From positions 2,983,785-3,047,784 of the forward strand of contig NZ_CP076326.1 in the NCBI RefSeq assembly GCF_018771565.1: a DNA stretch of 64,000 nucleotides, read 5' to 3'. Below, piece after piece: positions 1 to 64,000 of this stretch. The position numbers were made by a program, and so were the translations under genes. The notes below the pieces were generated by a model that was given only the letters and a program-made list of their open reading frames with translations, ran no database searches and was not told the origin of the DNA. This DNA is from Thermoflexus hugenholtzii. GTDB lineage: Bacteria > Chloroflexota > Anaerolineae > Thermoflexales > Thermoflexaceae. How positions within the stretch are numbered: position 1 is the first letter of the stretch; every line of letters starts with the position of its first letter.

Positions 1-1
1 G

Positions 2-373
2 GGAGGCGCGCGCGTCGTCCGCGCCGACGGCCGTTCCTCGATCTACGGCCAGGACCCCCTGGCCGATCCGGAGCGCATGGCGCCGGAGGGGCGGTGGCTG
101 GATCCCGAGCGGACGGCTCAGGAGCTGGCCCGCCTGGCCCGGCTGCCCGGGAGTGGCGATCTCATCCTGCTGGGCGCCTGGGACGGTCGAACGGTGGTGA
201 GTTTTGAGGATCAACTGGGGACCCATGGGGGCCTGGGCGGGCCTCAGGAGATCGCCTTCCTGATCTTCCCGGCGGAGCGCTCGTTGCGCCCCCAGGCCTG
301 GCAGGACGCTCGGGATTTCCACGCCTTCTTGAGCCGGGCTTACGCACGCGTGTCGGAAGCTTACCCCTTTTGA
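2..373 (+). CDS. C-terminal fragment of a probable alkaline-phosphatase-superfamily protein
   Basis: The reading frame is open from the window edge, so this is the last ~123 residues of a longer protein. The visible segment contains GDLILLGAWDG, SFEDQLGTHGG and LGGPQEIAFLI. This resembles the tail of type I phosphodiesterase/alkaline-phosphatase-like enzymes, where a late THGG-type histidine helps hold the metal; that assignment is recall of family pattern, not an alignment. It ends 10 bp before the PPIase lipoprotein gene and may be cotranscribed with it. An internal ATG at 77 is unlikely to be the true start because the similarity continues upstream. Confidence 0.45.
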   Translation, partial: GGARVVRADGRSSIYGQDPLADPERMAPEGRWLDPERTAQELARLARLPGSGDLILLGAWDGRTVVSFEDQLGTHGGLGGPQEIAFLIFPAERSLRPQAWQDARDFHAFLSRAYARVSEAYPF

Positions 374-383
374 GGAGGCACCG

Positions 384-1283
384 ATGTGGAAGCGAGGGCT
401 GATCATCCTGATGCTCGGCGTCGCCGCATGCCAATCGTCCCCCGCGTCGACGCCGGTTGCGCCCACCGCCTTGCCCTCCCCGACGCCCATGGCCCTCGCG
501 GCTCGGGTGAACGGGGTGCCGATCCCCCTCGCGGAGTTCGAGAGACGGCTGGCCGCTTATGAGCAGGAGTGGCGCCGCAACGGCCTGGACCCCCAGTCCG
601 CGGAGGGGCGTCAGCGCCTTGCTGCGCTCCCTCGTCAGATCCTGGAGGGGATGATCGAGGAGGTCCTGATCGAGCAGCACGCCGCGAGGATGGGGATCAC
701 GGTGTCTCCGGAGGAGGTGGAGGCCGCCCTGGCCCAGCTGATCCAGGAGAGCGGCGGGGTAGAGGCCTTCCGCCAACGCCTCGCCGCCCTGGGGATGACG
801 GAGGAGGAGTTCCGGCGTAACCAGCGCGCGGCCATGCTGGCCCAGAAGGTGTTCCAGCAGCTGACGGCGGACCTGCCAGAGGTTGCCGAACAGGTCCACG
901 CGCGGCACATCCAGGTGTCCCAGGAGGATTTGGCCCGGCAGCTGCTGGCCCGCTTGCAGCAGGGGGAGGATTTCATCGAGCTGGCCCGCCGGTATTCGGA
1001 GGATGCCGCCACCCGGGAGCTGGGAGGCGACCTGGGATGGTTCGCCCGGGGCACCCTGGCGGTGCCGGAGCTGGAGGAAGCGGCCTTCGCCACCCCGCCG
1101 GGCCAGGTGACATGGGTCACCACTCCACGGGGTTATCACCTCCTGTGGGTGGTGGAGAAGGACCCGGCTCGCCCCCTCTCCGAGGACCAGCGGGAGCTGC
1201 TCCGGCAGCGGCGGATCCAGGCCCAGCTGCAGGCCTGGCGGGCGGAGGCCCAGGTGGAGATCCTGATCCCCCTGGGGCCATAG
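384..1283 (+). CDS. Lipoprotein peptidyl-prolyl cis-trans isomerase (SurA/PpiC-like)
   Basis: A 299-aa exported foldase. The N-terminus is a short lipoprotein signal with lipobox VAAC (cleavage before Cys16), followed by a Thr/Pro/Ser-rich linker. Residues ~40-165 form a SurA-N-like helical chaperone region (VNGVPIPLAEFERRLAAYEQ). Residues ~170-275 form a parvulin domain with ARHIQVS, FIELARRYSED, GGDLGWFARG and TPRGYHLLWV, which are the hallmark positions of PpiC rotamases. The start is supported by GAGGAGG seven bases upstream. It likely assists folding of secreted proteins at the outer face of the membrane. It converges with the M24 peptidase gene, with no clear terminator between them. 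Confidence 0.88.
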   Translation: MWKRGLIILMLGVAACQSSPASTPVAPTALPSPTPMALAARVNGVPIPLAEFERRLAAYEQEWRRNGLDPQSAEGRQRLAALPRQILEGMIEEVLIEQHAARMGITVSPEEVEAALAQLIQESGGVEAFRQRLAALGMTEEEFRRNQRAAMLAQKVFQQLTADLPEVAEQVHARHIQVSQEDLARQLLARLQQGEDFIELARRYSEDAATRELGGDLGWFARGTLAVPELEEAAFATPPGQVTWVTTPRGYHLLWVVEKDPARPLSEDQRELLRQRRIQAQLQAWRAEAQVEILIPLGP

Positions 1284-1293
1284 GGGTGCCTCT

Positions 1294-2394
1294 TCAGAGG
1301 GAGTGGAGCTCCCGGGGGAAAGCCGTGAGGGACTCCCCGCCGGTTTCAGTGACTACCACTACATCCTCGATGCGGACGCCGCCTTTGCCCGGCAGGTAGA
1401 TCCCGGGCTCCACGGTGAAGGTCATGCCCGGCTGCAGGGGCGTGGCGTCCCCCGCGACCAGGTAGGGCGGCTCGTGAACCTCCAGCCCGAGCCCGTGGCC
1501 GGTGCGGTGGGGGAAATAGGCTCCGTATCCGGCGGCCTCGATGACCGCGCGGGCCGCCCGATCGACCGCCTCCGCGGGGATCCCCGGGCGCACGGCGGCG
1601 CGCCCTGCCGCGTTCGCCTCCCGGACCACCTCATAGACCCGGGCTGTCTCGGGATCCGGCTCCCCAAGGACGAAGGTGCGGGTGAGATCCGAGACGTATC
1701 CATCCACGATCACCCCGAAGTCGACGATCATCAGCTCCCCCGGCCCCATGGGGCGATCCGAAGGGGTGGCGTGGGGGAGGGCGGCGTTGGGTCCGGCCAC
1801 CACGATGGGTTCGAAGGCCAGCGCATCCGCTCCGGCCGCAAAACAGGCCTGGATCAGCCGCCGGGTGGCCTCCCGCTCCGTCATCCCCGGCCGGACCTCG
1901 GGGAGCCACTGTTGCAGCGCGGCTTCGGCGGCGGCGATGGCCCGGCGGATGGCGGCGATCTCCTCCGGACCCTTCACCATCCGCAGCCGGGCCAGCAGGG
2001 GCTCCGCCGGGATGGGGGTGGGGCTTTCGAAGGCCTGGGCCAGCAGGGACCACTCCAGCACGCGCATTCCCAGGGCCTCCACGGCAATGGGGCGTCCGCG
2101 TCCCCCCAGGACTGCGGCGGCGGCGTGGAAAGCGGAGGTGGGCCCCTCGGCGTCCGTGTAGGGGAACAGGCGCCAGGGGATGGGCGCCCCCTGGGCCTTC
2201 TCGACCTCAAAGGCGGGGAGGATGAGGGTGGGTTCCCCTTCCCGAGGCAGCAGGGCGACGATCGGTCGCTCCATGCGGTGGAAGTGGAGGCCGGTCAGAT
2301 AGAACAGGTTCGCGCCGGGGACCAGGGCCAGGAGCTCCAACCCTTCCCGGGCCATCTCCTCCCGAAGACGATCCCATCGCGCCGCACGTTCCAT
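1294..2394 (-). CDS. Xaa-Pro aminopeptidase / M24 family metallopeptidase
   Basis: A 366-aa cytosolic dimetal aminopeptidase of the creatinase/prolidase fold. The N-terminal creatinase domain includes NLFYLTGLHFHRMERP. The catalytic pita-bread domain shows VDFGVIVDGYVSDLTRTF (metal Asp pair), HRTGHGLGLEVHE (metal and proton-shuttle His) and FTVEPGIYLPG (metal Glu), with a final RIEDVVVV. I chose the ATG at 2394 because GGGAGG lies nine bases upstream; the in-frame ATG at 2403 overlaps that site and a start further upstream would run into non-conserved sequence. It probably recycles proline-containing peptides. It is transcribed alone, divergently from the pyr operon. Confidence 0.88.
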   Translation of the reverse strand: MERAARWDRLREEMAREGLELLALVPGANLFYLTGLHFHRMERPIVALLPREGEPTLILPAFEVEKAQGAPIPWRLFPYTDAEGPTSAFHAAAAVLGGRGRPIAVEALGMRVLEWSLLAQAFESPTPIPAEPLLARLRMVKGPEEIAAIRRAIAAAEAALQQWLPEVRPGMTEREATRRLIQACFAAGADALAFEPIVVAGPNAALPHATPSDRPMGPGELMIVDFGVIVDGYVSDLTRTFVLGEPDPETARVYEVVREANAAGRAAVRPGIPAEAVDRAARAVIEAAGYGAYFPHRTGHGLGLEVHEPPYLVAGDATPLQPGMTFTVEPGIYLPGKGGVRIEDVVVVTETGGESLTAFPRELHSL

Positions 2395-2531
2395 CGGATC
2401 CATCCTCCCGGGGATCCCTGAGGCTTCTGTCTTTTGAATTCTCCTCCTGCCGGGAGGGCCTGACAACGGTCCGGCCTCCACCATCCGAGGGGGGCGATGG
2501 ATTCTTCATGCCAGGGTCCAGGCTGTTCCGT

Positions 2532-2560
2532 TTGACAGGCGGCCGCGGCTGTGGCAACAT
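2532..2560 (+). promoter_or_regulatory. Candidate pyr operon promoter
   Basis: A perfect -35 TTGACA at 2532-2537 is followed, 17 bases on, by CAACAT at 2555-2560, a weak -10. It lies upstream of a ~160-nt leader ending in the intrinsic terminator at 2665-2707. The AT content is locally raised in otherwise GC-rich sequence. No PyrR-type anti-antiterminator consensus was recognised. Confidence 0.5.
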
Positions 2561-2664
2561 AGAATCCCGGCATGGGCCGGGAACGATTGGGATCCCCTCC
2601 CCATATCCGAACGCGAGCGCCCCGGCGGGGGAGCGCACCCCGCAGGGGCCTTCTGGATGTTTTT

Positions 2665-2707
2665 CAGGCACCGGGCTGGCGCTTCCGCCCCCGGTGCCTG
2701 ATTTTTT
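2665..2707 (+). terminator. Intrinsic terminator in the pyr leader (possible attenuator)
   Basis: A perfect 11-bp stem (CAGGCACCGGG at 2665-2675 with CCCGGTGCCTG at 2690-2700) is followed directly by ATTTTTT. It ends 19 bases before the pyrC start codon and downstream of a candidate promoter, with no gene ending just upstream on this strand, so a simple end-of-transcript role is unlikely. It fits transcription attenuation of the pyrimidine operon. An 11-bp CCCC-GCA-GGGG hairpin at 2638-2648 could belong to a competing structure. Confidence 0.8.
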
Positions 2708-2725
2708 CAGCGTCGGAGGAGGAAG

Positions 2726-3790
2726 ATGGCGACCCTGCGCCTCCCGGGGGCAGCGGATATCCACGTGCACCTGCGGGATCCGGGCGAAACCCATAAGGAG
2801 GACTTCGCCAGCGGGACGGCGGCGGCCCTGGCCGGCGGGGTGGTGACGGTGCTGGCCATGCCCAACACCCGCCCGCCCCTCATCGACGCGGCCGCGTTCC
2901 GGGAGGCGGTCCGTCGGGCCCGGGCCCTGGCCCGCTGCGAGGTGGGCCTCTTCCTCGGAGGCACCGCGGACAACGCGGCGGAGGCCGCCGCCCTGGCCCG
3001 CCAGGCCGCCGGCCTCAAGCTCTACCTGGATGCGACCTACGGCCCCCTCCGCCTGGAGGGCCTGGCGGCCCTCCTGCGCCACTTCGAGGCCTGGCCGGGC
3101 CACCGCCCCATCGCCGTCCACGCCGAGGGACGGACGGTGGCGATGGTCATCGGGCTCGCCGCCTTGTTCCGCCAGCCGGTGCATTTCTGCCATATCAGCC
3201 GGCGGGAGGAGATCCTCCTCATCCGCCGGGCGAAGGAGCGGGGCCTCCCGATCACCTGCGAGGTCACGCCGCATCATCTCTTCCTGACCGAAGAGGACCT
3301 CCCCCGTCTGGGCCCTTTCGGGCAGATGCGCCCGCCCCTGGCCTCGCGGGCGGATCAGGAGACGTTGTGGGCGAACCTCGCCATCGTCGACGCCGTAGCC
3401 ACCGACCACGCGCCGCACACGATCGCGGAGAAGCAGGGGGAGAACCCACCCCCGGGCGTGCCGGGCCTGGAGACCATGCTGCCGTTGCTGCTCACCGCCG
3501 TCGCCGAAGGACGGCTGGAGCTGGCCGATGTGGTCCGCCTGACCGCCACCGGGCCCCGGCGGATCTACGGCTTGCTGGAGCCCCCGGAGACGTGGGTGGA
3601 GATCGAATGGGGTGGTCCCTGGGTGATCTCCCGGGAGGGCCTTTTCACGAAATGCGGGTGGACCCCTTTCGAGGGGATGACAGTGCGGGCCCGGGTGCGG
3701 CGCACCGTCCTGGAGGGACGGGTGGCCTTTGAAGACGGAGAGGTCCGCGCGCCCCCGGGCTCCGGGCGGGTGCTCTTCGCGGATCCGTGA
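2726..3790 (+). CDS. pyrC: Dihydroorotase
   Basis: A 354-aa zinc amidohydrolase that cyclises carbamoyl-aspartate to dihydroorotate, the third step of UMP synthesis. The HxH metal motif is in [12 protein letters not shown] (residues 9-20). [11 protein letters not shown] carries the candidate carbamylated lysine, [10 protein letters not shown] a metal His pair and TDHAPHT the catalytic Asp. GGAGGAGG precedes the ATG. It is short for the family but all motifs are present. It is the first gene after the leader terminator, which suggests it heads the pyr operon. It is separated from pyrB by 322 bp of repeats. Confidence 0.93.
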
Positions 3791-3795
3791 ACGGA

Positions 3796-3820
3796 GATTC
3801 CGGGCGGAGGCCCTCCTCAC
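3796..3820 (+). repeat. Degenerate REP-like half element
   Basis: ATTCCGGGCGGAGGCCCTCC followed by TCACA resembles the right half of the intact units downstream (TTCGGGGCTAAAGCCCC then TCCTACA) but has lost hairpin pairing. It looks like an older, decayed copy at the head of the array. Confidence 0.5.
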
Positions 3821-3833
3821 AAAGATCGATGCC

Positions 3834-3905
3834 TGCAGGAGCGGCTTTCGCCGCGACCTTTGCGTCGTCGAAGACAGAAGGTTCGGGGCTAAAGCCCCTC
3901 CTACA
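3834..3905. repeat. REPIN-like inverted REP pair, copy 1
   Basis: A 72-bp unit. The left half is TGCAGGAGCGGCTTTCGCCG (hairpin GCGGC-tttc-GCCGC); the right half is GGGGCTAAAGCCCCTCCTACA, which on the other strand reads TGTAGGAGGGGCTTTAGCCC. The two halves are therefore inverted REP singlets with matching TGTAGGAG outer ends. The spacer includes TTTGCGTCGTCGAAGAC, which recurs in the cluster at 27.5 kb. Confidence 0.8.
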
Positions 3906-3920
3906 GGAAGATCCATCCTC

Positions 3921-3992
3921 TGTAGGAGCGGCTTTCGCCGCGACCCATTGCTCATCAAAGATAGGAGATTCGGGGCTAAAGCCCCTCCTACA
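3921..3992. repeat. REPIN-like inverted REP pair, copy 2
   Basis: A second 72-bp unit with the same outline, TGTAGGAGCGGCTTTCGCCG ... GGGGCTAAAGCCCCTCCTACA, 15 bp after copy 1. Its central spacer differs (CATTGCTCATCAAAGATAGG), so the two units are not a simple tandem duplication. After it, 3993-4112 shows nothing else except the pyrB ribosome binding site AAAGGAGG. Confidence 0.8.
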
Positions 3993-4112
3993 GGAAAACG
4001 GAAGCGAGAGCGCCGGCATGAAACGGCGCTGTTTGCTGCCGCGTGGAACGATGTCGCATCCACAGGTATCCGAACGCATTCGCGGGAAATCCAGTTTGAA
4101 AGGAGGTGGACG

Positions 4113-5108
4113 ATGGTGACCCGACCTCGCCTGTTCCAGTTCGACGGCGCGGTTTCGCGCGAGCCGGTGAACCCGAACAACGGCTTCTACATGCAGGACA
4201 TCCTCTCGGTCTCCCAATTCAACCGGGAGAACCTGGCCTATCTCTTCGATGTAGCGGAGGAGATGCGGGAGCTGGTCCGCCGCGTGGGTGCCTGCGATCT
4301 CCTCAAGGGCTACGTGATGGCCTGCGTCTTCTACGAGCCCAGCACGCGCACCAGCTCCTCCTTCATCGCCGCCATGGAGCGCCTGGGCGGGGCCGTCATC
4401 CCTATCACCCAGGGCGTCCAGTTCTCCTCGGTGGCCAAGGGCGAGTCCCTGCCCGACACCATCAAGACCCTGGAGCAATATTCCGACGTCATCGTCCTGC
4501 GCCACCCGGAGGTGGGAGCGGCGAAGATCGCCGCCGATGTGGCGGATGTTCCGGTGATCAACGCCGGCGACGGCATCGGCGAGCATCCCACCCAGGCCCT
4601 GCTCGACCTCTTCACCATCCAGGAGGAGCTGGGCCGCATCGACGGCCTGCACATCGCCATGGTGGGGGACCTCCGCTTCGGGCGCACGGTCCATTCCCTG
4701 ACCAAGCTGCTCACGATGTATGACGTGCGCCTGTCCTTCGTCTCGCCGGAGATCCTGCGCCTGCCTCTGGACCTGATGAACGAGGTGCGGGCGAAGGGGA
4801 TCCCGGTCTATGAGACCTACGACGTGGCCGACGTGATCGAGGATGTGGATGTGCTCTATGTGACCCGGGTGCAGAAGGAGCGCTTCACGGATCTTAACGC
4901 CTACGAGCAGGTGAAGAACTATTACGTGATCACCCCGGAGCTGATGAAGCGGGCTAAGGAGCGGATGATCATCATGCATCCGCTGCCCCGGGTAGGGGAG
5001 ATCGACCCGGCGGTGGACCGGGATCCGCGGGCGGCCTATTTCCGCCAGGTGGCCAACGGCCTCTACATCCGGATGGCCCTGCTGGCCGCTGTGCTGGGCA
5101 AGGCTTAA
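4113..5108 (+). CDS. pyrB: Aspartate carbamoyltransferase catalytic chain
   Basis: A 331-aa enzyme that condenses carbamoyl phosphate with aspartate, the committed step of pyrimidine synthesis. The carbamoyl-phosphate site STRTSSSF lies near residues 75-82, [13 protein letters not shown] near 160 is the domain hinge, and [14 protein letters not shown] near 290 is the signature loop that closes on aspartate. The ATG at 4113 has AAAGGAGG seven bases upstream; longer readings run back into the repeat array and are rejected. No pyrI-like regulatory chain is present. It sits between pyrC and the pyrF-pyrE fusion. Confidence 0.95.
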
Positions 5109-5123
5109 GAGGGGGCGTCCACC

Positions 5124-6524
5124 ATGACGTTCTTCGACCGGTTGCGGGAGCGGACCGGCCCCTCGGGGCTGGGCCTGTGCATCGGGCTGGATCCGGTGCC
5201 GGAGCGCCTCCCCGCATGGGCGCGCCGGCATCCGGATCCGGTCGTGGCGTTCGTGCGCTGGGTGGTGGAGGCCACCGCGGAGTTCGCCGCCGCCTACAAG
5301 CCCAACCTGGCCTTCTACCTCGCCATGGGGACCTCCGGGCTGGAGACCCTGCGGATGGTCCGCGCGATGATCCCGCCGGAGATCCCGGTGATTCTGGATG
5401 GGAAGTTCGGCGACATCGGGTGGACCGCGGAGGCCTACGCGCGGTTCGCCTTCGATGTCCTGCGGGCGGACGCCGTGACGCTCAGCCCGTTCCTGGGCCC
5501 CGAGTCCCTTCGGCCGTTCCTGGACCGGGCGGACCGTGGGGTCTTCCTCCTGATCCGGACCTCGAACCCGGGGGCGGAGGTCGTGCAGGAGCTGCCGGTC
5601 CGGGGCGAGCCCCTCTATCAGGCTCTGGCCCGCCAGGTAGAGGGATGGGCCGGGAGCGAGCGGATCGGCTTCGTGGTGGGGGCGACGGTCCCCGCGGCCC
5701 TTACGGCTCTGCGGCGCCTGGCTCCCGATCGCTGGCTCCTGATCCCGGGGATCGGCCCCCAGGGGGGTGATGTCGAGACGGTGAAGGCCCTGGCCGGGCC
5801 CCCCGCCCTGATCGCCGCCTCCCGGGAGATCCTGGAGGCGCCGGATCCGGGGGCGGCTGCCCGGGCGCTGGGGGAGGCGTTGCGAGGCCGTGAGGCCGCC
5901 CCGGAGGCGGGGGCGATCCGCGCCCTGGCCCGCGGGCTGTATGAGGCCGGGTGCATCCGTTTCGGGGACTTCGTCCTCAAATCCGGCCAGCGCTCCCCCA
6001 TCTACCTGGATCTGCGGCAGCTGGTCGCCTTCCCAGCGTTGCTGGAGATGGTGGCGGGCCTGTATGCTACGGTGCTGGAGCGGCTGACCTTCGATCGCCT
6101 GGCCGCCATCCCCTACGCCGCCCTGCCCATCGGGACGGCGGTGGCCCTGCGGATGCGGCGCCCGCTGCTGTATCCGCGGCGGGAGGCCAAGGCCTACGGC
6201 ACCGGCCAGCGCATCGAGGGGACCTTCCACCCCGGCGAGACAGTGGCCGTGCTCGATGACGTGTTGACAACGGGCGCCAGCAAATGGGAGGCCATCCGGG
6301 TTTTAGAGGAAGCCGGGCTGCGGGTCACCGATATCGTGGTCCTGGTGGATCGGGAGCAGGGCGGGCGGCCGGAGCTGGAGGCCGCCGGCTATCGGGTCCA
6401 CGCCGTCACCACCCTCACCGCCCTGCTGGACGCCCTGGTCGCGGAGGGGAAGCTCCTCCCGGCCGAGCGGGATCGGATCCAGGAGGCGCTGCGGCGCAGC
6501 CCGGCTGCCGCATCCTCCGGATGA
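5124..6524 (+). CDS. pyrFE: Bifunctional orotidine-5'-phosphate decarboxylase / orotate phosphoribosyltransferase
   Basis: A 466-aa fusion catalysing the last two steps to UMP. Residues ~1-265 are an OMP decarboxylase barrel of the PyrF type-2 group: GLCIGLDPVPERLP, YKPNLAFYLAMG, the catalytic DGKFGDIGWTAEAY (Asp, Lys and Asp kept; the usual Arg after Lys is Phe) and GIGPQGGD at the phosphate site. Residues ~285-466 are OPRT: LKSGQRSPIYLDLR and the PRPP loop VAVLDDVLTTGASK. The order OMPDC-OPRT is the reverse of animal UMP synthase. It begins 15 bp after pyrB and ends 34 bp before pyrD, so it is clearly part of the operon. Confidence 0.93.
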   Translation: MTFFDRLRERTGPSGLGLCIGLDPVPERLPAWARRHPDPVVAFVRWVVEATAEFAAAYKPNLAFYLAMGTSGLETLRMVRAMIPPEIPVILDGKFGDIGWTAEAYARFAFDVLRADAVTLSPFLGPESLRPFLDRADRGVFLLIRTSNPGAEVVQELPVRGEPLYQALARQVEGWAGSERIGFVVGATVPAALTALRRLAPDRWLLIPGIGPQGGDVETVKALAGPPALIAASREILEAPDPGAAARALGEALRGREAAPEAGAIRALARGLYEAGCIRFGDFVLKSGQRSPIYLDLRQLVAFPALLEMVAGLYATVLERLTFDRLAAIPYAALPIGTAVALRMRRPLLYPRREAKAYGTGQRIEGTFHPGETVAVLDDVLTTGASKWEAIRVLEEAGLRVTDIVVLVDREQGGRPELEAAGYRVHAVTTLTALLDALVAEGKLLPAERDRIQEALRRSPAAASSG

Positions 6525-6558
6525 ACTCGGATCTCAAAGGCCGAGACGGAGGCTCCGC

Positions 6559-7518
6559 ATGAGGGCGCATTCCGACGAAACCCTGTCGGCGCTGGACCTC
6601 TCCTGTGAGATCGCAGGGGTGCGTCTGTCGAACCCCCTGGTGCTCGCCTCGGGGATCCTGGGGACCAGCGCGGCGTTGATGGTCCGGATGGCCCGTCTGG
6701 GGGCCGGCGCCATCACCGCCAAGTCGGCCACCCGGCTCCCCCGGGCAGGGCATCCCAGCCCCATCCTCTTCGATTGGGGCCACGGGCTGATCAACGCCGT
6801 GGGCCTGACCAACCCGGGAGCCGAAGGGATGGCGGCCATCCTCTCGGAGGCCCGCAAAGAGCTGGCCCCCATGGGCGTCCCCCTCATCGCCAGCGTCTTC
6901 GCCGCCCGCGTGGAAGAGTTCGTGGAGGTGGCCCGTATCCTGGCGGCGGCGGGGCCCGACATGATCGAGCTCAACCTCTCGTGCCCCAACGTGGCGGCGG
7001 AATACGGGGAGATGTTCGCCGCCAGCCCCCAGGCCACGGCCGAGGCCGTGGCGGCGGTGAAGGCGGCGGTCTCTTGCCCGGTCATCGCCAAGCTGTCCCC
7101 CAACGTGCCGGACATCGCCCGCATCGCCCGGGCGGCGGAGGAGGCCGGTGCGGACGCCATCACCGCCGTCAACACGATGCCGGGGATGGTGATCGACATC
7201 GAGGCGGGGCGGCCGATCCTCACCAACCGCGAAGGCGGCCTCTCCGGGCCTGCCCTCAAGCCCATCGCCATCCGGTGCGTTTACGAGATCGCCCGGGCCG
7301 TGCGCATCCCGATCATCGGCACCGGCGGGGTCCTCACTGGGGAGGATGCCATCGAGATGCTCATGGCCGGGGCGACCGCGGTGGGGGTGGGCTCGGCGGT
7401 GGCCTACCGCGGCCTGGGGGCCTTCCGGGCGATCCGTCAGGAGATGGAGGCGTGGATGCGCGCCCACGGCGTCCGGTGCCTGGCGGAGATCCGCGGCCGG
7501 GCCCACCGGGTGTGGTAG
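6559..7518 (+). CDS. pyrD: Dihydroorotate dehydrogenase (class 1 type)
   Basis: A 319-aa cytosolic FMN barrel that oxidises dihydroorotate to orotate. [13 protein letters not shown] opens the fold. [14 protein letters not shown] carries the active-site Cys typical of class 1 enzymes (class 2 membrane enzymes use Ser). [24 protein letters not shown] and the FMN phosphate loops [13 protein letters not shown] and [14 protein letters not shown] follow. GGAGG precedes the ATG. Sequence style suggests class 1B, which normally works with a PyrK iron-sulfur/FAD subunit; no pyrK is visible in this window. Confidence 0.93.
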
Positions 7519-7574
7519 AATTCCCCCGCATAGAGATCGAGGTCCCTGATCCTGGACAGCGAGGCGTTCCGGCG

Positions 7575-8231
7575 ATGGAGATCACCTGGTTTGGGTTGAG
7601 TTGCTTTCGGATTCGCAGTCGGACAGCGACGATCGTGACGGATCCGTATGATAAAAGCGTGGGGCTGAATCTGCCCCGCCTGAAGGCGGACATCGTCACC
7701 GTGAGCCACGATGCCCCGGGCCACAATGCGATCCGCGCCATCAAGGGCGAGCCCCATGTCCTGAGCGGGCCCGGGGAGTATGAGATCAGCGGGGTGTTCA
7801 TCACCGGCCTGGACATCCGCCCCGAGAACCGGCGCAAGCGGGATCGGGAGCGGCGCAACACGGTCTTCCTCTTTGAGCTGGAGGATCTGCGGGTGTGTCA
7901 CCTGGGCGACCTTCAGCATGTCCCCTCTCAGGCCGAGGTCGAGGAGGCCCTGGGGGAGGTGGATGTGTTGCTGGTCCCCGTCGGCGGGGGCGGGGCCCTG
8001 AACGCCGCCCAGGCGGCCGAGGTCGTCAGCCTCCTGGAGCCCCGGGTGGTGATCCCCATGCACTATCGGGTGCCCGGGCTGACCCTCAAGCTGGACCCCG
8101 TCCAGAAGTTCCTCAAGGAGATGGGCAGCGAGAAGGCCCCGACGCTGGACTCCCTGAAGCTCTCTCGGTCCGAGCTGCCGGAGGAGACCCAGGTCATCGT
8201 GCTCAACCTTCAGGCCCAGGAGGAGGGATGA
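7575..8231 (+). CDS. MBL-fold hydrolase-like protein with an altered metal motif
   Basis: A 218-aa protein of the UlaG/YtnP-like metallo-beta-lactamase superfamily. The fold is seen in [54 protein letters not shown] and [11 protein letters not shown]. The canonical HxHxDH motif reads HDAPGH here, so the second His and the Asp are missing, while the later GD and MHY positions remain. Substrate is unknown. The ATG at 7575 begins the first recognisable strand; the gene lies 56 bp after pyrD and overlaps the TPR lipoprotein gene by ATGA, so the two are translationally coupled. Confidence 0.75.
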
Positions 8232-8986
8232 AACGGGCGCTGGCCCTCCTGGCCCTGCTGAGCGTCGGCCTGGCCTGCCGCGCGGCCCCGCCTCCCTCCC
8301 CGACTCCCACGCGGGATCCCCGCCTCGCCTCCGCGCGAGAGGCCCTCCGGCAGGGGGATCCCCTGAAGGCCGCCTCCTTCCTGGAGGCCTTCCTCCGGGA
8401 GCACCCGGAGGCGGTGGAGGCCCGTGTCCTGCTGGGGGAGGCCTACGCCCAGGCCGGCCGCCTGGGTGAAGCGGAGGCCGCCTACCGGGAGGCGTTGCGG
8501 CGGGCACCCGCGGATCGATCCGCCCGCCTGGGGTTGAGCATGGCGCTTTACCGGAGCGGCCGGCTGAGCGAGGCCGCGGCCGAGCTCCAGACGCTCCTGG
8601 CTCAGGATCCCCAGGAAGCCCGGGGGCATTATCTGCTGGGCGCGGTGCGGCTCCAGCAGGGTCGGCTGGAGGAGGCAGAGGGGGCCTTCGAGGCCGCCCT
8701 CCGGTTGCGGAAGAACTTCGCGGAGGCTTACGTAGGGCGGGGGGCCGCCCGTTTCCTCCGCGGGGATCTCGCGGGCGCGGAGGCGGATCTGCGGCAAGCT
8801 CTGGCCATCGCCCCGGATATGCCGGAGGCCCGCTACTGGCTCGGGCGGCTGCTGGCCCAGATCGGGCAGGTGGAGGAGGCCCAGCGGCACCTGCGCGCCT
8901 TCCTGGAGCGCCCCGCGCCCTCCCCGTTCCGCGAGGAGGCCGAGGCCTTGCTTCAGATGCTCCAGGGGGCCTCCCCCGCCCGCTGA
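8228..8986 (+). CDS. TPR-repeat lipoprotein
   Basis: A 252-aa exported protein: signal peptide with a Cys at VGLAC (residue ~17), then a Pro/Thr linker, then about five tetratricopeptide repeats (for example [20 protein letters not shown] and [20 protein letters not shown]) filling the rest. Its start overlaps the stop of the MBL-fold gene (ATGA) and has GGAGGG just upstream. TPRs mediate protein-protein contacts; no partner can be named. It converges with hemH, with only 10 bp between stops. Confidence 0.8.
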
Positions 8987-8996
8987 GGAGAGCGCC

Positions 8997-9920
8997 CTAT
9001 CCCCAGGCGACGGCCTCGCAGACCAGCGCGGCCAGGGCCTCGATCAGGAGCGGATCGTCGTTGAGGGAGCGGGTGCGCCGGAAATCCAGCCCCCACCGCG
9101 CCGCCGCCTCCCGGGCCTCCACGTCCAGATCGTAGAGGATCTCCAGGTGGTCCGCCACGAAGCCGATGGGGCAGACCACCACGTGCCGGGCCTCCCCTTT
9201 GCGGGCGATGTCCTCCAGGACCTCCCGGAGATCCGGACCCAGCCACGGCTCGCCGGTGGCGCTGGCGCTCTGGTAGGCGAAGCGCCATCGTGTCGACCCC
9301 ACCATCCGGGCCACCCGCCGCGCCGAGTCCAGCAGCTCGACCTCGTAGGGGTCCCCTTCCGCGCGCAGCCGGGCCGGGAGGCTATGGGCGGTGAAGATCA
9401 CCTCGGTCGCGTCCGCGGGCAGATCCGCCAGGGCCTCCCGCAGGCGCTCCGCCACGGCCATGAGGAACAGCGGATGATCGCCCCAGCCCCCGATCTCCAC
9501 CACGGGGAGGACAGCGGCATGGGCGGCGAGGGCCCGGCGCATCGCGGCGTGGTAGGCGCCCACGCTCATGCGGGAGAAATGCGGCGCCAGCGCCAGGGCG
9601 ATCAGGCGGTCGATGCCTTCCCTCACCAGCCCGGAGACGGCTTCTTCGATAAACGGAGGCGCGTGGCGCATGCCGACCCGAACGTGGAAAGAGTGGCCGA
9701 GGGCGATCCGGGCCAGCCGGGCCGCCAGGGCCTCGGCCTGCCGGAGCGTGATCTCCAGAAGGGGGGAACGCCCGCCGATGCGCTGGTAGCGCGTCCGCAG
9801 TTCCTCCACCTGGCCCGGCGACGGCGGACGTCCTCCCCGGATATGGGTGTAGTAGGCCTCCACCTCCTCCAGCGAGGAGGGCGTCCCATAGGCCATCAAC
9901 AGCACGCCGATGCGGGCCAT
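8997..9920 (-). CDS. hemH: Ferrochelatase, probably coproporphyrin III ferrochelatase
   Basis: A 307-aa class II chelatase that inserts Fe2+ into a porphyrin. It shows GVLLMAYGTP at the N-terminus, HIRGGRPPS, the signature FTAHSLPARL with the metal-side His, and VCPIGFVADHLEILYDLDVEA with the conserved Glu. The latter form matches Gram-positive enzymes now called CpfC. Because chdC is in the same operon and no hemN or hemF is present, coproporphyrin III is the likely substrate. Last gene of the ten-gene heme operon, 21 bp after the oxidase gene. Confidence 0.92.
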   Translation of the reverse strand: MARIGVLLMAYGTPSSLEEVEAYYTHIRGGRPPSPGQVEELRTRYQRIGGRSPLLEITLRQAEALAARLARIALGHSFHVRVGMRHAPPFIEEAVSGLVREGIDRLIALALAPHFSRMSVGAYHAAMRRALAAHAAVLPVVEIGGWGDHPLFLMAVAERLREALADLPADATEVIFTAHSLPARLRAEGDPYEVELLDSARRVARMVGSTRWRFAYQSASATGEPWLGPDLREVLEDIARKGEARHVVVCPIGFVADHLEILYDLDVEAREAAARWGLDFRRTRSLNDDPLLIEALAALVCEAVAWG

Positions 9921-9941
9921 CTCCGCCTCCGAACGTGAGGT

Positions 9942-11351
9942 TCAGCGCGGGGGTCCCGAAGGGCCCATCTCCTCCCCCAGGAGGAGCCGGACTGCCTCTC
10001 GAGCCTGCCGGATGAGATCGGGGATGCCCACGCCCCGGTAAGAAGCGCCGATGAGGCACAGGCGGGGGAAGGGGCGCAGCGCCGCCTCGATGGCGGCCAG
10101 GCGCTCCAGGTGCCCCACGGTATACTGGGGCATCCCCTCCGGCCAGCGGTGCACCCAGGCGCGGAGCGGACTCCCCTGCAGGCCCAGGAGCGGGCGCAGG
10201 GCCTCCACCGCCATCCGGATCAGCTCAGGGTCCTCCAGCGCGAGGGCATCGGCATCCCCCGCCCGACCGATGAAGGCGCGCAGCAGGACGCAGCCTTCCG
10301 ACGCCCGCCCCGGCCACTTCGAGGACGTCCATGTGCATCCGGCCAGCGGGAAGGCCTCCCCCCGGGGCACCAGGAAGCCGCTCCCATTCAGCGGATGGGC
10401 CACCTGCTCCCGTCGGAAGGCCAGGGTGATCACTGCGGTGGACACGAAGGGGATCTCCCGCAGCCGCGCGGTGGCCTCGGGGGCGAAGGGGGCCAGCCAC
10501 CGCGCCGCCTCGAAGGCCGGGACGGCCAGCACCACCCCGTCGGCCTCCAGCGTCTCTCCGTCCGCCATCGCCGCCAGATAGCGGAAAGCGGGGCCTTCGC
10601 GGCGCGGGGCCAGGCCGATGACCGCGCGCCCGGTGAGGATGCGGGTTCGCTGAAGGGAAGCGGCCAGCCGGTCCACCAGCGCCTCCATGCCCGCGCGCAG
10701 GGAGACGAACGCCGGGCCGGAGGGTGCAGCGGGGCGAGCGGCCCGCAGCCCCCGGGCCAGGCTGCCGAAGCGCCGCTCCAGGGCGAGGAGATGGGGATAA
10801 AGCGCCTGCGCGCTCAGGCGCTCGGGATCCCCCGCATGGACCCCTGCTGTCAGCGGCTCCGCGATGGCCTCGGCGAAGGCGCGGCCGAAACGGCGGCGCA
10901 GGAAGGCCGCCAGGGGCTCGTCGCCGTCCTCCCGGCGCGGCGGCACCCACGGCTCCAGCAGCGCCCGAAGTCGTCCCCGCCATGGGAGGCCTCCCGCCCG
11001 CAGCACCGCCATCGGATCGGGCCGAAGGGCCAGCAGCGCCTCCGGGATCGGATGAAGCCGGCCCCGGCGCAGCACATACACCGCGCGCGCCCGGGGGGGC
11101 ACTGCCTCGCTTTCCAGTCCCAGCGCGCGCAGCAACGCCATCCCCTCGGGCTTCGCCCGGAGGAACGAATCCGGCCCTCCCTCGACGATGAATCCTTCCT
11201 CCCGCAGCGTGAGGATCTTCCCGCCCAGGCGCGAAGCCCGTTCGACCAGGAAGATCTCGACCGGCCCGCCTCCCGGGGCCATCGCGCGCTCCAGAAAATA
11301 CGCCGCGCTCAGCCCGGCGATCCCCCCACCGACGATCACCACGCGCATCAT
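9942..11351 (-). CDS. hemY: Protoporphyrinogen/coproporphyrinogen oxidase (HemY/CgoX type)
   Basis: A 469-aa FAD flavoprotein. The N-terminal Rossmann motif VVIVGGGIAGLSAAYFLERA binds FAD, followed by LVERASRLGGKILT and GGPDSFLRAKPEG; the C-terminal IGASYRGVGIPDLIRQ closes the FAD site. In a coproporphyrin-dependent pathway it oxidises coproporphyrinogen III to coproporphyrin III using O2. The start codon (ATGATG at 11351/11348) overlaps the hemE stop, with GGGAGG just upstream; either ATG could be used. Confidence 0.9.
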   Translation of the reverse strand: MMRVVIVGGGIAGLSAAYFLERAMAPGGGPVEIFLVERASRLGGKILTLREEGFIVEGGPDSFLRAKPEGMALLRALGLESEAVPPRARAVYVLRRGRLHPIPEALLALRPDPMAVLRAGGLPWRGRLRALLEPWVPPRREDGDEPLAAFLRRRFGRAFAEAIAEPLTAGVHAGDPERLSAQALYPHLLALERRFGSLARGLRAARPAAPSGPAFVSLRAGMEALVDRLAASLQRTRILTGRAVIGLAPRREGPAFRYLAAMADGETLEADGVVLAVPAFEAARWLAPFAPEATARLREIPFVSTAVITLAFRREQVAHPLNGSGFLVPRGEAFPLAGCTWTSSKWPGRASEGCVLLRAFIGRAGDADALALEDPELIRMAVEALRPLLGLQGSPLRAWVHRWPEGMPQYTVGHLERLAAIEAALRPFPRLCLIGASYRGVGIPDLIRQAREAVRLLLGEEMGPSGPPR

Positions 11352-12394
11352 GGCCCTCCCTGGAGATCCCCTCGATAGGCATGCACCCAGTCCACCAGGC
11401 GGGCCACGGTGTCCGGCGGGGTCTCCGGCAGCAGCCCGTGGCCGGTGTTGAAGATGTGGCCGGGCCGGCCGCCTGCCTGCCGCAGGATCCGCTCCGCATG
11501 GGCGGCCACCACCTCGAAAGGCGCCAGCAGCACCGCCGGATCCAGGTTTCCCTGGAGGGCCACCCGATCCCCCAGGCGCGCCCACGCCACGTCCAGCGGC
11601 ACCCGCCAGTCGAGCCCGATCACGGACGCCCCGGCCTCCGCCAGATCCTCCAGCAGGGCCGCCGTCCCGGTCCCGAAGAGGATCAGCGGGATCCCGGCCG
11701 GCTGCAGGGCTTCCAGCAAGCGGCGCAGGTAAGGCCGAACGAAGGCCCGGTAGTCCAGAGGGTGGAGGAGGCCGATCCAGCTCTCGAAGATCTGGAGGGC
11801 GTGGACGCCGGCGGCGATCTGGGAGCGAGCGTAGCGGATCAGGCTTTCCGTCAGGCGCTCCATCAGGGCGTGCCAGGTGGCCGGCGCGGCGAACATCAGG
11901 GCCCGCGCCCGGGCGAAATCCCGCGCCGCCCGACCCTCCACCAGGTAGCAGGCCAGGGTGAAAGGCCCTCCCAGGAACCCGATGAGCGGCACGGTGAGCT
12001 CCGCCCGCAGCATGCGGATGGCCTCCAGGACGAAGGGGACGTCCGCCTCGGGCTCCAGGGTCCGCAGGCGGACCACATCCGCATCCCGGCGGAGGGGGGA
12101 TTCGATCACCGGGCCGGAGCCCTCCTCCAGGGCGAGGGAGATACCCATGCCCAGGAGGGGGATGGTCAGGTCCGAGAACAGGATGGCCGCGTCGACGGCA
12201 AAGCGCCGCAGGGGCAGGAGGGTGATCTCCACGGCCAGCTCCGGCTGGCGACAGAGATCCAGGAAGGCATACCGTTCCCGCATGGCGCGGTATTCGGGAA
12301 GATAGCGGCCGGCCTGCCGCATGAACCAGACCGGGGTGGCGTCCACCGGCTCTCGACGGCAGGCCCGCAGGAAGCGGTCGTTAAACGCCGCCAC
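11348..12394 (-). CDS. hemE: Uroporphyrinogen decarboxylase
   Basis: A 348-aa cofactor-free barrel that removes four carboxyls from uroporphyrinogen III to give coproporphyrinogen III. Signature PVWFMRQAGRYLPEYRAMRE lies at residues ~21-40, with the invariant Arg and the ILFSDLTIPLLGMG segment near 92-105. FLGGPFTLACYLVEG and HIFNTGHGLLPETP near the C-terminus are also typical. It overlaps hemL upstream by 14 bp and the oxidase gene downstream by 4 bp, so translation of the block is coupled. Confidence 0.95.
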   Translation of the reverse strand: MAAFNDRFLRACRREPVDATPVWFMRQAGRYLPEYRAMRERYAFLDLCRQPELAVEITLLPLRRFAVDAAILFSDLTIPLLGMGISLALEEGSGPVIESPLRRDADVVRLRTLEPEADVPFVLEAIRMLRAELTVPLIGFLGGPFTLACYLVEGRAARDFARARALMFAAPATWHALMERLTESLIRYARSQIAAGVHALQIFESWIGLLHPLDYRAFVRPYLRRLLEALQPAGIPLILFGTGTAALLEDLAEAGASVIGLDWRVPLDVAWARLGDRVALQGNLDPAVLLAPFEVVAAHAERILRQAGGRPGHIFNTGHGLLPETPPDTVARLVDWVHAYRGDLQGGP

Positions 12395-13676
12395 GGGTCA
12401 CCTCCCGAAACGCTGCGCGCGCCGCCCGCAGGGTGCGCGCGATGTGATCATCGGTGTGGGCGGCGGAGACGAACCACGCCTCCAGGGGGGAGGGAGGCAG
12501 GTAGACCCCGCGAGCCAGCATCGCGTGGAAGAAGCGGGCGTAGCGGGCGCGGTCGGTGGCGGAGGCCGTCGCGAAATCCACCACCTCGGCCTCGGTGAAG
12601 AAGACGCTGAGCATGGAGCCCACCCGGTGGATGCGGACCGGCACGCCCGCCTCCTCGGCGGCGGCCCGCAGGCCCTCCGCCAGATGTGCGGCGAGCTCCT
12701 CCAGCTGCTGGTAAAGGGCCGGGGTGAGCTGCTCCAGGGTGGCCCGCCCGGCGGCCATCGAGAGGGGATTGCCCGAGAGGGTGCCGGCCTGATACACCGG
12801 GCCCACCGGCGCCACCAGGTCCATCAGGTCCGCCCGTCCCCCGTAGGCCCCGATGGGCAGCCCCCCGCCGATGATCTTCCCCAGGCAGGTGAGGTCCGAC
12901 TTTATCTCGTAAAGCCCCTGGGCGCCGCCCGGGCCGACCCGGAAGCCGGTGATCACCTCATCGAAAACGAGCAGCGCCCCGTGGCGGCGGGTGAGGTCCC
13001 GCAGTCCCTCCAGGAAGCCGGGCTTCGGCGGGACCACCCCCATGTTCCCCGCCACTGGCTCCACGATCACCGCGGCGATCTGATCGGGGAACCGCTCGAA
13101 GAGGGCGGCCACGGCCTCCAGATCGTTGTAGGGCGCCACCAGGGTGTCCTGGACCCAGGCGGAGGGGACGCCGGCGCTGGCGGGGAGCCCGAAGGTGGCC
13201 AGCCCCGAGCCCGCCCGGGCCAGCAGGAAATCCGCATGCCCGTGGTAGGCCCCCTCGAACTGGATGATCTTCGAGCGGCCGGTCGCCGCCCGGGCCACCC
13301 GCAGCGCGCTCATCGTCGCCTCGGTCCCCGAGTTCACAAATCGAATTTTTTCGATGGAAGGGAAGGCCTCCCGGATGCGGAGGGCCAGCGCCAGCTCGGC
13401 CTCGGTGGGGGCGCCGAAGCTGGTTCCGCGTCGGATCGCCTCCCGCAGGGCGCGGACCACCGCCGGATGCGCATGGCCCAGGATCAGCGCGCCCCACGAG
13501 CCCACGTAGTCGATGTAGCGATTGCCGTCCACATCGTAGAGGTAAGCCCCCTTCCCGCGGGCGATGAAGCGGGGCGTGCCTCCCACCGCCCGGAAAGCCC
13601 GCACCGGGCTCGAGACCCCTCCGGGCATCACGGTTTGGGCCAGGGCGAAAAGCTGCTCCGAACGCTCGGCCTGCAT
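12381..13676 (-). CDS. hemL: Glutamate-1-semialdehyde 2,1-aminomutase
   Basis: A 431-aa PLP enzyme of aminotransferase fold type I that converts glutamate-1-semialdehyde to 5-aminolevulinate. The N-terminus MPGGVSSPVRAF is diagnostic. YDVDGNRYIDYVGSWG and INPVNSGTEA-like FVNSGTEATMSA bind cofactor and substrate, LLVFDEVITGFR holds the PLP ring Asp, and CLGKIIGGGLPIGA carries the Schiff-base Lys. AAGGAGG precedes the ATG. With hemA it forms the C5 route to ALA, as expected for non-alphaproteobacteria. Confidence 0.96.
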   Translation of the reverse strand: MQAERSEQLFALAQTVMPGGVSSPVRAFRAVGGTPRFIARGKGAYLYDVDGNRYIDYVGSWGALILGHAHPAVVRALREAIRRGTSFGAPTEAELALALRIREAFPSIEKIRFVNSGTEATMSALRVARAATGRSKIIQFEGAYHGHADFLLARAGSGLATFGLPASAGVPSAWVQDTLVAPYNDLEAVAALFERFPDQIAAVIVEPVAGNMGVVPPKPGFLEGLRDLTRRHGALLVFDEVITGFRVGPGGAQGLYEIKSDLTCLGKIIGGGLPIGAYGGRADLMDLVAPVGPVYQAGTLSGNPLSMAAGRATLEQLTPALYQQLEELAAHLAEGLRAAAEEAGVPVRIHRVGSMLSVFFTEAEVVDFATASATDRARYARFFHAMLARGVYLPPSPLEAWFVSAAHTDDHIARTLRAARAAFREVTRGGV

Positions 13677-13686
13677 CGCCGCCTCC

Positions 13687-14715
13687 TTATGCCGGGAGAT
13701 ACGGGCACAGGGGATCGCTCTCCAGGGGATCCCCGGTGACGGCGTAAGCCCGGGCCCGGGATCCGCCGCAGATGGCCCGGAAAGGACAGCGCCCGCATTT
13801 CCCCTTCAGCGCGTCTGGATCCCGCAGGGCGACGAAGAGGGGATGCTCCCGATAGATGGCCACCGGGTCCTCCCGGCGCACGTTCCCCAGCGGGATGGGC
13901 AGGAAGCCCGACGGGTAGATCTCTCCGATGTGGGAGATGAACATGATGCCGTTGCCATCCCGAACCCCAAACCCGCGGCGCGCGGCGGGAGGCAGATGAC
14001 CGTTCGCCCGCTGCACCAGGACCCGACGGTAGTGATGGGCCTCGGTGGTCTTGATCTCGAAGGGCACCTGGGGGGCCAGGTCGATGAGCCAGTGCATCAG
14101 GCGTTCGCTCTCCTCCGGCGAGATCTCGCGGAGGAGCCGGCCGCGGCCGGTGGGGATCAGGAAGAAGAGGCTCCAGCGGCGGGCCCCCAGCTCCTTCACC
14201 CGCTCCACCATGGCCGGGAGATCCTCCAGGGTCTCGGCGCACACCAGGGTGTTGATCTGGAGAGGCAACCCGGCCGCTGCCGCCCAGCGGGCCGCCCGCA
14301 CGGTCTGGGCGAAGCTCCCCGGCACCCCCCGCAGGGCGTCGTGCCGCGTCGCCGTGGACCCATCCAGGCTCAGGGCCAGCATCCAGATCCCTGCGGCCTT
14401 CAGCCGGTCGATCACCGCCTCGGTGAGGGCGTAGGTGCCGCTGGGGGTCAGCGCCACCAGAAAGCCCAGGCGCCGGGCCTCCGCGATCAGATCGAAGAGA
14501 TCCGGGCGCTTCAGAGGATCCCCTCCTGTTAACACGAGGTGGGGCCGGGGATCCCCGAAGGCCGTCAGGCGCTCCAGCAGGGCGAAGCCTTCCTCCGTGG
14601 AGAGCTCCCGCGGATCCCGCTGGGGGATGGCCTCCGCCCGGCAATGCCGGCAGGCCAGATCGCACGCGCGGGTCAGCTCCCAGTAGATGAGCAACGGGCG
14701 CTCCGCGTAGCGCAT
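13687..14715 (-). CDS. Radical SAM/SPASM protein, AhbD/NirJ-like
   Basis: A 342-aa iron-sulfur enzyme. The radical-SAM cluster motif is ELTRACDLACRHCRAEA (Cys18, Cys22, Cys25), followed by LVLTGGDPLKRPDL. The C-terminal SPASM region has KCGRCPFRAICGG and a late DPLCPYLP, giving the cysteines for an auxiliary cluster. This architecture is shared with AhbD (anaerobic coproheme decarboxylase), AhbC and NirJ. It sits between chdC and hemL, 10 bp after chdC, so a role in heme synthesis is a reasonable inference: O2-independent coproheme decarboxylation or a related tetrapyrrole modification. The start at 14715 has GGAGG upstream. Exact reaction is unproven. Confidence 0.8.
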   Translation of the reverse strand: MRYAERPLLIYWELTRACDLACRHCRAEAIPQRDPRELSTEEGFALLERLTAFGDPRPHLVLTGGDPLKRPDLFDLIAEARRLGFLVALTPSGTYALTEAVIDRLKAAGIWMLALSLDGSTATRHDALRGVPGSFAQTVRAARWAAAAGLPLQINTLVCAETLEDLPAMVERVKELGARRWSLFFLIPTGRGRLLREISPEESERLMHWLIDLAPQVPFEIKTTEAHHYRRVLVQRANGHLPPAARRGFGVRDGNGIMFISHIGEIYPSGFLPIPLGNVRREDPVAIYREHPLFVALRDPDALKGKCGRCPFRAICGGSRARAYAVTGDPLESDPLCPYLPA

Positions 14716-14725
14716 GGGGCCCTCC

Positions 14726-15406
14726 TCATCCGAGCAGGTCCAGGGCCGCCTCCAGCGGCCGGTAGAGCGCGGTGAAGATGGGGGTGTCCCGCAGGGTGTA
14801 GCGGCGGGCCTCCGTGCCCCGCAGGGCCTGAACCAGGTCGGAGAACAGGACCAGGTCCTCGGCCTCATAGACCACCACGAACTCCTGGTCCTGGAGGCCG
14901 AAGGCGTAAAGCAACCACTGACGGATCGCCGGGTATTGTTTCCCCACCCGGATGTGCTCGTTCATCATCCCCTGGCGGGCGTCCTTGCTCATGAGATACC
15001 AGTCCGTCGTCTTGACGAAGGGATACACGATCAGGTAAGGTCGGCGATCCTCCTCAAAGGGGTCGATCTCCTGGGGGGAGCGCCCGGCGGCGTAGATCGA
15101 GGGGCGGGTGAAGCCCCACAGGGTCAGGACGGGCTGGACGAGCGTGCGGCAGCTGTGAACGGCCCGGGCGAACCGCTCGAAGAACCGGGTCGGGGTCTCC
15201 GTCGCCTCCACAGGCTCCGCGCTCCAGACCAGGAGATCGGCCTCGACGCGGGTGGGGAAGACCTGATACAGGTAGGCCCGGGCCGCGGCCCGGGAGATCT
15301 GCTCCCACCAGGCGGCGGCCTGCGCCCGCCGCTGGGCGGCGGGCAGCGCCCAGAAAGCTTCAGTCAAACGGAAGAAGGCGAAGTGCCCGAGCACGGTTTT
15401 CTCCAT
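14726..15406 (-). CDS. chdC: Coproheme decarboxylase (HemQ, chlorite dismutase family)
   Basis: A 226-aa protein of the dimeric alpha/beta barrel chlorite-dismutase family. In Gram-positive and related bacteria it converts Fe-coproporphyrin III to heme b using H2O2. Recognisable positions are SIYAAGRSPQ, the YPFVKTTDWYLMS segment holding the candidate catalytic Tyr, and MMNEHIRVGKQYP with the likely proximal His. VVYEAEDLVLFSDLVQALRG ends the barrel. The ATG at 15406 is chosen for GGAGAG six bases upstream; an in-frame GTG at 15427 is less likely. Its presence defines the coproporphyrin-dependent branch. Confidence 0.9.
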   Translation of the reverse strand: MEKTVLGHFAFFRLTEAFWALPAAQRRAQAAAWWEQISRAAARAYLYQVFPTRVEADLLVWSAEPVEATETPTRFFERFARAVHSCRTLVQPVLTLWGFTRPSIYAAGRSPQEIDPFEEDRRPYLIVYPFVKTTDWYLMSKDARQGMMNEHIRVGKQYPAIRQWLLYAFGLQDQEFVVVYEAEDLVLFSDLVQALRGTEARRYTLRDTPIFTALYRPLEAALDLLG

Positions 15407-15439
15407 CGCAGGCTCTCCTCCGAGCACGGTGGGGGGTCT

Positions 15440-16438
15440 TCAACGGCGCAGCCGGCGGGCGGCCTCCTTCGCGAAGTAGGTGATGATCCGGTCGGCCCCT
15501 GCCCGTTTGATGGCGATGAGGATCTCCATCATCGCCCGCTCCTCGTCCAGCCAGCCCATCTGCGCCGCCGCCTTCACCATGCTGTATTCCCCGCTCACGT
15601 TGTAAGCCGCGAGGGGGTGGTCGAAGCGCTCCCGGGCCCGACGGATCACATCCAGATACGCCAGGGCCGGCTTGACCATGATGATGTCCGCCCCCTGGGC
15701 GATATCCCGCTCGATCTCCCGCAGGGCCTCCCGGGCGTTCGGCGGGTCCATCTGGTAGCTCCGCCGGTCGCCGAAACGCGGCGCCGAGTCCGCTGCCTCG
15801 CGGAACGGCCCGTAGAAGGCGGAGGCGAACTTCGCGGAGTAGGCCATGATCCCCACGTCGACGAAGCCGGCTTCGTCGAGGGCCTCCCGGATCGCCCGGA
15901 CCTGGCCGTCCATCATGGCGCTGGGGGCCACCAGATCCGCCCCCGCCGCCGCATGGGCCAGGGCCATGCGGGCCAGCAGGGCCAGCGTGGCGTCGTTATC
16001 CACCCGGCCGTCCCGCACGATGCCGCAGTGCCCGTGGTCGGTGTAGGCGCACACGCAGACGTCGGTGATCACCACCAGCTCCGGGGCGATGGCCTTGATG
16101 CGCCGGATCGCCTGGGGCACCAGGCCGTTCTCCTCCCAGGCCTCCCGGGCCTCTGGATCCTTTCGTTCCGCCAGCCCGAAGAGCAGCACAGCGCGGATGC
16201 CCAGGCGGACGATCTCCTCGACCTCCGCCTCCAGGCGGTCGACGGTGAGACGGAACTGGCCCGGCATCGAGGAGATGGGCTCTCGGACGTTCCGCCCGGG
16301 TCGGACGAAGAGGGGATAGATGAAGTCCTCCGGCGTCAGCGAGATCTCCCGGGCCAGCGCCCGCAGCCCCTCCGTCCGGCGCAGCCGTCGCAAGCGATCG
16401 ATGGGCTCCACCCGGATGGAAGAAAGCACCTGCGCCAT
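15440..16438 (-). CDS. hemB: Porphobilinogen synthase (5-aminolevulinate dehydratase)
   Basis: A 332-aa barrel enzyme condensing two ALA molecules. The cysteine-rich zinc site is [14 protein letters not shown] near residues 125-138. [16 protein letters not shown] and [18 protein letters not shown] contain the two Schiff-base lysine regions, and [13 protein letters not shown] follows. The N-terminal [16 protein letters not shown] is typical. It lies 48 bp after hemD and 33 bp before chdC. The Cys-rich site suggests a Zn-dependent rather than Mg-only enzyme. Confidence 0.96.
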
Positions 16439-16486
16439 CTCTCACCTCCTATGGGGTTCAAGGGATCGCCGGAGGGCCGGCCCTCT

Positions 16487-17281
16487 TCAGCCCTCCGGGC
16501 TCGAAGATGGGTTCCGACCCCAGCTCTCGATCAGGGCCCGGATCAGGCCCTCCTGGGTGTGCTCCCGGGCCACTGCCGCAATCGGGAAGCCCAGGGCCAC
16601 GGCCTCGGCGGCGGTCACCGGCCCGATGCACACGGCGGGCAGGTCGGCCGGGCGGATCTCCTCCCGTTGCTCCAGCAGCCCGGCCAGGGCCCGCACGGTC
16701 GAGGGGCTGGTGAAGGTCACCCGGTGAGGCCGCGGATTGAGCGCCGTGCGCAGCGCCTCCGCATCCCCGGCGGCGGCCACCCGGTAGGCGGCCACCTCCA
16801 CCACCTCCGCCCCGCGGGCCCGCAGGCGCTCCGCCAGCTCCCGGCGGGCGATGTCGGCGCGGGGCAGCAGCACGCGGCGGCCGGCGACTTCCCCCAGCCC
16901 CTCCGCCATGGCCTCCGAGAGATAGACCGCCGGCTGGTAGGCCGCCTGCAGGCCGTAGCGTTGAAGGGCGCGGGCCGTCGCCGGGCCGATGGCCCCCAGG
17001 CGGACCCGGGCCAGCTCCGCTGGCGATCGGCCGGCGGCGATCCAGCGCTCCAGGAAAGCGTGGACCCCATTGGCGCTGGTGAAGAGGATCCAGTCGAAGG
17101 TGAGGGCCTGCCGCACGGCCTCCTCCAGGGGGCGGGGATCCTCCGGCGGCCGGATCTCGATGGCGGGAAGCAGCACCGGGATGGCGCCCAGGGCTGCCAG
17201 CTGCGCCGCCAGCCCTTCCGCCGCCGGACGGGGTCGGGTGATCAGCACGCGGCATCCCTGCAGCGGTGGCGTCCGGCTCAT
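16487..17281 (-). CDS. hemD: Uroporphyrinogen-III synthase
   Basis: A 264-aa two-domain protein that cyclises hydroxymethylbilane with inversion of ring D. The family has low conservation; supporting segments are RVLITRPRPAAEGLA, WILFTSANGVHAFLE, GAIGPATARALQRYG, VLLPRADIARRELAERL and VTFTSPSTVRALAGL. The ATG overlaps the hemC stop (ATGA), which fixes the start at 17281. Its place directly after hemC agrees with the usual hemC-hemD pairing, where rapid handover prevents non-enzymatic ring closure. Confidence 0.92.
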   Translation of the reverse strand: MSRTPPLQGCRVLITRPRPAAEGLAAQLAALGAIPVLLPAIEIRPPEDPRPLEEAVRQALTFDWILFTSANGVHAFLERWIAAGRSPAELARVRLGAIGPATARALQRYGLQAAYQPAVYLSEAMAEGLGEVAGRRVLLPRADIARRELAERLRARGAEVVEVAAYRVAAAGDAEALRTALNPRPHRVTFTSPSTVRALAGLLEQREEIRPADLPAVCIGPVTAAEAVALGFPIAAVAREHTQEGLIRALIESWGRNPSSSPEG

Positions 17282-18183
17282 CCGGCTTCCTCCAGGATCC
17301 GAATCGCCCCTTGGCTCCGGAGCCGTTCGGCCAGGGCGCGGCCCAGCTCCTCCGCGGCCTCCGCGGGTCCTTCGATCTGATCCCGGATCGCCTGCCTCCC
17401 ATCCGGGGAGATCACTAAGCCGTCCAGCCATAGGCGATCGCCTCGCACCTCGCCATAGGCGGCGATGGGGACCCGACAGCCTCCGCCCAGGGCGCGCAGG
17501 AAGGCGCGCTCAGCGGTCACCGCCCACCACGTGGGCGGATGGTTGAGGCGCTCCGCGAGGGCCTGGGCCCGCGCATCGTCCGCCCGGATTTCCACGGCGA
17601 TGGCTCCTTGCCCGGGGGCCGGGAGCACCTGATCCAGGGGGAAGATCTCCGTGATGGCCTCGCTGCGCCCCAGGCGGATCAGCCCGGCCACGGCCAGCAC
17701 GATGGCCTCGTAGCGCCCCTCCTCCAGGCGCCGCAAGCGAGTGTCCACGTTCCCGATGAGCGGGAGATAGGCCAGATCCGGCCGGAGCGCTCGCAGCTGG
17801 GCGGTGCGGCGGGGGCTGCCGGTCCCCACCCGGGCGCCAGCGGGCAGCGTCGTCCAGGTCCATCCGTTGCAGGCGATCAGGGCCTCCCGGGGATCTTCCC
17901 GTTCCAGCACGGCCGCCAGCCGCAGCCCGGGCACCGGATCCGTGGGCAGATCCTTCAAGCTGTGCACCGCCAGGTCGATCCGTCCCTCCAGAAGGGTGTG
18001 CTGGAGCTCCTTGACGAAGGCACCCCGCACCTCCCGCTGCCCGCGGTCGCCGCTGGTGTGAACGATCACGGTCTCCACCGGGATCTCCGGATGCATGGCG
18101 CGGAGCCGGCGGATCACCTGCTCGGTTTGCGCCCGGGCCAAAGCGCTGCCCCGGGTGCCCACTCGCAACGGGCGGTCGCTCAC
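17278..18183 (-). CDS. hemC: Hydroxymethylbilane synthase (porphobilinogen deaminase)
   Basis: A 301-aa enzyme polymerising four porphobilinogens. Diagnostic segments are RVGTRGSALARAQTE, AVHSLKDLPTDPVPGL, GTGSPRRTAQL and LRALGGGCRVPIAAYGE, where the Cys carries the dipyrromethane cofactor. The GTG start at 18183 overlaps the hemA stop (GTGA) and gives the family's usual N-terminus. A longer reading upstream is shadow sequence from the hemA strand. Translation is therefore coupled hemA-hemC-hemD. Confidence 0.95.
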   Translation of the reverse strand: MSDRPLRVGTRGSALARAQTEQVIRRLRAMHPEIPVETVIVHTSGDRGQREVRGAFVKELQHTLLEGRIDLAVHSLKDLPTDPVPGLRLAAVLEREDPREALIACNGWTWTTLPAGARVGTGSPRRTAQLRALRPDLAYLPLIGNVDTRLRRLEEGRYEAIVLAVAGLIRLGRSEAITEIFPLDQVLPAPGQGAIAVEIRADDARAQALAERLNHPPTWWAVTAERAFLRALGGGCRVPIAAYGEVRGDRLWLDGLVISPDGRQAIRDQIEGPAEAAEELGRALAERLRSQGAIRILEEAG

Positions 18184-19457
18184 GGCGAGGCCCCTCCGTC
18201 CGAAGAGAAGGGATCGTCCTCCAGCTGCCACAAGGCCTGGAACAGCGCCAGGGCTTGCGGATCCCCGGCCGCCTGCTTCAGACCGATGAGGGGAGCGTGC
18301 AGCAGCTTGCGGACCAGCCGGTGGGCGAACTGCTCGATGCGGGCGCGCTGGGCGGGGGTGAGCTCTCCCAGCTTCGGCCACAGCCACGCCAGCTCCTGCT
18401 GGCGGATCGCCTCCGCCCGGCGTTCCAGGCGGGCGATGAGCGGGCCGACAGCCCGGCTCCGCTGCGCGGCCTCCCACTCCCGCACCGCTGCTTCCACCAT
18501 CGCCTCAGCCTGCGCGATCGCGGCCTCCAGCCGCTGCCGGCGCGCGTTCCCACGGGCCTGCAGATCCTCCAGGCCGATCCGATGAATGGAAGGCGGGAGC
18601 TCAGCCTGCGGGTCCACGTTCGGCGGGGCTCCCAGATCCACCAGCCACAGGGGATCCGCCGGCGCCGCGCCCCGTCCGTGCGCCACCGCGTGGAGCTCCG
18701 GGCGGGAGAGGATCGGCTGAGGGACGGCCAGGGCCATGAAGGCCACATCCGCTTCGATCAGGCTGGAGATCAGATCCGTCAGGGTCCCGGCCTCCCCGCC
18801 CGCGGGTTCGGCCAGCTGGCGCGCCCGTTCCAGGGTGCGGCTGAGCACCCGAAGGCGAAGCGGCCGGTCCCGCCCCACCGCCCGCACCACCGCGCTCCCC
18901 ATCGTCCCCGCCCCCACCACCAGGATCCGTTTGCCGGCCAGCCCCACACGTTCCCGGATCTCCTGGACGGCCAGGGCGGCCAGGGAGGAGGGGAAGCGCC
19001 CCAGGTCCGTTCGAGAACGCACCTCCCGGCCCAGGGCGATGGCCCGGTCGAACAGCGGGCCCAGGATCGCGCCGACCGTCCCGGCCTCCCGAGCGAGGGT
19101 CAGGGCTTCCCGCACCTGTCCGAGGATCTCCGGCTCGCCCACCGCGGTGGAATCCAGGCCGGCGGCCACCCGGAACAGATGACGGACGGCTGTCGATCCG
19201 GTCCATCGGGTCAAGGCGAGGGGGGATCCCATGCCCAGGGCCTGTTGCAGGAACGCGGCCGCGACGTCCGCCGCGCCGACCCCGTAGATCTCCAACCGTT
19301 CGCAGGTGCTCAGGACCACGGCTTCGGGCAATCCGCCTGCGCGCAACGCCGAAAGCCACGCCCGCACCTGCTCCGGGGGGAACCCGAATCCCCCGGCTGA
19401 AGCGTTCGCCCGCCGGTGGGTCCCCACGCCGAAGATCTCCCCGCCAGGCCCCGACAT
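18180..19457 (-). CDS. hemA: Glutamyl-tRNA reductase
   Basis: A 425-aa NADPH enzyme that reduces glutamyl-tRNA to glutamate-1-semialdehyde, the first and usually controlled step of C5 heme synthesis. VVLSTCERLEIYG contains the catalytic Cys. GSTAVRHLFRVAAGLDS, GEPEILGQVREAL and the Rossmann segment RILVVGAGTMGSAVVRA are typical. The N-terminal substrate motif is somewhat unusual (VGTHRRANASAGG rather than a SHRTAPVELRE-like run). It heads the heme operon; ATG 19457 is the best start, though the upstream SD is only G-rich. Confidence 0.93.
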   Translation of the reverse strand: MSGPGGEIFGVGTHRRANASAGGFGFPPEQVRAWLSALRAGGLPEAVVLSTCERLEIYGVGAADVAAAFLQQALGMGSPLALTRWTGSTAVRHLFRVAAGLDSTAVGEPEILGQVREALTLAREAGTVGAILGPLFDRAIALGREVRSRTDLGRFPSSLAALAVQEIRERVGLAGKRILVVGAGTMGSAVVRAVGRDRPLRLRVLSRTLERARQLAEPAGGEAGTLTDLISSLIEADVAFMALAVPQPILSRPELHAVAHGRGAAPADPLWLVDLGAPPNVDPQAELPPSIHRIGLEDLQARGNARRQRLEAAIAQAEAMVEAAVREWEAAQRSRAVGPLIARLERRAEAIRQQELAWLWPKLGELTPAQRARIEQFAHRLVRKLLHAPLIGLKQAAGDPQALALFQALWQLEDDPFSSDGGASP

Positions 19458-19492
19458 CCCCCATCCACCCCCCTCTGTCGGGATCAGGCGAA

Positions 19493-19521
19493 ATTCTATA
19501 TTTCTGTCGCTAATTAAGCAA
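19493..19521 (-). promoter_or_regulatory. Promoter of the heme operon
   Basis: On the minus strand TTGCTT (19521-19516) is separated by exactly 17 bases from TAGAAT (19498-19493), a 5/6 match to the -10 consensus. It lies ~36-64 bp upstream of hemA in an AT-rich patch unlike the surrounding sequence. The -35 hexamer is embedded in the palindrome at 19512-19533. Confidence 0.65.
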
Positions 19522-19533
19522 GTTCGCTTAATT
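19512..19533. promoter_or_regulatory. Palindromic operator candidate at the heme promoter
   Basis: A perfect inverted repeat AATTAAGC-N6-GCTTAATT (22 bp) overlaps the -35 region of the hemA promoter. Position and symmetry fit a dimeric repressor that blocks polymerase. The regulator is unknown; no regulator gene is adjacent. The rest of 19534-19731 between the divergent genes shows no further recognisable site. Confidence 0.6.
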
Positions 19534-19731
19534 TTTTGTGGACCGTGGGCTCGGCAATCGAAGCGGGCGGGGGGAGTCGGGCCGGGATCCATCGCGGGGT
19601 GGGGACCCGCGGGGGATCGCCGGTTTCGGCGATCCGGCGGATCGCCCGGACCCTGTCTGCCTGTGGTCCTGGGGGACCGGAAGGCCCTGACGATGGGGAG
19701 GATCGGGTTCGCAGAAGGCCGGTGGAGCGCA

Positions 19732-19737
19732 TATAAT
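19732..19737 (+). promoter_or_regulatory. -10 element of the adenine deaminase promoter
   Basis: A perfect TATAAT lies 28 bp upstream of the ade start codon. A plausible but weak -35 (TTCGCA, 19708-19713) sits 18 bases upstream. The SD AAGGAGG follows before the ATG. Confidence 0.55.
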
Positions 19738-19765
19738 CGGAAAAAATTGGGGGAAGGAGGAGCGC

Positions 19766-21481
19766 ATGATGGAGCTGGCCCATCGGATCCGCCTGGCGCG
19801 CGGTCAGGAGCCGGCCGACCTGCTCCTCAAGGGAGGGCGTCTGGTCAACGTGTTCACGGGTGAGGTCTATGAGGCGGACATCGCGATCCATGGGGGATAC
19901 ATCGTGGGCATCGGGGAGGGTTACACCGCCCGGGAGGTGATCGATCTCAAAGGCCGCTTCGTGGCCCCCGGCTTCATCGACGCCCACGTCCACATCGAGA
20001 GCAGCATGGTCCCCCCGCCGGAGTTCGCCCGCGCCGTCGTCCCCCACGGCACCACCACCGTGATCATCGATCCCCACGAGATCGCCAACGTCCTGGGCCT
20101 GGATGGCATCCGGTACATGCTGAACGCCGCCAAATACAATCCGCTGAGCGTCTTCGTGATGCTCCCCTCCTGCGTCCCCGCCTCCCCCCTGGAGACCTCC
20201 GGTGCCGCCCTCTACTGGTATGATCTGCAGCCGATGCTCTCCAGCCCATGGGTGCTGGGGCTGGCGGAGATGATGAACTACCCCGGCGTGATCCAGGGCG
20301 ATCCCGTCGTGCTGGATAAGCTCCGGGCCTTCGCCCACGTGGTCCGTGACGGCCACGCGCCGCAGCTCACCGGGCGGGATCTGGTGGCCTATGCGGCCGC
20401 AGGGATCACTTCCGACCATGAATGCACCACGGCGGAGGAGGCCCGGGAGAAGGCCCGCCTGGGGATGTATGTCTTCGTCCGGGAGTCCTCAGTGGCCCGC
20501 AATCTGGCGGATCTCCTCCCGGCCATCACCCCGGCCAACAGCCGTCGCTTCTGCTTCTGCACGGACGACCGTCACCCGGCGGATTTGCTGGACGAAGGCC
20601 ACATCGACTTCCTGATCCGCAAAGCGGTCCGCCTGGGGCTGGATCCGGTGATCGCCATCCAGATGGCCACGCTCAACCCTGCCGAGCATTTCCGGCTCCA
20701 CGACCGGGGGGCCATCGCCCCGGGGCGCGTGGCAGACCTGGTGGTGTTCTCGGACCTCTACGACCTGCGGCCGGAGATGGTCTTCCGCCACGGGATGCAG
20801 GTGGCCGAGAACGGCCGCCCCCTCTGGGAACCGGTCAATCGGAAGGTGGCCCTTCGCAGCACTATGAACATCGCCTGGGATCGCGTGAGCTTCCGCATCC
20901 CGGCCCAGGGGCGGCGGATCCATGTGATCGGGGTCATCCCGGACCAGCTGATCACCCGCCACTTGATCGAGGAGGCGCGGATCCTGGACGGGGAGGCGGT
21001 GGCGGACCCGGCGCGCGATCTGCTGAAGATCGCGGTGATCGAGCGCCACCGGGCAACCGGGCAGATGGGCCTGGGGTTCGTGAAGGGGATGGGGCTGCGC
21101 CGGGGCGCCCTGGCTTCCTCCGTCGCCCACGATCACCACAACCTGGTGGTGGTAGGGGCGGACGACGTCTCCATGCTGACGGCGGCCCGCGCGGTGGCCG
21201 GGGCCGGCGGAGGCATGGCCGCGGCCGAGGGCGAACGGGTGCTGGCCCTCGTGCCCTTGCCCATCGCCGGGCTGATGTCCGACCAGCCCATCGAGGCGGT
21301 GCGGCGGCAGATGGATGAGGTGTTGCAGGCGGCCCGGGCCCTGGGGAGCGAGCTCCCCAACCCCCTGATGACCCTGAGCTTCCTGGCCCTGGAAGTGATC
21401 CCCGAGCTCAAGATCACGGACATCGGGCTGGTGGACGTCAACCGCTTCGAGCGGATCCCCCTCTTCCTGGAAGAGTCGTGA
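19766..21481 (+). CDS. ade: Adenine deaminase
   Basis: A 571-aa metal-dependent amidohydrolase converting adenine to hypoxanthine for purine salvage. It opens with DLLLKGGRLVNVFTGEVYEADI. Metal and active-site motifs are IDAHVHIESSM, IDPHEIANVLGLDG, SDHECTTAEEA and CTDDRHPADLL. The C-terminal half contains VAHDHHNLVVVGADDVSM and VALVPLPIAGLMSD-like ALVPLPIAGLMSDQP, typical of bacterial Ade. AGGAGG precedes a double ATG; the first is used here. It has its own promoter and ends in a strong hairpin, so it is monocistronic. Confidence 0.95.
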   Translation: MMELAHRIRLARGQEPADLLLKGGRLVNVFTGEVYEADIAIHGGYIVGIGEGYTAREVIDLKGRFVAPGFIDAHVHIESSMVPPPEFARAVVPHGTTTVIIDPHEIANVLGLDGIRYMLNAAKYNPLSVFVMLPSCVPASPLETSGAALYWYDLQPMLSSPWVLGLAEMMNYPGVIQGDPVVLDKLRAFAHVVRDGHAPQLTGRDLVAYAAAGITSDHECTTAEEAREKARLGMYVFVRESSVARNLADLLPAITPANSRRFCFCTDDRHPADLLDEGHIDFLIRKAVRLGLDPVIAIQMATLNPAEHFRLHDRGAIAPGRVADLVVFSDLYDLRPEMVFRHGMQVAENGRPLWEPVNRKVALRSTMNIAWDRVSFRIPAQGRRIHVIGVIPDQLITRHLIEEARILDGEAVADPARDLLKIAVIERHRATGQMGLGFVKGMGLRRGALASSVAHDHHNLVVVGADDVSMLTAARAVAGAGGGMAAAEGERVLALVPLPIAGLMSDQPIEAVRRQMDEVLQAARALGSELPNPLMTLSFLALEVIPELKITDIGLVDVNRFERIPLFLEES

Positions 21482-21489
21482 AGGCACCG

Positions 21490-21520
21490 AGGGGCCAGGG
21501 AGCGTGAAGCCCTGGCCCCT
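21490..21520. terminator. Bidirectional terminator between ade and ppc
   Basis: AGGGGCCAGGG (21490-21500) pairs perfectly with CCCTGGCCCCT (21510-21520) around a 9-nt loop, 9 bp after the ade stop and ~50 bp before the convergent ppc stop. The trailing T-run is weak on both strands. Confidence 0.65.
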
Positions 21521-21571
21521 CTCGCTTTGCGGGCTGACATTCATTTCGGCTGAGCGGGATGGGGACACGCT

Positions 21572-24301
21572 CTACCCGGTGGTGCGCAGGCCCGCGGCGA
21601 CGCCCTGGATGGTGAGCCACAGGGCCTCCCGGAGCTCCTCCGCCTCCGGCCGCTCCCGCCAGCGCCGGAGCAGGAGGATCTGGATGAAATTCAACGGATC
21701 CACGTAAGGGTTCCGAACCTGGATGGAGCGCTTCAGCCATGGGATGTCCTCCAGCAGGTCCGGCAGGCCGGTGATGCGCAGGATCGCCCGGCGGGTCCGG
21801 TGATATTCCCCCTCAATTCGGGACCAGATGGCCTCCCGCGCGGCCGGGTCCGGGACCAGCTCAGCGTAGGCCCGGGCGATCCCGAGATCGGTCTTCGCCA
21901 GCGCCAGGGCGGCGTCCGCCAGGACCGCCCGGAAGAACGGCCAGCGCTGGTGCATCTCCTCCAGGCGTTGCCATCCGGCGGGGCCTGCCTGCCGGACGAA
22001 GGCTTCCACTCCGGACCCCAGCCCGAACCACCCGGGGAGCAGGTGACGGCACTGGGTCCAGGAGAACACCCAGGGGATGGCCCGCAACTCCTCGAGTCGC
22101 CGCTGCGGCCGCCGGCGAGGCGGACGGGAGGCGATCGGCAGCTGCTCGATGCTGTCGATGGGAGTGGCGTGTTCGAAGTAGGTGAGGAACCCCGGGGCTT
22201 CCAGCAGCTCCCGGTAGGCGCAATAGGCGGCCTCGCTCATCTGTTCCATCGCCTCGACCCAGGCTTCGTGAGGCTCCGGGGAGGGGAGCGCGGAGACCAG
22301 CAGGGTGGCCCCGATCACCTGCTCTAAGTGCCGATGGGCGATGTGGGGGTCGTCGTAGCGCTCCGCCAGGACCTCCCCCTGTTCTGTCATGCGAAGCCGC
22401 CCGGCCACTGCGTCCGGCGGGAGGCCGAGGATGCTCCGGGCGGCCGGGCCGCCGCCCCGCCCCAGCGCCCCTCCCCGGCCGTGGAAGAAGGTAAGGGTGA
22501 CCCCATAGGCCCGGGCCACCCGGACGATCTCCGCCTGGGCCCGGTAGAGGGCCCAGGCCGCCGCCAGATACCCGCCGTCCTTGGTGCTGTCGGAATAGCC
22601 GACCATCACGATCTGATGATCCCCCTGGCGCTTCAGGTGCGCTCGGTAGAGCGGCCAGGCGAGGATGCGCGCCAGGATGCGCGGAGCCTCCCGCAGGGTG
22701 CCGATGCTCTCGAACAACGGCGCCACCCGGAGGAAGGCCGGTGGCTCGGAGAGATCGTTCGCGGCGCTCATCAGCCACAGCACCGCCAGCACATCCGCCG
22801 CCCCCCGGGCCATGCTGATGATGTAGGGTCCCAGGGACTCCGGACCGTAGGCCGCTGCGGCCCGGCGCAGCAGACGGAACACCGCGAGGACCTCGTCGGT
22901 CTCCGGGGACACGTTCGCCTGGGCCGCGATGGATCCCGCCCGGGGCAAGGTCTCCGTCAACAGGGCGAGCTGCTCCTCCTCGGGGAGGCGGGTGAAATCC
23001 GCGCCGATCCCTGCGGCGGCCAGCAGCTCGGCGATCGCCTCCGCGTGGCGGCGGGCCTCCTGCCGGATGTCCAGCCGGGCGATGTGGAACCCGAACACCT
23101 GCGCCTGGATCCGCCAGTCCCAGAGGAGCCCCTCGGCGATCCGGGCCCCGCGGTGGGCCGTCAGGCTCTCCCACATCCGCTCCAGGTCCTCGACCAGCTC
23201 CCGGGCCGATCGATAAGCGCCCTCCGGAGGCGGTTCGCTCATCGGATCCCAGGCCAGGGTTTGCTCCAGGCGCCAGGCGATCACCGAGATCCACCGCCGG
23301 TAAACCTCATAAGGGGAAAGGGCCGAGAGGCGCTCCCGGATCGCCGGCCAGCGGGCCTCGGCGTCCGCCAGGGCCTGAGCCAGGGCTGGGGAAACGGGGG
23401 CCTGGCGGGTGGAGACCCCGAGGGCGACGAACAGCTCCCGGGCCTGCTGGAGGTGCAGGGAGAGGGCGACCTGGCGGTGGCGTCGCAGGGTTTGGGCGGT
23501 CACCTCCGCCGTGACCCGGGGGTTGCCGTCCCGATCCCCGCCGATCCACGAGCCGAACCGCAGAAACAGGGGAGGCGGATCCGGGATCTCCGGGTAGCTG
23601 GCCTGCAGAGCTGCCTGGAACTCCCGATACAGCCGTGGGGTCAGCGACCACAGGGTGCGGACGAAGAACGAGAGGCCGTTCTCCACCTCGTCCATCACCG
23701 AGGGACGACGCACCCGGGTGAGGTCGGTCTGCCAGAGCGTGGTGAGCTCCGCCCGCAGCCGCCGGAGCAGCTCCTCCCGCTCCCGGGGCAGCCGATCCGG
23801 GGCGTCCAGCTCGGCCAGGATCGCCCGGATCCGCCCCAGGATCCCCCGCACCGTCCGCCGTTTCGCCTCCGTCGGATGGGCGGTGAACACCGGCTCGATG
23901 GAGAACGCTTGGAGAAGCCGTCGCAGCGCCTCGGGGGAGACGCCTGCCGCGCGGATCCGCTGGAAGGCCTCGGCGAGGGACTCGGGGCGCGGCCCCGGAT
24001 GGGCCGCCTGTTCCCGCGCCCGCAACACCCGCACCCGGTGACGGTCCTCCGCCAGGTTGGCCAGGTCGAAGAAGATGGTGAAGGCCCGCGCGATCACCCG
24101 GAGCTCCGGCAGCCCCAGGCCTTCCAGCAGGGTGCGGAGCTTCCCCTCCGCGGTCGCATCCCCTGCGCGCCGGGCGCGGGAGAGCCGGCGGACCTCCTCC
24201 TCCAGCTCGAAGCCCTCCGCCCCGGCCTGCTCCCGGATCACCTCCCCCAGCAGATCCCCCAGCAGGTGAATGTCGCGTCGCAAAGGCTGATCGCCGAGCA
24301 T
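21572..24301 (-). CDS. ppc: Phosphoenolpyruvate carboxylase
   Basis: A 909-aa anaplerotic enzyme forming oxaloacetate from PEP and bicarbonate. Catalytic segments are VFTAHPTEAKRRT with the essential His (residue ~138), VMVGYSDSTKDGGYLAAAW with the active Lys, and FHGRGGALGRGGGPA, the glycine loop. LRMTEQGEV and IPWVFSWTQCRHLLPGWFGLGSG are also conserved, and the C-terminus LTIQGVAAGLRTTG matches the usual NTG end closely (here TTG). Full length. The SD GGAGGG is twelve bases upstream. Transcribed alone, convergent with ade. Confidence 0.96.
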   Translation of the reverse strand: MLGDQPLRRDIHLLGDLLGEVIREQAGAEGFELEEEVRRLSRARRAGDATAEGKLRTLLEGLGLPELRVIARAFTIFFDLANLAEDRHRVRVLRAREQAAHPGPRPESLAEAFQRIRAAGVSPEALRRLLQAFSIEPVFTAHPTEAKRRTVRGILGRIRAILAELDAPDRLPREREELLRRLRAELTTLWQTDLTRVRRPSVMDEVENGLSFFVRTLWSLTPRLYREFQAALQASYPEIPDPPPLFLRFGSWIGGDRDGNPRVTAEVTAQTLRRHRQVALSLHLQQARELFVALGVSTRQAPVSPALAQALADAEARWPAIRERLSALSPYEVYRRWISVIAWRLEQTLAWDPMSEPPPEGAYRSARELVEDLERMWESLTAHRGARIAEGLLWDWRIQAQVFGFHIARLDIRQEARRHAEAIAELLAAAGIGADFTRLPEEEQLALLTETLPRAGSIAAQANVSPETDEVLAVFRLLRRAAAAYGPESLGPYIISMARGAADVLAVLWLMSAANDLSEPPAFLRVAPLFESIGTLREAPRILARILAWPLYRAHLKRQGDHQIVMVGYSDSTKDGGYLAAAWALYRAQAEIVRVARAYGVTLTFFHGRGGALGRGGGPAARSILGLPPDAVAGRLRMTEQGEVLAERYDDPHIAHRHLEQVIGATLLVSALPSPEPHEAWVEAMEQMSEAAYCAYRELLEAPGFLTYFEHATPIDSIEQLPIASRPPRRRPQRRLEELRAIPWVFSWTQCRHLLPGWFGLGSGVEAFVRQAGPAGWQRLEEMHQRWPFFRAVLADAALALAKTDLGIARAYAELVPDPAAREAIWSRIEGEYHRTRRAILRITGLPDLLEDIPWLKRSIQVRNPYVDPLNFIQILLLRRWRERPEAEELREALWLTIQGVAAGLRTTG

Positions 24302-24619
24302 CGTCGGTTCCGCCCTCCTGACCCCTGGATGGCCATTCGGGGATCAACCCCCGCTTTCCCCCAATCATACCAGGGGAAGTGCCCTCGCTCAGGCCCTGAA
24401 CGCTTCGGTTTCGGGGAGGACGTGCGAGTTGCCGCTCCGATGGAGGATCGCTCGCTTCATCCTGGGGCCGGGCCGGAACGCCGTGGTCCGGGATCGGCCC
24501 CGTAGCCGATTTCCGGGCTTTCGATTAGGATGGAGTTACGCGCCAGGCTTTGGGGAAGCGGTCCGCAGCGGTTTCCCTGAAGCGACCGGGGATCTCGGAG
24601 AGCCTGCGGGTGGATCCGG
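24302..24619. other. Gene-free divergent region between ppc and the histidine kinase
   Basis: 318 bp with no coding signal I can support. A TATGAT -10-like hexamer faces ppc (minus strand, 24369-24364) without a good -35. Toward the kinase only weak -10-like matches are present (TAGGAT near 24528). No repeat or palindrome stands out. Confidence 0.4.
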
Positions 24620-26425
24620 ATGCGCATGCGCGTGACGCCGGCGGAGTCCGTGGAGATCGCGGCGACCGGGATGGAGGACCGGGGGCCTTCCTCGAAGGAT
24701 CTGGATTGGATCCTGGGGAACCTGCGCTGGCTCCTCATCGTCGCCATGGCCCTGGGCGCCGTCCTGAACCGGAGCTCGTGGCGGGCCTCGGAGATGGCCT
24801 TCGTGGCGCTGCTTGCCCTCACCGGGATCTATAATTTCCTGGTGCTGCTGGCCCTGCTTTTCGTGCGCTCCCCGCTGCCGTTGCCCGCCATCACCCTGGC
24901 GGGGGATACGCTGGTGACGCTCTCCTTCATCGCCTTCACGGGCGGACTGCGGAGCCCGTTGTTGTTCTTTGCGTTCCTGCCCATTGTGACCGCCGCGTTG
25001 CGGATGGGCTGGTGGGCGGGAGAGCTGGTGACCCTCGGCCTGTTCGGGGGCCTGGCCCTCTGGGAGGGCCTTCGGGGCGGGGAAGGGCTGAGCCTGTCCA
25101 CCCTCCTGATCGCAGGCAGCGTGCTGGGGTTGGGGGCATTGCTCACCGGGGTCGTCGGCGACCGCCTGAAGCGGGAGATCCTGCGGGAGCTTCGGGCGCG
25201 GGAGGTGAGCCAGCGCCGGCAGCTCGCTCAGATCCGCCAGCAGCTCCAGGGCATCTTCGAGCTGGCCGCGGCCCTGGGGCAAATGCGGCGGGCCGAGGAG
25301 ATCCTCCACGCCGCCCTTGAGGCCAGCGAGAGCCTGTTCCGGGGCACCGGGCATCCGGTCCCGCCGATGTTCATCGCCCTGCTGGAGCCGGAGGGGATGC
25401 GCATCGCCGCCGCCCGTCGCCTGCCCCCTCGGGATGAGCGCATGCGGCTTCTCGGCCTGGAGGGGGGGCTCCGGGAGGCCCTGGAGCGGGGGGAGCCGGT
25501 TCTTCTCCCCCAACCCGCCCAGGATCCTGAGCTCGGTCGTCTGGTGGTCATGCGCATCGCCCGGGCCGCGCTGATCCTTCCCCTGGGGATCGGGCCGGAG
25601 CGCTATGGGGCGCTCGTGATCGGGAGCCCGGATCCCCAGGCGTTCACAGGGGAACGGCAGGATCTGTTGCGGATCATTGCCACCCATGCCTCGATCGCGT
25701 TGCAGAACGCCCTGCTGTATCACACCCTTCAGCGGGAGAAGGAGCGCCTGGTGGAGGTGGAGGAGGAGGCCCGGCGGCGGCTCGCTCGGGAGCTCCACGA
25801 CGGCCCGACCCAGAGCGTGGCGGCCCTGGCCATGCGGTTGAACTTCCTGCAGCGGCTTCTCCGGCATGATCCGGCCCAGCTGCCGCCGGAGCTGGCGAAA
25901 GCCGAGCAGATGGCCCGCCAGGCGGTGCAGGAGCTGCGGCACTTCCTCTTCCGCCTGCGCCCGCTGATCCTGGAATCCCAGGGGCTGATGGCCGCCCTCA
26001 CCCATCTCGCGGAGAAGCTCCAGGAGACGGAGCCCTTCGCCATCCACCTGGAGGTGGATCCGGAGGTGGATCGGCTCCTGGATCCCAACGCAAAGGGGTT
26101 GGTCTTCTCGATCATCGAGGAAGCCATCAACAACGCCCGCAAGCACGCCGAGCCGCGGAACGTCTGGGTACGGGTGCGGGTGGAAGGGGACCGGCTACAG
26201 GTGGGAGTAGAGGATGACGGCCAGGGTTTCGACCCTCAGGCGCTGCGGGCGGACTACGCCCGTCGGGGCAGCATGGGGATGCTCAACATGCTCGAGCGGG
26301 CGGAGCTGCTGAACGGCGTGCTGGAGGTGGAGTCCGCCCCGGGCCAGGGCACCCGGGTGCGGCTGGAGGTGCCCCTCGCCCGGGCAGCCCTCAGCCCGGA
26401 GCCCTCGTCCCAGGATACGCCATGA
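24620..26425 (+). CDS. Membrane sensor histidine kinase, NarL-partner type (HisKA_3)
   Basis: A 601-aa kinase. Residues ~30-190 hold about five membrane helices (for example WLLIVAMALGAVL and STLLIAGSVLGLGALLTGVV). A coiled linker leads to a GAF-like domain at ~220-370. The HisKA_3 dimerisation helix has phospho-acceptor His393 in LARELHDGPTQSV. The ATPase domain follows with EEAINNARKHAEP (N box), GVEDDGQGFDP (G1) and GSMGMLNMLERAEL. No extracellular sensor loop is obvious, so the signal may be membrane-borne or bind the GAF domain. No response regulator gene is nearby. It overlaps the following membrane protein gene (ATGA). Confidence 0.9.
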   Translation: MRMRVTPAESVEIAATGMEDRGPSSKDLDWILGNLRWLLIVAMALGAVLNRSSWRASEMAFVALLALTGIYNFLVLLALLFVRSPLPLPAITLAGDTLVTLSFIAFTGGLRSPLLFFAFLPIVTAALRMGWWAGELVTLGLFGGLALWEGLRGGEGLSLSTLLIAGSVLGLGALLTGVVGDRLKREILRELRAREVSQRRQLAQIRQQLQGIFELAAALGQMRRAEEILHAALEASESLFRGTGHPVPPMFIALLEPEGMRIAAARRLPPRDERMRLLGLEGGLREALERGEPVLLPQPAQDPELGRLVVMRIARAALILPLGIGPERYGALVIGSPDPQAFTGERQDLLRIIATHASIALQNALLYHTLQREKERLVEVEEEARRRLARELHDGPTQSVAALAMRLNFLQRLLRHDPAQLPPELAKAEQMARQAVQELRHFLFRLRPLILESQGLMAALTHLAEKLQETEPFAIHLEVDPEVDRLLDPNAKGLVFSIIEEAINNARKHAEPRNVWVRVRVEGDRLQVGVEDDGQGFDPQALRADYARRGSMGMLNMLERAELLNGVLEVESAPGQGTRVRLEVPLARAALSPEPSSQDTP

Positions 26426-27120
26426 TGTCGGCCGGGATCCTGTCGGGGCTGGCGGCGGTTCTGGCCCTGGTTCTGGAGCGCGTTTCCCCCCGCGTCGTCC
26501 GCCGGGCGCCGGGTTGGGGGCGGCCGCTTCTGGAGGGGATCGCGCCCTTTCTCTATGGGCTGTTGCCCTTGCTCATCGTCCTGCAGCAGGGCTGGCTCAG
26601 CCTGCGGGAGGTCGGGCTGATCGGCCCCATGCCCCTGGCCCCCGGCGCCTTCCTGGGCTGGTCCGTCGCCGACTGGGCTCGCGGCCTGGGCCTGACCGCG
26701 CTGTATAGCGGGATCACGGTCCTCGCCCTTCGCCTGGCCGGGTTGCGCCGGCTGGCTTCCTCCCGGAGGTCGGCGCTTCCAGCTTTCGGGGCTCTCCCCA
26801 TGGGGCTGGGACGGGAGGCCATGCTGGGGCTGTGGCGGGGGGTTCTTTGGGCGGCAGGGATCTCGGATCCCCTTCCAGTGGCCTGGATGGCCTTTGGGAT
26901 CTGGTGGGGGGCGGCTCGAGGCCTGGGCGCGCGGGGAGGGGATCCGCCCGGGCCCCGCATCTGGGGCGGTGTCCTGGCCGCCACCGTTCTCTTCAGCCTC
27001 ACCGGCAACCTCTGGCTCAGCGCCTTGGCCCATCTGATCCCCCTCGGGCTTCTGGAGCGCGGAGAAGCCTTTCCTTCTCCCAAGCGCGAAGCCAATGAAA
27101 TGCCCTTCTCTCAAGATTGA
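26422..27120 (+). CDS. Multispanning membrane protein, distantly CPBP-like
   Basis: A 232-aa protein with about six hydrophobic segments. GREAMLGLWRGVLWAAG followed later by GNLWLSALAHLIPLG loosely resembles motifs 1 and 3 of CPBP (Abi) intramembrane proteases, but the defining EExxxR pair is not intact, so protease activity is doubtful. The start overlaps the stop of the histidine kinase by ATGA, which implies coupled expression and possibly a shared signalling role. I do not recognise a closer family. Confidence 0.55.
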   Translation: MMSAGILSGLAAVLALVLERVSPRVVRRAPGWGRPLLEGIAPFLYGLLPLLIVLQQGWLSLREVGLIGPMPLAPGAFLGWSVADWARGLGLTALYSGITVLALRLAGLRRLASSRRSALPAFGALPMGLGREAMLGLWRGVLWAAGISDPLPVAWMAFGIWWGAARGLGARGGDPPGPRIWGGVLAATVLFSLTGNLWLSALAHLIPLGLLERGEAFPSPKREANEMPFSQD

Positions 27121-27446
27121 CCGCAGGAACGAGACTCAGGCGGGAGTGAGAAAGCTGATCCCCATCCATCCCTTTCACGTCTGAACGATAGGGCGGGTGT
27201 GTCCCAGATTTGTCGGGCATGGCCGCTGGGTAGGACAGGCTTCTTCCCTCTAATGATCGGAGATCTGGATGCCGGTCAACGGCCTGCGGTGGCCCTGCGT
27301 GAACCCATGGCGCGACGGGCGGGGAGAAAGACCGATGCGGGAGGCGCGGCTTCCCCCACGATCTCCGGCCGTTTCGAAGACGGGAGGTTCGGGGCCGGAA
27401 CCCTTCCGGTTGTAAGCCGAGATTCATTTCGGTATCCTTATGTTTG
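27121..27446. other. Gene-free stretch after the kinase operon
   Basis: About 330 bp with no supported gene. Near its start GGTGTGTCCCAGATT (27196-27210) is an imperfect inverted match to TTTTGGGACACATCC at 27681-27695. Around 27389-27415 a GGTTCGGGGCCGGAACCC tract looks like a decayed REP right half. Confidence 0.4.
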
Positions 27447-27620
27447 TTGGTAGGAGCGGCTTTAGCCGCGACCTTTGCGCCATCGAGAACCAGGGGTTCC
27501 GGGTTACCGAAGCGGCTTTCATTGCGACCCTTTGCGTCGTCGAAGACCGAGGTTCGGGGCTGAAGTTCCTCCTACAAAAACCGCCTTTCGTAGGAGCGGC
27601 TTCCACCGCGACCCTGCAGG
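27447..27620. repeat. Degenerate REPIN-like cluster
   Basis: At least three partial units related to those at 3834-3992: GGTAGGAGCGGCTTTAGCCG near 27449, AGCGGCTTTCATTGCGACCC near 27511 with TTTGCGTCGTCGAAGACCGA and TTCGGGGCTGAAGTTCCTCC after it, and CGTAGGAGCGGCTTCCACCG near 27589. Hairpin arms are mutated in several, so this copy set seems older than the pyr one. It ends ~110 bp before the IS1-family element. Confidence 0.7.
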
Positions 27621-27723
27621 ATCGAGGAGACGAAGGTTGCCTGTTGGCCCCTTCCGATGATTCAGGGGGGTGTCCTGCGATTTTGGGACACATCCCCTGG
27701 CTCGGTAGGCTTGACGTAGACCT

Positions 27724-27731
27724 GCTTTTTG
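27724..27731. repeat. Left target-site duplication of the IS
   Basis: GCTTTTTG, repeated identically at 28858-28865, immediately outside the terminal inverted repeat. Confidence 0.75.
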
Positions 27732-28857
27732 GGTAGTCACTCCTTTTGGTATTGATAATGCTTGAAGGTCAAGAACTCTTCCCAGGTCCAGATATGATCG
27801 GTCAACCCGATGGCCATCGCCGGCGTCCGCGGCCGATACCGCCGCCCCTCCGGCAGGCCCTCCCCCGCTTCCCGCAAGGCCCGATGGGGCCGCAGCCAGT
27901 TGTGCTCAAACAAACAGAGGATCACCAGCGCATCCCAGGTCCCTGTCGTCTTCGCAAAGGCATGGGTCTTACGCGTCAGCGCATTCAACCGATCGCGCAA
28001 CATGCCATTCAACCGTTCCTCATGCACCGGATAGGGGCAATCCACCGCCTCCCCAGAACCTGACGCACCTCCACGCGCACCATCCGGCCCTGATGACGAC
28101 GCTTGACCGCTTGCGTCAACCCCACCCCAGGCGTGAGCACCAGGGGCGGACGCCCCCGCTTTCCCGTCGGTTGCGCGTCCCGATAGACCTGACGAACCGC
28201 CCGTCGGTAGACCGGCCGTCCATCGCTGATCCAGATCACGCCCCTCCTGCCAGATGTGCGCTGGCGGGTCTGCGCCACCACCTTCGGCGCGACCTCATCC
28301 TCCGAAGACCCAAAGCCCCACGCCACCACAAAACGAGTCGCCCGGTCCTGGCTCAAACATCCCCAACGCGGGCCCACCCCGCCCGCCGAGGCGTCTGGAT
28401 CTCCAGCCTCTGGACACTTTTTTTGACAAACGACCAGAAAGCATCCACCTCGACCTCGCTCAAATGCAGGTCGTGGACCAGGACCTCGGTGAGGGCCTCA
28501 GCGTGTTGGGCGGCCATCCGGAGCCATCGGCCAATGGTTTCATATTTGTGGCCGGTGATCTCCTCAGCGGCGCTCAGGCTCCCCCGACGCATCACCACCA
28601 GCAGGGTGCGCGCCACTTCCGCAGGGGTCACACGCAAGCGATACATCGCCGTGCCCAGGGTAGGCCCAAACGAGCGCCCGCAGTTCCGACAGACCCAACG
28701 GGGCCGCCCACCCTTACTGCCGTTCTTTACCACATGGGTGGCCCCACAGCGAGGGCAGGGGGGGTTCTGGGAATTGGGCTTTCGATTCATCGGGCCCACC
28801 TCCGTCGGAATCTGGCCCCGATTATACCACCGAGCACTACTCAGGGGGGTGATTACC
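27732..28857 (-). mobile_element. IS1-family insertion sequence, 1126 bp, probably inactive
   Basis: Ends were fixed from sequence. The left end GGTAGTCACTCC and the inverted right end GGTAATCACCCC match at 10 of 12 positions. Both are flanked by the 8-bp direct repeat GCTTTTTG, a length typical of IS1. It carries a transposase on the minus strand with an A7 slippery site and a DDE-type domain. The intact duplication indicates insertion without later rearrangement. It lies between the REP-like cluster and the subtilase gene. Confidence 0.82.
27737..28790 (-). pseudogene. IS1-type transposase, InsA/InsB' with -1 slippery site and a further frameshift
   Basis: Frame 1 starts at ATG 28790 (GGAGGTG upstream) and encodes an InsA-like zinc finger (CPRCGATHVVKNG ... 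CRNCGRSFG) and HTH, then VDAFWSFVKK with the first Asp of DDE. At 28424-28418 the minus strand reads C-AAA-AAA-A; a -1 slip continues VKKKCPEAGDPD into the frame with RWGCLSQDRATRF and WISDGRPVY (second Asp). This mirrors programmed InsAB' fusion in IS1. A second break follows near 28054-28051, where GTTCTGGGGAGG appears to lack one G; restoring it joins VLGEAVDCPYPVHEERLNG (third acidic residue) in frame. That deletion should inactivate the enzyme. Confidence 0.78.
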
Positions 28858-28865
28858 GCTTTTTG
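28858..28865. repeat. Right target-site duplication of the IS
   Basis: GCTTTTTG, identical to 27724-27731 and adjacent to the right inverted repeat. Confidence 0.75.
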
Positions 28866-28921
28866 CATACACTTAATTTAAATGTGAGGTCAGGCCCCAT
28901 GAACTGCATCCGGAGGCGCCT

Positions 28922-31900
28922 ATGATCCTGAGAACTCTCTGGCGTGCGGTGCTTCTCCTGTCTGTGATGGGTTTAATCGCTGGCCCGACAAGCCTTCCGG
29001 TCGGTGTCCAAGCTTCCACAAAACATCTGTATTCAGCATCCGAACCGATCCCTGCACGTGCCTCCACTCCTCAGCCTCCTTCCCCTGGCCCCCGCGTCGA
29101 GACCGCCTCAGACCCCGCGTTGCGCAAGCTGGCTCCGGAGCTCCGGGCTTCGGCGCTGCGACCGACTCAGCGCTCGGTGCTGGTCAGCGTCCTGATGACC
29201 CGGGATACAGACCTCAACGGCCTGATGCGGCGAGTGATTTACAGCAAGCCTCTCAATGGCATCCGCTGGGCCATCGGTGAGGTCCTGGATACGAATCTCC
29301 GCAAGCTCGCGGGCATCCCCGGCGTGATCTCGGTGATCTCCCCGGACTCCTATCAGCCGGTGGAGGCTCCTTGGGATGACGAGGCGAAGCCGCAGCGAGA
29401 ACGGCTGACCTCAAAGGAAATCCGGTCGTTGTTGCGACAGGGCGGAAAGGAGGCGCTCCTCCGCAAACTTCAGGAGCTCCGCTCCCGAGGCGTCCCCCGG
29501 CCGCAGCCTATAAAGCCCGATCGCATCCGGCCCCAGGGAGCCCTTCCGTCCGCCGCCCCTGAATCCGGGATCCAGCCCGCTACCGTGCAAGTGAAGGACA
29601 TCCACGGCGCCTCCGCGGCATGGGCCAAGGGCTACACCGGCGCCGGGGTGACGGTCGCCGTTGTGGACACCGGGGTGGACTTCGGACATCCGGATCTTCA
29701 GGGGACGCAGGCTCGCATCTCCAGCGGCCCCTATGCCGGCTGGCCCTTCGCCTACAACACGCTATCCGGGGCCTTTTACGCCCTGGACCCCACCATGACC
29801 ATCGGGCCGGATAATTACTGGGACCTGGTCACCCTGACCTGGTTCGCTCACACCCTGCCGGTCACGGGAGCTGTATGCAACGGCGTCACATGCACCGCAG
29901 CCCTGACGCTGGACTTCACCAACGCCGCCTCGACGCTCTCCTTTGTGTGGCCTGACCGTTCCCGTAGCGGCCAGTATTACTACACGGTGCATCCAGATAT
30001 CTACCATCTGATCGCAGGCTTTTATCTTGGCCTGGGCTACGCGGCAACGGTTGGGGCCCCTGCTGTCGTCATCGTGGCTGACGAGGCCGCACCCGGCGTT
30101 TACGACACTGTGTATGTAGATGTGGATTTCGACCAGGATCTCACCGATGAGAAGCCGATGCGCAAAGGCAGTGAGCTGGCGGGAGCGGACCTCTACGATG
30201 CGGCCGGCGATCCAGGAACAGATGGCATCTGGGATCTCTCCGCGGGGATGCTGAGCTGGATCGCGGACGGAGTGAACCCGCCGCCCGGGGTCTCCGCCCT
30301 CTATCCCGGTGTGAGCGTTCCCGCCGCCGGCCGGCTGATCTCCTTCATCGGGGATGAGGACGGACACGGGACGAACTGCGCCGGCGACATCGCCGCCCAG
30401 GGCGTGATCACCGACCCCGAATGGGTTGGGCCCATCAATCCGCTTTTCGCGGGCGCGGCGAACGTCGGCGGCGCCGGCGGGCCGGTGCTGGCCGGGATGG
30501 CCCCGAAGGCCAAGGTGGCCGCCTTCCAGAACGGCTTCAATCTCCCCTTCGACTCCTGGGCCCTGGCCGCCCTGGGCTTCGACGGCGTTCCCAACAGCGG
30601 GGACGAAGCTCAGATCATCAGCAACTCCTGGGGTGCCAGCGGCACCCTCAACGACGGCTGGGACGCGACCTCCCGCTTCGCCCACTGGCTGAACAACTAC
30701 TTCGCCCCGAACGCGGCCTTCCTGGTGGCCACCGGCAACGGTGGCCACGGCTACGGCACGGTGACGGAGCCCGATGGCAGCTCTATCATTGATGTGGGCG
30801 CCAGCACCTCCTATGGCTCGCTGGTTTATTTCGAGCTCGTCACCCCTGACCAGTTCACCTACGGCGACGTCCAGCCTTGGTCCAACCGCGGCCCTACCAC
30901 CCTGGGGGACGTCTCGCCGGACGTGGTGGCCGTGGGGGCCTGGGGTACCGGCGCTAACCCGTTGAACCTTTACTACGGCAACGGCCAGGCCGCCTATGAC
31001 ATCTTCGGCGGCACCTCTATGGCCACGCCCATCGCCGCGGGGAACCTGGCTCTGGTCTACCATGCCTTCCGCGCCAAACACGGCCGCTGGCCGACATGGC
31101 AGGAGGCGAAGGCCATCTTCCTCAACGGCGCCCACGATCTGGGCTATGATGTGCTGACCCAGGGCTCGGGCAATGTGGACGCCAACCGGGCCACGGATAT
31201 CGCGGCGGGGATGAACTACGGCTACTGGGTGGAGCCGGCCCAGTGGATGGCCGGAAATTACCGGGGCATCGAATACGCTGCCTTCCCGGCGATCGTGCTC
31301 CCGGGCCAGACCGTTACCAAGACCTTCACCGTTCGCAACCCCACGGGCGTGCCGTTCTCGGTCAGCCTGCAGGACGTGACGCTCCAGAAGGTCGCCGAGA
31401 TCACCTTCACCCTCTCCTTCCCGTCCTTCAGCCCGCCGCCCTTCACCCGCCCCACCTGGATCACGGACATCACTCCTCTCATCGAAGCCTATGATCCGGA
31501 TCTGGTGCGGGCCCAGGTGATCTTCCCCTACAGCGTGTTCGACACCGATGCCAACTACGCTTACGATGACCGCTGGCGGGTTCTCTTCTACGACTGGACC
31601 GATCTAAATGGGGACGGGAACCTTTGGACGGATAACAACGGGAACGGCCGGGTGGATGCGGGGGAGATCGATGTCGTCAGTGGCATCTACGAATATAACC
31701 GCTTCACATACGGCTATCCCAGCGGCACTTACCTGGAGGCCAGCCTGGGCCGCGACAGCCTGTCCCGCCGCCACGACGGCGTCTTCTTCGGCGTCCAGCG
31801 GCGCACCGGCTCCGATGCGGTCACCATGCAGGTGCGCATCACTTTCTACAAGAAAGCCGACTGGGGCTGGCTGAGCCTCTCGGCTTCCAGCGTGAGCCTG

Positions 31901-33220
31901 CCGGCGAGTGGGAGCGCCACCTTTAACGCCACTCTTGCGGTGCCCGCCACGGCGCGGCCGGGCGTCTACGAAGGCGCCATCGAGGTGCGCCACGGCCCGC
32001 ACAAGCACGTGATCCCGGTGGTGGCGCACGTGGCGGCCAGCGGGCCCACGTTCGATTTCGGAGCTGCCTCCCTGACGGAGCCCATCGGCAACCAGCCCTA
32101 CGACAACGGCCATCTCTTCGGCGGCTTCGACTGGGCCTGGCGCTACGAGTCCGGGGACTGGAAGCTCTACTACTTCGACATCCCGGACGGCACCGCTGCC
32201 CCGGGCAAGGCGATGGTTGTGGACACCCGCTGGGTCACGGTGCCCACCGATGTGGACACCTGGATCTTCGGCCGCGCCGTCGATTTCTACTCCACGCTGG
32301 ATCCCACTTTCTTCGGCCCCCAGAGCGTGGAGCTGGTGGGTGGAAGCACCGACACTTATATCGGCAGCGGCCGGTTCGTCTTCAACACCGCCACCGGTGG
32401 GCCACGGGAGATCGTGGCCGGGGAACTGCGTGACGGCCTGGGCTTCCTGGCGCTGCATAATGTCCTCTACGCCGGGACGCAGTTCGGCGAGCCCCTCGTG
32501 GGGGCCGCCTATGCGGTCCAGGCCCTTCCGTTCCCGGTGGTGATCACCACGCCGGTTACCTTTGGGAGCTGGACCCAGGTCTTCTCCACCACCCGCACGA
32601 TCCCGGAGGGCATCCAGGTCCTGGCCTTCGGCCTGAGCCAGCCCACAGTGCTCCTCAACCAGACGGCTGTCCAGGATAATCCCAACAACCCGTGCACGGC
32701 CAGCTGGGTGATCTCGCAGACCATCAGCAACGGCGGGCTGCTGGAGGCGACCACGGCCAGCGCGGCGGCTGGGCTCGACATCGACCTCTACATCTACAAG
32801 GACGATGGCGATGGCGTCTTCGAATGCGGGACCCAGGATGCCTTGCTTGCATCGTCCACCACACCCACGGCCTTTGAGCGGGTCCGCATCACCCTGCCGC
32901 CGGATGGCCGCTATTGGATCACCGTCCACGGCTGGAACGTGCCCGGCGGGAGCCAGCCTTTCGATATCACCATCAACGCCATCCAGGGGACGGACCTGAT
33001 GGTCAGTGGGGTGCCGTCGGGCCCGGTGATGGCGGGAACCCCGGTGAGCTTCCAGGTTTCGTTCTCCAAGGCGGTCACCCCGCCGGCCACCTACTACGGC
33101 CTGCTCTTCATCGGCCCGGCTCCGGCCCCCACGGCCCTCCAGGTCCCGGTCACCATCCGCTTCGTGCCCACGGCGGCCACCCTCTACCTGCCGCTGGTCA
33201 TGAAGAACGCCGGGCCATGA
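28922..33220 (+). CDS. Large secreted subtilisin-family (S8) serine protease
   Basis: A 1432-aa exported protein with a signal peptide over residues ~1-31. A propeptide-like region runs to ~200. The catalytic triad is Asp249 in VAVVDTGVDFGHPDL, His482 in DEDGHGTNCAGD and Ser699 in GGTSMATPIAAG, with the oxyanion Asn in ISNSWG. The Asp-His interval of 233 residues is far larger than in subtilisins and indicates an inserted domain. Downstream are beta-rich regions, a DLNGDGNLWTDNNGNG acidic loop that may bind Ca2+, and a pre-peptidase-C-like domain (~1260-1350). It ends in LYLPLVMKNAGP, a tail style I associate with Chloroflexota surface proteins. GGAGG precedes the ATG; a strong terminator follows. 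Confidence 0.92.
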   Translation: MILRTLWRAVLLLSVMGLIAGPTSLPVGVQASTKHLYSASEPIPARASTPQPPSPGPRVETASDPALRKLAPELRASALRPTQRSVLVSVLMTRDTDLNGLMRRVIYSKPLNGIRWAIGEVLDTNLRKLAGIPGVISVISPDSYQPVEAPWDDEAKPQRERLTSKEIRSLLRQGGKEALLRKLQELRSRGVPRPQPIKPDRIRPQGALPSAAPESGIQPATVQVKDIHGASAAWAKGYTGAGVTVAVVDTGVDFGHPDLQGTQARISSGPYAGWPFAYNTLSGAFYALDPTMTIGPDNYWDLVTLTWFAHTLPVTGAVCNGVTCTAALTLDFTNAASTLSFVWPDRSRSGQYYYTVHPDIYHLIAGFYLGLGYAATVGAPAVVIVADEAAPGVYDTVYVDVDFDQDLTDEKPMRKGSELAGADLYDAAGDPGTDGIWDLSAGMLSWIADGVNPPPGVSALYPGVSVPAAGRLISFIGDEDGHGTNCAGDIAAQGVITDPEWVGPINPLFAGAANVGGAGGPVLAGMAPKAKVAAFQNGFNLPFDSWALAALGFDGVPNSGDEAQIISNSWGASGTLNDGWDATSRFAHWLNNYFAPNAAFLVATGNGGHGYGTVTEPDGSSIIDVGASTSYGSLVYFELVTPDQFTYGDVQPWSNRGPTTLGDVSPDVVAVGAWGTGANPLNLYYGNGQAAYDIFGGTSMATPIAAGNLALVYHAFRAKHGRWPTWQEAKAIFLNGAHDLGYDVLTQGSGNVDANRATDIAAGMNYGYWVEPAQWMAGNYRGIEYAAFPAIVLPGQTVTKTFTVRNPTGVPFSVSLQDVTLQKVAEITFTLSFPSFSPPPFTRPTWITDITPLIEAYDPDLVRAQVIFPYSVFDTDANYAYDDRWRVLFYDWTDLNGDGNLWTDNNGNGRVDAGEIDVVSGIYEYNRFTYGYPSGTYLEASLGRDSLSRRHDGVFFGVQRRTGSDAVTMQVRITFYKKADWGWLSLSASSVSLPASGSATFNATLAVPATARPGVYEGAIEVRHGPHKHVIPVVAHVAASGPTFDFGAASLTEPIGNQPYDNGHLFGGFDWAWRYESGDWKLYYFDIPDGTAAPGKAMVVDTRWVTVPTDVDTWIFGRAVDFYSTLDPTFFGPQSVELVGGSTDTYIGSGRFVFNTATGGPREIVAGELRDGLGFLALHNVLYAGTQFGEPLVGAAYAVQALPFPVVITTPVTFGSWTQVFSTTRTIPEGIQVLAFGLSQPTVLLNQTAVQDNPNNPCTASWVISQTISNGGLLEATTASAAAGLDIDLYIYKDDGDGVFECGTQDALLASSTTPTAFERVRITLPPDGRYWITVHGWNVPGGSQPFDITINAIQGTDLMVSGVPSGPVMAGTPVSFQVSFSKAVTPPATYYGLLFIGPAPAPTALQVPVTIRFVPTAATLYLPLVMKNAGP

Positions 33221-33244
33221 CCCGATGCTCCCCTCGTCGATTGT

Positions 33245-33280
33245 CAGGCGGCGCACCCATCGGGGTGCGCCGCCTGTTTT
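33245..33280 (+). terminator. Intrinsic terminator of the subtilase gene
   Basis: A perfect 14-bp stem, CAGGCGGCGCACCC (33245-33258) with GGGTGCGCCGCCTG (33263-33276), loop ATCG, followed by TTTT. It begins 25 bp after the stop codon. Confidence 0.9.
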
Positions 33281-33406
33281 CGGGAGGACCCGGAGGAGGC
33301 TTCCTTTAAATAAATTGGCCTTCCGTCCTGCCCCACCCGTGGCTTGGGGGAAGAGAGAAGCCGCGCTATCATAGCGATAGAGGAGGCTGGATGGGAGGTC
33401 TGGGGA

Positions 33407-34087
33407 ATGGAGTCCCATGAGGAGCGGGTGCTGGCGCTGCTTCGAGCGCCCGGGGTGCTGACGGAGGAGCTCCGCCGTCGCCTGCTGGAGCTATTGCTGG
33501 AAACCTCCGCCCGCCCCATCCCCTATGAGGAGTTCCTGGCCCGGGCGGATGAGGACACCCTGGCCGAATGGGTCCAGGGCGAAGTCCGTCATTACAGCCC
33601 CGCCTCCCGAAGCCACCAGGAGCTCGTCGGCTTCCTCACCGCCCTTCTCAGCGCCTACGTGCAGCACCACCGCCTGGGAGTGGTATTGTCTGCCCCCTTC
33701 CAGATGAAGCTGTCCCGCTCCGGCCGCGAACCCGACGTCCTTTTCGTCGCCCAGGAACATCTCCATCGTCTTCATCCCACCCATCTGGAAGGCCCTGCCG
33801 ATCTGGTGATCGAAATCGTTTCCCCTGAAAGCGCGCCCCGCGACCGTGGCGAAAAATTCTACGAATACCAGGAAGCCGGCATCCCCGAATACTGGCTCAT
33901 CGACCCCCAAAGCCAGTGGGCCGAGTTCTATCGTCTGGAGCCCACCGGCCGCTACCGCCTGATCACGGAGGGATCCGGCGGGGAATACCACAGCCAGGCC
34001 ATCCCCGGCCTCCGCCTGCGCATTGAATGGCTCTGGGATCCTCCACCCCTCCTGGAAGCCTTCCGACAGATCGGCCTCATCCCTTAA
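33407..34087 (+). CDS. Uma2 family (DUF820) putative PD-(D/E)XK nuclease, tandem copy 1
   Basis: A 226-aa protein. The restriction-endonuclease-like core shows GREPDVLFVAQ, ADLVIEIVSPES, DRGEKFYEYQEAGIPEYWLIDP, with Asp, Glu and Lys in the order expected for the fold. N-terminal helices (residues 1-35) contain LLRAPGVLTEELRRRLLELL. The ATG at 33407 is preferred to one at 33344, which lacks a good SD. The central 412 bp (33521-33932) are about 98% identical to the next gene. Biological role of Uma2 proteins is not established. Confidence 0.82.
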   Translation: MESHEERVLALLRAPGVLTEELRRRLLELLLETSARPIPYEEFLARADEDTLAEWVQGEVRHYSPASRSHQELVGFLTALLSAYVQHHRLGVVLSAPFQMKLSRSGREPDVLFVAQEHLHRLHPTHLEGPADLVIEIVSPESAPRDRGEKFYEYQEAGIPEYWLIDPQSQWAEFYRLEPTGRYRLITEGSGGEYHSQAIPGLRLRIEWLWDPPPLLEAFRQIGLIP

Positions 34088-34101
34088 GGGGAGAACGCAC
34101 G

Positions 34102-34836
34102 ATGAGCGCCCAGGCGGAAGAGATCCTCGCTCTCCTTCGGAAACCCGGCGTCCTCACCGAAGGGCTGCGGCGGAAGCTGCTGGAGCTCCTGCTCCCGCCT
34201 ATGGAGAACCCCTATGTCCCCTATGAGGAGTTCCTGGCCCGGGCGGATGAGGACACCCTGGCCGAATGGGTCCAGGGCGAAGTCCGTCCCTACAGCCCCG
34301 CCTCTCGAAGCCACCAGGAGCTCGTCGGCTTCCTCACCGCCCTCCTCAGCGCCTATGTGCAGCACCACCGCCTGGGAGTGGTATTGTCTGCCCCCTTCCA
34401 GATGAAGCTGTCCCGCTCCGGCCGCGAACCCGACGTCCTTTTCGTCGCTCAGGAACATTTCCATCGTCTTCATCCCACCCATCTGGAAGGCCCTGCCGAT
34501 CTGGTGATCGAAATCGTTTCCCCTGAAAGCGCGCCCCGCGACCGTGGCGAAAAATTCTACGAATACCAGGAAGCCGGCATCCCCGAATACTGGCTCATCG
34601 ACCCCCAAAGCCAGTGGGCCGAGTTCTATCAGCGGGACGAGCGGGGCCGCTTTCAGCACGCGCCCCTAGACCCCCAGGGGATCTATCGCTCCCGGGTCAT
34701 CCCCGGGTTCTGGTTGCGGGTGGACTGGCTCTGGCAGGACCCGCTGCCGCCGGTGGATGTCATCCTGCTGGAGATCGGCGGGGAAGCCTACGCGCGCCGT
34801 CTGATCGAGCGTCTCCGAGAGCAGGGATGGCTCTGA
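34102..34836 (+). CDS. Uma2 family (DUF820) putative PD-(D/E)XK nuclease, tandem copy 2
   Basis: A 244-aa paralogue of the gene upstream, starting 14 bp after its stop. Residues ~40-176 are nearly identical to copy 1, while the C-terminal ~65 residues (from YQRDERGRFQHAPL onward) are unrelated in sequence and longer. The core motifs EPDVLFV, DLVIEIVSPES and EKFYEYQEAGIPEYWLIDP are intact. The pattern of an identical core with different ends suggests gene conversion or duplication followed by end replacement. Converges with the giant regulator gene. Confidence 0.82.
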   Translation: MSAQAEEILALLRKPGVLTEGLRRKLLELLLPPMENPYVPYEEFLARADEDTLAEWVQGEVRPYSPASRSHQELVGFLTALLSAYVQHHRLGVVLSAPFQMKLSRSGREPDVLFVAQEHFHRLHPTHLEGPADLVIEIVSPESAPRDRGEKFYEYQEAGIPEYWLIDPQSQWAEFYQRDERGRFQHAPLDPQGIYRSRVIPGFWLRVDWLWQDPLPPVDVILLEIGGEAYARRLIERLREQGWL

Positions 34837-34858
34837 TCTGCGCCCGGCGCGCGGATGC

Positions 34859-37800
34859 TCACATGCTTTCCACAGCCCGGCGCGGGATCAGATAGCGCTC
34901 CGCGGGCTCGCCCGCGGGAAGCTGCGCGGCCAGGGCCAGCCAGAGGCGTTGCGCTTCCTCCCGGATCTCCTCCAGGGACGAGGCCTCCCCCATTGCCCGC
35001 AGCACTTTCCCCAGGGCAATGCGGGCCGTGAGGGCGGCCGGGCGGAACCCGGCCGCGTCCGCCCAGCGGATGGCCTCCTCCAGCACCGGCCGGGCTTCCT
35101 CGGGGCGGCCCACCGCCCGGGCCCAGCGCCCCATCTCCACCGCCGCGTGCACGAACTCCGCCACCAGCCCGCGACGCCCGGTGTAACGCAGCGCCCGATC
35201 CAGCACGGTCCGGGCCTCCTCGGGGCGGCCGCGCAGGCGCGCCAGCCGGGCCTCCCCCACCAGCCCGACACTGCGGGCCACGGCATCCACGGCCCGCCCC
35301 TGGGCCAGGGCCTCATCGAGCAGGGCCGTCGCTCGCTCCAGATCCCCCTGGGCGAGGACAGCCATCCCCAGCCCGATTTGGGCGCTCAGCCGATGGGCCC
35401 GCAACGCGGAGCGGCCCTTGAGCAACGTGAGCACGCTCTGAAACTGCGCCTGGGCTTCCTCCAGCCGGCGGGCTCGCAGGGCCAGATAGCCCTGAAAGAT
35501 CCGCGCCCAGATGGTGCTCCAGTCCATCTCCGGCACCCGGCGGGCCAGCTGCAGGCCCCTGCTCAGCCAGGCTTGAATCCCAGGGAAGTCCCCCCGCAGG
35601 TCCTGCAGATAAGCCATCAGGTTGCAACCCATCACCACATGGGGCCACTGGGCGGTGGCCTCCGCGATGGTCAGCGCCTGGCCCAGACACGCCTCCGCCG
35701 CCTCCGGCATCCCCTGCAGGGTGAGGATCCAGCCATAGAGGTTCAGCAACAGCGGCGCCTGTTCCGGGGCCAGGGCCTCCGCCAGCTCCTTCCACGGCCG
35801 TCCCCAGAGCGGCGGAGCCGGCTGGAAGAGCGGCTCCCGAAGCGGAGACCCTGCCGGCTCCTCCCCGAAGACCAGCTCCACCCGGTCCAGCAGGTCGGCC
35901 TCCGCCGGGCTCAGCACATCCGCGAACTGCGCGCGGATCTCCCCCGCAAGCCCGCCGGCTTCCTCCAGACGGCCCAGCATCGTCAGCGTGGTCATCAGCC
36001 GGCGGGCGGCGTTCAGCGCGTGCAGGCGATCCCCCTGGGCCTCCGCCCACTCCCGGAACCGCGTGTAAGTCTCCACAATCCCTTCCCAGTCTCCCAGGGC
36101 CTCCAGGGCCATCCCGCGCCCCAGATAGGCCCTCCGGATCCACTCCGCCATCCCCTCGCCCCCCGCGCCCCGGGCGGCATAGAGCGCCTCATCGTAATGG
36201 CGGACCGCCTGGCGGAACCCGTAGGTCCGGCGGGCGTGATCGCCGGCCTCCACCGCATATCGGACCATTGCCGGCAGGGCGGAGCGGCCAGCCCGCTGGA
36301 AGTGATAGGCGATCTCCGCGCTGTAGGGGCCCGGATGCGGGCCGTAGAGGGCGGCCAGGGCCTCGGCCAGCCGGCGATGCTGCCGCCGCCGCACCACCGG
36401 CGGGATGGCCTCGTAGATCACCCGGCGCACCACCTCGTGCACGAAGGAGAGACGCTCCTCCGCCTCCTCCCGCAGGAAATGGCGCTCCAGGAGGATCCGC
36501 AGATGGGGCGTGGGGTCCGGCGGGCCGACCAGCTCCAGCCACTGGAGGGGAAAGGCGCGGCCGATCACCGCCGCGATCTCCAGGATCTCCCGGGCGCCCT
36601 CCGGCAGACGAGCCACCCGCTCCAAAACCAGGGAACGCAGGGAGGAGATCGCCGCCGGCCCCTCCAGGTAGCGCTCCAGGAGCTCCCGGCGGAAGCCTCC
36701 CTCCGCCGCGCGGACGGCCCGCAGCAGCTCCGCGGTGAACAGGGCGTTCCCCTCCGTCAGGCTGTAGAGCCGGCGCGCCAGCTCGCGGAGGTCCTCCGGA
36801 GGTTCCTCGGACAGAGAGGCCAGCCAGCGGACGATGGCCTCCAGGGGAAGGCGCCCGACCCGGATCCAGGAACCGATCCCCTCCCGGCGCAGCCCTTCCA
36901 GCAGATAGGCGGCCTCCTGCCCTTCAGGCGCTTCCCCCGGGGTATAGGCCAGCAGCAACACCAGGGGGTGGCGGGCCGCGCGGCGGGCCAGCCGTCCGAT
37001 CACCGTCAGAGTGGCCTCATCCGCCCAGTGCAGATCGTCCACGAACACCACCAGGGGGCGCTGATCCGCCAGGGCGATGAGGAGGTTGGCGAAGCCGTCG
37101 ATCAGGCGATGACGGTTCTCCTCCGGGGTGGTCTCCGGAACAGCTGGGAGGTTGGGGAACAGGAGATGGAGAGAGGGGACCAGGCGGGCCACCTGGGCCA
37201 GGGCCGGGGCGGGCAGATGGGCGCGCCGATCGGGGGGCAACTGGCTCAGGAAGCGCCGCAGGCTCTCCGCCAGGGCGGCGAAAGGGAGGGTGCGTTCGAT
37301 GAAGAGCCCCCGAACGTAGAGCACATCCGCCTCAGGGGCGAAACGGCGGATCGCCTCGGCCGCCAGCCGGGTCTTCCCGGCCCCCGGCTCCCCGCTCAGG
37401 ATCCCGACGCCACCGGATCCGTGCGACCACCCGGCGAAAATCCCCCGCATCCGTTCCAGCTCGGCCTCCCGCCCGACGAATATCTCCTCGGGCCCTCCCT
37501 CCCCCTCCGGAAGGTCCCGGAGAGGCTGGACGGAGGCGATGGGGCGCGGCAGGGCCAGCTCTCCCCGCCGCAACGCCTCGTAAAGGGCCTGGGTGGCCGG
37601 CGAGGGCTCCACCCCAAAGGCCTCCCGCAGGGCCTGCCGGCACCGCTCGTAGGTGCTGAGGGCCCCCGCGTGGTCTCCTATGGCGATCTGGTAGCGCATC
37701 AGCGCCCGGTAAGCCGGCTCCCGGAACTCGTCCAGGGTGATCACCCGCCGGCAGAGGGAGATGGCTTTCTCCGGCGCGCCGGCCTCCGCCAGCAGCTCCG

Positions 37801-38311
37801 CCAGCTCCAGCGCGGCCTCCAGATAGCGCTCCCGCAGCCGTTCCCGTTCGGCGAGGGTCCACTCCGCGTAAGGCTCCTCGATCAGGAGGTCGTCCCGATA
37901 CAATGCCAGCGCCTCCATCAGCCGCTCCCGGCGCTCCTCCGGGGAGGCGGACCGCCCGGCTGCCTCCAGCAAGTCCTCAAAGGCCCAGACGTCCACCCAC
38001 AGCGGAGCCTCCGGGACCACCGCGTAGCCCGGGGGCTGGGCGCGGATATACCGCGAGGCCCGGGGCGGCCGATCCGGCTCCAGGGCCCGGCGCAGGGCGT
38101 GGACCGTGCTGCGCAGGGTGATGGCCGCCCGTTGGGGGTCCGCCCGCGGCCAGAGCCAGTCCAGGAGCTGATCGGCCGGCACCGGCCTCCCTCGGGCCAG
38201 GAGCAGGATCTGGAACAGCTGCTTCGCCCGCCGGGTGAACCAGTCGGCCTCCGGGATCGGCGTCTCCCCCCGCCACACTTCGAAACGGCCGAACATCCGC
38301 ACGCGCAACAT
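34859..38311 (-). CDS. AfsR/SARP-type transcriptional regulator with AAA ATPase and TPRs
   Basis: An 1150-aa STAND-like regulator. Residues ~1-100 form a winged-helix DNA-binding domain of the OmpR/SARP type (RMFGRFEVWRGETPI, RRAKQLFQILLL). Residues ~105-250 form the BTAD helical domain (VDVWAFEDLLEAA, EPAYRALMRYQIAIGDHAGAL). The NTPase at ~275-560 has Walker A LSGEPGAGKTRLAAEA and Walker B PLVVFVDDLHWADEA. The C-terminal half is TPR-like helices. No C-terminal LuxR HTH is present. Target genes and ligand are unknown; it lies next to a carotenoid gene but in the same direction and downstream of it. Confidence 0.88.
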   Translation of the reverse strand: MLRVRMFGRFEVWRGETPIPEADWFTRRAKQLFQILLLARGRPVPADQLLDWLWPRADPQRAAITLRSTVHALRRALEPDRPPRASRYIRAQPPGYAVVPEAPLWVDVWAFEDLLEAAGRSASPEERRERLMEALALYRDDLLIEEPYAEWTLAERERLRERYLEAALELAELLAEAGAPEKAISLCRRVITLDEFREPAYRALMRYQIAIGDHAGALSTYERCRQALREAFGVEPSPATQALYEALRRGELALPRPIASVQPLRDLPEGEGGPEEIFVGREAELERMRGIFAGWSHGSGGVGILSGEPGAGKTRLAAEAIRRFAPEADVLYVRGLFIERTLPFAALAESLRRFLSQLPPDRRAHLPAPALAQVARLVPSLHLLFPNLPAVPETTPEENRHRLIDGFANLLIALADQRPLVVFVDDLHWADEATLTVIGRLARRAARHPLVLLLAYTPGEAPEGQEAAYLLEGLRREGIGSWIRVGRLPLEAIVRWLASLSEEPPEDLRELARRLYSLTEGNALFTAELLRAVRAAEGGFRRELLERYLEGPAAISSLRSLVLERVARLPEGAREILEIAAVIGRAFPLQWLELVGPPDPTPHLRILLERHFLREEAEERLSFVHEVVRRVIYEAIPPVVRRRQHRRLAEALAALYGPHPGPYSAEIAYHFQRAGRSALPAMVRYAVEAGDHARRTYGFRQAVRHYDEALYAARGAGGEGMAEWIRRAYLGRGMALEALGDWEGIVETYTRFREWAEAQGDRLHALNAARRLMTTLTMLGRLEEAGGLAGEIRAQFADVLSPAEADLLDRVELVFGEEPAGSPLREPLFQPAPPLWGRPWKELAEALAPEQAPLLLNLYGWILTLQGMPEAAEACLGQALTIAEATAQWPHVVMGCNLMAYLQDLRGDFPGIQAWLSRGLQLARRVPEMDWSTIWARIFQGYLALRARRLEEAQAQFQSVLTLLKGRSALRAHRLSAQIGLGMAVLAQGDLERATALLDEALAQGRAVDAVARSVGLVGEARLARLRGRPEEARTVLDRALRYTGRRGLVAEFVHAAVEMGRWARAVGRPEEARPVLEEAIRWADAAGFRPAALTARIALGKVLRAMGEASSLEEIREEAQRLWLALAAQLPAGEPAERYLIPRRAVESM

Positions 38312-38323
38312 CTCCCACCTCGC

Positions 38324-39121
38324 TCACGCGCCCAGGGCACGCCTCCCGGCTCGAAGCGATCGGAGACGGAGGAAGGCGATCGAGACCGGGGGGCCCATGG
38401 TGAAGAACGCCACGATCCCCAGGGCCTGCGTCAGCGGATCCGCCCGGGGGTTCAGGAGGGGATAGAAGACGAAGGCGGCGCCGGCGATGGCATACGCCAC
38501 GACCGCCTCTCCCATGGGGGCCGGAACGGAGGCGGGGGACGGCCAGCGACGGGAGATCCCGAGGTAGAGGCTGTAGATCAGCAGCATCGTGACCATCCAG
38601 CCGATGAAATTCCGGGTGGGGACCCCGAAGTAAGGGCCTGCCTCCTGCCATACCCAGAAGCCCCGCCGGGCCATCGCCGGATCCATCGCCAGGTCCCATC
38701 CCGTCATCCACATGGCTGCCAGCACCGCAACGCCCCATCCCCGGGGGGATGCCGGAGGCTCATCCAGGGCGATGCAGGCCAGCAGGAACGCCGGGTAGGC
38801 CATCATGAACCAGGCGAGGGGGATCAACACGGGGACGCTCAGGAGGCGCGGGCCCAGGCGGTCGGTGTAGGCGTAAGGGCCGTAGATCCAGCCGGTCGCC
38901 ACCCCCACGGCCTCCAGCGTCAGGCTGATCCCAAAGGTCAGGCCCAGGAGGAGCAGCGCCCGGCGCCGGCCCAGGGTGGGGAGCGCATGGGCGAGGGCGA
39001 ATCCCCACTGCAGGAGGGTGTTCAGCGGCATCAGCCAGAAGGGATTCGGCCATCCCCATGCCAGGGCGATCAGATGGTAAAAGGTCACCGCGCCGAAAGC
39101 GATCAGCAGGAGCCTTCGCAT
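38324..39121 (-). CDS. Carotenoid biosynthesis membrane protein (CruF-like, DUF422)
   Basis: A 265-aa protein with seven to eight membrane helices. Family-type segments are LEAVGVATGWIYGPYAYT, VPVLIPLAWFMMAYPA, TGWDLAMDPAMARRGFWVW and GGPYFGVPTRNFIGW-like GPYFGVPTRNFIGWM. Members hydrate the psi end of carotenoids (CruF, CrtC analogue). The ATG at 39121 has GGGAGGAGG just upstream and lies inside the end of rdgB (19-bp overlap). The ends of TM helices and Asp/Trp-rich loops match the family from memory; a specific carotenoid product cannot be named. Confidence 0.8.
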   Translation of the reverse strand: MRRLLLIAFGAVTFYHLIALAWGWPNPFWLMPLNTLLQWGFALAHALPTLGRRRALLLLGLTFGISLTLEAVGVATGWIYGPYAYTDRLGPRLLSVPVLIPLAWFMMAYPAFLLACIALDEPPASPRGWGVAVLAAMWMTGWDLAMDPAMARRGFWVWQEAGPYFGVPTRNFIGWMVTMLLIYSLYLGISRRWPSPASVPAPMGEAVVAYAIAGAAFVFYPLLNPRADPLTQALGIVAFFTMGPPVSIAFLRLRSLRAGRRALGA

Positions 39122-39729
39122 GCCTCCTCCCGTAGCCATCGCTCAAGGATCTCCCGCGCCTTCCGGGCGGCGCGGGCCCGATGGCTGATCCGGTTTTTGA
39201 CCTCCATGGGGAGCTCGGCCATGGTCTTCCCGAGCTCCGGGATGTAAAAAATCGGGTCGTAGCCGAAGCCGGAGGACCCCCGGGGCTCGAAGGCGATGTA
39301 GCCCTCGACGCGGCCCTCCACCAGCACCGGCGCCTCCCCCGGCCGGGCCAGGGCGATCACGCAACGGAACCGCGCGGTCCGCCGGGGCCACGGGACATCT
39401 GCCAGCCTCGTCAGGACCTCGCGGATGCGGTCCGCATCCGTGGCCGCGGGCCCGGCGAACCGAGCGGAGCGGGCGCCCGGCGCGCCCCCCAGGGCGTCGA
39501 TCTCCAGCCCCGAATCGTCGGCCAGGGTCCACAGCCCGCTGCGGGCCGCATAGTGGGCCGCTTTCCAGCGGGCGTTCTCCTCCAGGCTGTCGTGGGGTTC
39601 CTCGGCGACCTCCTCGATCCCCAGCTCCACAGGATCCGTCAGCCGGAGGGGGAGATCGCCGAGGAGCGCCGTCAGCTCCCGGCGCTTCCCGGGGTTATGC
39701 GTGGCGATCAGGAGGACGCGCTGCGGCAT
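39103..39729 (-). CDS. rdgB: Non-canonical purine NTP pyrophosphatase (RdgB/HAM1)
   Basis: A 208-aa house-cleaning enzyme that hydrolyses dITP, ITP and XTP. ATHNPGKRRELTALL binds the phosphates at the N-terminus, SLEENARWKA and LADDSGLEIDALGGAPG (metal site) follow, and SGFGYDPIFYIPELGKTMAELP is the substrate loop. SHRARAARK closes the family pattern. The start is uncertain: ATG 39729 and ATG 39750 both lack a clear SD, and both lie within the 3' end of the preceding coiled-coil gene, suggesting translational coupling. Confidence 0.93.
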   Translation of the reverse strand: MPQRVLLIATHNPGKRRELTALLGDLPLRLTDPVELGIEEVAEEPHDSLEENARWKAAHYAARSGLWTLADDSGLEIDALGGAPGARSARFAGPAATDADRIREVLTRLADVPWPRRTARFRCVIALARPGEAPVLVEGRVEGYIAFEPRGSSGFGYDPIFYIPELGKTMAELPMEVKNRISHRARAARKAREILERWLREEACEGSC

Positions 39730-40198
39730 CGGGGGACTGAGAGGGTTCATCCGCGCGTTCGTTCTGCAGCTTTTCGATCCCGTTGCGGACCACCTGCAGG
39801 AGATGGGAGAGGGTTTCCTCCAGCTCCAGGAGGCGGGTAAGGGCGTAATCGTCCGCGTCCGCTTTCAGGCGCTCGGCCTCCCGCTGGGCCCGCTCGATGA
39901 TCAGGGCGGCCCGCTGCTCCGCAGCCTGGACCACTTGGTGCTGGGCGATGAGCTCGCTGGCCTGCTCCTGGGCCAGGGCGACAATGCGCTCCGCCTCCTC
40001 CTTAGCCTGGGCGATGATCCGCTCCCGCTCCTGGGCGATCCGGCGGGCCTGTTTCAGCTCCTGCGGGATGGCCACCCGCATCTGATCGATCAGATCCAGC
40101 AGCTGACGCTCCTCCACCACCACCCACCTGAGGAAGGGAAGGGGGCGGCTGCGCAGGACCAGCTGCTCCAGCTGATCGATCAGATGGAGGATGTCCAT
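39695..40198 (-). CDS. Coiled-coil protein of unknown function
   Basis: A 167-aa hydrophilic protein. Residues ~45-135 are a long helix rich in Glu, Ala, Gln and Arg with heptad character (QARRIAQERERIIAQAKEEA), resembling the stalk of ATP synthase b or DivIVA-like proteins, but it has no membrane anchor. The N-terminal MDILHLIDQLEQLVL is a predicted helix. GGAGGG precedes the ATG. It lies between coaD and rdgB and overlaps the latter. I do not recognise a named family. Confidence 0.65.
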   Translation of the reverse strand: MDILHLIDQLEQLVLRSRPLPFLRWVVVEERQLLDLIDQMRVAIPQELKQARRIAQERERIIAQAKEEAERIVALAQEQASELIAQHQVVQAAEQRAALIIERAQREAERLKADADDYALTRLLELEETLSHLLQVVRNGIEKLQNERADEPSQSPDAAARPPDRHA

Positions 40199-40233
40199 CC
40201 CAGCCCTCCTTCGTTCGGGCGCCTCGACGGCGC

Positions 40234-40752
40234 CTATTCCCGGATCGAGACGATGGGCACCGCCTCGCCGGCCCGCTCGGCGGCTTTGGCGGCCAGGGCC
40301 CGGGCCACGTGCGGCGGGACCATGGCGGAGACGTCGCCGCCGAGAAGGGCGACCTCGCGGACGATGCTGGAGCTGATGAAGGCGTAGTCGCGGCTGGTCA
40401 TCAGGCAGACCACTTCGATCTCCGGGGCCAGCTGCTTGTTGGTCAGGGCCATCTGCAGCTCCAGCTCGAAATCTGAGACCACGCGCAGCCCCCGCACGAT
40501 CACCCGGGCGCCGATGCGCCGGGCGAAATCCACCGTCAGCCCGCTGTAAGCCATCACCGTGACGTTGGGGAGATGCTGAAGGGCCTCCCGGGCCAGCGCC
40601 AGCCGCTCCTCCAGCGAGAAGAGGAGGCTCTTGCTGGGCCGATCGTAAACCCCCACCACCAGCTCGTCGAAGATCGCCGCCGCCCGGGTGGCGATATCGA
40701 TGTGTCCGTAGTGGATCGGATCAAAGGACGCCGGATACAGGGCTCGGGTCAT
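40234..40752 (-). CDS. coaD: Phosphopantetheine adenylyltransferase
   Basis: A 172-aa nucleotidyltransferase that joins phosphopantetheine and ATP to dephospho-CoA. The nucleotide site reads ALYPASFDPIHYGHIDIA (HYGH is the T/HxGH motif). FARRIGARVIVRGLRVVSDFE and MTSRDYAFISSSIVREVA with the ISSS/T motif are standard. SD GAGGAG precedes the ATG, 23 bp after the recG stop. Slightly longer than the usual ~160 aa. Confidence 0.95.
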   Translation of the reverse strand: MTRALYPASFDPIHYGHIDIATRAAAIFDELVVGVYDRPSKSLLFSLEERLALAREALQHLPNVTVMAYSGLTVDFARRIGARVIVRGLRVVSDFELELQMALTNKQLAPEIEVVCLMTSRDYAFISSSIVREVALLGGDVSAMVPPHVARALAAKAAERAGEAVPIVSIRE

Positions 40753-40775
40753 TCGGCGCTCCTCGCGATCAGATC

Positions 40776-43313
40776 TCAGCTCGGCTCCACCGGGCCTTGC
40801 CAGAAGCGGGTCACCGCCTCCGCCAGACGGCGGTGCTCCGGGGCCTGCAGCTCCGGATCCCGCTCCGCCAGGCGCTCCGCGGCCTCCCGGGCGAGCTCCA
40901 GCAGGCGCAGGTCGGTGAGGTCCGCCAGACGCAACTCGGGGAACCCGCTCTGGCGGGTGCCCAGGAAATCGCCCGGCCCACGCATCTCCAGATCCTTCTG
41001 GGCCAGCTGGAAGCCGTCGTAGATGGTCTCGATGGCCCGAAGGCGTTCGATCGCCGCTTCCGAAGGGGATTCCGCCAGCAGGAGACAGTAAGAAGGATGG
41101 GTGCTGCGGCCGACCCGCCCGCGGAACTGATGCAGCTGGGCCAGCCCGAAACGGTCCGCCCCCTCGATCAGGATCACCGTGGCGTTGGGCACGTCCACGC
41201 CGACCTCGACCACCGGGGTGGCCACCAGGACCTGGATCTCCCCGCGGGCGAAAGCGTTCATCACCGCTTCTTTCTCCTCGGATTTCATGCGCCCGTGGAT
41301 CAGCCCCAGCCGCAGGTCGGGGAAGACCTCGCGCTGCAGCCGTTCATACTCCTCGACGGCTGCCCTGGCCTCGATTTTATCGGAGCCTTCCACCAGCGGA
41401 CAAATGATATAAGCCTGATGGCCCTGCGCCACCTGCCGGCGGATGAAGGCGTAGGCCCGCTCCCGCTCCTCGGGCATCAGCCAGCGGGTGAGCACCGGCC
41501 GCCGGCCAGGGGGCATCTCGTCCAGCACCGAGAGATCCAGATCCCCATACAGGGTGAGGGCCAGGGTGCGGGGGATGGGCGTGGCGGTCATGACCAGGAC
41601 GTGGGGGTTGTAGCCCTTGCCCCGCAGGGCCGCCCGTTGCAGCACCCCGAAACGCTGCTGCTCGTCGATGACCACGAAGGCCAGATCCCGGAACGCGACC
41701 TCCTCCTGGATCAAGGCGTGGGTGCCCACCACCAGCTGGCAGCTTCCCTCGGCCAGCTCGGCGTAGATCTGCGCCCGCTCCACCCCGGTGACCCCGGCGG
41801 TCAGCAACCGGATGGTGGGGGTGGGCAGGCCGGCGGTCGCCCAGCGCTCGGCCAGGGCGAGCAGGTTGCGGTGATGCTGCTCCGCCAGGATCTCCGTCGG
41901 CGCCATGATCGCGCTCTGGGCCCCCGCCAAGAAGACCGCGTAGGCCGCCAGGGCCGCCACCACCGTCTTGCCTGAGCCCACCTCCCCCTGGAGCAGGCGG
42001 TTCATCGGCACCCCGGATCGCAGGTCCTCCAGGATCTGGGAGAGGGCCCGTCGCTGGGCGTTCGTGAGGGTGAAGGGAAGGGCCTCGATGGCCTGCTCCA
42101 GAAGGGCTTCGTCGAAGGCCAGCGCCCGGCCCGGCGCGCTGCGCCACCGCCGTCGGGCCTCCAGCAGGCCGATCTGCAGGTAGAAGACCTCATCGAAGGC
42201 CAGCCGCCGCCGGGCCTTCTCCAGGGGCTCCCAATCGTCGGGGAAGTGAACCTGCCTCAGGGCAGCGGGGAGATCCGGGAACCCATAGGCTTCCCGGATC
42301 CACGCCGGGAGGGGATCCTCCACCCGCTCCGCCCAGTAATCCACCACCCGCTTCATCAGCGAACGCATGAAGCGCTGGGTGAGGCCCTCCGTCAGCGGGT
42401 AGATGGGGACGATGCGAGCGGTGTGCAGCAGCTCGCGGTCCGCCGGTTCCCATTCCGGGGAGCGGAACACCGGTCGTCCCAGGAACTCATCGACGCGCCC
42501 GCTCACCACGATGAACGCGCCCGGCTTGATGCGATCCAGCAAATAGGGCTGGTTGAACCACGTGCACTCGACGACCCCTGAGCCGTCCGTGATGAGCGCC
42601 TTGATCACCGTGAGGCCGTTCCCGGTCTGCTTGCTCCCGATGTCCATCACCTCCCCGATGACCGTCACCTCCTCTCCCACCCGCAGGCGGTGGATAGGCT
42701 TGAGGGCCCGGAAATCCACATACCGGCGGGGAAGCAGGTAGAGGAGATCCCGGATCGTCTGCACGCCCAGGCGCCCCAGGCGCTGGGCCCGCTCCCGCCC
42801 CAGGCCGTGGATCACATGGACCGGAGCCTCCAGGCCCAGGGACTCGACCTGGGCGGCCCGGCGTGGGGAAACCGGTGGAGCCGGTCGGGCCCGGGGCTTT
42901 TCAGGAGGCTCCGCTTCCGGCTTGCGGAGGGCAGGAGGTTCCGGCGGAGCCGCAGGGCGAGGCGACGGCGGCGATGGTTGCGGGCGACCCACCGGCTCGG
43001 GTGGGGTCGGAGCGGCGCTGCGGCCGCTCCGGAGATGGCGCTCCCGCTGAAGGGCCTCCTGGATGCGGGCTTCCAGCGCTTCGATCAAGCGTCGGCGCTC
43101 CTCCGGGTCGGCGGCCTCATAGCGCCGCAGGTCCGCATAGATCGCCTCCAGGGCGAGGAGGAGCTCCGGATCCTCTCCCTGGAGCGCGGCCCGGGCCTGT
43201 CGATACCAGTGATCGGCGAAGCGGCCCATCCCGCCGATCACAATGCGGTTTCGATAGCCGTCCTGGGCTTCGTGCTTGAGGATCTTTTGGAGCTGCTGGA
43301 ACGGCGAAGCCAT
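40776..43313 (-). CDS. recG: ATP-dependent DNA helicase RecG
   Basis: An 845-aa branch-migration helicase for stalled forks. Residues ~1-180 are an extra N-terminal domain ending in a Pro/Ala-rich linker. The OB wedge domain follows (LPRRYVDFRALKPIHRLRVG). Helicase motifs are LLQGEVGSGKTVVAALAAY (I), MAPTEILAEQHHRN (Ia), VIDEQQRFGVLQR (II, with Gln where DEQH is usual), MTATPIPRTLAL (III), LVATPVVEVGVDVPNATVIL and QFRGRVGRSTHPSYCLLL (V/VI). The ATG 43313 gives a natural N-terminus. The extension resembles those of other Chloroflexota and Firmicutes-like RecGs in length only. Confidence 0.94.
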   Translation of the reverse strand: MASPFQQLQKILKHEAQDGYRNRIVIGGMGRFADHWYRQARAALQGEDPELLLALEAIYADLRRYEAADPEERRRLIEALEARIQEALQRERHLRSGRSAAPTPPEPVGRPQPSPPSPRPAAPPEPPALRKPEAEPPEKPRARPAPPVSPRRAAQVESLGLEAPVHVIHGLGRERAQRLGRLGVQTIRDLLYLLPRRYVDFRALKPIHRLRVGEEVTVIGEVMDIGSKQTGNGLTVIKALITDGSGVVECTWFNQPYLLDRIKPGAFIVVSGRVDEFLGRPVFRSPEWEPADRELLHTARIVPIYPLTEGLTQRFMRSLMKRVVDYWAERVEDPLPAWIREAYGFPDLPAALRQVHFPDDWEPLEKARRRLAFDEVFYLQIGLLEARRRWRSAPGRALAFDEALLEQAIEALPFTLTNAQRRALSQILEDLRSGVPMNRLLQGEVGSGKTVVAALAAYAVFLAGAQSAIMAPTEILAEQHHRNLLALAERWATAGLPTPTIRLLTAGVTGVERAQIYAELAEGSCQLVVGTHALIQEEVAFRDLAFVVIDEQQRFGVLQRAALRGKGYNPHVLVMTATPIPRTLALTLYGDLDLSVLDEMPPGRRPVLTRWLMPEERERAYAFIRRQVAQGHQAYIICPLVEGSDKIEARAAVEEYERLQREVFPDLRLGLIHGRMKSEEKEAVMNAFARGEIQVLVATPVVEVGVDVPNATVILIEGADRFGLAQLHQFRGRVGRSTHPSYCLLLAESPSEAAIERLRAIETIYDGFQLAQKDLEMRGPGDFLGTRQSGFPELRLADLTDLRLLELAREAAERLAERDPELQAPEHRRLAEAVTRFWQGPVEPS

Positions 43314-43335
43314 GGAGGTTCTTTCCTTGAAGGCT

Positions 43336-43719
43336 TCAGGATGCGCCCTCGCCGGGCCGGCCCTCCTCGAGAAGCCGGATACGGACCGGCCGGCGCAGCG
43401 TTCCTTCATACCAGATGCGAACCGCCTGATCCCCGTATTTGGATCGAAACCACTCGGTGATCCGGGGCAGCTCCTCCAGCGGCAACGGCTCTGCGATCCC
43501 TGTCCACTGCCGCCCGGCGCCCTCCACAATCACCTGCGGGTTCGCCAACAGGTTTTGATACCAGTCGGTGCCCCGGCCGTGGGCCCTGGCGTGCGCCATC
43601 AGGTAGATCGCGTCCTCCCGATAAACGAACCACAGCTCCACCCGATGCGGCCGGCCGCTCCGCCGGCCCCGGGTGATGAGCTCCAGCGCCTCCGCCGCCT
43701 CCAGCGGATGTCGGACCAT
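43336..43719 (-). CDS. DUF385/nitroreductase-like small protein (split-barrel fold)
   Basis: A ~127-aa protein with LELITRGRRSGRPHRVELWFVY, HGRGTDWYQNLLANPQVIVE and the C-terminal RPVRIRLLEEG. This pattern fits the F420/flavin split-barrel group (DUF385, deazaflavin-dependent nitroreductase-like), which typically binds F420 or heme-like ligands. Cofactor and substrate cannot be decided. The ATG at 43719 has GAGG nine bases upstream; a GTG at 43734 is an alternative. Divergent from the AlaX-like gene, with overlapping -10 elements. Confidence 0.55.
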   Translation of the reverse strand: MVRHPLEAAEALELITRGRRSGRPHRVELWFVYREDAIYLMAHARAHGRGTDWYQNLLANPQVIVEGAGRQWTGIAEPLPLEELPRITEWFRSKYGDQAVRIWYEGTLRRPVRIRLLEEGRPGEGAS

Positions 43720-43755
43720 CCGGTTCAGCCTCACGGGGATCCACCGGGATCTAAG

Positions 43756-43761
43756 TATAAT
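43756..43761 (+). promoter_or_regulatory. Shared -10 region for divergent genes
   Basis: TATAAT reads toward the AlaX-like gene, and the same bases on the minus strand give TATACT toward the DUF385 gene. -35 hexamers are weak on both sides. The two genes are 89 bp apart. Confidence 0.4.
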
Positions 43762-43808
43762 CCAGAGCAACGATCCCGCGCAGCCGCGAACGAACCGGGG
43801 AGGACCGG

Positions 43809-45044
43809 ATGACGCTTCGGCTCTACTGGGAGGATCCTTATCTCTGGCGATTCACCGCCCGGGTGGTGGAGGAAACCACCTATCAGGGCCAGCCGGCCGT
43901 GATCCTGGATCGCACCGCGTTCTACCCGGCTGGAGGCGGGCAGCCATCCGATCGTGGGACTCTGAACGGGATCCCGGTGCGGGAGGTGGTGGAACGAGAG
44001 GAGGATGGGGTGATCCTGCACATCCTCGAGCGCCCGCTGGGGATGCAGGAGGTGGAAGGGATCGTCGATGGGGAGCGCCGCTTCGATCACATGCAGCAGC
44101 ACACCGGGCAACACATCCTCTCGCAGGCCTTCCTTCGGGTCGCGGGCGCGCAGACCGTTTCCTTTCACATCGGCCATGAGGTGGTGACCATCGACCTGGA
44201 GGTGGCGGATCTCCCGGAGGCGATCGCCGAGGCCGCAGAGGAGCTGGCCAACCGGGTCGTCCTGGAGAACCGGGAGGTGCGGACCCGATGGGTGGGGGAG
44301 GAAGATGTGGGGAGCCTGGGGTTGCGCCGGAGCCCTTCCGTGGAGGGGCCGATCCGCATCGTGGAGGTGGCGGATTTTGATCGCAGCCCGTGCGGAGGCA
44401 CCCACGTCCGGCGCACGGGGGAAGTGGGGCCGATCAAGATCCTGAGGTGGGAGCGTCGCGGCGGGGGAGTGCGGGTGAGCTTCCTCTGCGGCTGGCGGGC
44501 CCTGCGGGATTATCAGGGGAAACACCGGCGGCTCCTCCAGGCCGCCCGCCTGCTGAGCGCAGGGGAGGCGGACCTGACGGAGGCGGTGCAGGCATTGCAG
44601 CGCGCATGGAAAGAAGCCCAGCGCAGCCTGTCCCTTCTGCAGGAAGTTTACATTGAGGAAGCGCTTCCGATCCTGGAACGGGAGGCGCTTCCGGCGCCGT
44701 TTGGGGAGCTGGTGATCCACGTGTGGGCGCAGCTGCCTCCCGGGCTGTTGCCCCGCCTGGCGCGGCGGCTCAGCGCCTCGGGGCCCCGCCTGGTGATCCT
44801 GGCGGCGGGAGGGAGCGCCGGTCTCCTCGCCGTGGCGTGCGGCCCGGGGATCCCCGTCTCGGCCCAGGAGGTTCTGGAGCGGATCCGGAGCCGTCTCGGC
44901 TTCTCCGGAGGCGGGGGTCGTTCGGATTACGCCCAGGCCCCGTTGCCGCCCACGATTTCTATGGCAGATCTCCATAGGATCATCGAACAGATACGGGAGG
45001 AGCTGGCAGGCAGAGGGGCTGAAAGCGCTTCTTCCTCCTCTTGA
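43809..45044 (+). CDS. Alanyl-tRNA editing protein AlaX-L with DHHA1 domain
   Basis: A 411-aa free-standing trans-editing factor that removes wrongly attached Ser or Gly from tRNA-Ala. The N-terminal domain matches the second additional domain of AlaRS: LDRTAFYPAGGGQPSDRG, MQQHTGQHILSQAF (zinc HxxxH) and SPCGGTHVRRTGEVGPIKI (Cys and His zinc ligands). The C-terminal DHHA1-like domain (~275-400) has LSASGPRLVILAAGG and GRSDYAQAP. It lacks any aminoacylation domain. SD GGGAGG lies before the ATG. Confidence 0.9.
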   Translation: MTLRLYWEDPYLWRFTARVVEETTYQGQPAVILDRTAFYPAGGGQPSDRGTLNGIPVREVVEREEDGVILHILERPLGMQEVEGIVDGERRFDHMQQHTGQHILSQAFLRVAGAQTVSFHIGHEVVTIDLEVADLPEAIAEAAEELANRVVLENREVRTRWVGEEDVGSLGLRRSPSVEGPIRIVEVADFDRSPCGGTHVRRTGEVGPIKILRWERRGGGVRVSFLCGWRALRDYQGKHRRLLQAARLLSAGEADLTEAVQALQRAWKEAQRSLSLLQEVYIEEALPILEREALPAPFGELVIHVWAQLPPGLLPRLARRLSASGPRLVILAAGGSAGLLAVACGPGIPVSAQEVLERIRSRLGFSGGGGRSDYAQAPLPPTISMADLHRIIEQIREELAGRGAESASSSS

Positions 45045-45274
45045 ACAAACTGGCTGCGCCGGGTCCTCGCCGGATCGAACCGGGCATCGATTTCCTCTAC
45101 TGCTGAGAAAGGTCTCCACCTACCTCCCCGGGCTCGGCGTCAAGACCGGGCACAATTTTCTCTCCAACGTTCCATCGCAGCGGACAGACTCGCCTCTACT
45201 TTCTGATTCCCCCTCTCGCGTTCTCCTCCAGATTCCCTCCGCATCCCACAGCGATCGGGACACCCGGAAGGCTC
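45045..45274. other. Gene-free, pyrimidine-rich spacer
   Basis: About 230 bp after the AlaX-like gene with many CTCC and CTTTC runs on the plus strand. No gene, repeat or clear terminator was identified. Confidence 0.4.
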
Positions 45275-45303
45275 TTGACAAATTCCCTTCTTTTGAGTAA
45301 AAT
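45275..45303 (+). promoter_or_regulatory. Strong promoter of the mannoside locus
   Basis: Perfect -35 TTGACA (45275-45280), a 17-base spacer and -10 TAAAAT (45298-45303). It abuts the LacI-type operator at 45309 and opens the AT-rich leader of the regulator gene. Confidence 0.75.
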
Positions 45304-45308
45304 GAATG

Positions 45309-45322
45309 TGTAATCGATTACA
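45309..45322. promoter_or_regulatory. LacI/GalR-type operator
   Basis: TGTAATCGATTACA is a perfect 14-bp palindrome with the central CG typical of LacI-family sites. It starts five bases after the -10, covering the expected transcription start, so binding would repress lacI-family gene and operon together. Confidence 0.75.
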
Positions 45323-45434
45323 AGCAAAACTTTGATATCAATATAATTAATATTCGAATTTAATTAACTATTTTCCATAAATATTTATTGTAAAAACAAC
45401 CAAATTTTGCTGTATTTATAGTCTTATTTTTGAC
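45323..45434 (+). other. AT-rich untranslated leader of the LacI-family gene
   Basis: 112 bp, strongly AT-rich in an otherwise GC-rich genome. A second -10-like TATAGT lies at about 45417-45422. No SD precedes the ATG at 45435 (TTATTTTTGAC instead), so the coding region may also be read from a nearly leaderless transcript. Confidence 0.45.
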
Positions 45435-46439
45435 ATGAAACGACCCACTTTGAAAGCGATTGCAGAGCAAGCGGGGGTTTCGGTGGCGACGGTGTCCCGG
45501 GCCCTGAGCGGGCGGGGGCGGGTCGATGAGGCGACCCGTCAGCGGATCCTGCGGATCGCAGAGGCGATGGGCTACGCCCCGGACATGGCCGCTCGCAGCC
45601 TGGTGCTACGCCGCACAGAGAACATCGGCTTCCTGATCCATGCCCTCCAGTCCCTTTCCCCCCACACCTTTTACGGGGAGCTCCTGACCGCGGTGGAACG
45701 GGAGCTGCGCCGGCACCGTTATCACCTCCAGTTCGCCACTGTGGAGGACGATTCCCTGCCCACCCTGATCAAAGAGAACCGCGTGGATGGTCTGCTCCTG
45801 GTCGGCTGCGACTTACCCCCTTCCTTGATCTGGACGCTGAAGGAACGCCGTCTCCCCCTGGTGCTGGTGGACAACCACATGCCCGGTGTGGACAGCGTGT
45901 TCACAGACAACGTGGGCGGCGCTTTCCAGGTCACGGCGCACCTGATCCGCCTTGGGCATCGTCGGATCGCCTTCATCGCGGAGACCCTGGACAACCTGAG
46001 CTTTCAGGAGCGCTTCGAGGGATACCGTCGGGCGCTGGAGGCCCATGGGCTGTCCTTCGATCCCGAGCTGGTGGCCGAGGGCGAGCGAGGCCCCGAGGGG
46101 GGTTTCATCGCGATGAGCCGGCTCCTGGAGCGGGCGCAACCTACAGCCGTGGTCGCGGCCAACGACCCCACGGCAGCCAGCGCGATGCGGGCGATCCGGG
46201 CGCGGGGCCTGCGGATCCCGGAGGAGATCACGGTGGTTGGCTTCGATGATGATCCCCTCGCGCTCCACACCGACCCCCCGCTCACCACCATGCGCGTCTT
46301 CCGCGCCAGGATGGCAGCTCTGGCTGTCGCCCGGTTGCTGGATCTGATGAGGAACCCGGAGCAGCCGGCCGTCCATATCTGCATCGAGACCCAGCTGATC
46401 GTGCGTCAGTCCTGCGGAAGTTCCCCCATCCCATCCTGA
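45435..46439 (+). CDS. LacI family transcriptional regulator
   Basis: A 334-aa repressor. The N-terminal HTH is TLKAIAEQAGVSVATVSRAL with hinge-helix region GYAPDMAARSLV at ~43-54. The periplasmic-binding-like domain includes TENIGFLIHAL, VDGLLLVGCD, VFTDNVGGAFQVTAHLI, RIAFIAETLDN and the C-terminal VVGFDDDPLALHTDPPLTTM. It probably senses a sugar derived from the mannoside imported by the adjoining transporter and binds the palindrome just upstream. The start is set by the conserved HTH at the extreme N-terminus, not by an SD. Confidence 0.92.
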   Translation: MKRPTLKAIAEQAGVSVATVSRALSGRGRVDEATRQRILRIAEAMGYAPDMAARSLVLRRTENIGFLIHALQSLSPHTFYGELLTAVERELRRHRYHLQFATVEDDSLPTLIKENRVDGLLLVGCDLPPSLIWTLKERRLPLVLVDNHMPGVDSVFTDNVGGAFQVTAHLIRLGHRRIAFIAETLDNLSFQERFEGYRRALEAHGLSFDPELVAEGERGPEGGFIAMSRLLERAQPTAVVAANDPTAASAMRAIRARGLRIPEEITVVGFDDDPLALHTDPPLTTMRVFRARMAALAVARLLDLMRNPEQPAVHICIETQLIVRQSCGSSPIPS

Positions 46440-46455
46440 GGAGAGGAGGTTTGCC

Positions 46456-48261
46456 ATGTCCCGAGGATCCAGCTTGCGCGCGCGGTTCTTCTTCATCCTC
46501 GCGGCGCTCGCCCTCGGGCTGAGCGCCTGCGCGCCCGCCACCCCCGCTCCTGGGCCCACCGCCTCCCCCACCCCCGTCGTGGTTGAGAAAGTGGTGACCC
46601 CCACGCCTGCCCCACGTCCGAGGGAGTTCGTGCTGGGCACCAGCTGGGAGGTCCCGCCCGCTTACCACGGCAACCCCTTCGCTCCCGGCGGGGTCGGGGG
46701 CGCCTGGTGGTTCGTCTTCCAGCCGCTGCTCATCTACGTCCCGGCCACCGGCGAAGCCATTCCCAGCCTGGCGGAATCCTTTGAGGAAGCGCCGGACCGC
46801 ATCACCTTCCGACTGCGCCAGACCGGCTGGTCAGATGGCACCCCCTTCACCAGCAAGGATGTATGGGCCTCCTTCGTCCTGATGAAGCTGATGTGGAACT
46901 GGCCCGGCGAGGTCGATCGGGTGGAAACCCCCGATGAACGAACGGCGGTCATCGTATGGAAGCAGCCCCTGGCGAACCCTAAGGCCTTGATCAGCAGCGC
47001 TCCCATTCTGGTCAACGTCACCGCCTACGGGAAGTTCGCGGAAGAGGCCGCCAAATGGCTGGGCCAGACTGGCGCTGAGGCGGAGGAGGCGCTGAACAAG
47101 ATCCGCCAGGAGGTCTCCGGTTTCAAGCCGGAGAAGCCCGTCGCCGTCGGCCCCTTCCAGGTCGAGAGCGTCAGCGCTTCGGAGATGATCCTGACCAAGA
47201 ACCCTCACCATTATGCCGCGAAGAACATCGGCATCGACCGCATCCGCTTCCTGCGCTGGACCTCCAACGAGGTGATGTGGGCTTTCCATCTGGCCGGGGA
47301 ACTGGACGCCAGCCATGCGGCGGCCCCTAAGGATGTTGCGGATCAGATCCTGCAACGCCAGCCCAAGACGCGGCTTCAGCTGGTCACCGACCTTTCCGAG
47401 TTTGCCCTGCTCTTCAACCTGCGCAAAGCGCCCTTCAACGATGTCCGCTTCCGCAAGGCCATCGCCTACCTCATCGACCGCGACAAGGTCCGGGAGATCT
47501 CTTACTACGCTGGGCTCACCTCCGCCCCTTACTCCCACGGCGTCCTCAAGTCCTTTGAGGAGCAGTGGCTCGGAAAGGATTTCCTCGGCTCCCTTACGGC
47601 TTACAATCTTGACCCGGCGAAGGCAGAAGCCTTGCTGAAGGAGATGGGCTGGACCAATGGGCCCGACGGCAAATGGCGGGATCCCACGGGCAAGGCCCCT
47701 GAGTTTGAGATCCTGGCCCAGGCGGGGGCCACGGATTGGATCCTGGCCGCGGAGGCCATCGCCACCCAGCTGAACAAACACTTCCAGGTCCGGACCCGCA
47801 CCGTTGAGCCCGGGGTGTATCCCACCACCCTGCGGGGCGGCCAGTTCGACATGGCCATCCAGTTCGGCAGCGCTTGGTGGGGCACGGCCCACCCGCTCAC
47901 CGGCTATTACCGCCTCTACCAGGGCGAGGCCGCGGAGTTCACCGGTGCCAAAGACGTCATGGCGACGATGAAGGGTCCGCAAGGCGAGGACGTGAACGTC
48001 GCCCAGGCCCTGGACAGCCTTCTGAAGGAGCCGAATCCGGAGCGCCAGAAGGCGATCGTCCGCCAGCTGGCCTGGATCACCAATGAGAATCTGCCGGTCC
48101 TTAGCTTGCTGGAGAAGCAGCTGATGATCTTCCATGTCGATGGTGTCCGGGTAACAGGCTGGCCGGCGGCGAACGACCCGCTGTGGACGGTGGCTCCCGG
48201 TGCCATCGAGCGTTTCTACACTCATCTGCTCATCCAGGGCATCTTGAAGCCGGCCCCGTAG
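46456..48261 (+). CDS. ABC transporter substrate-binding lipoprotein, family 5
   Basis: A 601-aa extracellular binding protein. Lipobox LSAC within LALGLSACAPATPAPG gives a lipid anchor near Cys24, then a Pro/Thr linker. The SBP_bac_5 fold is seen in WWFVFQPLLIYVPATGE, RLRQTGWSDGTPFTSKDVWAS, FQVESVSASEMILTKNPHHYA and LLFNLRKAPFNDVRFRKAIAYLIDRDKV. Family-5 proteins bind peptides but also oligosaccharides, including mannan and cellobiose oligomers in Thermotoga. The neighbouring GH130 and GH5-like genes favour a beta-mannoside ligand. GAGGAGG precedes the ATG. Confidence 0.9.
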   Translation: MSRGSSLRARFFFILAALALGLSACAPATPAPGPTASPTPVVVEKVVTPTPAPRPREFVLGTSWEVPPAYHGNPFAPGGVGGAWWFVFQPLLIYVPATGEAIPSLAESFEEAPDRITFRLRQTGWSDGTPFTSKDVWASFVLMKLMWNWPGEVDRVETPDERTAVIVWKQPLANPKALISSAPILVNVTAYGKFAEEAAKWLGQTGAEAEEALNKIRQEVSGFKPEKPVAVGPFQVESVSASEMILTKNPHHYAAKNIGIDRIRFLRWTSNEVMWAFHLAGELDASHAAAPKDVADQILQRQPKTRLQLVTDLSEFALLFNLRKAPFNDVRFRKAIAYLIDRDKVREISYYAGLTSAPYSHGVLKSFEEQWLGKDFLGSLTAYNLDPAKAEALLKEMGWTNGPDGKWRDPTGKAPEFEILAQAGATDWILAAEAIATQLNKHFQVRTRTVEPGVYPTTLRGGQFDMAIQFGSAWWGTAHPLTGYYRLYQGEAAEFTGAKDVMATMKGPQGEDVNVAQALDSLLKEPNPERQKAIVRQLAWITNENLPVLSLLEKQLMIFHVDGVRVTGWPAANDPLWTVAPGAIERFYTHLLIQGILKPAP

Positions 48262-48277
48262 GGGCTGCCATCGCATG

Positions 48278-48316
48278 GGGTCTGGGGGGCGCGCAGAAAG
48301 CGCGCCCCCCAGACCC
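48278..48316 (+). other. Intercistronic 17-bp hairpin between binding protein and permease
   Basis: GGGTCTGGGGGGCGCGC (48278-48294) pairs perfectly with GCGCGCCCCCCAGACCC (48300-48316), loop AGAAA, with no T-run. A stem of this strength after a binding-protein gene commonly stabilises upstream mRNA or partly terminates, letting the binding protein exceed the permease; this is inference here. Confidence 0.7.
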
Positions 48317-48337
48317 GCATCAGGAGGTCCACGCCGA

Positions 48338-49324
48338 ATGCGCTGGCTACGGCGGGTGTTGCTGGCCTTGTTCACGATCTGGCTGGTGGCCACCCTCACC
48401 TTTGTGGTGGTGGAACAGGCGCCCGGTGATATCTTCTATTTGATGGCTCAAGAGATCGCCCAAGCCCGGGGGGTCTCCATCGAGGTGGCTTACGCCCAGG
48501 TGCGCAGCATGGTCGGCTACGATCCCACCCGTCCCCTCCTCCAGCGCTACCTCGAGTGGATGGGGGAGCTGCTGCAGGGGAACCTGGGCTTCTCCTACTT
48601 TTATCGCATCTCCGTGAATCAGATCCTCTTCCAGGCGCTGCCGTGGACGGTCTTTGTCCTCTCCACAGCGCTTTTGCTGAGCTTTACCATCGGCGTCCTG
48701 CTCGGGCTAGTGATCGCGGTCCGCCGGCGCACGTGGCTGGATCCTCTGATCACTGGCTACGCCTCCCTCACCGACGCCACGCCGGATTACCTGACCGCCC
48801 TCCTTCTGCTGATCTTCCTCGCCCTCCAGCTGAAATGGTTTCCCTCCAAAGGGGCTTATGACAGCAGCCTGACCCCAGGGTTCAACCTGCCCTTCCTGCT
48901 CAGCGTGCTTCACCACGCCGCCCTGCCCATCACCGCCTATACCCTGGAGAACATCGGGGCCTGGGCGCTGGCGATGAAGGGGAGCGCGGTCTCCGTCCTG
49001 GGTGAGGACTTCATCGCCTTTGCCCGGGCCCGGGGCTTGCGGGAAAGCCGCATCCTCACCCACTATGTCGGGCGCAACGCCATCCTGCCCATGGTCACCG
49101 GGCTGGCCCTGGCCTTCGGGGGGATGTTCGGAGGCTCCGTCCTGATCGAGACCGTCTTCCATTACCCTGGGATCGGCTGGTTCTTCAAGTTCGCCCTCGA
49201 TCATCGGGACTACGGGATGATGCGAGGGTTGCTCATCCTCACCACGGTGGCCATCGTGATGGCCAACCTGATCACCGATCTGATCTATCCCCTGCTGGAT
49301 CCCCGGATCCGGATGGAGGATTAA
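48338..49324 (+). CDS. ABC transporter permease, DppB/OppB type
   Basis: A 328-aa inner-membrane protein with six helices. The N-terminal LRRVLLALFTIWLVATLTFVVV begins helix 1, and a long external loop follows with YDPTRPLLQRYLEWM and GNLGFSYFY. The cytoplasmic EAA-like coupling loop is DFIAFARARGLRESRIL. GGMFGGSVLIETVFHYPGIG is a late signature. ATG 48338 has AGGAGG upstream. It abuts the second permease directly (stop TAA followed by ATG). Confidence 0.92.
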   Translation: MRWLRRVLLALFTIWLVATLTFVVVEQAPGDIFYLMAQEIAQARGVSIEVAYAQVRSMVGYDPTRPLLQRYLEWMGELLQGNLGFSYFYRISVNQILFQALPWTVFVLSTALLLSFTIGVLLGLVIAVRRRTWLDPLITGYASLTDATPDYLTALLLLIFLALQLKWFPSKGAYDSSLTPGFNLPFLLSVLHHAALPITAYTLENIGAWALAMKGSAVSVLGEDFIAFARARGLRESRILTHYVGRNAILPMVTGLALAFGGMFGGSVLIETVFHYPGIGWFFKFALDHRDYGMMRGLLILTTVAIVMANLITDLIYPLLDPRIRMED

Positions 49325-50191
49325 ATGGGCACGGCCGCGTTCCTGGGTGATCTTCTCCAGGCGCTGCGAGAGAATCGACGGGCTGTTGTGGGGGGCCTGA
49401 TCCTGACCGGTTACCTCTTGATGGCCCTCGTCGGACCGGCGCTCGTTCCCCTCGACCCCACCATGAAATACGCGGAACGGTTCCGACCACCTTCCCTCGC
49501 GCATCCTCTGGGCACCGATTATGCCGGGCGGGACGTGCTGGCCCAGATCATCCACGGCTCGCGGGATGTCCTGGCCATCGCCTTCCTCACCGCCCTGTTC
49601 ACCACGGCCGTGGCCGTCGGCGTCGGAACCCTCGCGGGTTACTCCGGCGGCGCGGTGGACGCTGTTCTGATGTTGCTGACCAACGTTCAGCTCACCGTGC
49701 CGGCCGTGCCGGTTTACCTTCTCATCGGCTCGGTGTTCCAGGTCCGCGACCCCATTGGGTTCGCCGCCCTGATCAGCCTGTGGATGTGGGGCCCGCTGGC
49801 TCGCGCCGTTCGCTCACAGATCCTCTCGCTGAAGGAGCGCGATTTCATCGAGGCCGCCCGGGTCCTGGGGCTGAGCACTTTTCATATCCTGTTCCGCGAG
49901 CTCTTTCCGAACCTGACCCCATTTGTGGTCATCCACTTCATTCGGATCATGCGGGACGCCATCACGGCGAGCGTAGGGTTGATCTTCCTGGGGCTGGCTC
50001 CCTTCTCGCCCACCAACTGGGGCACGATGCTGAACCTGGCCGTTTTCCAGACCGGTGCCATCTATATCCCCAACGCACTTCACTACGTGATCGCGCCAAT
50101 GGCGGTGATCGTCCTCTTCCAGCTGGGGGCAATCTTCTTCGCCCACGGGCTGGATGAGATCCTGAACCCCCGTCTCCGAGCTCCGGCATGA
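49325..50191 (+). CDS. ABC transporter permease, DppC/OppC type
   Basis: A 288-aa partner permease. HPLGTDYAGRDVLAQIIHGSRD is the hallmark of DppC-like subunits, and the coupling loop reads DFIEAARVLGLSTFHILFRELFPN. FPNLTPFVVIHF and LGLAPFSPTNWGTML are also typical. Starts immediately after the upstream stop and overlaps the ATPase gene by ATGA, so all transporter subunits are coupled. Confidence 0.93.
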   Translation: MGTAAFLGDLLQALRENRRAVVGGLILTGYLLMALVGPALVPLDPTMKYAERFRPPSLAHPLGTDYAGRDVLAQIIHGSRDVLAIAFLTALFTTAVAVGVGTLAGYSGGAVDAVLMLLTNVQLTVPAVPVYLLIGSVFQVRDPIGFAALISLWMWGPLARAVRSQILSLKERDFIEAARVLGLSTFHILFRELFPNLTPFVVIHFIRIMRDAITASVGLIFLGLAPFSPTNWGTMLNLAVFQTGAIYIPNALHYVIAPMAVIVLFQLGAIFFAHGLDEILNPRLRAPA

Positions 50192-51204
50192 AACCTCTGT
50201 TGCAGGCCCGGGATCTGGAGGTCACATTCGATCTGGGGCGGCACGGCCGTCTGGTCGCCGTCGACCGGGTGTCCTTCGACCTGGGGCACGGCGAGTTTGT
50301 GGCCCTGGTTGGGGAGAGCGGGAGCGGCAAGAGCACCACCGCCCTCGCCCTGATCCGTCTGGTCCCGCCCCCCGGCTTCATCTCCGGCGGCCGCCTGTTG
50401 TGGTGGGATGATCGAGAGGAAACGCCGGTGGACCTTCTCCAGCTGAGCCCCGGGCGAATGCGGGAGCGCCGCTGGCGGGATATCGCGATGGTCTTCCAGG
50501 GAGCCCAGAACGCCCTCAATCCGGTCATGCGCATCGCCGAGCAGATGGTGGAAACCGTGCGAACGCATCAGGCCATGCCGCGCGACGAGATCCTGGATCG
50601 GGCCGCCCGGTGCCTGCGCATGGTCCGCCTGGAGCCCTCCCGGGTGCTCCGGGCCTATCCCCATGAGCTCAGCGGCGGGATGCGCCAGCGGGTGTTGATC
50701 GCCATGAGCTTGTTGCTGACCCCCCGCCTGCTGATCCTGGATGAACCGACCACGGCCCTGGACGTGATCACCCAAGCGCATATCCTTGAGCTCTTAAAGG
50801 AGATCCAGGAACAGCTGGGGCTGACGATGCTCCTGCTCACCCACGACCTGGCTGTGGTCGCGAAAACAGCCCGTCGAGTTCTGATCATGTATGCGGGCCG
50901 GATTGTGGAGGAGGCCCCCACCGAAGACCTATTCGAGGCGCCCTATCATCCCTACACCCAGGGCCTCCTCCAGGCAGTCCCCACCCTGCGCGGGGACCTG
51001 GCCGCGAAGCGCCCGATCCCGGGCTCCCCTCCGGACATGCGACATCCGCCCTCGGGTTGTCGCTTCCATCCGCGCTGTCCCTATGCCGACGAGCTGTGCC
51101 GTCGGGTGGAGCCGATCTTGGAGGAGGCGGGCGGCCGTCGCGTGGCCTGTCATCACTGGCAACGCATCCACCAGGGCGCGCCGCTCCTGGAGGCTCTGCA
51201 ATGA
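50188..51204 (+). CDS. ABC transporter ATP-binding protein, DppD/OppD type
   Basis: A 338-aa ATPase. Walker A is ALVGESGSGKSTTALALI, Q-loop AMVFQGAQNALNP, signature ELSGGMRQRVLIAM, Walker B LLILDEPTTALD and switch HDLAVVAK. The C-terminal oligopeptide-transporter extension has PSGCRFHPRCPYADELC with cysteines that may hold an iron-sulfur cluster, as seen in some DppD proteins. It overlaps both neighbours by four bases. Confidence 0.94.
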   Translation: MKPLLQARDLEVTFDLGRHGRLVAVDRVSFDLGHGEFVALVGESGSGKSTTALALIRLVPPPGFISGGRLLWWDDREETPVDLLQLSPGRMRERRWRDIAMVFQGAQNALNPVMRIAEQMVETVRTHQAMPRDEILDRAARCLRMVRLEPSRVLRAYPHELSGGMRQRVLIAMSLLLTPRLLILDEPTTALDVITQAHILELLKEIQEQLGLTMLLLTHDLAVVAKTARRVLIMYAGRIVEEAPTEDLFEAPYHPYTQGLLQAVPTLRGDLAAKRPIPGSPPDMRHPPSGCRFHPRCPYADELCRRVEPILEEAGGRRVACHHWQRIHQGAPLLEALQ

Positions 51205-52229
51205 AGAACAGCCTGATCACCCTGGAGGATGTCTCCTTGGTCTTCGCGCGAGGCTGGCCTTCTCGGGAGCGGGTCGAAGCCGTAGCGGGTGTATCCCTGA
51301 ACATCCCGGAGGGTGGGATCCTGGCCCTGGTGGGGGAGACCGGGAGCGGGAAGACCACCTTGGGCAAGCTGGTCGCCGGCCTCTACCGGCCCACCCGGGG
51401 CCGCGTCCTCTTTCGAGGGCAAGATCTGCGGGCCATGGACCGCCGCACGTTCCTGGAATACCGGCGAGCTGTCCAGTTGGTGCATCAGGACGCCTTCGCC
51501 GCCTTGAACCCGGTCCGCACCATTTACCACTCCCTGAAAGCCCCTCTGCTCCATCATCGTCTCGCCCGGACCGAGCGGGATGCTCGGGAGCAGGTCGCAG
51601 CGCTGCTCACCCAGGTCGGGCTGACGCCGCCGGAGCTCTTCCTGGACAAGTATCCGCATCAGCTGAGCGGAGGCCAGCGCCAGCGGGTTCTCCTCGCCCG
51701 CGCCCTCACCGTGCAACCCCGCCTCATCGTGGCCGACGAGCCGGTTTCGATGGTCGACGTCTCGCTACGCCTTTCTATCCTTCAGCTGCTGCGCGAGCTC
51801 AACCGCCGCCTGGGCATCGCCATCCTTTACATCACCCACGATTTGGCAACCGCCCGTTACCTGGCTGAGGACGGACAGCTGGCGGTGATGTATTTGGGGA
51901 AGATCGTGGAACACGGCACCTTTCGGGAGATCCTGGGGAACCCGCGGCATCCTTACCTGCAAGCCCTCCTTTCGGCGGTGCCCATCCCGGATCCGCGGAG
52001 CGCTCGTTCGATGCGTCCGATGACGCTCCAGGAGATTGATCCGCCGGATCCCCGGCGCCCGCCTTCCGGATGTCGGTTTCACCCACGCTGCCCTTACGCG
52101 CGTCCCATCTGCCGGGAGATCCCTCCGGCTCTCGAAGGCCCCGTGGATCATCGCGTGGCCTGCCATTTCGCGGCGGAGATCCCACCATGGCACCCGCTAT
52201 CAGCCGCCTCGCCTTCACAATGGGCCTGA
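51201..52229 (+). CDS. ABC transporter ATP-binding protein, DppF/OppF type
   Basis: A 342-aa ATPase. ALVGETGSGKTTLGKLVAGL, QLVHQDAFAALNPVRTIYH, HQLSGGQRQRVLLARAL, LIVADEPVSMVD and THDLATARYLAED give Walker A, Q-loop, signature, Walker B and switch. The C-terminal PSGCRFHPRCPYARPICRE is the counterpart of the cysteine region in DppD. The start at 51201 overlaps the preceding stop (ATGA). Its 3' end overlaps the start of the small two-TM gene by 43 bp. Confidence 0.94.
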   Translation: MKNSLITLEDVSLVFARGWPSRERVEAVAGVSLNIPEGGILALVGETGSGKTTLGKLVAGLYRPTRGRVLFRGQDLRAMDRRTFLEYRRAVQLVHQDAFAALNPVRTIYHSLKAPLLHHRLARTERDAREQVAALLTQVGLTPPELFLDKYPHQLSGGQRQRVLLARALTVQPRLIVADEPVSMVDVSLRLSILQLLRELNRRLGIAILYITHDLATARYLAEDGQLAVMYLGKIVEHGTFREILGNPRHPYLQALLSAVPIPDPRSARSMRPMTLQEIDPPDPRRPPSGCRFHPRCPYARPICREIPPALEGPVDHRVACHFAAEIPPWHPLSAASPSQWA

Positions 52230-52426
52230 CCCTGTTCCTGCTCGCCCTGATGGCCCTCCCCTTCCTTCCGCCCGGATCCCCTGCCTTTGTGGTGGACGTC
52301 CTGGCCCTGGGGATCAGCGGGGGGTTCTTGGCGCTCCTGATCTGGTCCATCCGGCGGGAGGTCGTCCGCCGTATCCCATCTCCGTCTGAGGAGGACACCG
52401 ATGCTGCGTCTCACCCGCCATCCTGA
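52187..52426 (+). CDS. Small two-TM membrane protein of unknown function
   Basis: A 79-aa protein with two helices, FTMGLTLFLLALMALPFL and VVDVLALGISGGFLALLIW, and a polar C-terminus with RREVVRRIP. GGAGAT lies eight bases before the ATG. It overlaps the DppF-like gene upstream and the GH130 gene downstream, which is typical of coupled operon genes; frame and hydrophobic pattern favour a real gene over a shadow. I do not recognise a family; an accessory role for the transporter is only a guess. Confidence 0.6.
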   Translation: MAPAISRLAFTMGLTLFLLALMALPFLPPGSPAFVVDVLALGISGGFLALLIWSIRREVVRRIPSPSEEDTDAASHPPS

Positions 52427-53276
52427 GCCCATCCTGAAACCTGTGGCCTATCATCCTTGGGAGTCCCGCTACGTCTTTAACGCCGGCGTGGTCTACCACA
52501 ACGGTCTGGTCCATATGCTCTACCGGGCTATGGGAGAGGATGGGATCTCCCGCCTGGGCTATGCCGTTAGCGCCGACGGGCTGAACTTCTATCGTCTGGA
52601 CCAACCGGTCCTGGTCCCTGCCACACCTTGGGAAAGCCGTGGGGTGGAAGATCCTCGCATCACCCGAATCGGGGAAAGATTCTACGTCCTCTACACCGCC
52701 TACTCTGAGCACGGCGTGCGGGTTTCCATGGCATCCACCACCAACTTCATCACCTGGATCCGCCACGGCATCCTGCTCCCGGACGAAGACAACAAAGATG
52801 CGGCCCTCTTCCCGGAGAAGATCAACGGTCGATATGCGATGCTGCACCGTAGGCCTCCTGATATCTGGTTGGCCTACTCCGAGGATCTGATCCATTGGAC
52901 GGACCATCAGGTGATCATGCGGCCACGCCCGGGCACGTGGGAGTCATGGAAAATCGGAGCAGGTGCCCAACCCATCCGGACGCCATGGGGCTGGCTGCTT
53001 TTTTACCACGGTGTGGATGAGCAGCGGGTCTATCGACTGGGGGTGGCCCTCCTGGATCTGGAGAACCCGGCTCGGGTGATCCGGCGACAGGAGGCTCCCA
53101 TCCTCTCCCCGGAGACCACGTGGGAGCAGGAGGGGCAGGTCCCTCAGGTGGTCTTCACCTGCGGGGCAGTGGAGATCAATGGCCTCTATTATGTTTACTA
53201 CGGTGGAGCGGACGCGGTGATCGGCGTGGCCACGGTCACCGCGGAGGAGGTCGAGCGGTTCTGTCGCGGCCGCTGA
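52401..53276 (+). CDS. GH130 family glycoside phosphorylase (beta-mannoside type)
   Basis: A 291-aa five-bladed beta-propeller enzyme. GH130 enzymes phosphorolyse beta-mannosyl bonds, mostly 1,4, to give mannose 1-phosphate. Recognisable segments are ESRYVFNAGVVYHNG, MGEDGISRLGYAVSADG, SRGVEDPRITRIG, NKDAALFPEKINGRY with the presumed general-acid Asp, and WESWKIGAGAQPIRTPWGWLL. The start overlaps the small membrane gene. It would act inside the cell on imported disaccharides or oligomers, saving ATP. Exact substrate (mannobiose, Man-GlcNAc or Man-Glc) cannot be set from sequence alone. Confidence 0.88.
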   Translation: MLRLTRHPEPILKPVAYHPWESRYVFNAGVVYHNGLVHMLYRAMGEDGISRLGYAVSADGLNFYRLDQPVLVPATPWESRGVEDPRITRIGERFYVLYTAYSEHGVRVSMASTTNFITWIRHGILLPDEDNKDAALFPEKINGRYAMLHRRPPDIWLAYSEDLIHWTDHQVIMRPRPGTWESWKIGAGAQPIRTPWGWLLFYHGVDEQRVYRLGVALLDLENPARVIRRQEAPILSPETTWEQEGQVPQVVFTCGAVEINGLYYVYYGGADAVIGVATVTAEEVERFCRGR

Positions 53277-53338
53277 GCGGCCCCATCCATGCGCAGCAGC
53301 GCCGCGAATCCCAGACCACCAGACAAGGAGGGACGGCG

Positions 53339-54568
53339 GTGAGCGGATGGGTAGATCACTTCCTCATCGGCGTGAACTACTGGCCGCGCACCAAGGCGAT
53401 GTTCTGGTGGAAGGAATTCGACCCCGAAGAGGTCCGGGCGGACATGGCGGAGATCGCCGCCCTGAACCTGGAAGGGGTTCGCATCTTCCTGCTCTGGGAA
53501 GACTTCATGCCCATCCCCGAGAGGGTCGATCCCCGCATGCTGGAGCGCCTCCGCCAGGTGCTGGACCTGGCCGCGGTGAACGGACTGCGGGTGATCGTCA
53601 CCCTCTTCACCGGGCACATGAGCGGCGTGAACTGGCTGCCGCCGTGGCTGCTCGACGGCGAGCGGGAAAGCGACCCCCGTTTCCGCTTGATCGCCGGCGG
53701 GCGCGTCGTGAAAAGCCGCATCCGGGACCTCTACGAGGACCCCTTCGCCCTCGCGGCGCAGGTCCGGATGCTGGAGGCTGCCGCTGAGGCGGTGGGGGAT
53801 CATCCGGCGCTGCTCGCATGGGATCTGGGGAACGAACCGGACCTGGTCCTGCGGCCTCGAACCCCTGAGGCCGCTGCCCGGTGGCTGGACACCCTCACCC
53901 GGGCTCTGCGCGCCATCGATCCCGCCCATCCCATCACCATCGGCTTCCACAGCCCGGTGCTGGAGGAGGACCTGGGGTTCCGGGTGCGGACCCTCGCTCC
54001 CATGCTGGATTTCCTCTGCATGCACGGCTACCCGGTCTATGCGGCCTGGGCTCGCCATCCGCTGGATGAGCAGGTTCTCCCCTTCCTGGCTCGGCTCACC
54101 GCCGATCTGGGGGGGAAACCGGTGCTGCTGGAGGAGTTCGGATTGCCCACCGCGCCGCCCGGGCAGCCCACCCAACGGATCCCAATCCAGCTGGAGGATC
54201 GCGCGTTCGAGGTGACGCTGATCTCCGAGAACGAGACGGCGGATTTCTATGAACGGGCGCTGGAGGCGCTGGTTCAGGAAGGCGCCCTGGGGGCCTTCAT
54301 CTGGTGTTTCACGGACTATCATCCGGATCTGTGGACACGGCCCCCGTGCGATCGCCTGATCCACGAGCGGCATTTCGGGCTGCTGCGGCCCGACGGATCC
54401 CGCAAGCCAGCAGCGGACGTCATCGCCCGTTTCGCCGCGCGCCGACGCCCGCTGGCCGCCCCTCCCTCCCCTTTGCCCGTCCCCGCGGATTACGAGGACC
54501 GGCCGGGGCAGGCGTTGCGATCGCTTTACGCCCTGTTCCTGCAGGCCCGGGGCCGCTCCGCATTGTAG
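53339..54568 (+). CDS. GH5-like (clan A) glycoside hydrolase
   Basis: A 409-aa TIM-barrel hydrolase with no signal peptide, so it is probably intracellular. IGVNYWPRTKAMFWW starts the fold. AWDLGNEPDLVL contains the acid/base Glu and KPVLLEEFGLPT the nucleophile Glu, as in GH5 and related clan A families. The GTG start at 53339 has AAGGAGGG upstream; the in-frame extension before it is not conserved in style. Last gene of the locus. With GH130 it likely trims imported manno-oligosaccharides, either as exo-beta-mannosidase or mannanase. Confidence 0.82.
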   Translation: MSGWVDHFLIGVNYWPRTKAMFWWKEFDPEEVRADMAEIAALNLEGVRIFLLWEDFMPIPERVDPRMLERLRQVLDLAAVNGLRVIVTLFTGHMSGVNWLPPWLLDGERESDPRFRLIAGGRVVKSRIRDLYEDPFALAAQVRMLEAAAEAVGDHPALLAWDLGNEPDLVLRPRTPEAAARWLDTLTRALRAIDPAHPITIGFHSPVLEEDLGFRVRTLAPMLDFLCMHGYPVYAAWARHPLDEQVLPFLARLTADLGGKPVLLEEFGLPTAPPGQPTQRIPIQLEDRAFEVTLISENETADFYERALEALVQEGALGAFIWCFTDYHPDLWTRPPCDRLIHERHFGLLRPDGSRKPAADVIARFAARRRPLAAPPSPLPVPADYEDRPGQALRSLYALFLQARGRSAL

Positions 54569-54580
54569 GCCCTCTGGGAC

Positions 54581-54626
54581 GGCGTCCGGCGGGGGCCAGC
54601 GGGGGGGATCGCCCCCGCCGGACGCC
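54581..54626. terminator. Bidirectional terminator between the mannoside locus and rplL
   Basis: GGCGTCCGGCGGGGGC (54581-54596) pairs perfectly with GCCCCCGCCGGACGCC (54611-54626), loop 14 nt. It lies between two convergent stop codons. T-runs are absent, but the 16-bp GC stem can serve both strands. Confidence 0.7.
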
Positions 54627-54642
54627 TGTCTCGGCGGCAAAC

Positions 54643-55035
54643 TTACTTGATCTCCACCACCGCGCCCACCGCCTCCAGCTTGGCCTTGGCGTCCTGGGCC
54701 ACCTCTTTGCTGACGCCCTCCAGGACCGGCCTGGGGGCCGCCTCGACCAGATCCTTGGCCTCCTTGAGGCCCAGGTTGGTCAGCTGGCGCACCACCTTGA
54801 TCACCTCGATCTTCTTCGGCCCGACCTCCTTGAGGATCACATCGAACTCGGTCTTCTCCTCCACGGCTGGGGCCGCCGCGGGAGCACCCGGAGCGGCCGC
54901 GGGGACGGCAGCGGCCACCGCGACGGGCGCCGCGGCCTTCACTCCCCAGCGCTCCTCCAGCAGCTTCACCAGCTCCACCGCCTCCAGCAACGTCAGGCTG
55001 CTCAGCTCCTCAACCAGCTTCTGAAGATCCGCCAT
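54643..55035 (-). CDS. rplL: 50S ribosomal protein L7/L12
   Basis: A 130-aa stalk protein. The N-terminal dimerisation helix is [22 protein letters not shown], the hinge is Ala/Pro-rich, and the C-terminal domain has [37 protein letters not shown] and [12 protein letters not shown]. It binds translation GTPases. SD GGAGGTGA precedes the ATG. Last gene of the rplKAJL cluster; rpoBC does not follow, since a convergent operon lies beyond. Confidence 0.97.
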
Positions 55036-55057
55036 GGGAAGATCACCTCCGAAAAGA

Positions 55058-55597
55058 TTAAGGGGTTTGGGAAGCTTCTTTCAATTGATCAGCCCGCGCC
55101 TGCAGCACGCCCACCACCTGCTGCAGGACCGCGGTGAGCACGCCGGCCAGCTGGGCCGCCGGGGCCTGGATGGCTCCCAGCACCTGGCCCAGCACCACCG
55201 GGCGCGGCGGCAGCTCGGAGAGCGCCTTCACGTCCTCCGGGCGCAGCCGGCGCCCGTCGAGCAGCCCGCCCTTGACCTTCAGGATCTTGCTCTCCTCGGC
55301 GAACTCCAGGAGCGCCTTGGCCACGACGGGTGGGTCCTCCAGGCAGAAGGCGGCGGCGGTGGGACCCTGCAGCAGGTCCTCCGGCACCGTCCACCCGGCC
55401 TGTTGCAGGGCGATCCGCAGCAGCGTGTTCTTGGTGACGTGGAAAACCCCGCCGGATTTGCGGATCTTCTGCCGGAGGCGATACATGCTCATCGCATCCA
55501 GCCCCTGATAGTCCGCCAGGATCACCGCCTGGCTGCGGGCGAGCAGCTCTCGATACCGAGCGATCATCTGATCCTTCTCTGCTCGCGTGAACGGCAA
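55058..55597 (-). CDS. rplJ: 50S ribosomal protein L10 (TTG start)
   Basis: A 179-aa base of the L7/L12 stalk. [24 protein letters not shown] and [20 protein letters not shown] are typical, and the C-terminal helices hold L12 dimers. The start appears to be TTG at 55597, because GGAGGTGA sits at ideal distance and the first in-frame ATG would remove conserved residues. The leader before it has an attenuator-like terminator. The rare start codon could limit expression of this autoregulatory protein. Confidence 0.93.
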
Positions 55598-55664
55598 GCG
55601 TCACCTCCTGTGCGAGGTTTTCATCCCCGCTGCCTTTCCCGGAGGGGCAGCGAGGGGACTGCCG

Positions 55665-55707
55665 AAAAAACATCGCGCGCCCCCGCCGGCGCAGATGAGG
55701 GCGCGCG
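55665..55707 (-). terminator. Attenuator-like terminator in the rplJ leader
   Basis: On the minus strand CGCGCGCCC (55707-55699) pairs with GGGCGCGCG (55682-55674), followed by AT-G-TTTTTT (55670-55665). It lies between rplA and rplJ, 68 bp before rplJ. The 240-nt spacer also has a CCCTGCC/GGCAGGG pairing upstream. This arrangement matches L10-leader attenuation, in which L10-L12 binding favours termination. Confidence 0.7.
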
Positions 55708-55837
55708 CAGAAACCCTCCCCAGGCCGCACAGGCCTTGACGGAGAGGATCCTTCACGCCCTGCCTCCGCCGGCGGGGTTCCCCCATTGAGCGTGCGCACC
55801 GAGCTTCAACGGCAGGGATCTTTTAACAGGCGATGCG

Positions 55838-56557
55838 TTAAGCCGAGACCTCCAGGGCCTGAGCCGCTGCGGGGTCCACCTTGATGCCCGGCCCCATGGT
55901 CGCGCTCACCACCACCTTCCGGATATAGGGCCCCTTCAGCCCGGAAGGACGCGCCTTCTTCACCGCGTCCATCAGGGCCGCGAAGTTCTCCAGCAGCTGA
56001 TCCACCGAGAAACTGACCTTGCCGATGGGCACGTGGAGGTTGGCGGTCTTATCCACCCGGAACTCCACCCGGCCGGCCTTGGCCTCCCGGATCGCCCGGG
56101 GCAGGTCCTCCGGGTTGACCACGGTGCCCGCCCGCGGGTTGGGCATCAGGCCCCGCGGGCCCAGGATGCGCCCCAGGCGCCCCACCTTGGGCATCATGTC
56201 GGGCGTGGCGATGGCGACGTCGAAATCCGTCCACCCTTCCTGGATCCGCTTGATGCCTTCGTCGTCGCTGATCACGTAATCCGCCCCGGCCTCCTGGGCG
56301 ATCCGCGCCGCCTCCCCGGCCGCGAACACCAGCACCCGCACCCGCTTGCCCAGCCCGTGGGGGAGAACCACCACCCCGCGGACCTGCTGGTCGGCGTGGC
56401 GGGGATCCACCCCCAGGCGCATGTGGACCTCCACGGTGCCGTCGAAGCGGGTGTAGCTGGTTTCCTTCACCAGGGCGAGCGCCTCTCGGGGAGAGTAGAG
56501 ACGCTCGCGATCCACCTTCTTCAGCGCTTCCAGATATTTCTTGCCTCGCTCCCCCAT
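55838..56557 (-). CDS. rplA: 50S ribosomal protein L1
   Basis: A 239-aa 23S rRNA-binding protein of the L1 stalk. [32 protein letters not shown] opens in standard fashion (quoted in part: [12 protein letters not shown]). Further segments are [21 protein letters not shown]-type [37 protein letters not shown]-type [16 protein letters not shown], and [25 protein letters not shown] precedes the ATG. Confidence 0.97.
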
Positions 56558-56630
56558 CGTTGAGAACCTCCTGTGGTTGTAGCGGACCTGTTCGGTCCTC
56601 CCACATGGGTGGGCGTATCGGCGCGCCGGC

Positions 56631-57056
56631 TTAATCCACGATCTGGATCCCCATGCTGCGGGCGGTGCCGGCGATCATGCGCATAGCGGCCTCGATGTCG
56701 TCGGTGTTCAGGTCCTTCATCTTCAGCTCGGCGATCTCCCGAAGCTGCTGACGGGTGATCTTGCCCACGATCTGCCGGTTCGGCTCCGAGGACCCTTTCT
56801 CCACGCCCGCCGCCCGACGCAGGAGATCCGACACCGGAGGCGTCTTGAGCTCCATGGTGAAGGAGCCGTCGGTGTAGATCGTGACCTCCACCGGCACGAT
56901 CTGCCCCGCCATATGGGCGGTGCGAGCGTTGTATTCCTTGCAGAAGGCCATCACGTTGACCCCATGCGGGGCTAGGGTCGGCCCAATCGGAGGGGCCGGG
57001 TTGGCCTTGCCCGCCTCGATTTGAAGTTTGATGATCGCCTTAACCTTCTTGGCCAT
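56631..57056 (-). CDS. rplK: 50S ribosomal protein L11
   Basis: A 141-aa protein of the GTPase centre. It shows [20 protein letters not shown] with the proline-rich N-terminal loop, [15 protein letters not shown] and [21 protein letters not shown] with SMGIQI at the end. SD AGGAG precedes the ATG. It is usually preceded by nusG, but here a Uma2 pseudogene lies between. Confidence 0.97.
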
Positions 57057-57113
57057 CGACGAACTCCTGAGAACAAGGTTTTCGAAAGAGGAATCCGGCG
57101 TCTCGCTCTCGGA

Positions 57114-57672
57114 TCAAAGGATCTCATCCACCATCAGGACGAGATCCGGAAACGCCTGGGGCGCCAGCCGATCCCCCCGCCCGAACCGCGCCGCCCTCTG
57201 ATATCCCTGGGGAGAAGGCGCCTGATACACCTCCACCACCTCCTCCTCCAGGTCCACCAGCCAGACCTCCGGGATCCCGAATCGGGCGTAAAGCGGGACT
57301 TTTACCTCCCGATCGTAAGCCGCGGAGTGCTCCATCACTTCCACAAGCAACAGCACGTCATCAGGGCCCGGATGGAGGCCCGCGTAGAAATCCGGACGGG
57401 GCTTCAGCAACGCCACGTCCGGTTGCGGCTCCGAACGCTCCCCCAGGTGGATGAGGTTTTGAACGTCGGCGATCGCCCGGTCGCCCACCCCCTTCGAGAA
57501 GATCCGATTCAGAAGCCGGACGCACCTCGCATGGCGACTTCCGATCGGGCTCATCCACACGATCTCTCCTTCGATCAGCTCAATCCGATCGTCCTCAGAG
57601 AGGATCCCCGCCTGGGCCATCCGAATGATACTCATCCACGGTGAACAACCGCCGTAGCGTCTGAACCGCCAT
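57114..57672 (-). pseudogene. Frameshifted Uma2 family gene inserted between nusG and rplK
   Basis: Starting at ATG 57672 (GGAGGG upstream) the frame reads MAVQTLRRLFTVDEYH, the usual Uma2 N-terminus. It then breaks: TATCATTCGGATGG carries one base too many (AA at 57625-57626 on the plus strand), after which the next frame continues RMAQAGILSEDDRIELIEGE, EPQPDVALLKPRPD, VLLLVEVMEHSAAYDREVKVPLYARFG-type segments and EVWLVDLEEE. Removing one base gives ~185 aa, a normal Uma2 length. A real 1-nt insertion or an assembly error are both possible. Confidence 0.78.
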
Positions 57673-57733
57673 CCCTCCCTCCATCCGCCCTGGAGGAGAT
57701 CCGCCTCGGAGTTAGAGCCCCCGACCGCAGGTC

Positions 57734-58432
57734 TTAGATCTTCTCCACCTGGGTGAAATCCAGCTCCACCGGGGTTTCCCGGCCGAAGAAGGAGACCAGA
57801 ACCCGCACCTTCGCTTTGTCCGGGTCGATCTCGTCCACGATGCCCACGAAATCCGCGAAGGGGCCTTCGGTGATGCGGACCTTCTGGCCAGGCTTGAAGG
57901 TGACCCGGATGCGAGGGGATTTGCTCTCCATGCGCTTGAAGATCGCCTGGACCTCCTCCGGGCGCAGTGGGGTGGGCTGGTTGCCCATCCCCACAAAGCC
58001 CGTCACCCCCGGCGTGTTCCGCACCACCGCCCATGAATCCTCGTCCATAATCATCTCCACCAGGATGTAGCCGGGATAGATCCGCCGGCGGACCGGACGT
58101 TTCTTGCCTTCTTTGATCTCGATCTCCTCCTCCTCGGGCACCACGATGTTGAAGATTTTGTGCTGCATGCCCAGGGAGGCGATGCGCTGCTCCAGATTAT
58201 GCTTCACCTTGTGCTCGGAGCCGGAGTAACAATGCACCACATACCAGGCGGGTTCGGCGGAGGCTTCTACCGCGCCTTCGCCGGGAGCCTGAAGGGGTTC
58301 CATGACGGGCTCCTCTCCTTTCTCGGGAGGAGCGGAGGCCGGTTCTTCCAGTTCCAGTTCGCGCAGCAGCTCCTCCAGCGACTCCGTATCGACCTCCACC
58401 GGCTCCTGTGGCACCGACCGCTCTTCCTCCAT
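57734..58432 (-). CDS. nusG: Transcription termination/antitermination factor NusG
   Basis: A 232-aa factor. An unusual acidic N-terminal extension of ~60 residues (SLEELLRELELEEP, EKGEEPVMEP) precedes the NGN domain (AWYVVHCYSGSEHKVKHNLE, RRRIYPGYILVEMIMDEDSW, TPGVTGFVG). The KOW domain follows with FKPGQKVRITEGPFADFVGIV and SFFGRETPVELDFTQVEKI. The ATG at 58432 has AAGGAGATCT upstream and is preferred to ATG 58447. It couples RNA polymerase to Rho or ribosomes. Confidence 0.95.
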   Translation of the reverse strand: MEEERSVPQEPVEVDTESLEELLRELELEEPASAPPEKGEEPVMEPLQAPGEGAVEASAEPAWYVVHCYSGSEHKVKHNLEQRIASLGMQHKIFNIVVPEEEEIEIKEGKKRPVRRRIYPGYILVEMIMDEDSWAVVRNTPGVTGFVGMGNQPTPLRPEEVQAIFKRMESKSPRIRVTFKPGQKVRITEGPFADFVGIVDEIDPDKAKVRVLVSFFGRETPVELDFTQVEKI

Positions 58433-58495
58433 AGATCTCCTTTCCATTGCGCATAACAGAGGAGGCCGGAGCGCTCCGTCCTCACCCGCCTCGCC

Positions 58496-58804
58496 TCACT
58501 CGCGGCTGAGGGCGAAGGCGAGGGCTCCCAGCCCGATCAAGCTGCCCACTACGGCGATCCCGAGCCGCAGGGGATCCTGGGGCGTGGTGAAGATCCCGCC
58601 GAACAGCCAGAAGAAGAAATAGTCGACCAGCCCCAGGAGAATCGACATGCCGATGGTGACCGCCAGGACCACCCCCGTCAACCGGTAAAGCTCCTGCCGG
58701 TCCGGCCAGCGGACCTTCTTCAGCTCCCCCTGGACCTCCCGTAGATAGCGCAGCGGGGCCCAGTCGCCCCGCAGCCACCGCCGGGTCTCCGCTACCTTCG
58801 CCAC
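58496..58804 (-). CDS. secE: Preprotein translocase subunit SecE
   Basis: A 102-aa membrane protein. The SecE amphipathic helix is REVQGELKKVRWPDRQELYR, followed by the conserved helix LTGVVLAVTIGMSILLGLVDYFFFWLF. A second hydrophobic segment, LGIAVVGSLIGLGALAFAL, is extra compared with minimal one-TM SecE. GTG 58804 is chosen for GGGAG eight bases upstream; longer frames lack family character. It clamps SecY in the Sec channel and lies in its usual place before nusG. Confidence 0.9.
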   Translation of the reverse strand: MAKVAETRRWLRGDWAPLRYLREVQGELKKVRWPDRQELYRLTGVVLAVTIGMSILLGLVDYFFFWLFGGIFTTPQDPLRLGIAVVGSLIGLGALAFALSRE

Positions 58805-58905
58805 CGGATGCGCTCCCTGCAAGAGATCTCCCGGCAAGACCGCCGGGACTTCGAAGCCACCCCTCCCCTTGATAGGGGCCGAGGCCACATCCCCCTTACA
58901 CAAAT

Positions 58906-58930
58906 TGGGACACCGCCAAGCGGTGTCCCA
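58906..58930 (-). other. Perfect hairpin between tRNA-Trp and secE
   Basis: TGGGACACCGC (58906-58916) pairs with GCGGTGTCCCA (58920-58930), loop CAA/TTG. On the minus strand it is followed by AATTTG, a poor T-run, so it may be an RNA-processing or partial-termination stem downstream of the tRNA. Confidence 0.6.
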
Positions 58931-58945
58931 CGGGGGAACTTCAGG

Positions 58946-59018
58946 CAGGCCGGCCAGGACTCGAACCTGGAACCTGCGGATTTGGAGTCCGCTGCTCTGC
59001 CTGTTGAGCTACCGGCCT
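58946..59018 (-). tRNA. tRNA-Trp (anticodon CCA)
   Basis: Minus-strand cloverleaf: acceptor AGGCCGG/CCGGCCT, D arm GCTC...GAGC, anticodon arm GCGGA-CTCCAAA-TCCGC, T arm CCAGG-TTCGAGT-CCTGG, discriminator G. The 3' CCA is not encoded. It lies between rpmG and secE, a common bacterial position. Confidence 0.96.
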
Positions 59019-59041
59019 GCGAGCAAGAAGCGAAGAAGATC

Positions 59042-59203
59042 TCAGCGTGTCTCCCGATGCAGCGTATGCTTGCGGCATCGGGGACAATACTTGCGCAGCT
59101 CCAGGCGGTTCGGGTCGTTGTTCCGGTTTTTCTGGGTCGTGTAATTCCGTTCCTTGCATTCCGTGCACGCCAGGGTGATCACCACCCGCACCTCTTTCGC
59201 CAT
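59042..59203 (-). CDS. rpmG: 50S ribosomal protein L33, zinc-binding type
   Basis: A 53-aa protein. [19 protein letters not shown] and [16 protein letters not shown] hold the two CxxC pairs of the zinc-ribbon (C+) form. ATG 59203 has GAGG upstream. Sits between tuf and tRNA-Trp. Confidence 0.96.
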
Positions 59204-59337
59204 TGCGCCCTCGACGGTCTCGATAGATTCCGGGGATTTGCGCTGGGGCGAGCCCGGAGGGCAACCGCCCCAGCGCCTCACCTCCTATATTTTAACCGGA
59301 ACGGGGCCGGGATGTCCAGCCGCCGTAAGCCCGGGGG

Positions 59338-60540
59338 TTAGTCGAGGATTTTGGTGACCACGCCGGCGCCGACGGTGAGGCCGCCTTCCCGGATGGCGAA
59401 GCGCAGCCCTTCCTCAATGGCCACCGGCGCAATCAACCGCACCCGCAGGTTCACATTGTCCCCCGGCATCACCATCTCCACCCCCGCGGGCAACTGAATC
59501 TCCCCCGTCACATCCGCCGTCCGAAAGTAAAACTGCGGCTTATACCCGCTGAAAAACGCCTTGTGCCGCCCCCCCTCCTCCTTCTTCAACACATACACCT
59601 CCGCCTCAAACTCCCGATGCGGCTTGATCGTCCCCGGCGCTGCCAGCACCATCCCCCGCTCCACCTCCTCCTTCGCCACACCCCGCAACAAGCACCCCAC
59701 ATTGTCCCCCGCAATCCCCTCCTCCAGCGACTTGTGAAACATCTCAATGCTCGTCACCACCGTCCGCTTCACCTCCTCCCGCAGCCCCACTATCTCCACC
59801 TCCTCCCCCGGCCGTATCCGACCCCGCTCAATCCGCCCCGTCACCACCGTCCCACGCCCCTTAATGCTAAACACATCCTCAATCGGCATCAAAAACGGCT
59901 TGTCCACCTCCCGCACCGGCTCCGGAATATACTCGTCCAGCGCCCGGATCAGCTCCCAAATCGGCCGATACTCCTCCGCCTCCGGATCCGTGCTCTTGCT
60001 CTCCAGCGCCCGCAACGCACTCCCCCGAATCACCGGCACCTCATCCCCCGGATACCCATACTGGCTCAGCAAATCCCGCACCTCCAGCTCCACCAGCTCC
60101 AGCAACTCCGGATCATCCATCATATCCACCTTGTTCAAAAACACCACCATCGCCGGCACGTTCACCTGCCGCGCCAGCAGCACATGCTCCCGCGTCTGCG
60201 GCATCGGCCCCTCCGGCGCCGCCACCACCAAAATCGCCCCATCCATCTGCGCCGCACCCGTAATCATATTCTTGATGTAATCCCGATGCCCCGGACAATC
60301 AATGTGCGCATAATGCCGCCGCTCACTCTCATACTCCACATGCGTAATGTTGATCGTAATCCCTCGCAACCGCTCCTCCGGCGCCTTGTCAATCCGCTCA
60401 AACGGCACAAACTCCGCTAACCCCTTCAACGACAACACCTTCGTAATCGCCGACGTCAGCGTCGTCTTCCCATGATCAATATGCCCAATCGTCCCCACAT
60501 TCACATGCGGCTTCGCCCGCACAAACACCGCCTTCGACAT
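59338..60540 (-). CDS. tuf: Elongation factor Tu
   Basis: A 400-aa GTPase that delivers aminoacyl-tRNA. G motifs are GHIDHGKTT (G1), GITINI (G2), DCPGHRDY (G3), NKVD (G4) and SALRAL-type GSALRAL (G5). Domains 2 and 3 follow, ending [19 protein letters not shown] precedes ATG 60540. Codon use is odd: from the start to about codon 376 third positions are mainly G or T (GCG, GTG, ATT, TTT, GAT), while the last ~20 codons revert to the C-rich style of the neighbours. Protein sequence is normal throughout. Confidence 0.97.
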
Positions 60541-60605
60541 CGCTCGCCTCCTCTCGAAGAAGGTTTCAGTCGGGTTCGGAACTTTGCAGCCTGCACCACC
60601 CATAC

Positions 60606-60633
60606 GGATGCCCGGGGCATGAGCCGGGCATCC
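60606..60633 (-). other. Hairpin between tRNA-Thr(GGT) and tuf
   Basis: GGATGCCCGG (60606-60615) pairs with CCGGGCATCC (60624-60633). No T-run follows on the minus strand. Probably an mRNA/tRNA processing structure in the tuf leader. Confidence 0.5.
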
Positions 60634-60691
60634 CCCGCGGTTTTCCAACAAAAAATAAAAATCAAGTGCAAGCGTCTGAGAGATGAACAGG

Positions 60692-60764
60692 AGCCCACGA
60701 CGGGACTCGAACCCGTGACCCCACCCTTACCAAGGGTGTGCTCTGCCGCCTGAGCTACGTGGGC
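60692..60764 (-). tRNA. tRNA-Thr (anticodon GGT)
   Basis: Minus-strand cloverleaf: acceptor GCCCACG/CGTGGGC, D arm GCTC...GAGC, anticodon loop TTGGTAA with GGT, T arm ACGGG-TTCGAGT-CCCGT, discriminator T. CCA is not encoded. Directly upstream of tuf, as thrT is in E. coli. Confidence 0.96.
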
Positions 60765-60819
60765 TCGCGGAACTGCTTCTGCCGGGACAACCTGGATCAA
60801 CGATGGGCCGGTGCGATGG

Positions 60820-60843
60820 GCCGGGGCGCATGGGCGCCCCGGC
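60820..60843 (-). other. Hairpin between tRNA-Tyr and tRNA-Thr(GGT)
   Basis: GCCGGGGCGC (60820-60829) pairs with GCGCCCCGGC (60834-60843), loop ATGG. It lies in the 93-bp gap where many bacteria have tRNA-Gly; no tRNA is found there. Confidence 0.5.
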
Positions 60844-60857
60844 GTGAGCCGTTTCAG

Positions 60858-60940
60858 TGGGCGGGGAGGGATTCGAACCCCCGAAGGCTTCCGCCACCTG
60901 GTTTACAGCCAGGCCCCGTTGGCCACTTGGGTACCCGCCC
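60858..60940 (-). tRNA. tRNA-Tyr (anticodon GTA)
   Basis: Minus-strand class II tRNA of 83 nt: acceptor GGGCGGG/CCCGCCC, anticodon arm CCTGG-CTGTAAA-CCAGG, long variable arm, T arm GGGGG-TTCGAAT-CCCTC, discriminator A. Confidence 0.96.
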
Positions 60941-60946
60941 AGGTCA

Positions 60947-61019
60947 AGCCGACGGCGGGATTCGAACCCGCAACCTCGCGCTTACAAGGCGCTTGCTCTA
61001 CCGGTTGAGCTACGTCGGC
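60947..61019 (-). tRNA. tRNA-Thr (anticodon TGT)
   Basis: Minus-strand cloverleaf: acceptor GCCGACG/CGTCGGC, D arm GCTC...GAGC, anticodon loop CTTGTAA with TGT, T arm GCGGG-TTCGAAT-CCCGC, discriminator T. First gene of the tRNA-tuf transcript, 13 bp from the -10 element. Confidence 0.95.
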
Positions 61020-61031
61020 ATCCCGGACTCA

Positions 61032-61061
61032 ATTATACCCGGTCCGAATTCTCCCGGTCAA
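61032..61061 (-). promoter_or_regulatory. Promoter of the tRNA-tuf-rpl cluster
   Basis: On the minus strand TTGACC (61061-61056) and a perfect TATAAT (61037-61032) are separated by 18 bases, with transcription expected ~6 bases before tRNA-Thr(TGT). Consistent with a strong stable-RNA promoter. Confidence 0.78.
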
Positions 61062-61094
61062 GCCGACGAGCGCCCGCCCATCCGGGTTGGATAG

Positions 61095-61100
61095 TATACT
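61095..61100 (+). promoter_or_regulatory. -10 element of the metH/metF fusion gene
   Basis: TATACT lies 73 bp upstream of the GTG start; no good -35 is visible. The 73-nt leader is too short for a known SAM riboswitch. Confidence 0.35.
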
Positions 61101-61172
61101 GAGGAGAGATCAGGTTCGTCAAATCGCTGGTGGAGAGGAGCCCAGATCCCTTTCTCCCGGGAGAGAGGAGCG

Positions 61173-63143
61173 GTGACATCCAAACCTTCGCTGCTGGAGC
61201 GTCTGGCCCGGGGTCCGGTGCTGGCCGATGGGGCGATGGGCACGATGCTCTACGCCCGGGGCTTCTCCTTTGATCGCTGCTATGAAGCGCTGAACGTGGA
61301 AGCCCCTGAGGTCGTCCGAGAGATCCATCGGCTGTATCTGGAGGCCGGGGCGGAGATCCTGGAGACCAACACCTTCGGGGCGAACCGTTACCGGCTGGCG
61401 GAGCACGGTCTGGAGGATCAGGTGGCCCGCCTCAACCGCGCGGGGGTGGAGCTGGCCCGTCAGGCTGCGTCGGACGCCGGCCGCCCGGTGTGGATCGCCG
61501 GCTCGGTAGGGCCCCTTGGGGTTCCCCTGGCCCCTCTGGGCCGGGTGAAGGCGGTGGAAGCCCGCGAGGCTTTCCGGGAGCAGATCGCCGCCCTGGCCGA
61601 AGCCGGGGTGGATCTCCTGATCCTGGAGACTTTCTCTTCGCTCCCGGAGCTGGTGGAGGCGGTGCGGGCCGCCCAGGAGGTTGCCCCGCATCTTCCCCTG
61701 GTGGCGGAGATGACCTTCGCCCAGGATGGCCATACGCTGATGGGCCACACGCCGGAGGAGGTTGTGGACGCCCTGATGGCCCTGGGGGTGCCCCTCATCG
61801 GGGCGAACTGCTCCGTGGGGCCCGCCAAGCTGCTCCCGGTGATCCGCCGGATGGCCGCCCGAGTGCGGGAGGCCGGGGGACCGCCTCCCGATCTGGTGGT
61901 GATGCCCAACGCCGGCTGGCCGGAGATGGCGGCGGGCCGCTTGCGCTACCCGGCCACGCCGGATTATTTCGCGGACTATGCTGGACGTTTCCTCGCCCTG
62001 GGGGTGCGGGTGATCGGCGGATGTTGCGGAACGACGCCGGAGCACATCGCGGCGATTCGCCGCGCCCTGTCGGCCCATCCGGAGCCCGCTCCGGAGCCTC
62101 GGCCGGTGATCCTCATGCCTCCTCCACCCCCTGCGCCCACGGAGCAGCCCCCGACGGAGCTGGCGAGGCGCCTGCGGTCGGGGCGGCTGGTGATCAGCGT
62201 GGAGGTGGATCCCCCCCGGGGGCCGGATGCCAGCGCCCTGCTGGAGGTGGCCCGCTCCCTGAAGGCCGGCGGGGTGGACGTGCTGAACATCGCGGACAGC
62301 CCGATGGCCCGACTGCGGATGAGCCCCTGGGCGCTGGCCTTCCTGGTGCAGAACCACGTGGGGATGGAGACCATCCTGCACTTCCCCACCCGGGGTCGCA
62401 ACCTCCTGCGCATCCAGTCCGATCTGCTGGCCGTTCACGCGCTGGGGGTGCGGAACCTCTTCATCGTGATGGGCGATCCTCCCGCGCAGGGGGATTATCC
62501 AGAGGCCTCGGACGCCATGGACATCGTGCCCTCCGGCCTGGTCCGGTTGATCAAGGAGCGGTTCAACGCGGGGCAGGATCACGCCGGGGAGCCCCTCGGC
62601 CGCCCCACCGCCTTCTTCGTCGGGGTGGCGTTGAACTTCAACGCCCCGGATCCGGCCCGGGAGATCAAGGCCCTGCGCCGGAAGGTGCGGGCGGGGGCGG
62701 ATTTCATCATGACCCAGCCGGTGTATGAGCCGGAGGCCCTACGAGCTTTCCTGCGGCGTTACGAGGAAGAAGCGGGGCCGCTGTCCATTCCGATCCTGGC
62801 CGGCGTGCTTCCCCTGGTCAGCCTTCGCCATGCGGAGTTCCTCCACAACGAGGTCCCCGGTATCATGGTGCCGGAGGCGGTGCGGGAGCGCCTGCGGCGG
62901 GCCGGGGAGGGGCGGGCGCGGGGGGAGGGGCTCCGCATCGCGCAGGAGGTCGTCGCCGAGCTGGCAGAGTTCGTCCAGGGCCTTTACGTGATGCCGCCGA
63001 TGGGCCGCTACGAGCTGGTTTTCTCGCTGATGGAAGCCATCCCGCCCCATCGGCGCGGGGGAGGCCGGACCGGGGAGCCTGCGATGGAAAGCGAGGGCCC
63101 CCAAGTCTCCGGCGGGCATGGGGAGCTTTCCGACGAACGCTGA
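61173..63143 (+). CDS. Bifunctional homocysteine S-methyltransferase / methylenetetrahydrofolate reductase
   Basis: A 656-aa fusion. Residues ~1-295 are the zinc homocysteine-binding barrel of MetH/BHMT type: DGAMGTMLYARG, LETNTFGANRYRL, GANCSVGP and GGCCGTTPEHIAAI (zinc cysteines). After a Pro-rich linker (PPPPPAPTEQPPTE), residues ~335-640 are a MetF-type FAD barrel: VISVEVDPPRGPD, NIADSPMARLRMSP, FIVMGDPPAQGDYP and DFIMTQPVYEPEALRAF. The enzyme could link methyl-THF formation to homocysteine methylation. The start is GTG with GAGAGGAG upstream. Confidence 0.92.
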   Translation: MTSKPSLLERLARGPVLADGAMGTMLYARGFSFDRCYEALNVEAPEVVREIHRLYLEAGAEILETNTFGANRYRLAEHGLEDQVARLNRAGVELARQAASDAGRPVWIAGSVGPLGVPLAPLGRVKAVEAREAFREQIAALAEAGVDLLILETFSSLPELVEAVRAAQEVAPHLPLVAEMTFAQDGHTLMGHTPEEVVDALMALGVPLIGANCSVGPAKLLPVIRRMAARVREAGGPPPDLVVMPNAGWPEMAAGRLRYPATPDYFADYAGRFLALGVRVIGGCCGTTPEHIAAIRRALSAHPEPAPEPRPVILMPPPPPAPTEQPPTELARRLRSGRLVISVEVDPPRGPDASALLEVARSLKAGGVDVLNIADSPMARLRMSPWALAFLVQNHVGMETILHFPTRGRNLLRIQSDLLAVHALGVRNLFIVMGDPPAQGDYPEASDAMDIVPSGLVRLIKERFNAGQDHAGEPLGRPTAFFVGVALNFNAPDPAREIKALRRKVRAGADFIMTQPVYEPEALRAFLRRYEEEAGPLSIPILAGVLPLVSLRHAEFLHNEVPGIMVPEAVRERLRRAGEGRARGEGLRIAQEVVAELAEFVQGLYVMPPMGRYELVFSLMEAIPPHRRGGGRTGEPAMESEGPQVSGGHGELSDER

Positions 63144-63215
63144 GGCGAGGTTCGCAGGAGCCCCTTCGATCGGGTGGGCGAATCCCGCCGTCCGCCCGGG
63201 AAAGGAGCGTGCGGA

Positions 63216-63848
63216 ATGGGATACATCGAGCGGTTGCTTGGGGAGAACGAGCGGATCCTCTTCCGAACCCATCCCCATCCGGTGGTCCTCCTCCGCCCGG
63301 TTCTGGGCTACGGGGTGCTGACCGGCGTGTTGATCGGCCTGGCCCTGGCGGGAGGGGCTGCTTTCCCGACCCTGACGCCCCCGCTCCTGATCGCCGGCCT
63401 GGTGCTGGCTGCCATCCCCCTGATCCTGTTGATCCACACCCTCCTGCGCTGGTGGAACGAGGTTTATCTGGTGACCACCCGGCGGGTGGTCCAGGTCGAA
63501 GGGATCCTGAACAAGAGCGTTATGGACTCGTCCCTGGAGAAGGTGAACGATGTCATGCTGCGCCAGTCCCTGTTGGGGCGCTTGCTGAACTACGGGGACA
63601 TCGAGATCCTGACGGCCAGCGAGATCGGGGTGAACCGGCTGCGCTGCATCGCGGACCCCCTGCGGTTCAAACAGGTGATGCTGGATCAGAAAGCCGCCCT
63701 CGAGGGGCGCTTCGCGCTGGAGGGCGAGGAGGGTGGGGAGGACCGCGCCCGGCTGCTCATGCATCTGGAGGCCCTGCGGCGCAGCGGTCTGCTCAGCGAA
63801 GAGGAATTCGAGGCGAAGCGACAGGCTCTCCTCAAATCCCAGGGATGA
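63216..63848 (+). CDS. PH-domain (bPH2/YdbT-like) membrane protein with SHOCT tail
   Basis: A 210-aa protein. Two helices, VLGYGVLTGVLIGLALAGG and LLIAGLVLAAIPLILLI, are followed by a bacterial PH domain (NEVYLVTTRRVVQVEGILNK, SSLEKVNDVMLRQSLLGRLL, YGDIEILTAS). The C-terminal ~30 residues form a SHOCT-like motif (LEALRRSGLLSEEEFEAKRQAL). Function is unknown; members are membrane-associated. AAAGGAG precedes ATG 63216, 72 bp after the MTHFR fusion, so it may share its transcript. Confidence 0.8.
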   Translation: MGYIERLLGENERILFRTHPHPVVLLRPVLGYGVLTGVLIGLALAGGAAFPTLTPPLLIAGLVLAAIPLILLIHTLLRWWNEVYLVTTRRVVQVEGILNKSVMDSSLEKVNDVMLRQSLLGRLLNYGDIEILTASEIGVNRLRCIADPLRFKQVMLDQKAALEGRFALEGEEGGEDRARLLMHLEALRRSGLLSEEEFEAKRQALLKSQG

Positions 63849-63858
63849 GGGGCTCCGA

Positions 63859-64000
63859 ATGCATGTCCACGAGGTGATCCCCCGCTCGGAATACGAGGCG
63901 GCCGCCGCCTGGCTCCGCGAGCGGCTACCTTCCCTGCCGCGCATCGGACTGGTGCTGGGATCCGGCCTGGCGGCGCTGGCGGAAGCGGTGGAGGAGGCCA
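63859..64000 (+). CDS. Purine nucleoside phosphorylase, N-terminal fragment
   Basis: Only the first 47 residues are inside the window. RIGLVLGSGLAALAEAV matches the phosphate-binding glycine loop at the start of trimeric PNPs (PunA/XapA group). The ATG is 10 bp after the PH-domain gene. The assignment rests on this single motif. Confidence 0.7.
   Translation, partial: MHVHEVIPRSEYEAAAAWLRERLPSLPRIGLVLGSGLAALAEAVEEA

What the first reader, a model, noticed from the sequence alone, without database searches (positions are those of the whole stretch)
13687..15406. Two candidate coproheme decarboxylases side by side: ChdC and an AhbD/NirJ-like radical SAM enzyme
ChdC needs peroxide, whereas AhbD performs the same decarboxylation anaerobically by radical SAM chemistry. 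The radical SAM gene here has both the CX3CX2C motif and a SPASM-type cysteine cluster and lies 10 bp from chdC. A redox-switchable last step of heme synthesis, or a new tetrapyrrole modification, are both plausible. The oxidase step would still need O2 or another acceptor.
Basis: partly seen in the sequence, partly recalled or inferred. Interest (0 to 1): 0.62.

Follow-up and report, generated by a model that had tools for sequence, protein, structure and literature searches.

The report
Peroxide and oxygen-free heme synthases side-by-side
A hot-spring bacterium keeps two unrelated enzymes for the last step of heme synthesis next to each other in one heme operon, one that needs peroxide (ChdC) and one that almost certainly works without oxygen (a radical SAM enzyme of the same clade as the haloarchaeal AhbD); the pairing of two such enzymes is already known in principle, but this particular protein family carries no function in the databases.

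Summary
Observation confirmed at the stated coordinates. A minus-strand heme operon (hemA-C-D-B-chdC-rSAM-hemL-E-Y-H) in a Thermoflexus-like Chloroflexota genome carries ChdC (14726-15406) and, 10 bp downstream, a radical SAM protein (13687-14715) of NCBIfam TIGR04053 (476 bits, cut-off 395), a family without assigned function. In a tree it is a sister clade of AhbD, far from AhbC/NirJ1, and it shares its clade with haloarchaeal AhbD (53-58% identical). The H. volcanii gene of that kind is genetically required for anaerobic, not aerobic, heme synthesis. It has the cysteine/serine/glutamate signature of non-methanogen AhbD. Relatives sit both in coproporphyrin-pathway operons and in genomes with AhbABC but no ferrochelatase; coproheme is the only substrate common to both routes. 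One 98%-complete genome (G004) keeps HemE/Y/H plus this protein but has no ChdC, HemN, HemF, Ahb enzymes or heme-copper oxidase. Best reading: an oxygen- and peroxide-independent coproheme decarboxylase backing up ChdC. No activity was shown. Co-transcription implies control by cosubstrate rather than by separate promoters. AhbD beside hemY/H/Q is already in the literature, so this is a new, well-supported member of a known kind.

The parts
13687..14715 (-). TIGR04053-family radical SAM protein (342 aa), proposed AhbD-type oxygen-independent coproheme decarboxylase
   Evidence: TIGR04053 476 bits over cut-off 395, AhbD model 308 bits; tree; signature; model pLDDT 89
14641..14664 (-). CX3CX2C motif (C18, C22, C25), ligands of the radical SAM cluster
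   Evidence: direct reading; invariant in 60/60 AhbD+TIGR04053 sequences
13705..13797 (-). CX2CX5CX20C motif (C307, C310, C316, C337), ligands of the one remaining auxiliary cluster (AuxII)
   Evidence: invariant in 60/60; same motif as all AhbDs (PMC10452713)
13759..14043 (-). AuxI positions without cysteine: E225 (14041-14043), V251, S269 (13909-13911), S319 (13759-13761), the non-methanogen AhbD pattern
   Evidence: pattern described for archaeal AhbD in PMC10452713
14716..14725 (-). 10-bp gap between chdC and rSAM with a GGAGG ribosome-binding site; no room for a promoter
   Evidence: sequence
14726..15406 (-). chdC (hemQ), peroxide-dependent coproheme decarboxylase, 226 aa; Y128 = catalytic Tyr position, H151 = proximal His
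   Evidence: PF06778 146 bits; HemQ_actino 114 bits (cut-off 235); alignments
15440..16438 (-). hemB, porphobilinogen synthase
   Evidence: NF006762 510 bits
16487..17281 (-). hemD, uroporphyrinogen-III synthase (start uncertain)
   Evidence: PF02602
17278..18183 (-). hemC, hydroxymethylbilane synthase (start uncertain)
   Evidence: TIGR00212 331 bits
18180..19592 (-). hemA, glutamyl-tRNA reductase (start uncertain)
   Evidence: TIGR01035 239 bits
12381..13676 (-). hemL, glutamate-1-semialdehyde aminomutase
   Evidence: TIGR00713 630 bits
11348..12394 (-). hemE, uroporphyrinogen decarboxylase
   Evidence: TIGR01464 412 bits
9942..11351 (-). hemY/cgoX, coproporphyrinogen oxidase type
   Evidence: TIGR00562 270 bits
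8997..9920 (-). hemH/cpfC, ferrochelatase
   Evidence: TIGR00109 242 bits

Best explanation
The operon encodes the complete coproporphyrin-dependent heme pathway with two analogous enzymes for the last step, Fe-coproporphyrin III (coproheme) to heme b. ChdC does it with H2O2 through the Tyr radical of its heme site. [quoted passage not shown] Shown here: gene identities, family, tree placement, motif conservation, context, and absence of ChdC with retention of this gene in relatives. Inferred: substrate, chemistry (from AhbD), and use when O2/peroxide is scarce. Because the genes are 10 bp apart and look co-transcribed, the choice between enzymes would be set by cosubstrates (peroxide versus SAM plus low-potential electrons) rather than by separate promoters.
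For: TIGR04053 membership, with AhbD the next-best model. Tree: TIGR04053 is a fully supported clade next to AhbD, AhbC/NirJ1 outside, and haloarchaeal members inside it, 53-58% identical to the window protein against 37-45% for Chloroflexota AhbD and 27-34% for AhbC. Haloarchaeal members are TIGR04053 at 473-505 bits and only 333-343 for AhbD TIGR04545; the Halobellus member lies next to NorB, a NirK-like multicopper oxidase and a blue-copper protein, the neighbourhood described for H. volcanii ahbD HVO_2144, whose deletion abolishes anaerobic but not aerobic growth and is rescued (on nitrate only partly) by heme, while the chdC (pitA) deletion does the reverse (PMC5746218, PMC8305020). Signature C18/22/25, C307/310/316/337, E225/S269/S319 equals the non-methanogen AhbD pattern (PMC10452713). 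Context: coproporphyrin operons and, in G065, G137, G089, AhbA/B/C without HemH, so coproheme is the common substrate. Replacement: G004 has HemE/Y/H + TIGR04053 and no ChdC, HemN, HemF, Ahb or heme-copper oxidase; G081 and G121 have HemE/H + an AhbD-type gene and no ChdC.
Against: No activity was measured for any bacterial TIGR04053 protein that I could find. It scores far below the AhbD equivalog cut-off (308 of 500), though so do the haloarchaeal ones. M. barkeri AhbD with a damaged AuxI cluster stalls at the monovinyl stage (PMC10452713), and this family lacks AuxI naturally. H. volcanii HVO_2144 itself was not retrieved; its equivalence with TIGR04053 rests on haloarchaeal relatives and shared neighbourhood. 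In G126 the gene lies in an operon-like row with a heme-copper oxidase and heme O/A synthase, so the role is not strictly anaerobic. G055 keeps the gene although neither ChdC nor HemH was found. Several members (Acidobacteriota, G119/G135/G143) have no heme gene nearby.
Confidence: 0.88

Rival explanations
1. The radical SAM enzyme acts on the same pathway but makes a different tetrapyrrole, for example a stable monovinyl heme (harderoheme) or another side-chain-modified heme.
For: Loss of the AuxI cysteines; AuxI-damaged M. barkeri AhbD accumulates the monovinyl intermediate (PMC10452713); several genomes carry a separate HemY-rSAM-HemH triad with its own second ferrochelatase.
Against: Haloarchaeal members with the same AuxI loss support normal anaerobic growth without ChdC (PMC5746218). 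G004 has no other known enzyme to make heme b. No extra modifying enzyme is conserved next to the gene.
Confidence: 0.07
2. It is an oxygen-independent coproporphyrinogen oxidase (HemN-like), making protoporphyrinogen ahead of HemY.
For: G000 lacks HemN and HemF and the gene sits in the heme operon.
Against: It is not of the HemN family; its relatives occur with AhbA/B/C in genomes without HemH and in haloarchaea, of which H. volcanii is reported to lack UroD and CpfC (PMC5746218), where coproporphyrinogen is not an intermediate.
Confidence: 0.02
3. It is a NirJ/heme d1 or AhbC/siroheme-route enzyme.
For: Distant similarity (NirJ 171 bits, AhbC 132 bits).
Against: Far below both cut-offs and outside the AhbC/NirJ1 clade; G000 has no cytochrome cd1, no AhbA/B and no AhbC/NirJ1.
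Confidence: 0.01
4. It matures a peptide or other small substrate (RiPP/PqqE-like SPASM enzyme) and its place in the heme operon is incidental.
For: Nearest solved folds are SuiB, PqqE and SkfB.
Against: No solved AhbD/NirJ structure appeared among the listed matches, so such fold hits are expected for any SPASM enzyme; the tree puts it with AhbD; recurrent neighbours are heme genes, not small peptides.
Confidence: 0.02

Closest known systems
AhbD of haloarchaea (H. volcanii HVO_2144) with PitA/ChdC
   Same: Haloarchaeal relatives lie in the same TIGR04053 clade, 53-58% identity, same Cys/Ser/Glu signature; a ChdC and an AhbD in one organism (PMC5746218).
   Different: In Haloferax ahbD sits with nirK/norB, probably under anaerobic control, pitA is elsewhere, and coproheme is expected to come by the siroheme route; here both genes are in one coproporphyrin-pathway operon.
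AhbD of methanogens and sulfate reducers (TIGR04545, M. barkeri Mbar_A1458)
   Same: AhbD-type sister clade (sampled here by Chloroflexota members); radical SAM motif and C-terminal CX2CX5CX20-38C motif; predicted same reaction.
   Different: 37-45% identity to Chloroflexota AhbD-type proteins; those have the AuxI cysteines, the window protein does not; below the AhbD cut-off.
ahbD colocalised with hemY/hemH/hemQ (Dailey et al. 2015, as cited in PMC10548856; PMC7242693; PMC12670364)
   Same: The published statement that bacteria with the coproporphyrin pathway use AhbD or ChdC for the last step.
   Different: The original paper was not available to me, so I cannot tell whether TIGR04053 or Chloroflexota were included; the database family still has no function name.
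ChdC/HemQ (PF06778; C. diphtheriae and S. aureus type)
   Same: Chlorite-dismutase fold family, catalytic Tyr and proximal His conserved.
   Different: Distal His118 of C. diphtheriae is Arg109 here and Trp183 is Phe176; below the actinobacterial HemQ cut-off.
NirJ / AhbC (TIGR04051, TIGR04054, TIGR04546)
   Same: Radical SAM tetrapyrrole enzymes with a similar C-terminal cysteine motif.
   Different: Separate clade, 27-34% identity to AhbC-type proteins, different pathway genes, no cytochrome cd1 in this genome.

Membership tests
TIGR04053 radical SAM/SPASM family | score over curated cut-off 395 | tested here: met
   476 bits
AhbD (heme b synthase) | score over TIGR04545 equivalog cut-off 500 | tested here: not met
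   308 bits; haloarchaeal AhbD-type proteins also fail (333-343 bits)
AhbD (heme b synthase) | CX3CX2C and C-terminal CX2CX5CX20-38C motifs (in all AhbDs, PMC10452713) | tested here: met
   C18/22/25 and C307/310/316/337
AhbD (heme b synthase) | full eight-cysteine SPASM motif (only methanogen and sulfate-reducer AhbD, so not defining for all AhbDs) | tested here: not met
   V251, S269, S319, E225 at those positions, the non-methanogen pattern
AhbD (heme b synthase) | falls with AhbD and apart from AhbC/NirJ1 in a tree | tested here: met
   AhbD + TIGR04053 together (100), haloarchaeal members inside TIGR04053
AhbD (heme b synthase) | converts coproheme to heme b with SAM and reductant under anoxia | not testable with these tools
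   needs purified protein
ChdC/HemQ | Chlor_dismutase domain PF06778 | tested here: met
   146 bits, cut-off 25
ChdC/HemQ | NCBIfam actinobacterial HemQ cut-off (235) | tested here: not met
   114 bits
ChdC/HemQ | catalytic Tyr (Cd Y135) and proximal His | tested here: met
   Y128 and H151, invariant in 14 homologues
ChdC/HemQ | coproheme decarboxylation with H2O2 | not testable with these tools
   needs purified protein
NirJ (heme d1) | score over TIGR04051 cut-off and a cytochrome cd1 in the genome | tested here: not met
   171 of 515 bits; no PF02239 in G000
AhbC (didecarboxysiroheme deacetylase) | score over TIGR04546 cut-off and AhbA/B in the genome | tested here: not met
   132 of 650 bits; no PF17805 in G000
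Coproporphyrin-dependent heme pathway | HemE, HemY, HemH and ChdC present, HemN/HemF absent | tested here: met
   only a below-cut-off, probably HemW, match to HemN (152 of 325 bits); no HemF

The most novel reading that the evidence does not exclude
TIGR04053 is the missing oxygen-independent coproheme decarboxylase of the coproporphyrin pathway in many bacterial phyla, and in operons like this one the last step of heme synthesis switches between peroxide and SAM chemistry without any transcriptional switch, the two enzymes being co-made and selected by available cosubstrate (possibly handing the monovinyl intermediate to each other).
Probability: 0.4. Interest if true: 0.6.

Novelty: new member of a known kind. 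Interest (0 to 1): 0.42.

Why it matters
It gives a function, with several independent lines of evidence, to a protein family that databases still name only TIGR04053, found in Chloroflexota, Armatimonadota, Acidobacteriota, haloarchaea and others. It answers in these bacteria a question stated as open for Bacillaceae (which enzyme makes heme from coproheme without oxygen, PMC10965808), and makes it testable with one operon. It does not solve the Bacillus subtilis case: the family search gave no match there (controls).

Tried and rejected
Peptide-maturase reading: rejected on tree and context. Heme d1 and siroheme-route roles in this genome: rejected (no NirS, AhbA/B or AhbC). HemN-like role: rejected by context in genomes without coproporphyrinogen. 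A second dedicated oxygen-independent oxidase (CgoN, DUF1444) was sought in 31 genomes including this one and not found; but CgoX alone works anaerobically in S. aureus (PMC6620371). 'TIGR04053' is not named in any held paper. Dailey 2015 and 2017 and Layer 2022 are not in the library. My first ORF caller missed genes in high-GC DNA and was replaced. The 888-aa plus-strand ORF 14714-17380 is a high-GC antisense artefact over chdC and hemBD. Pairing as a general rule is not strict: G024 and G026 have HemE and HemH but neither ChdC nor TIGR04053 at the thresholds used (HemN not tested there).

Full report
What is there. The finding's coordinates are exact. On the minus strand of the window lies one heme operon: hemA (18180-19592), hemC, hemD, hemB (15440-16438), chdC (14726-15406), a radical SAM gene (13687-14715), hemL (12381-13676), hemE (11348-12394), hemY/cgoX (9942-11351) and hemH/cpfC (8997-9920). 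The chdC stop and the radical SAM start are 10 bp apart, with a GGAGG site between them, so no separate promoter fits in the gap. The genome (G000) is one contig of 3.3 Mb; the nearest named relative is Candidatus Thermoflexus sinensis, with the same operon and an 86% identical protein. T. hugenholtzii is cultivated at 1% O2, and Thermoflexus genomes predict nitrous oxide and nitrite respiration, which has not been confirmed in culture (PMC8129789).

What the radical SAM protein is. It scores 476 bits with TIGR04053 (cut-off 395), a family without functional name; next come AhbD (308 of 500), NirJ2 (190), NirJ (171) and AhbC (132). In a tree of 68 sequences it lies in a fully supported TIGR04053 clade next to AhbD; AhbC/NirJ1 form the outgroup (quick method, SH-aLRT support only). 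Haloarchaeal proteins found by a genome scan on sequence alone fall inside the TIGR04053 clade and are 53-58% identical to the window protein. They score 473-505 bits with TIGR04053 and only 333-343 with the AhbD model.

Link to genetics. The Halobellus member lies beside NorB, a NirK-like multicopper oxidase and a plastocyanin-like protein; the Halorubrum one has a nitrous oxide reductase within 8 kb. This is the neighbourhood published for H. volcanii ahbD (HVO_2144): its deletion blocks growth by denitrification or DMSO respiration but not aerobic growth, added heme restores growth (fully on DMSO, partly on nitrate), and deletion of the chdC gene pitA has the opposite phenotype (PMC5746218; also PMC8305020). 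I did not retrieve HVO_2144 itself; the link is by clade and neighbourhood. TIGR04053 also matches in the H. volcanii control genome.

Motifs. CX3CX2C and the C-terminal CX2CX5CX20C are invariant in all 60 AhbD + TIGR04053 sequences. The AuxI cysteines present in Chloroflexota AhbD are V251, S269 and S319 in the window protein, with E225 at the fourth position. Fix et al. describe this glutamate/serine replacement, with one unconserved position, for AhbD of non-methanogenic archaea (PMC10452713). The AlphaFold model is good (pLDDT 89, pTM 0.88) and its nearest solved folds are SPASM enzymes SuiB, PqqE and SkfB, as expected when no AhbD or NirJ structure is among the matches.

Two contexts, one shared substrate. 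In Chloroflexota and Armatimonadota the gene sits in coproporphyrin-pathway operons, often directly next to chdC (Thermoflexus, HRbin23, Armatimonadota) or as a HemY-rSAM-HemH triad. In G065, G137 and G089 the genome has AhbA/B and AhbC and no ferrochelatase, and in the first two the gene is next to AhbC; each has only one AhbD-like protein. The two routes share only coproheme before heme b, so coproheme is the economical substrate.

Replacement of ChdC. G004 (98% complete) has HemE, HemH, HemY and TIGR04053, but no ChdC, HemN, HemF, AhbA/B/C or heme-copper oxidase; G063 of the same family has both enzymes and two heme-copper oxidases. G081 and G121 have HemE and HemH with an AhbD-type gene and no ChdC. 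Across 151 Chloroflexota genomes TIGR04053 and ChdC co-occur (22 of 29, odds ratio 4, P = 0.002), without correction for shared ancestry. G055 (neither ChdC nor HemH found) and G024/G026 (HemE and HemH, neither ChdC nor TIGR04053) do not fit neatly.

ChdC. The neighbouring protein is a real PF06778 member with the catalytic Tyr (Y128, aligned to C. diphtheriae Y135) and proximal His (H151) invariant in 14 homologues; the actinobacterial distal His is Arg109 and Trp183 is Phe176. It is below the actinobacterial HemQ cut-off, so its ChdC activity is itself a strong inference rather than a curated assignment.

The oxidase step. CgoX of S. aureus performs its step with and without oxygen, and L. 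monocytogenes and B. anthracis cgoX complement both (PMC6620371), so an anaerobic coproporphyrin route needs no other oxidase in principle. CgoN is absent in 31 genomes tested here.

What is known and what is not. Reviews already say that coproheme is decarboxylated by ChdC or, anaerobically, AhbD, and that ahbD is colocalised with hemY/hemH/hemQ or ahbA/B/C (PMC10548856, PMC7242693, PMC12670364, citing Dailey 2015, which I could not read). The Haloferax pair is an experimental precedent. What I did not find in the held literature is a function for TIGR04053, the exact pairing within one operon across two phyla, and the genomes where it stands alone. No enzyme activity is shown here, and the redox switch is an inference.

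Noticed in passing
L055/L149 (G079), L068/L150 (G139), L063/L151 (G105), L038/L153 (G063), L066/L155 (G075): Five Chloroflexota genomes carry two ferrochelatase genes; one is close to the TIGR04053 gene together with HemY (a compact HemY/rSAM/HemH triad in four of the five; within the main heme operon in G075), the other lies with HemE and/or ChdC or on its own.
   Followed up: partly
L052 (G055:C44), 9800-12100: An otherwise syntenic heme operon lacks chdC (and hemH) but keeps the rSAM gene; neither ChdC nor HemH is found elsewhere in this 97% complete genome, which also encodes cytochrome cd1. How it makes heme is unexplained.
   Followed up: partly
L111:11164-12441 and L127:12464-13624 (Halolamina): A HemY-like protein (TIGR00562, 157 bits, over its cut-off of 98, in L111) lies downstream of the haloarchaeal AhbD-type gene, although H. 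volcanii is reported to lack cgoX.
   Followed up: no
L138:8247-9461 (Haloterrigena): A TIGR04347 'pseudo-SAM/SPASM' protein (748 bits), related to AhbC/NirJ1, lies divergently next to the AhbD-type gene; its role is unknown.
   Followed up: no
L045:5388-10145 (G126): The TIGR04053 gene follows a heme-copper oxidase subunit I and a CtaA-CtaB (heme A/O synthase) fusion on the same strand, so the enzyme may also serve low-oxygen respiration.
   Followed up: partly
L057 (G065):9285-18283: TIGR04053 and an AhbC-type gene lie near a molybdopterin oxidoreductase and an iron-sulfur subunit resembling nitrate reductase.
   Followed up: partly
window 28009-28868: Zinc-ribbon-like ORFs that look like the remains of an insertion-sequence transposase, just beside a 1432-aa ORF (28922-33220); seen only in the ORF list.
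   Followed up: no
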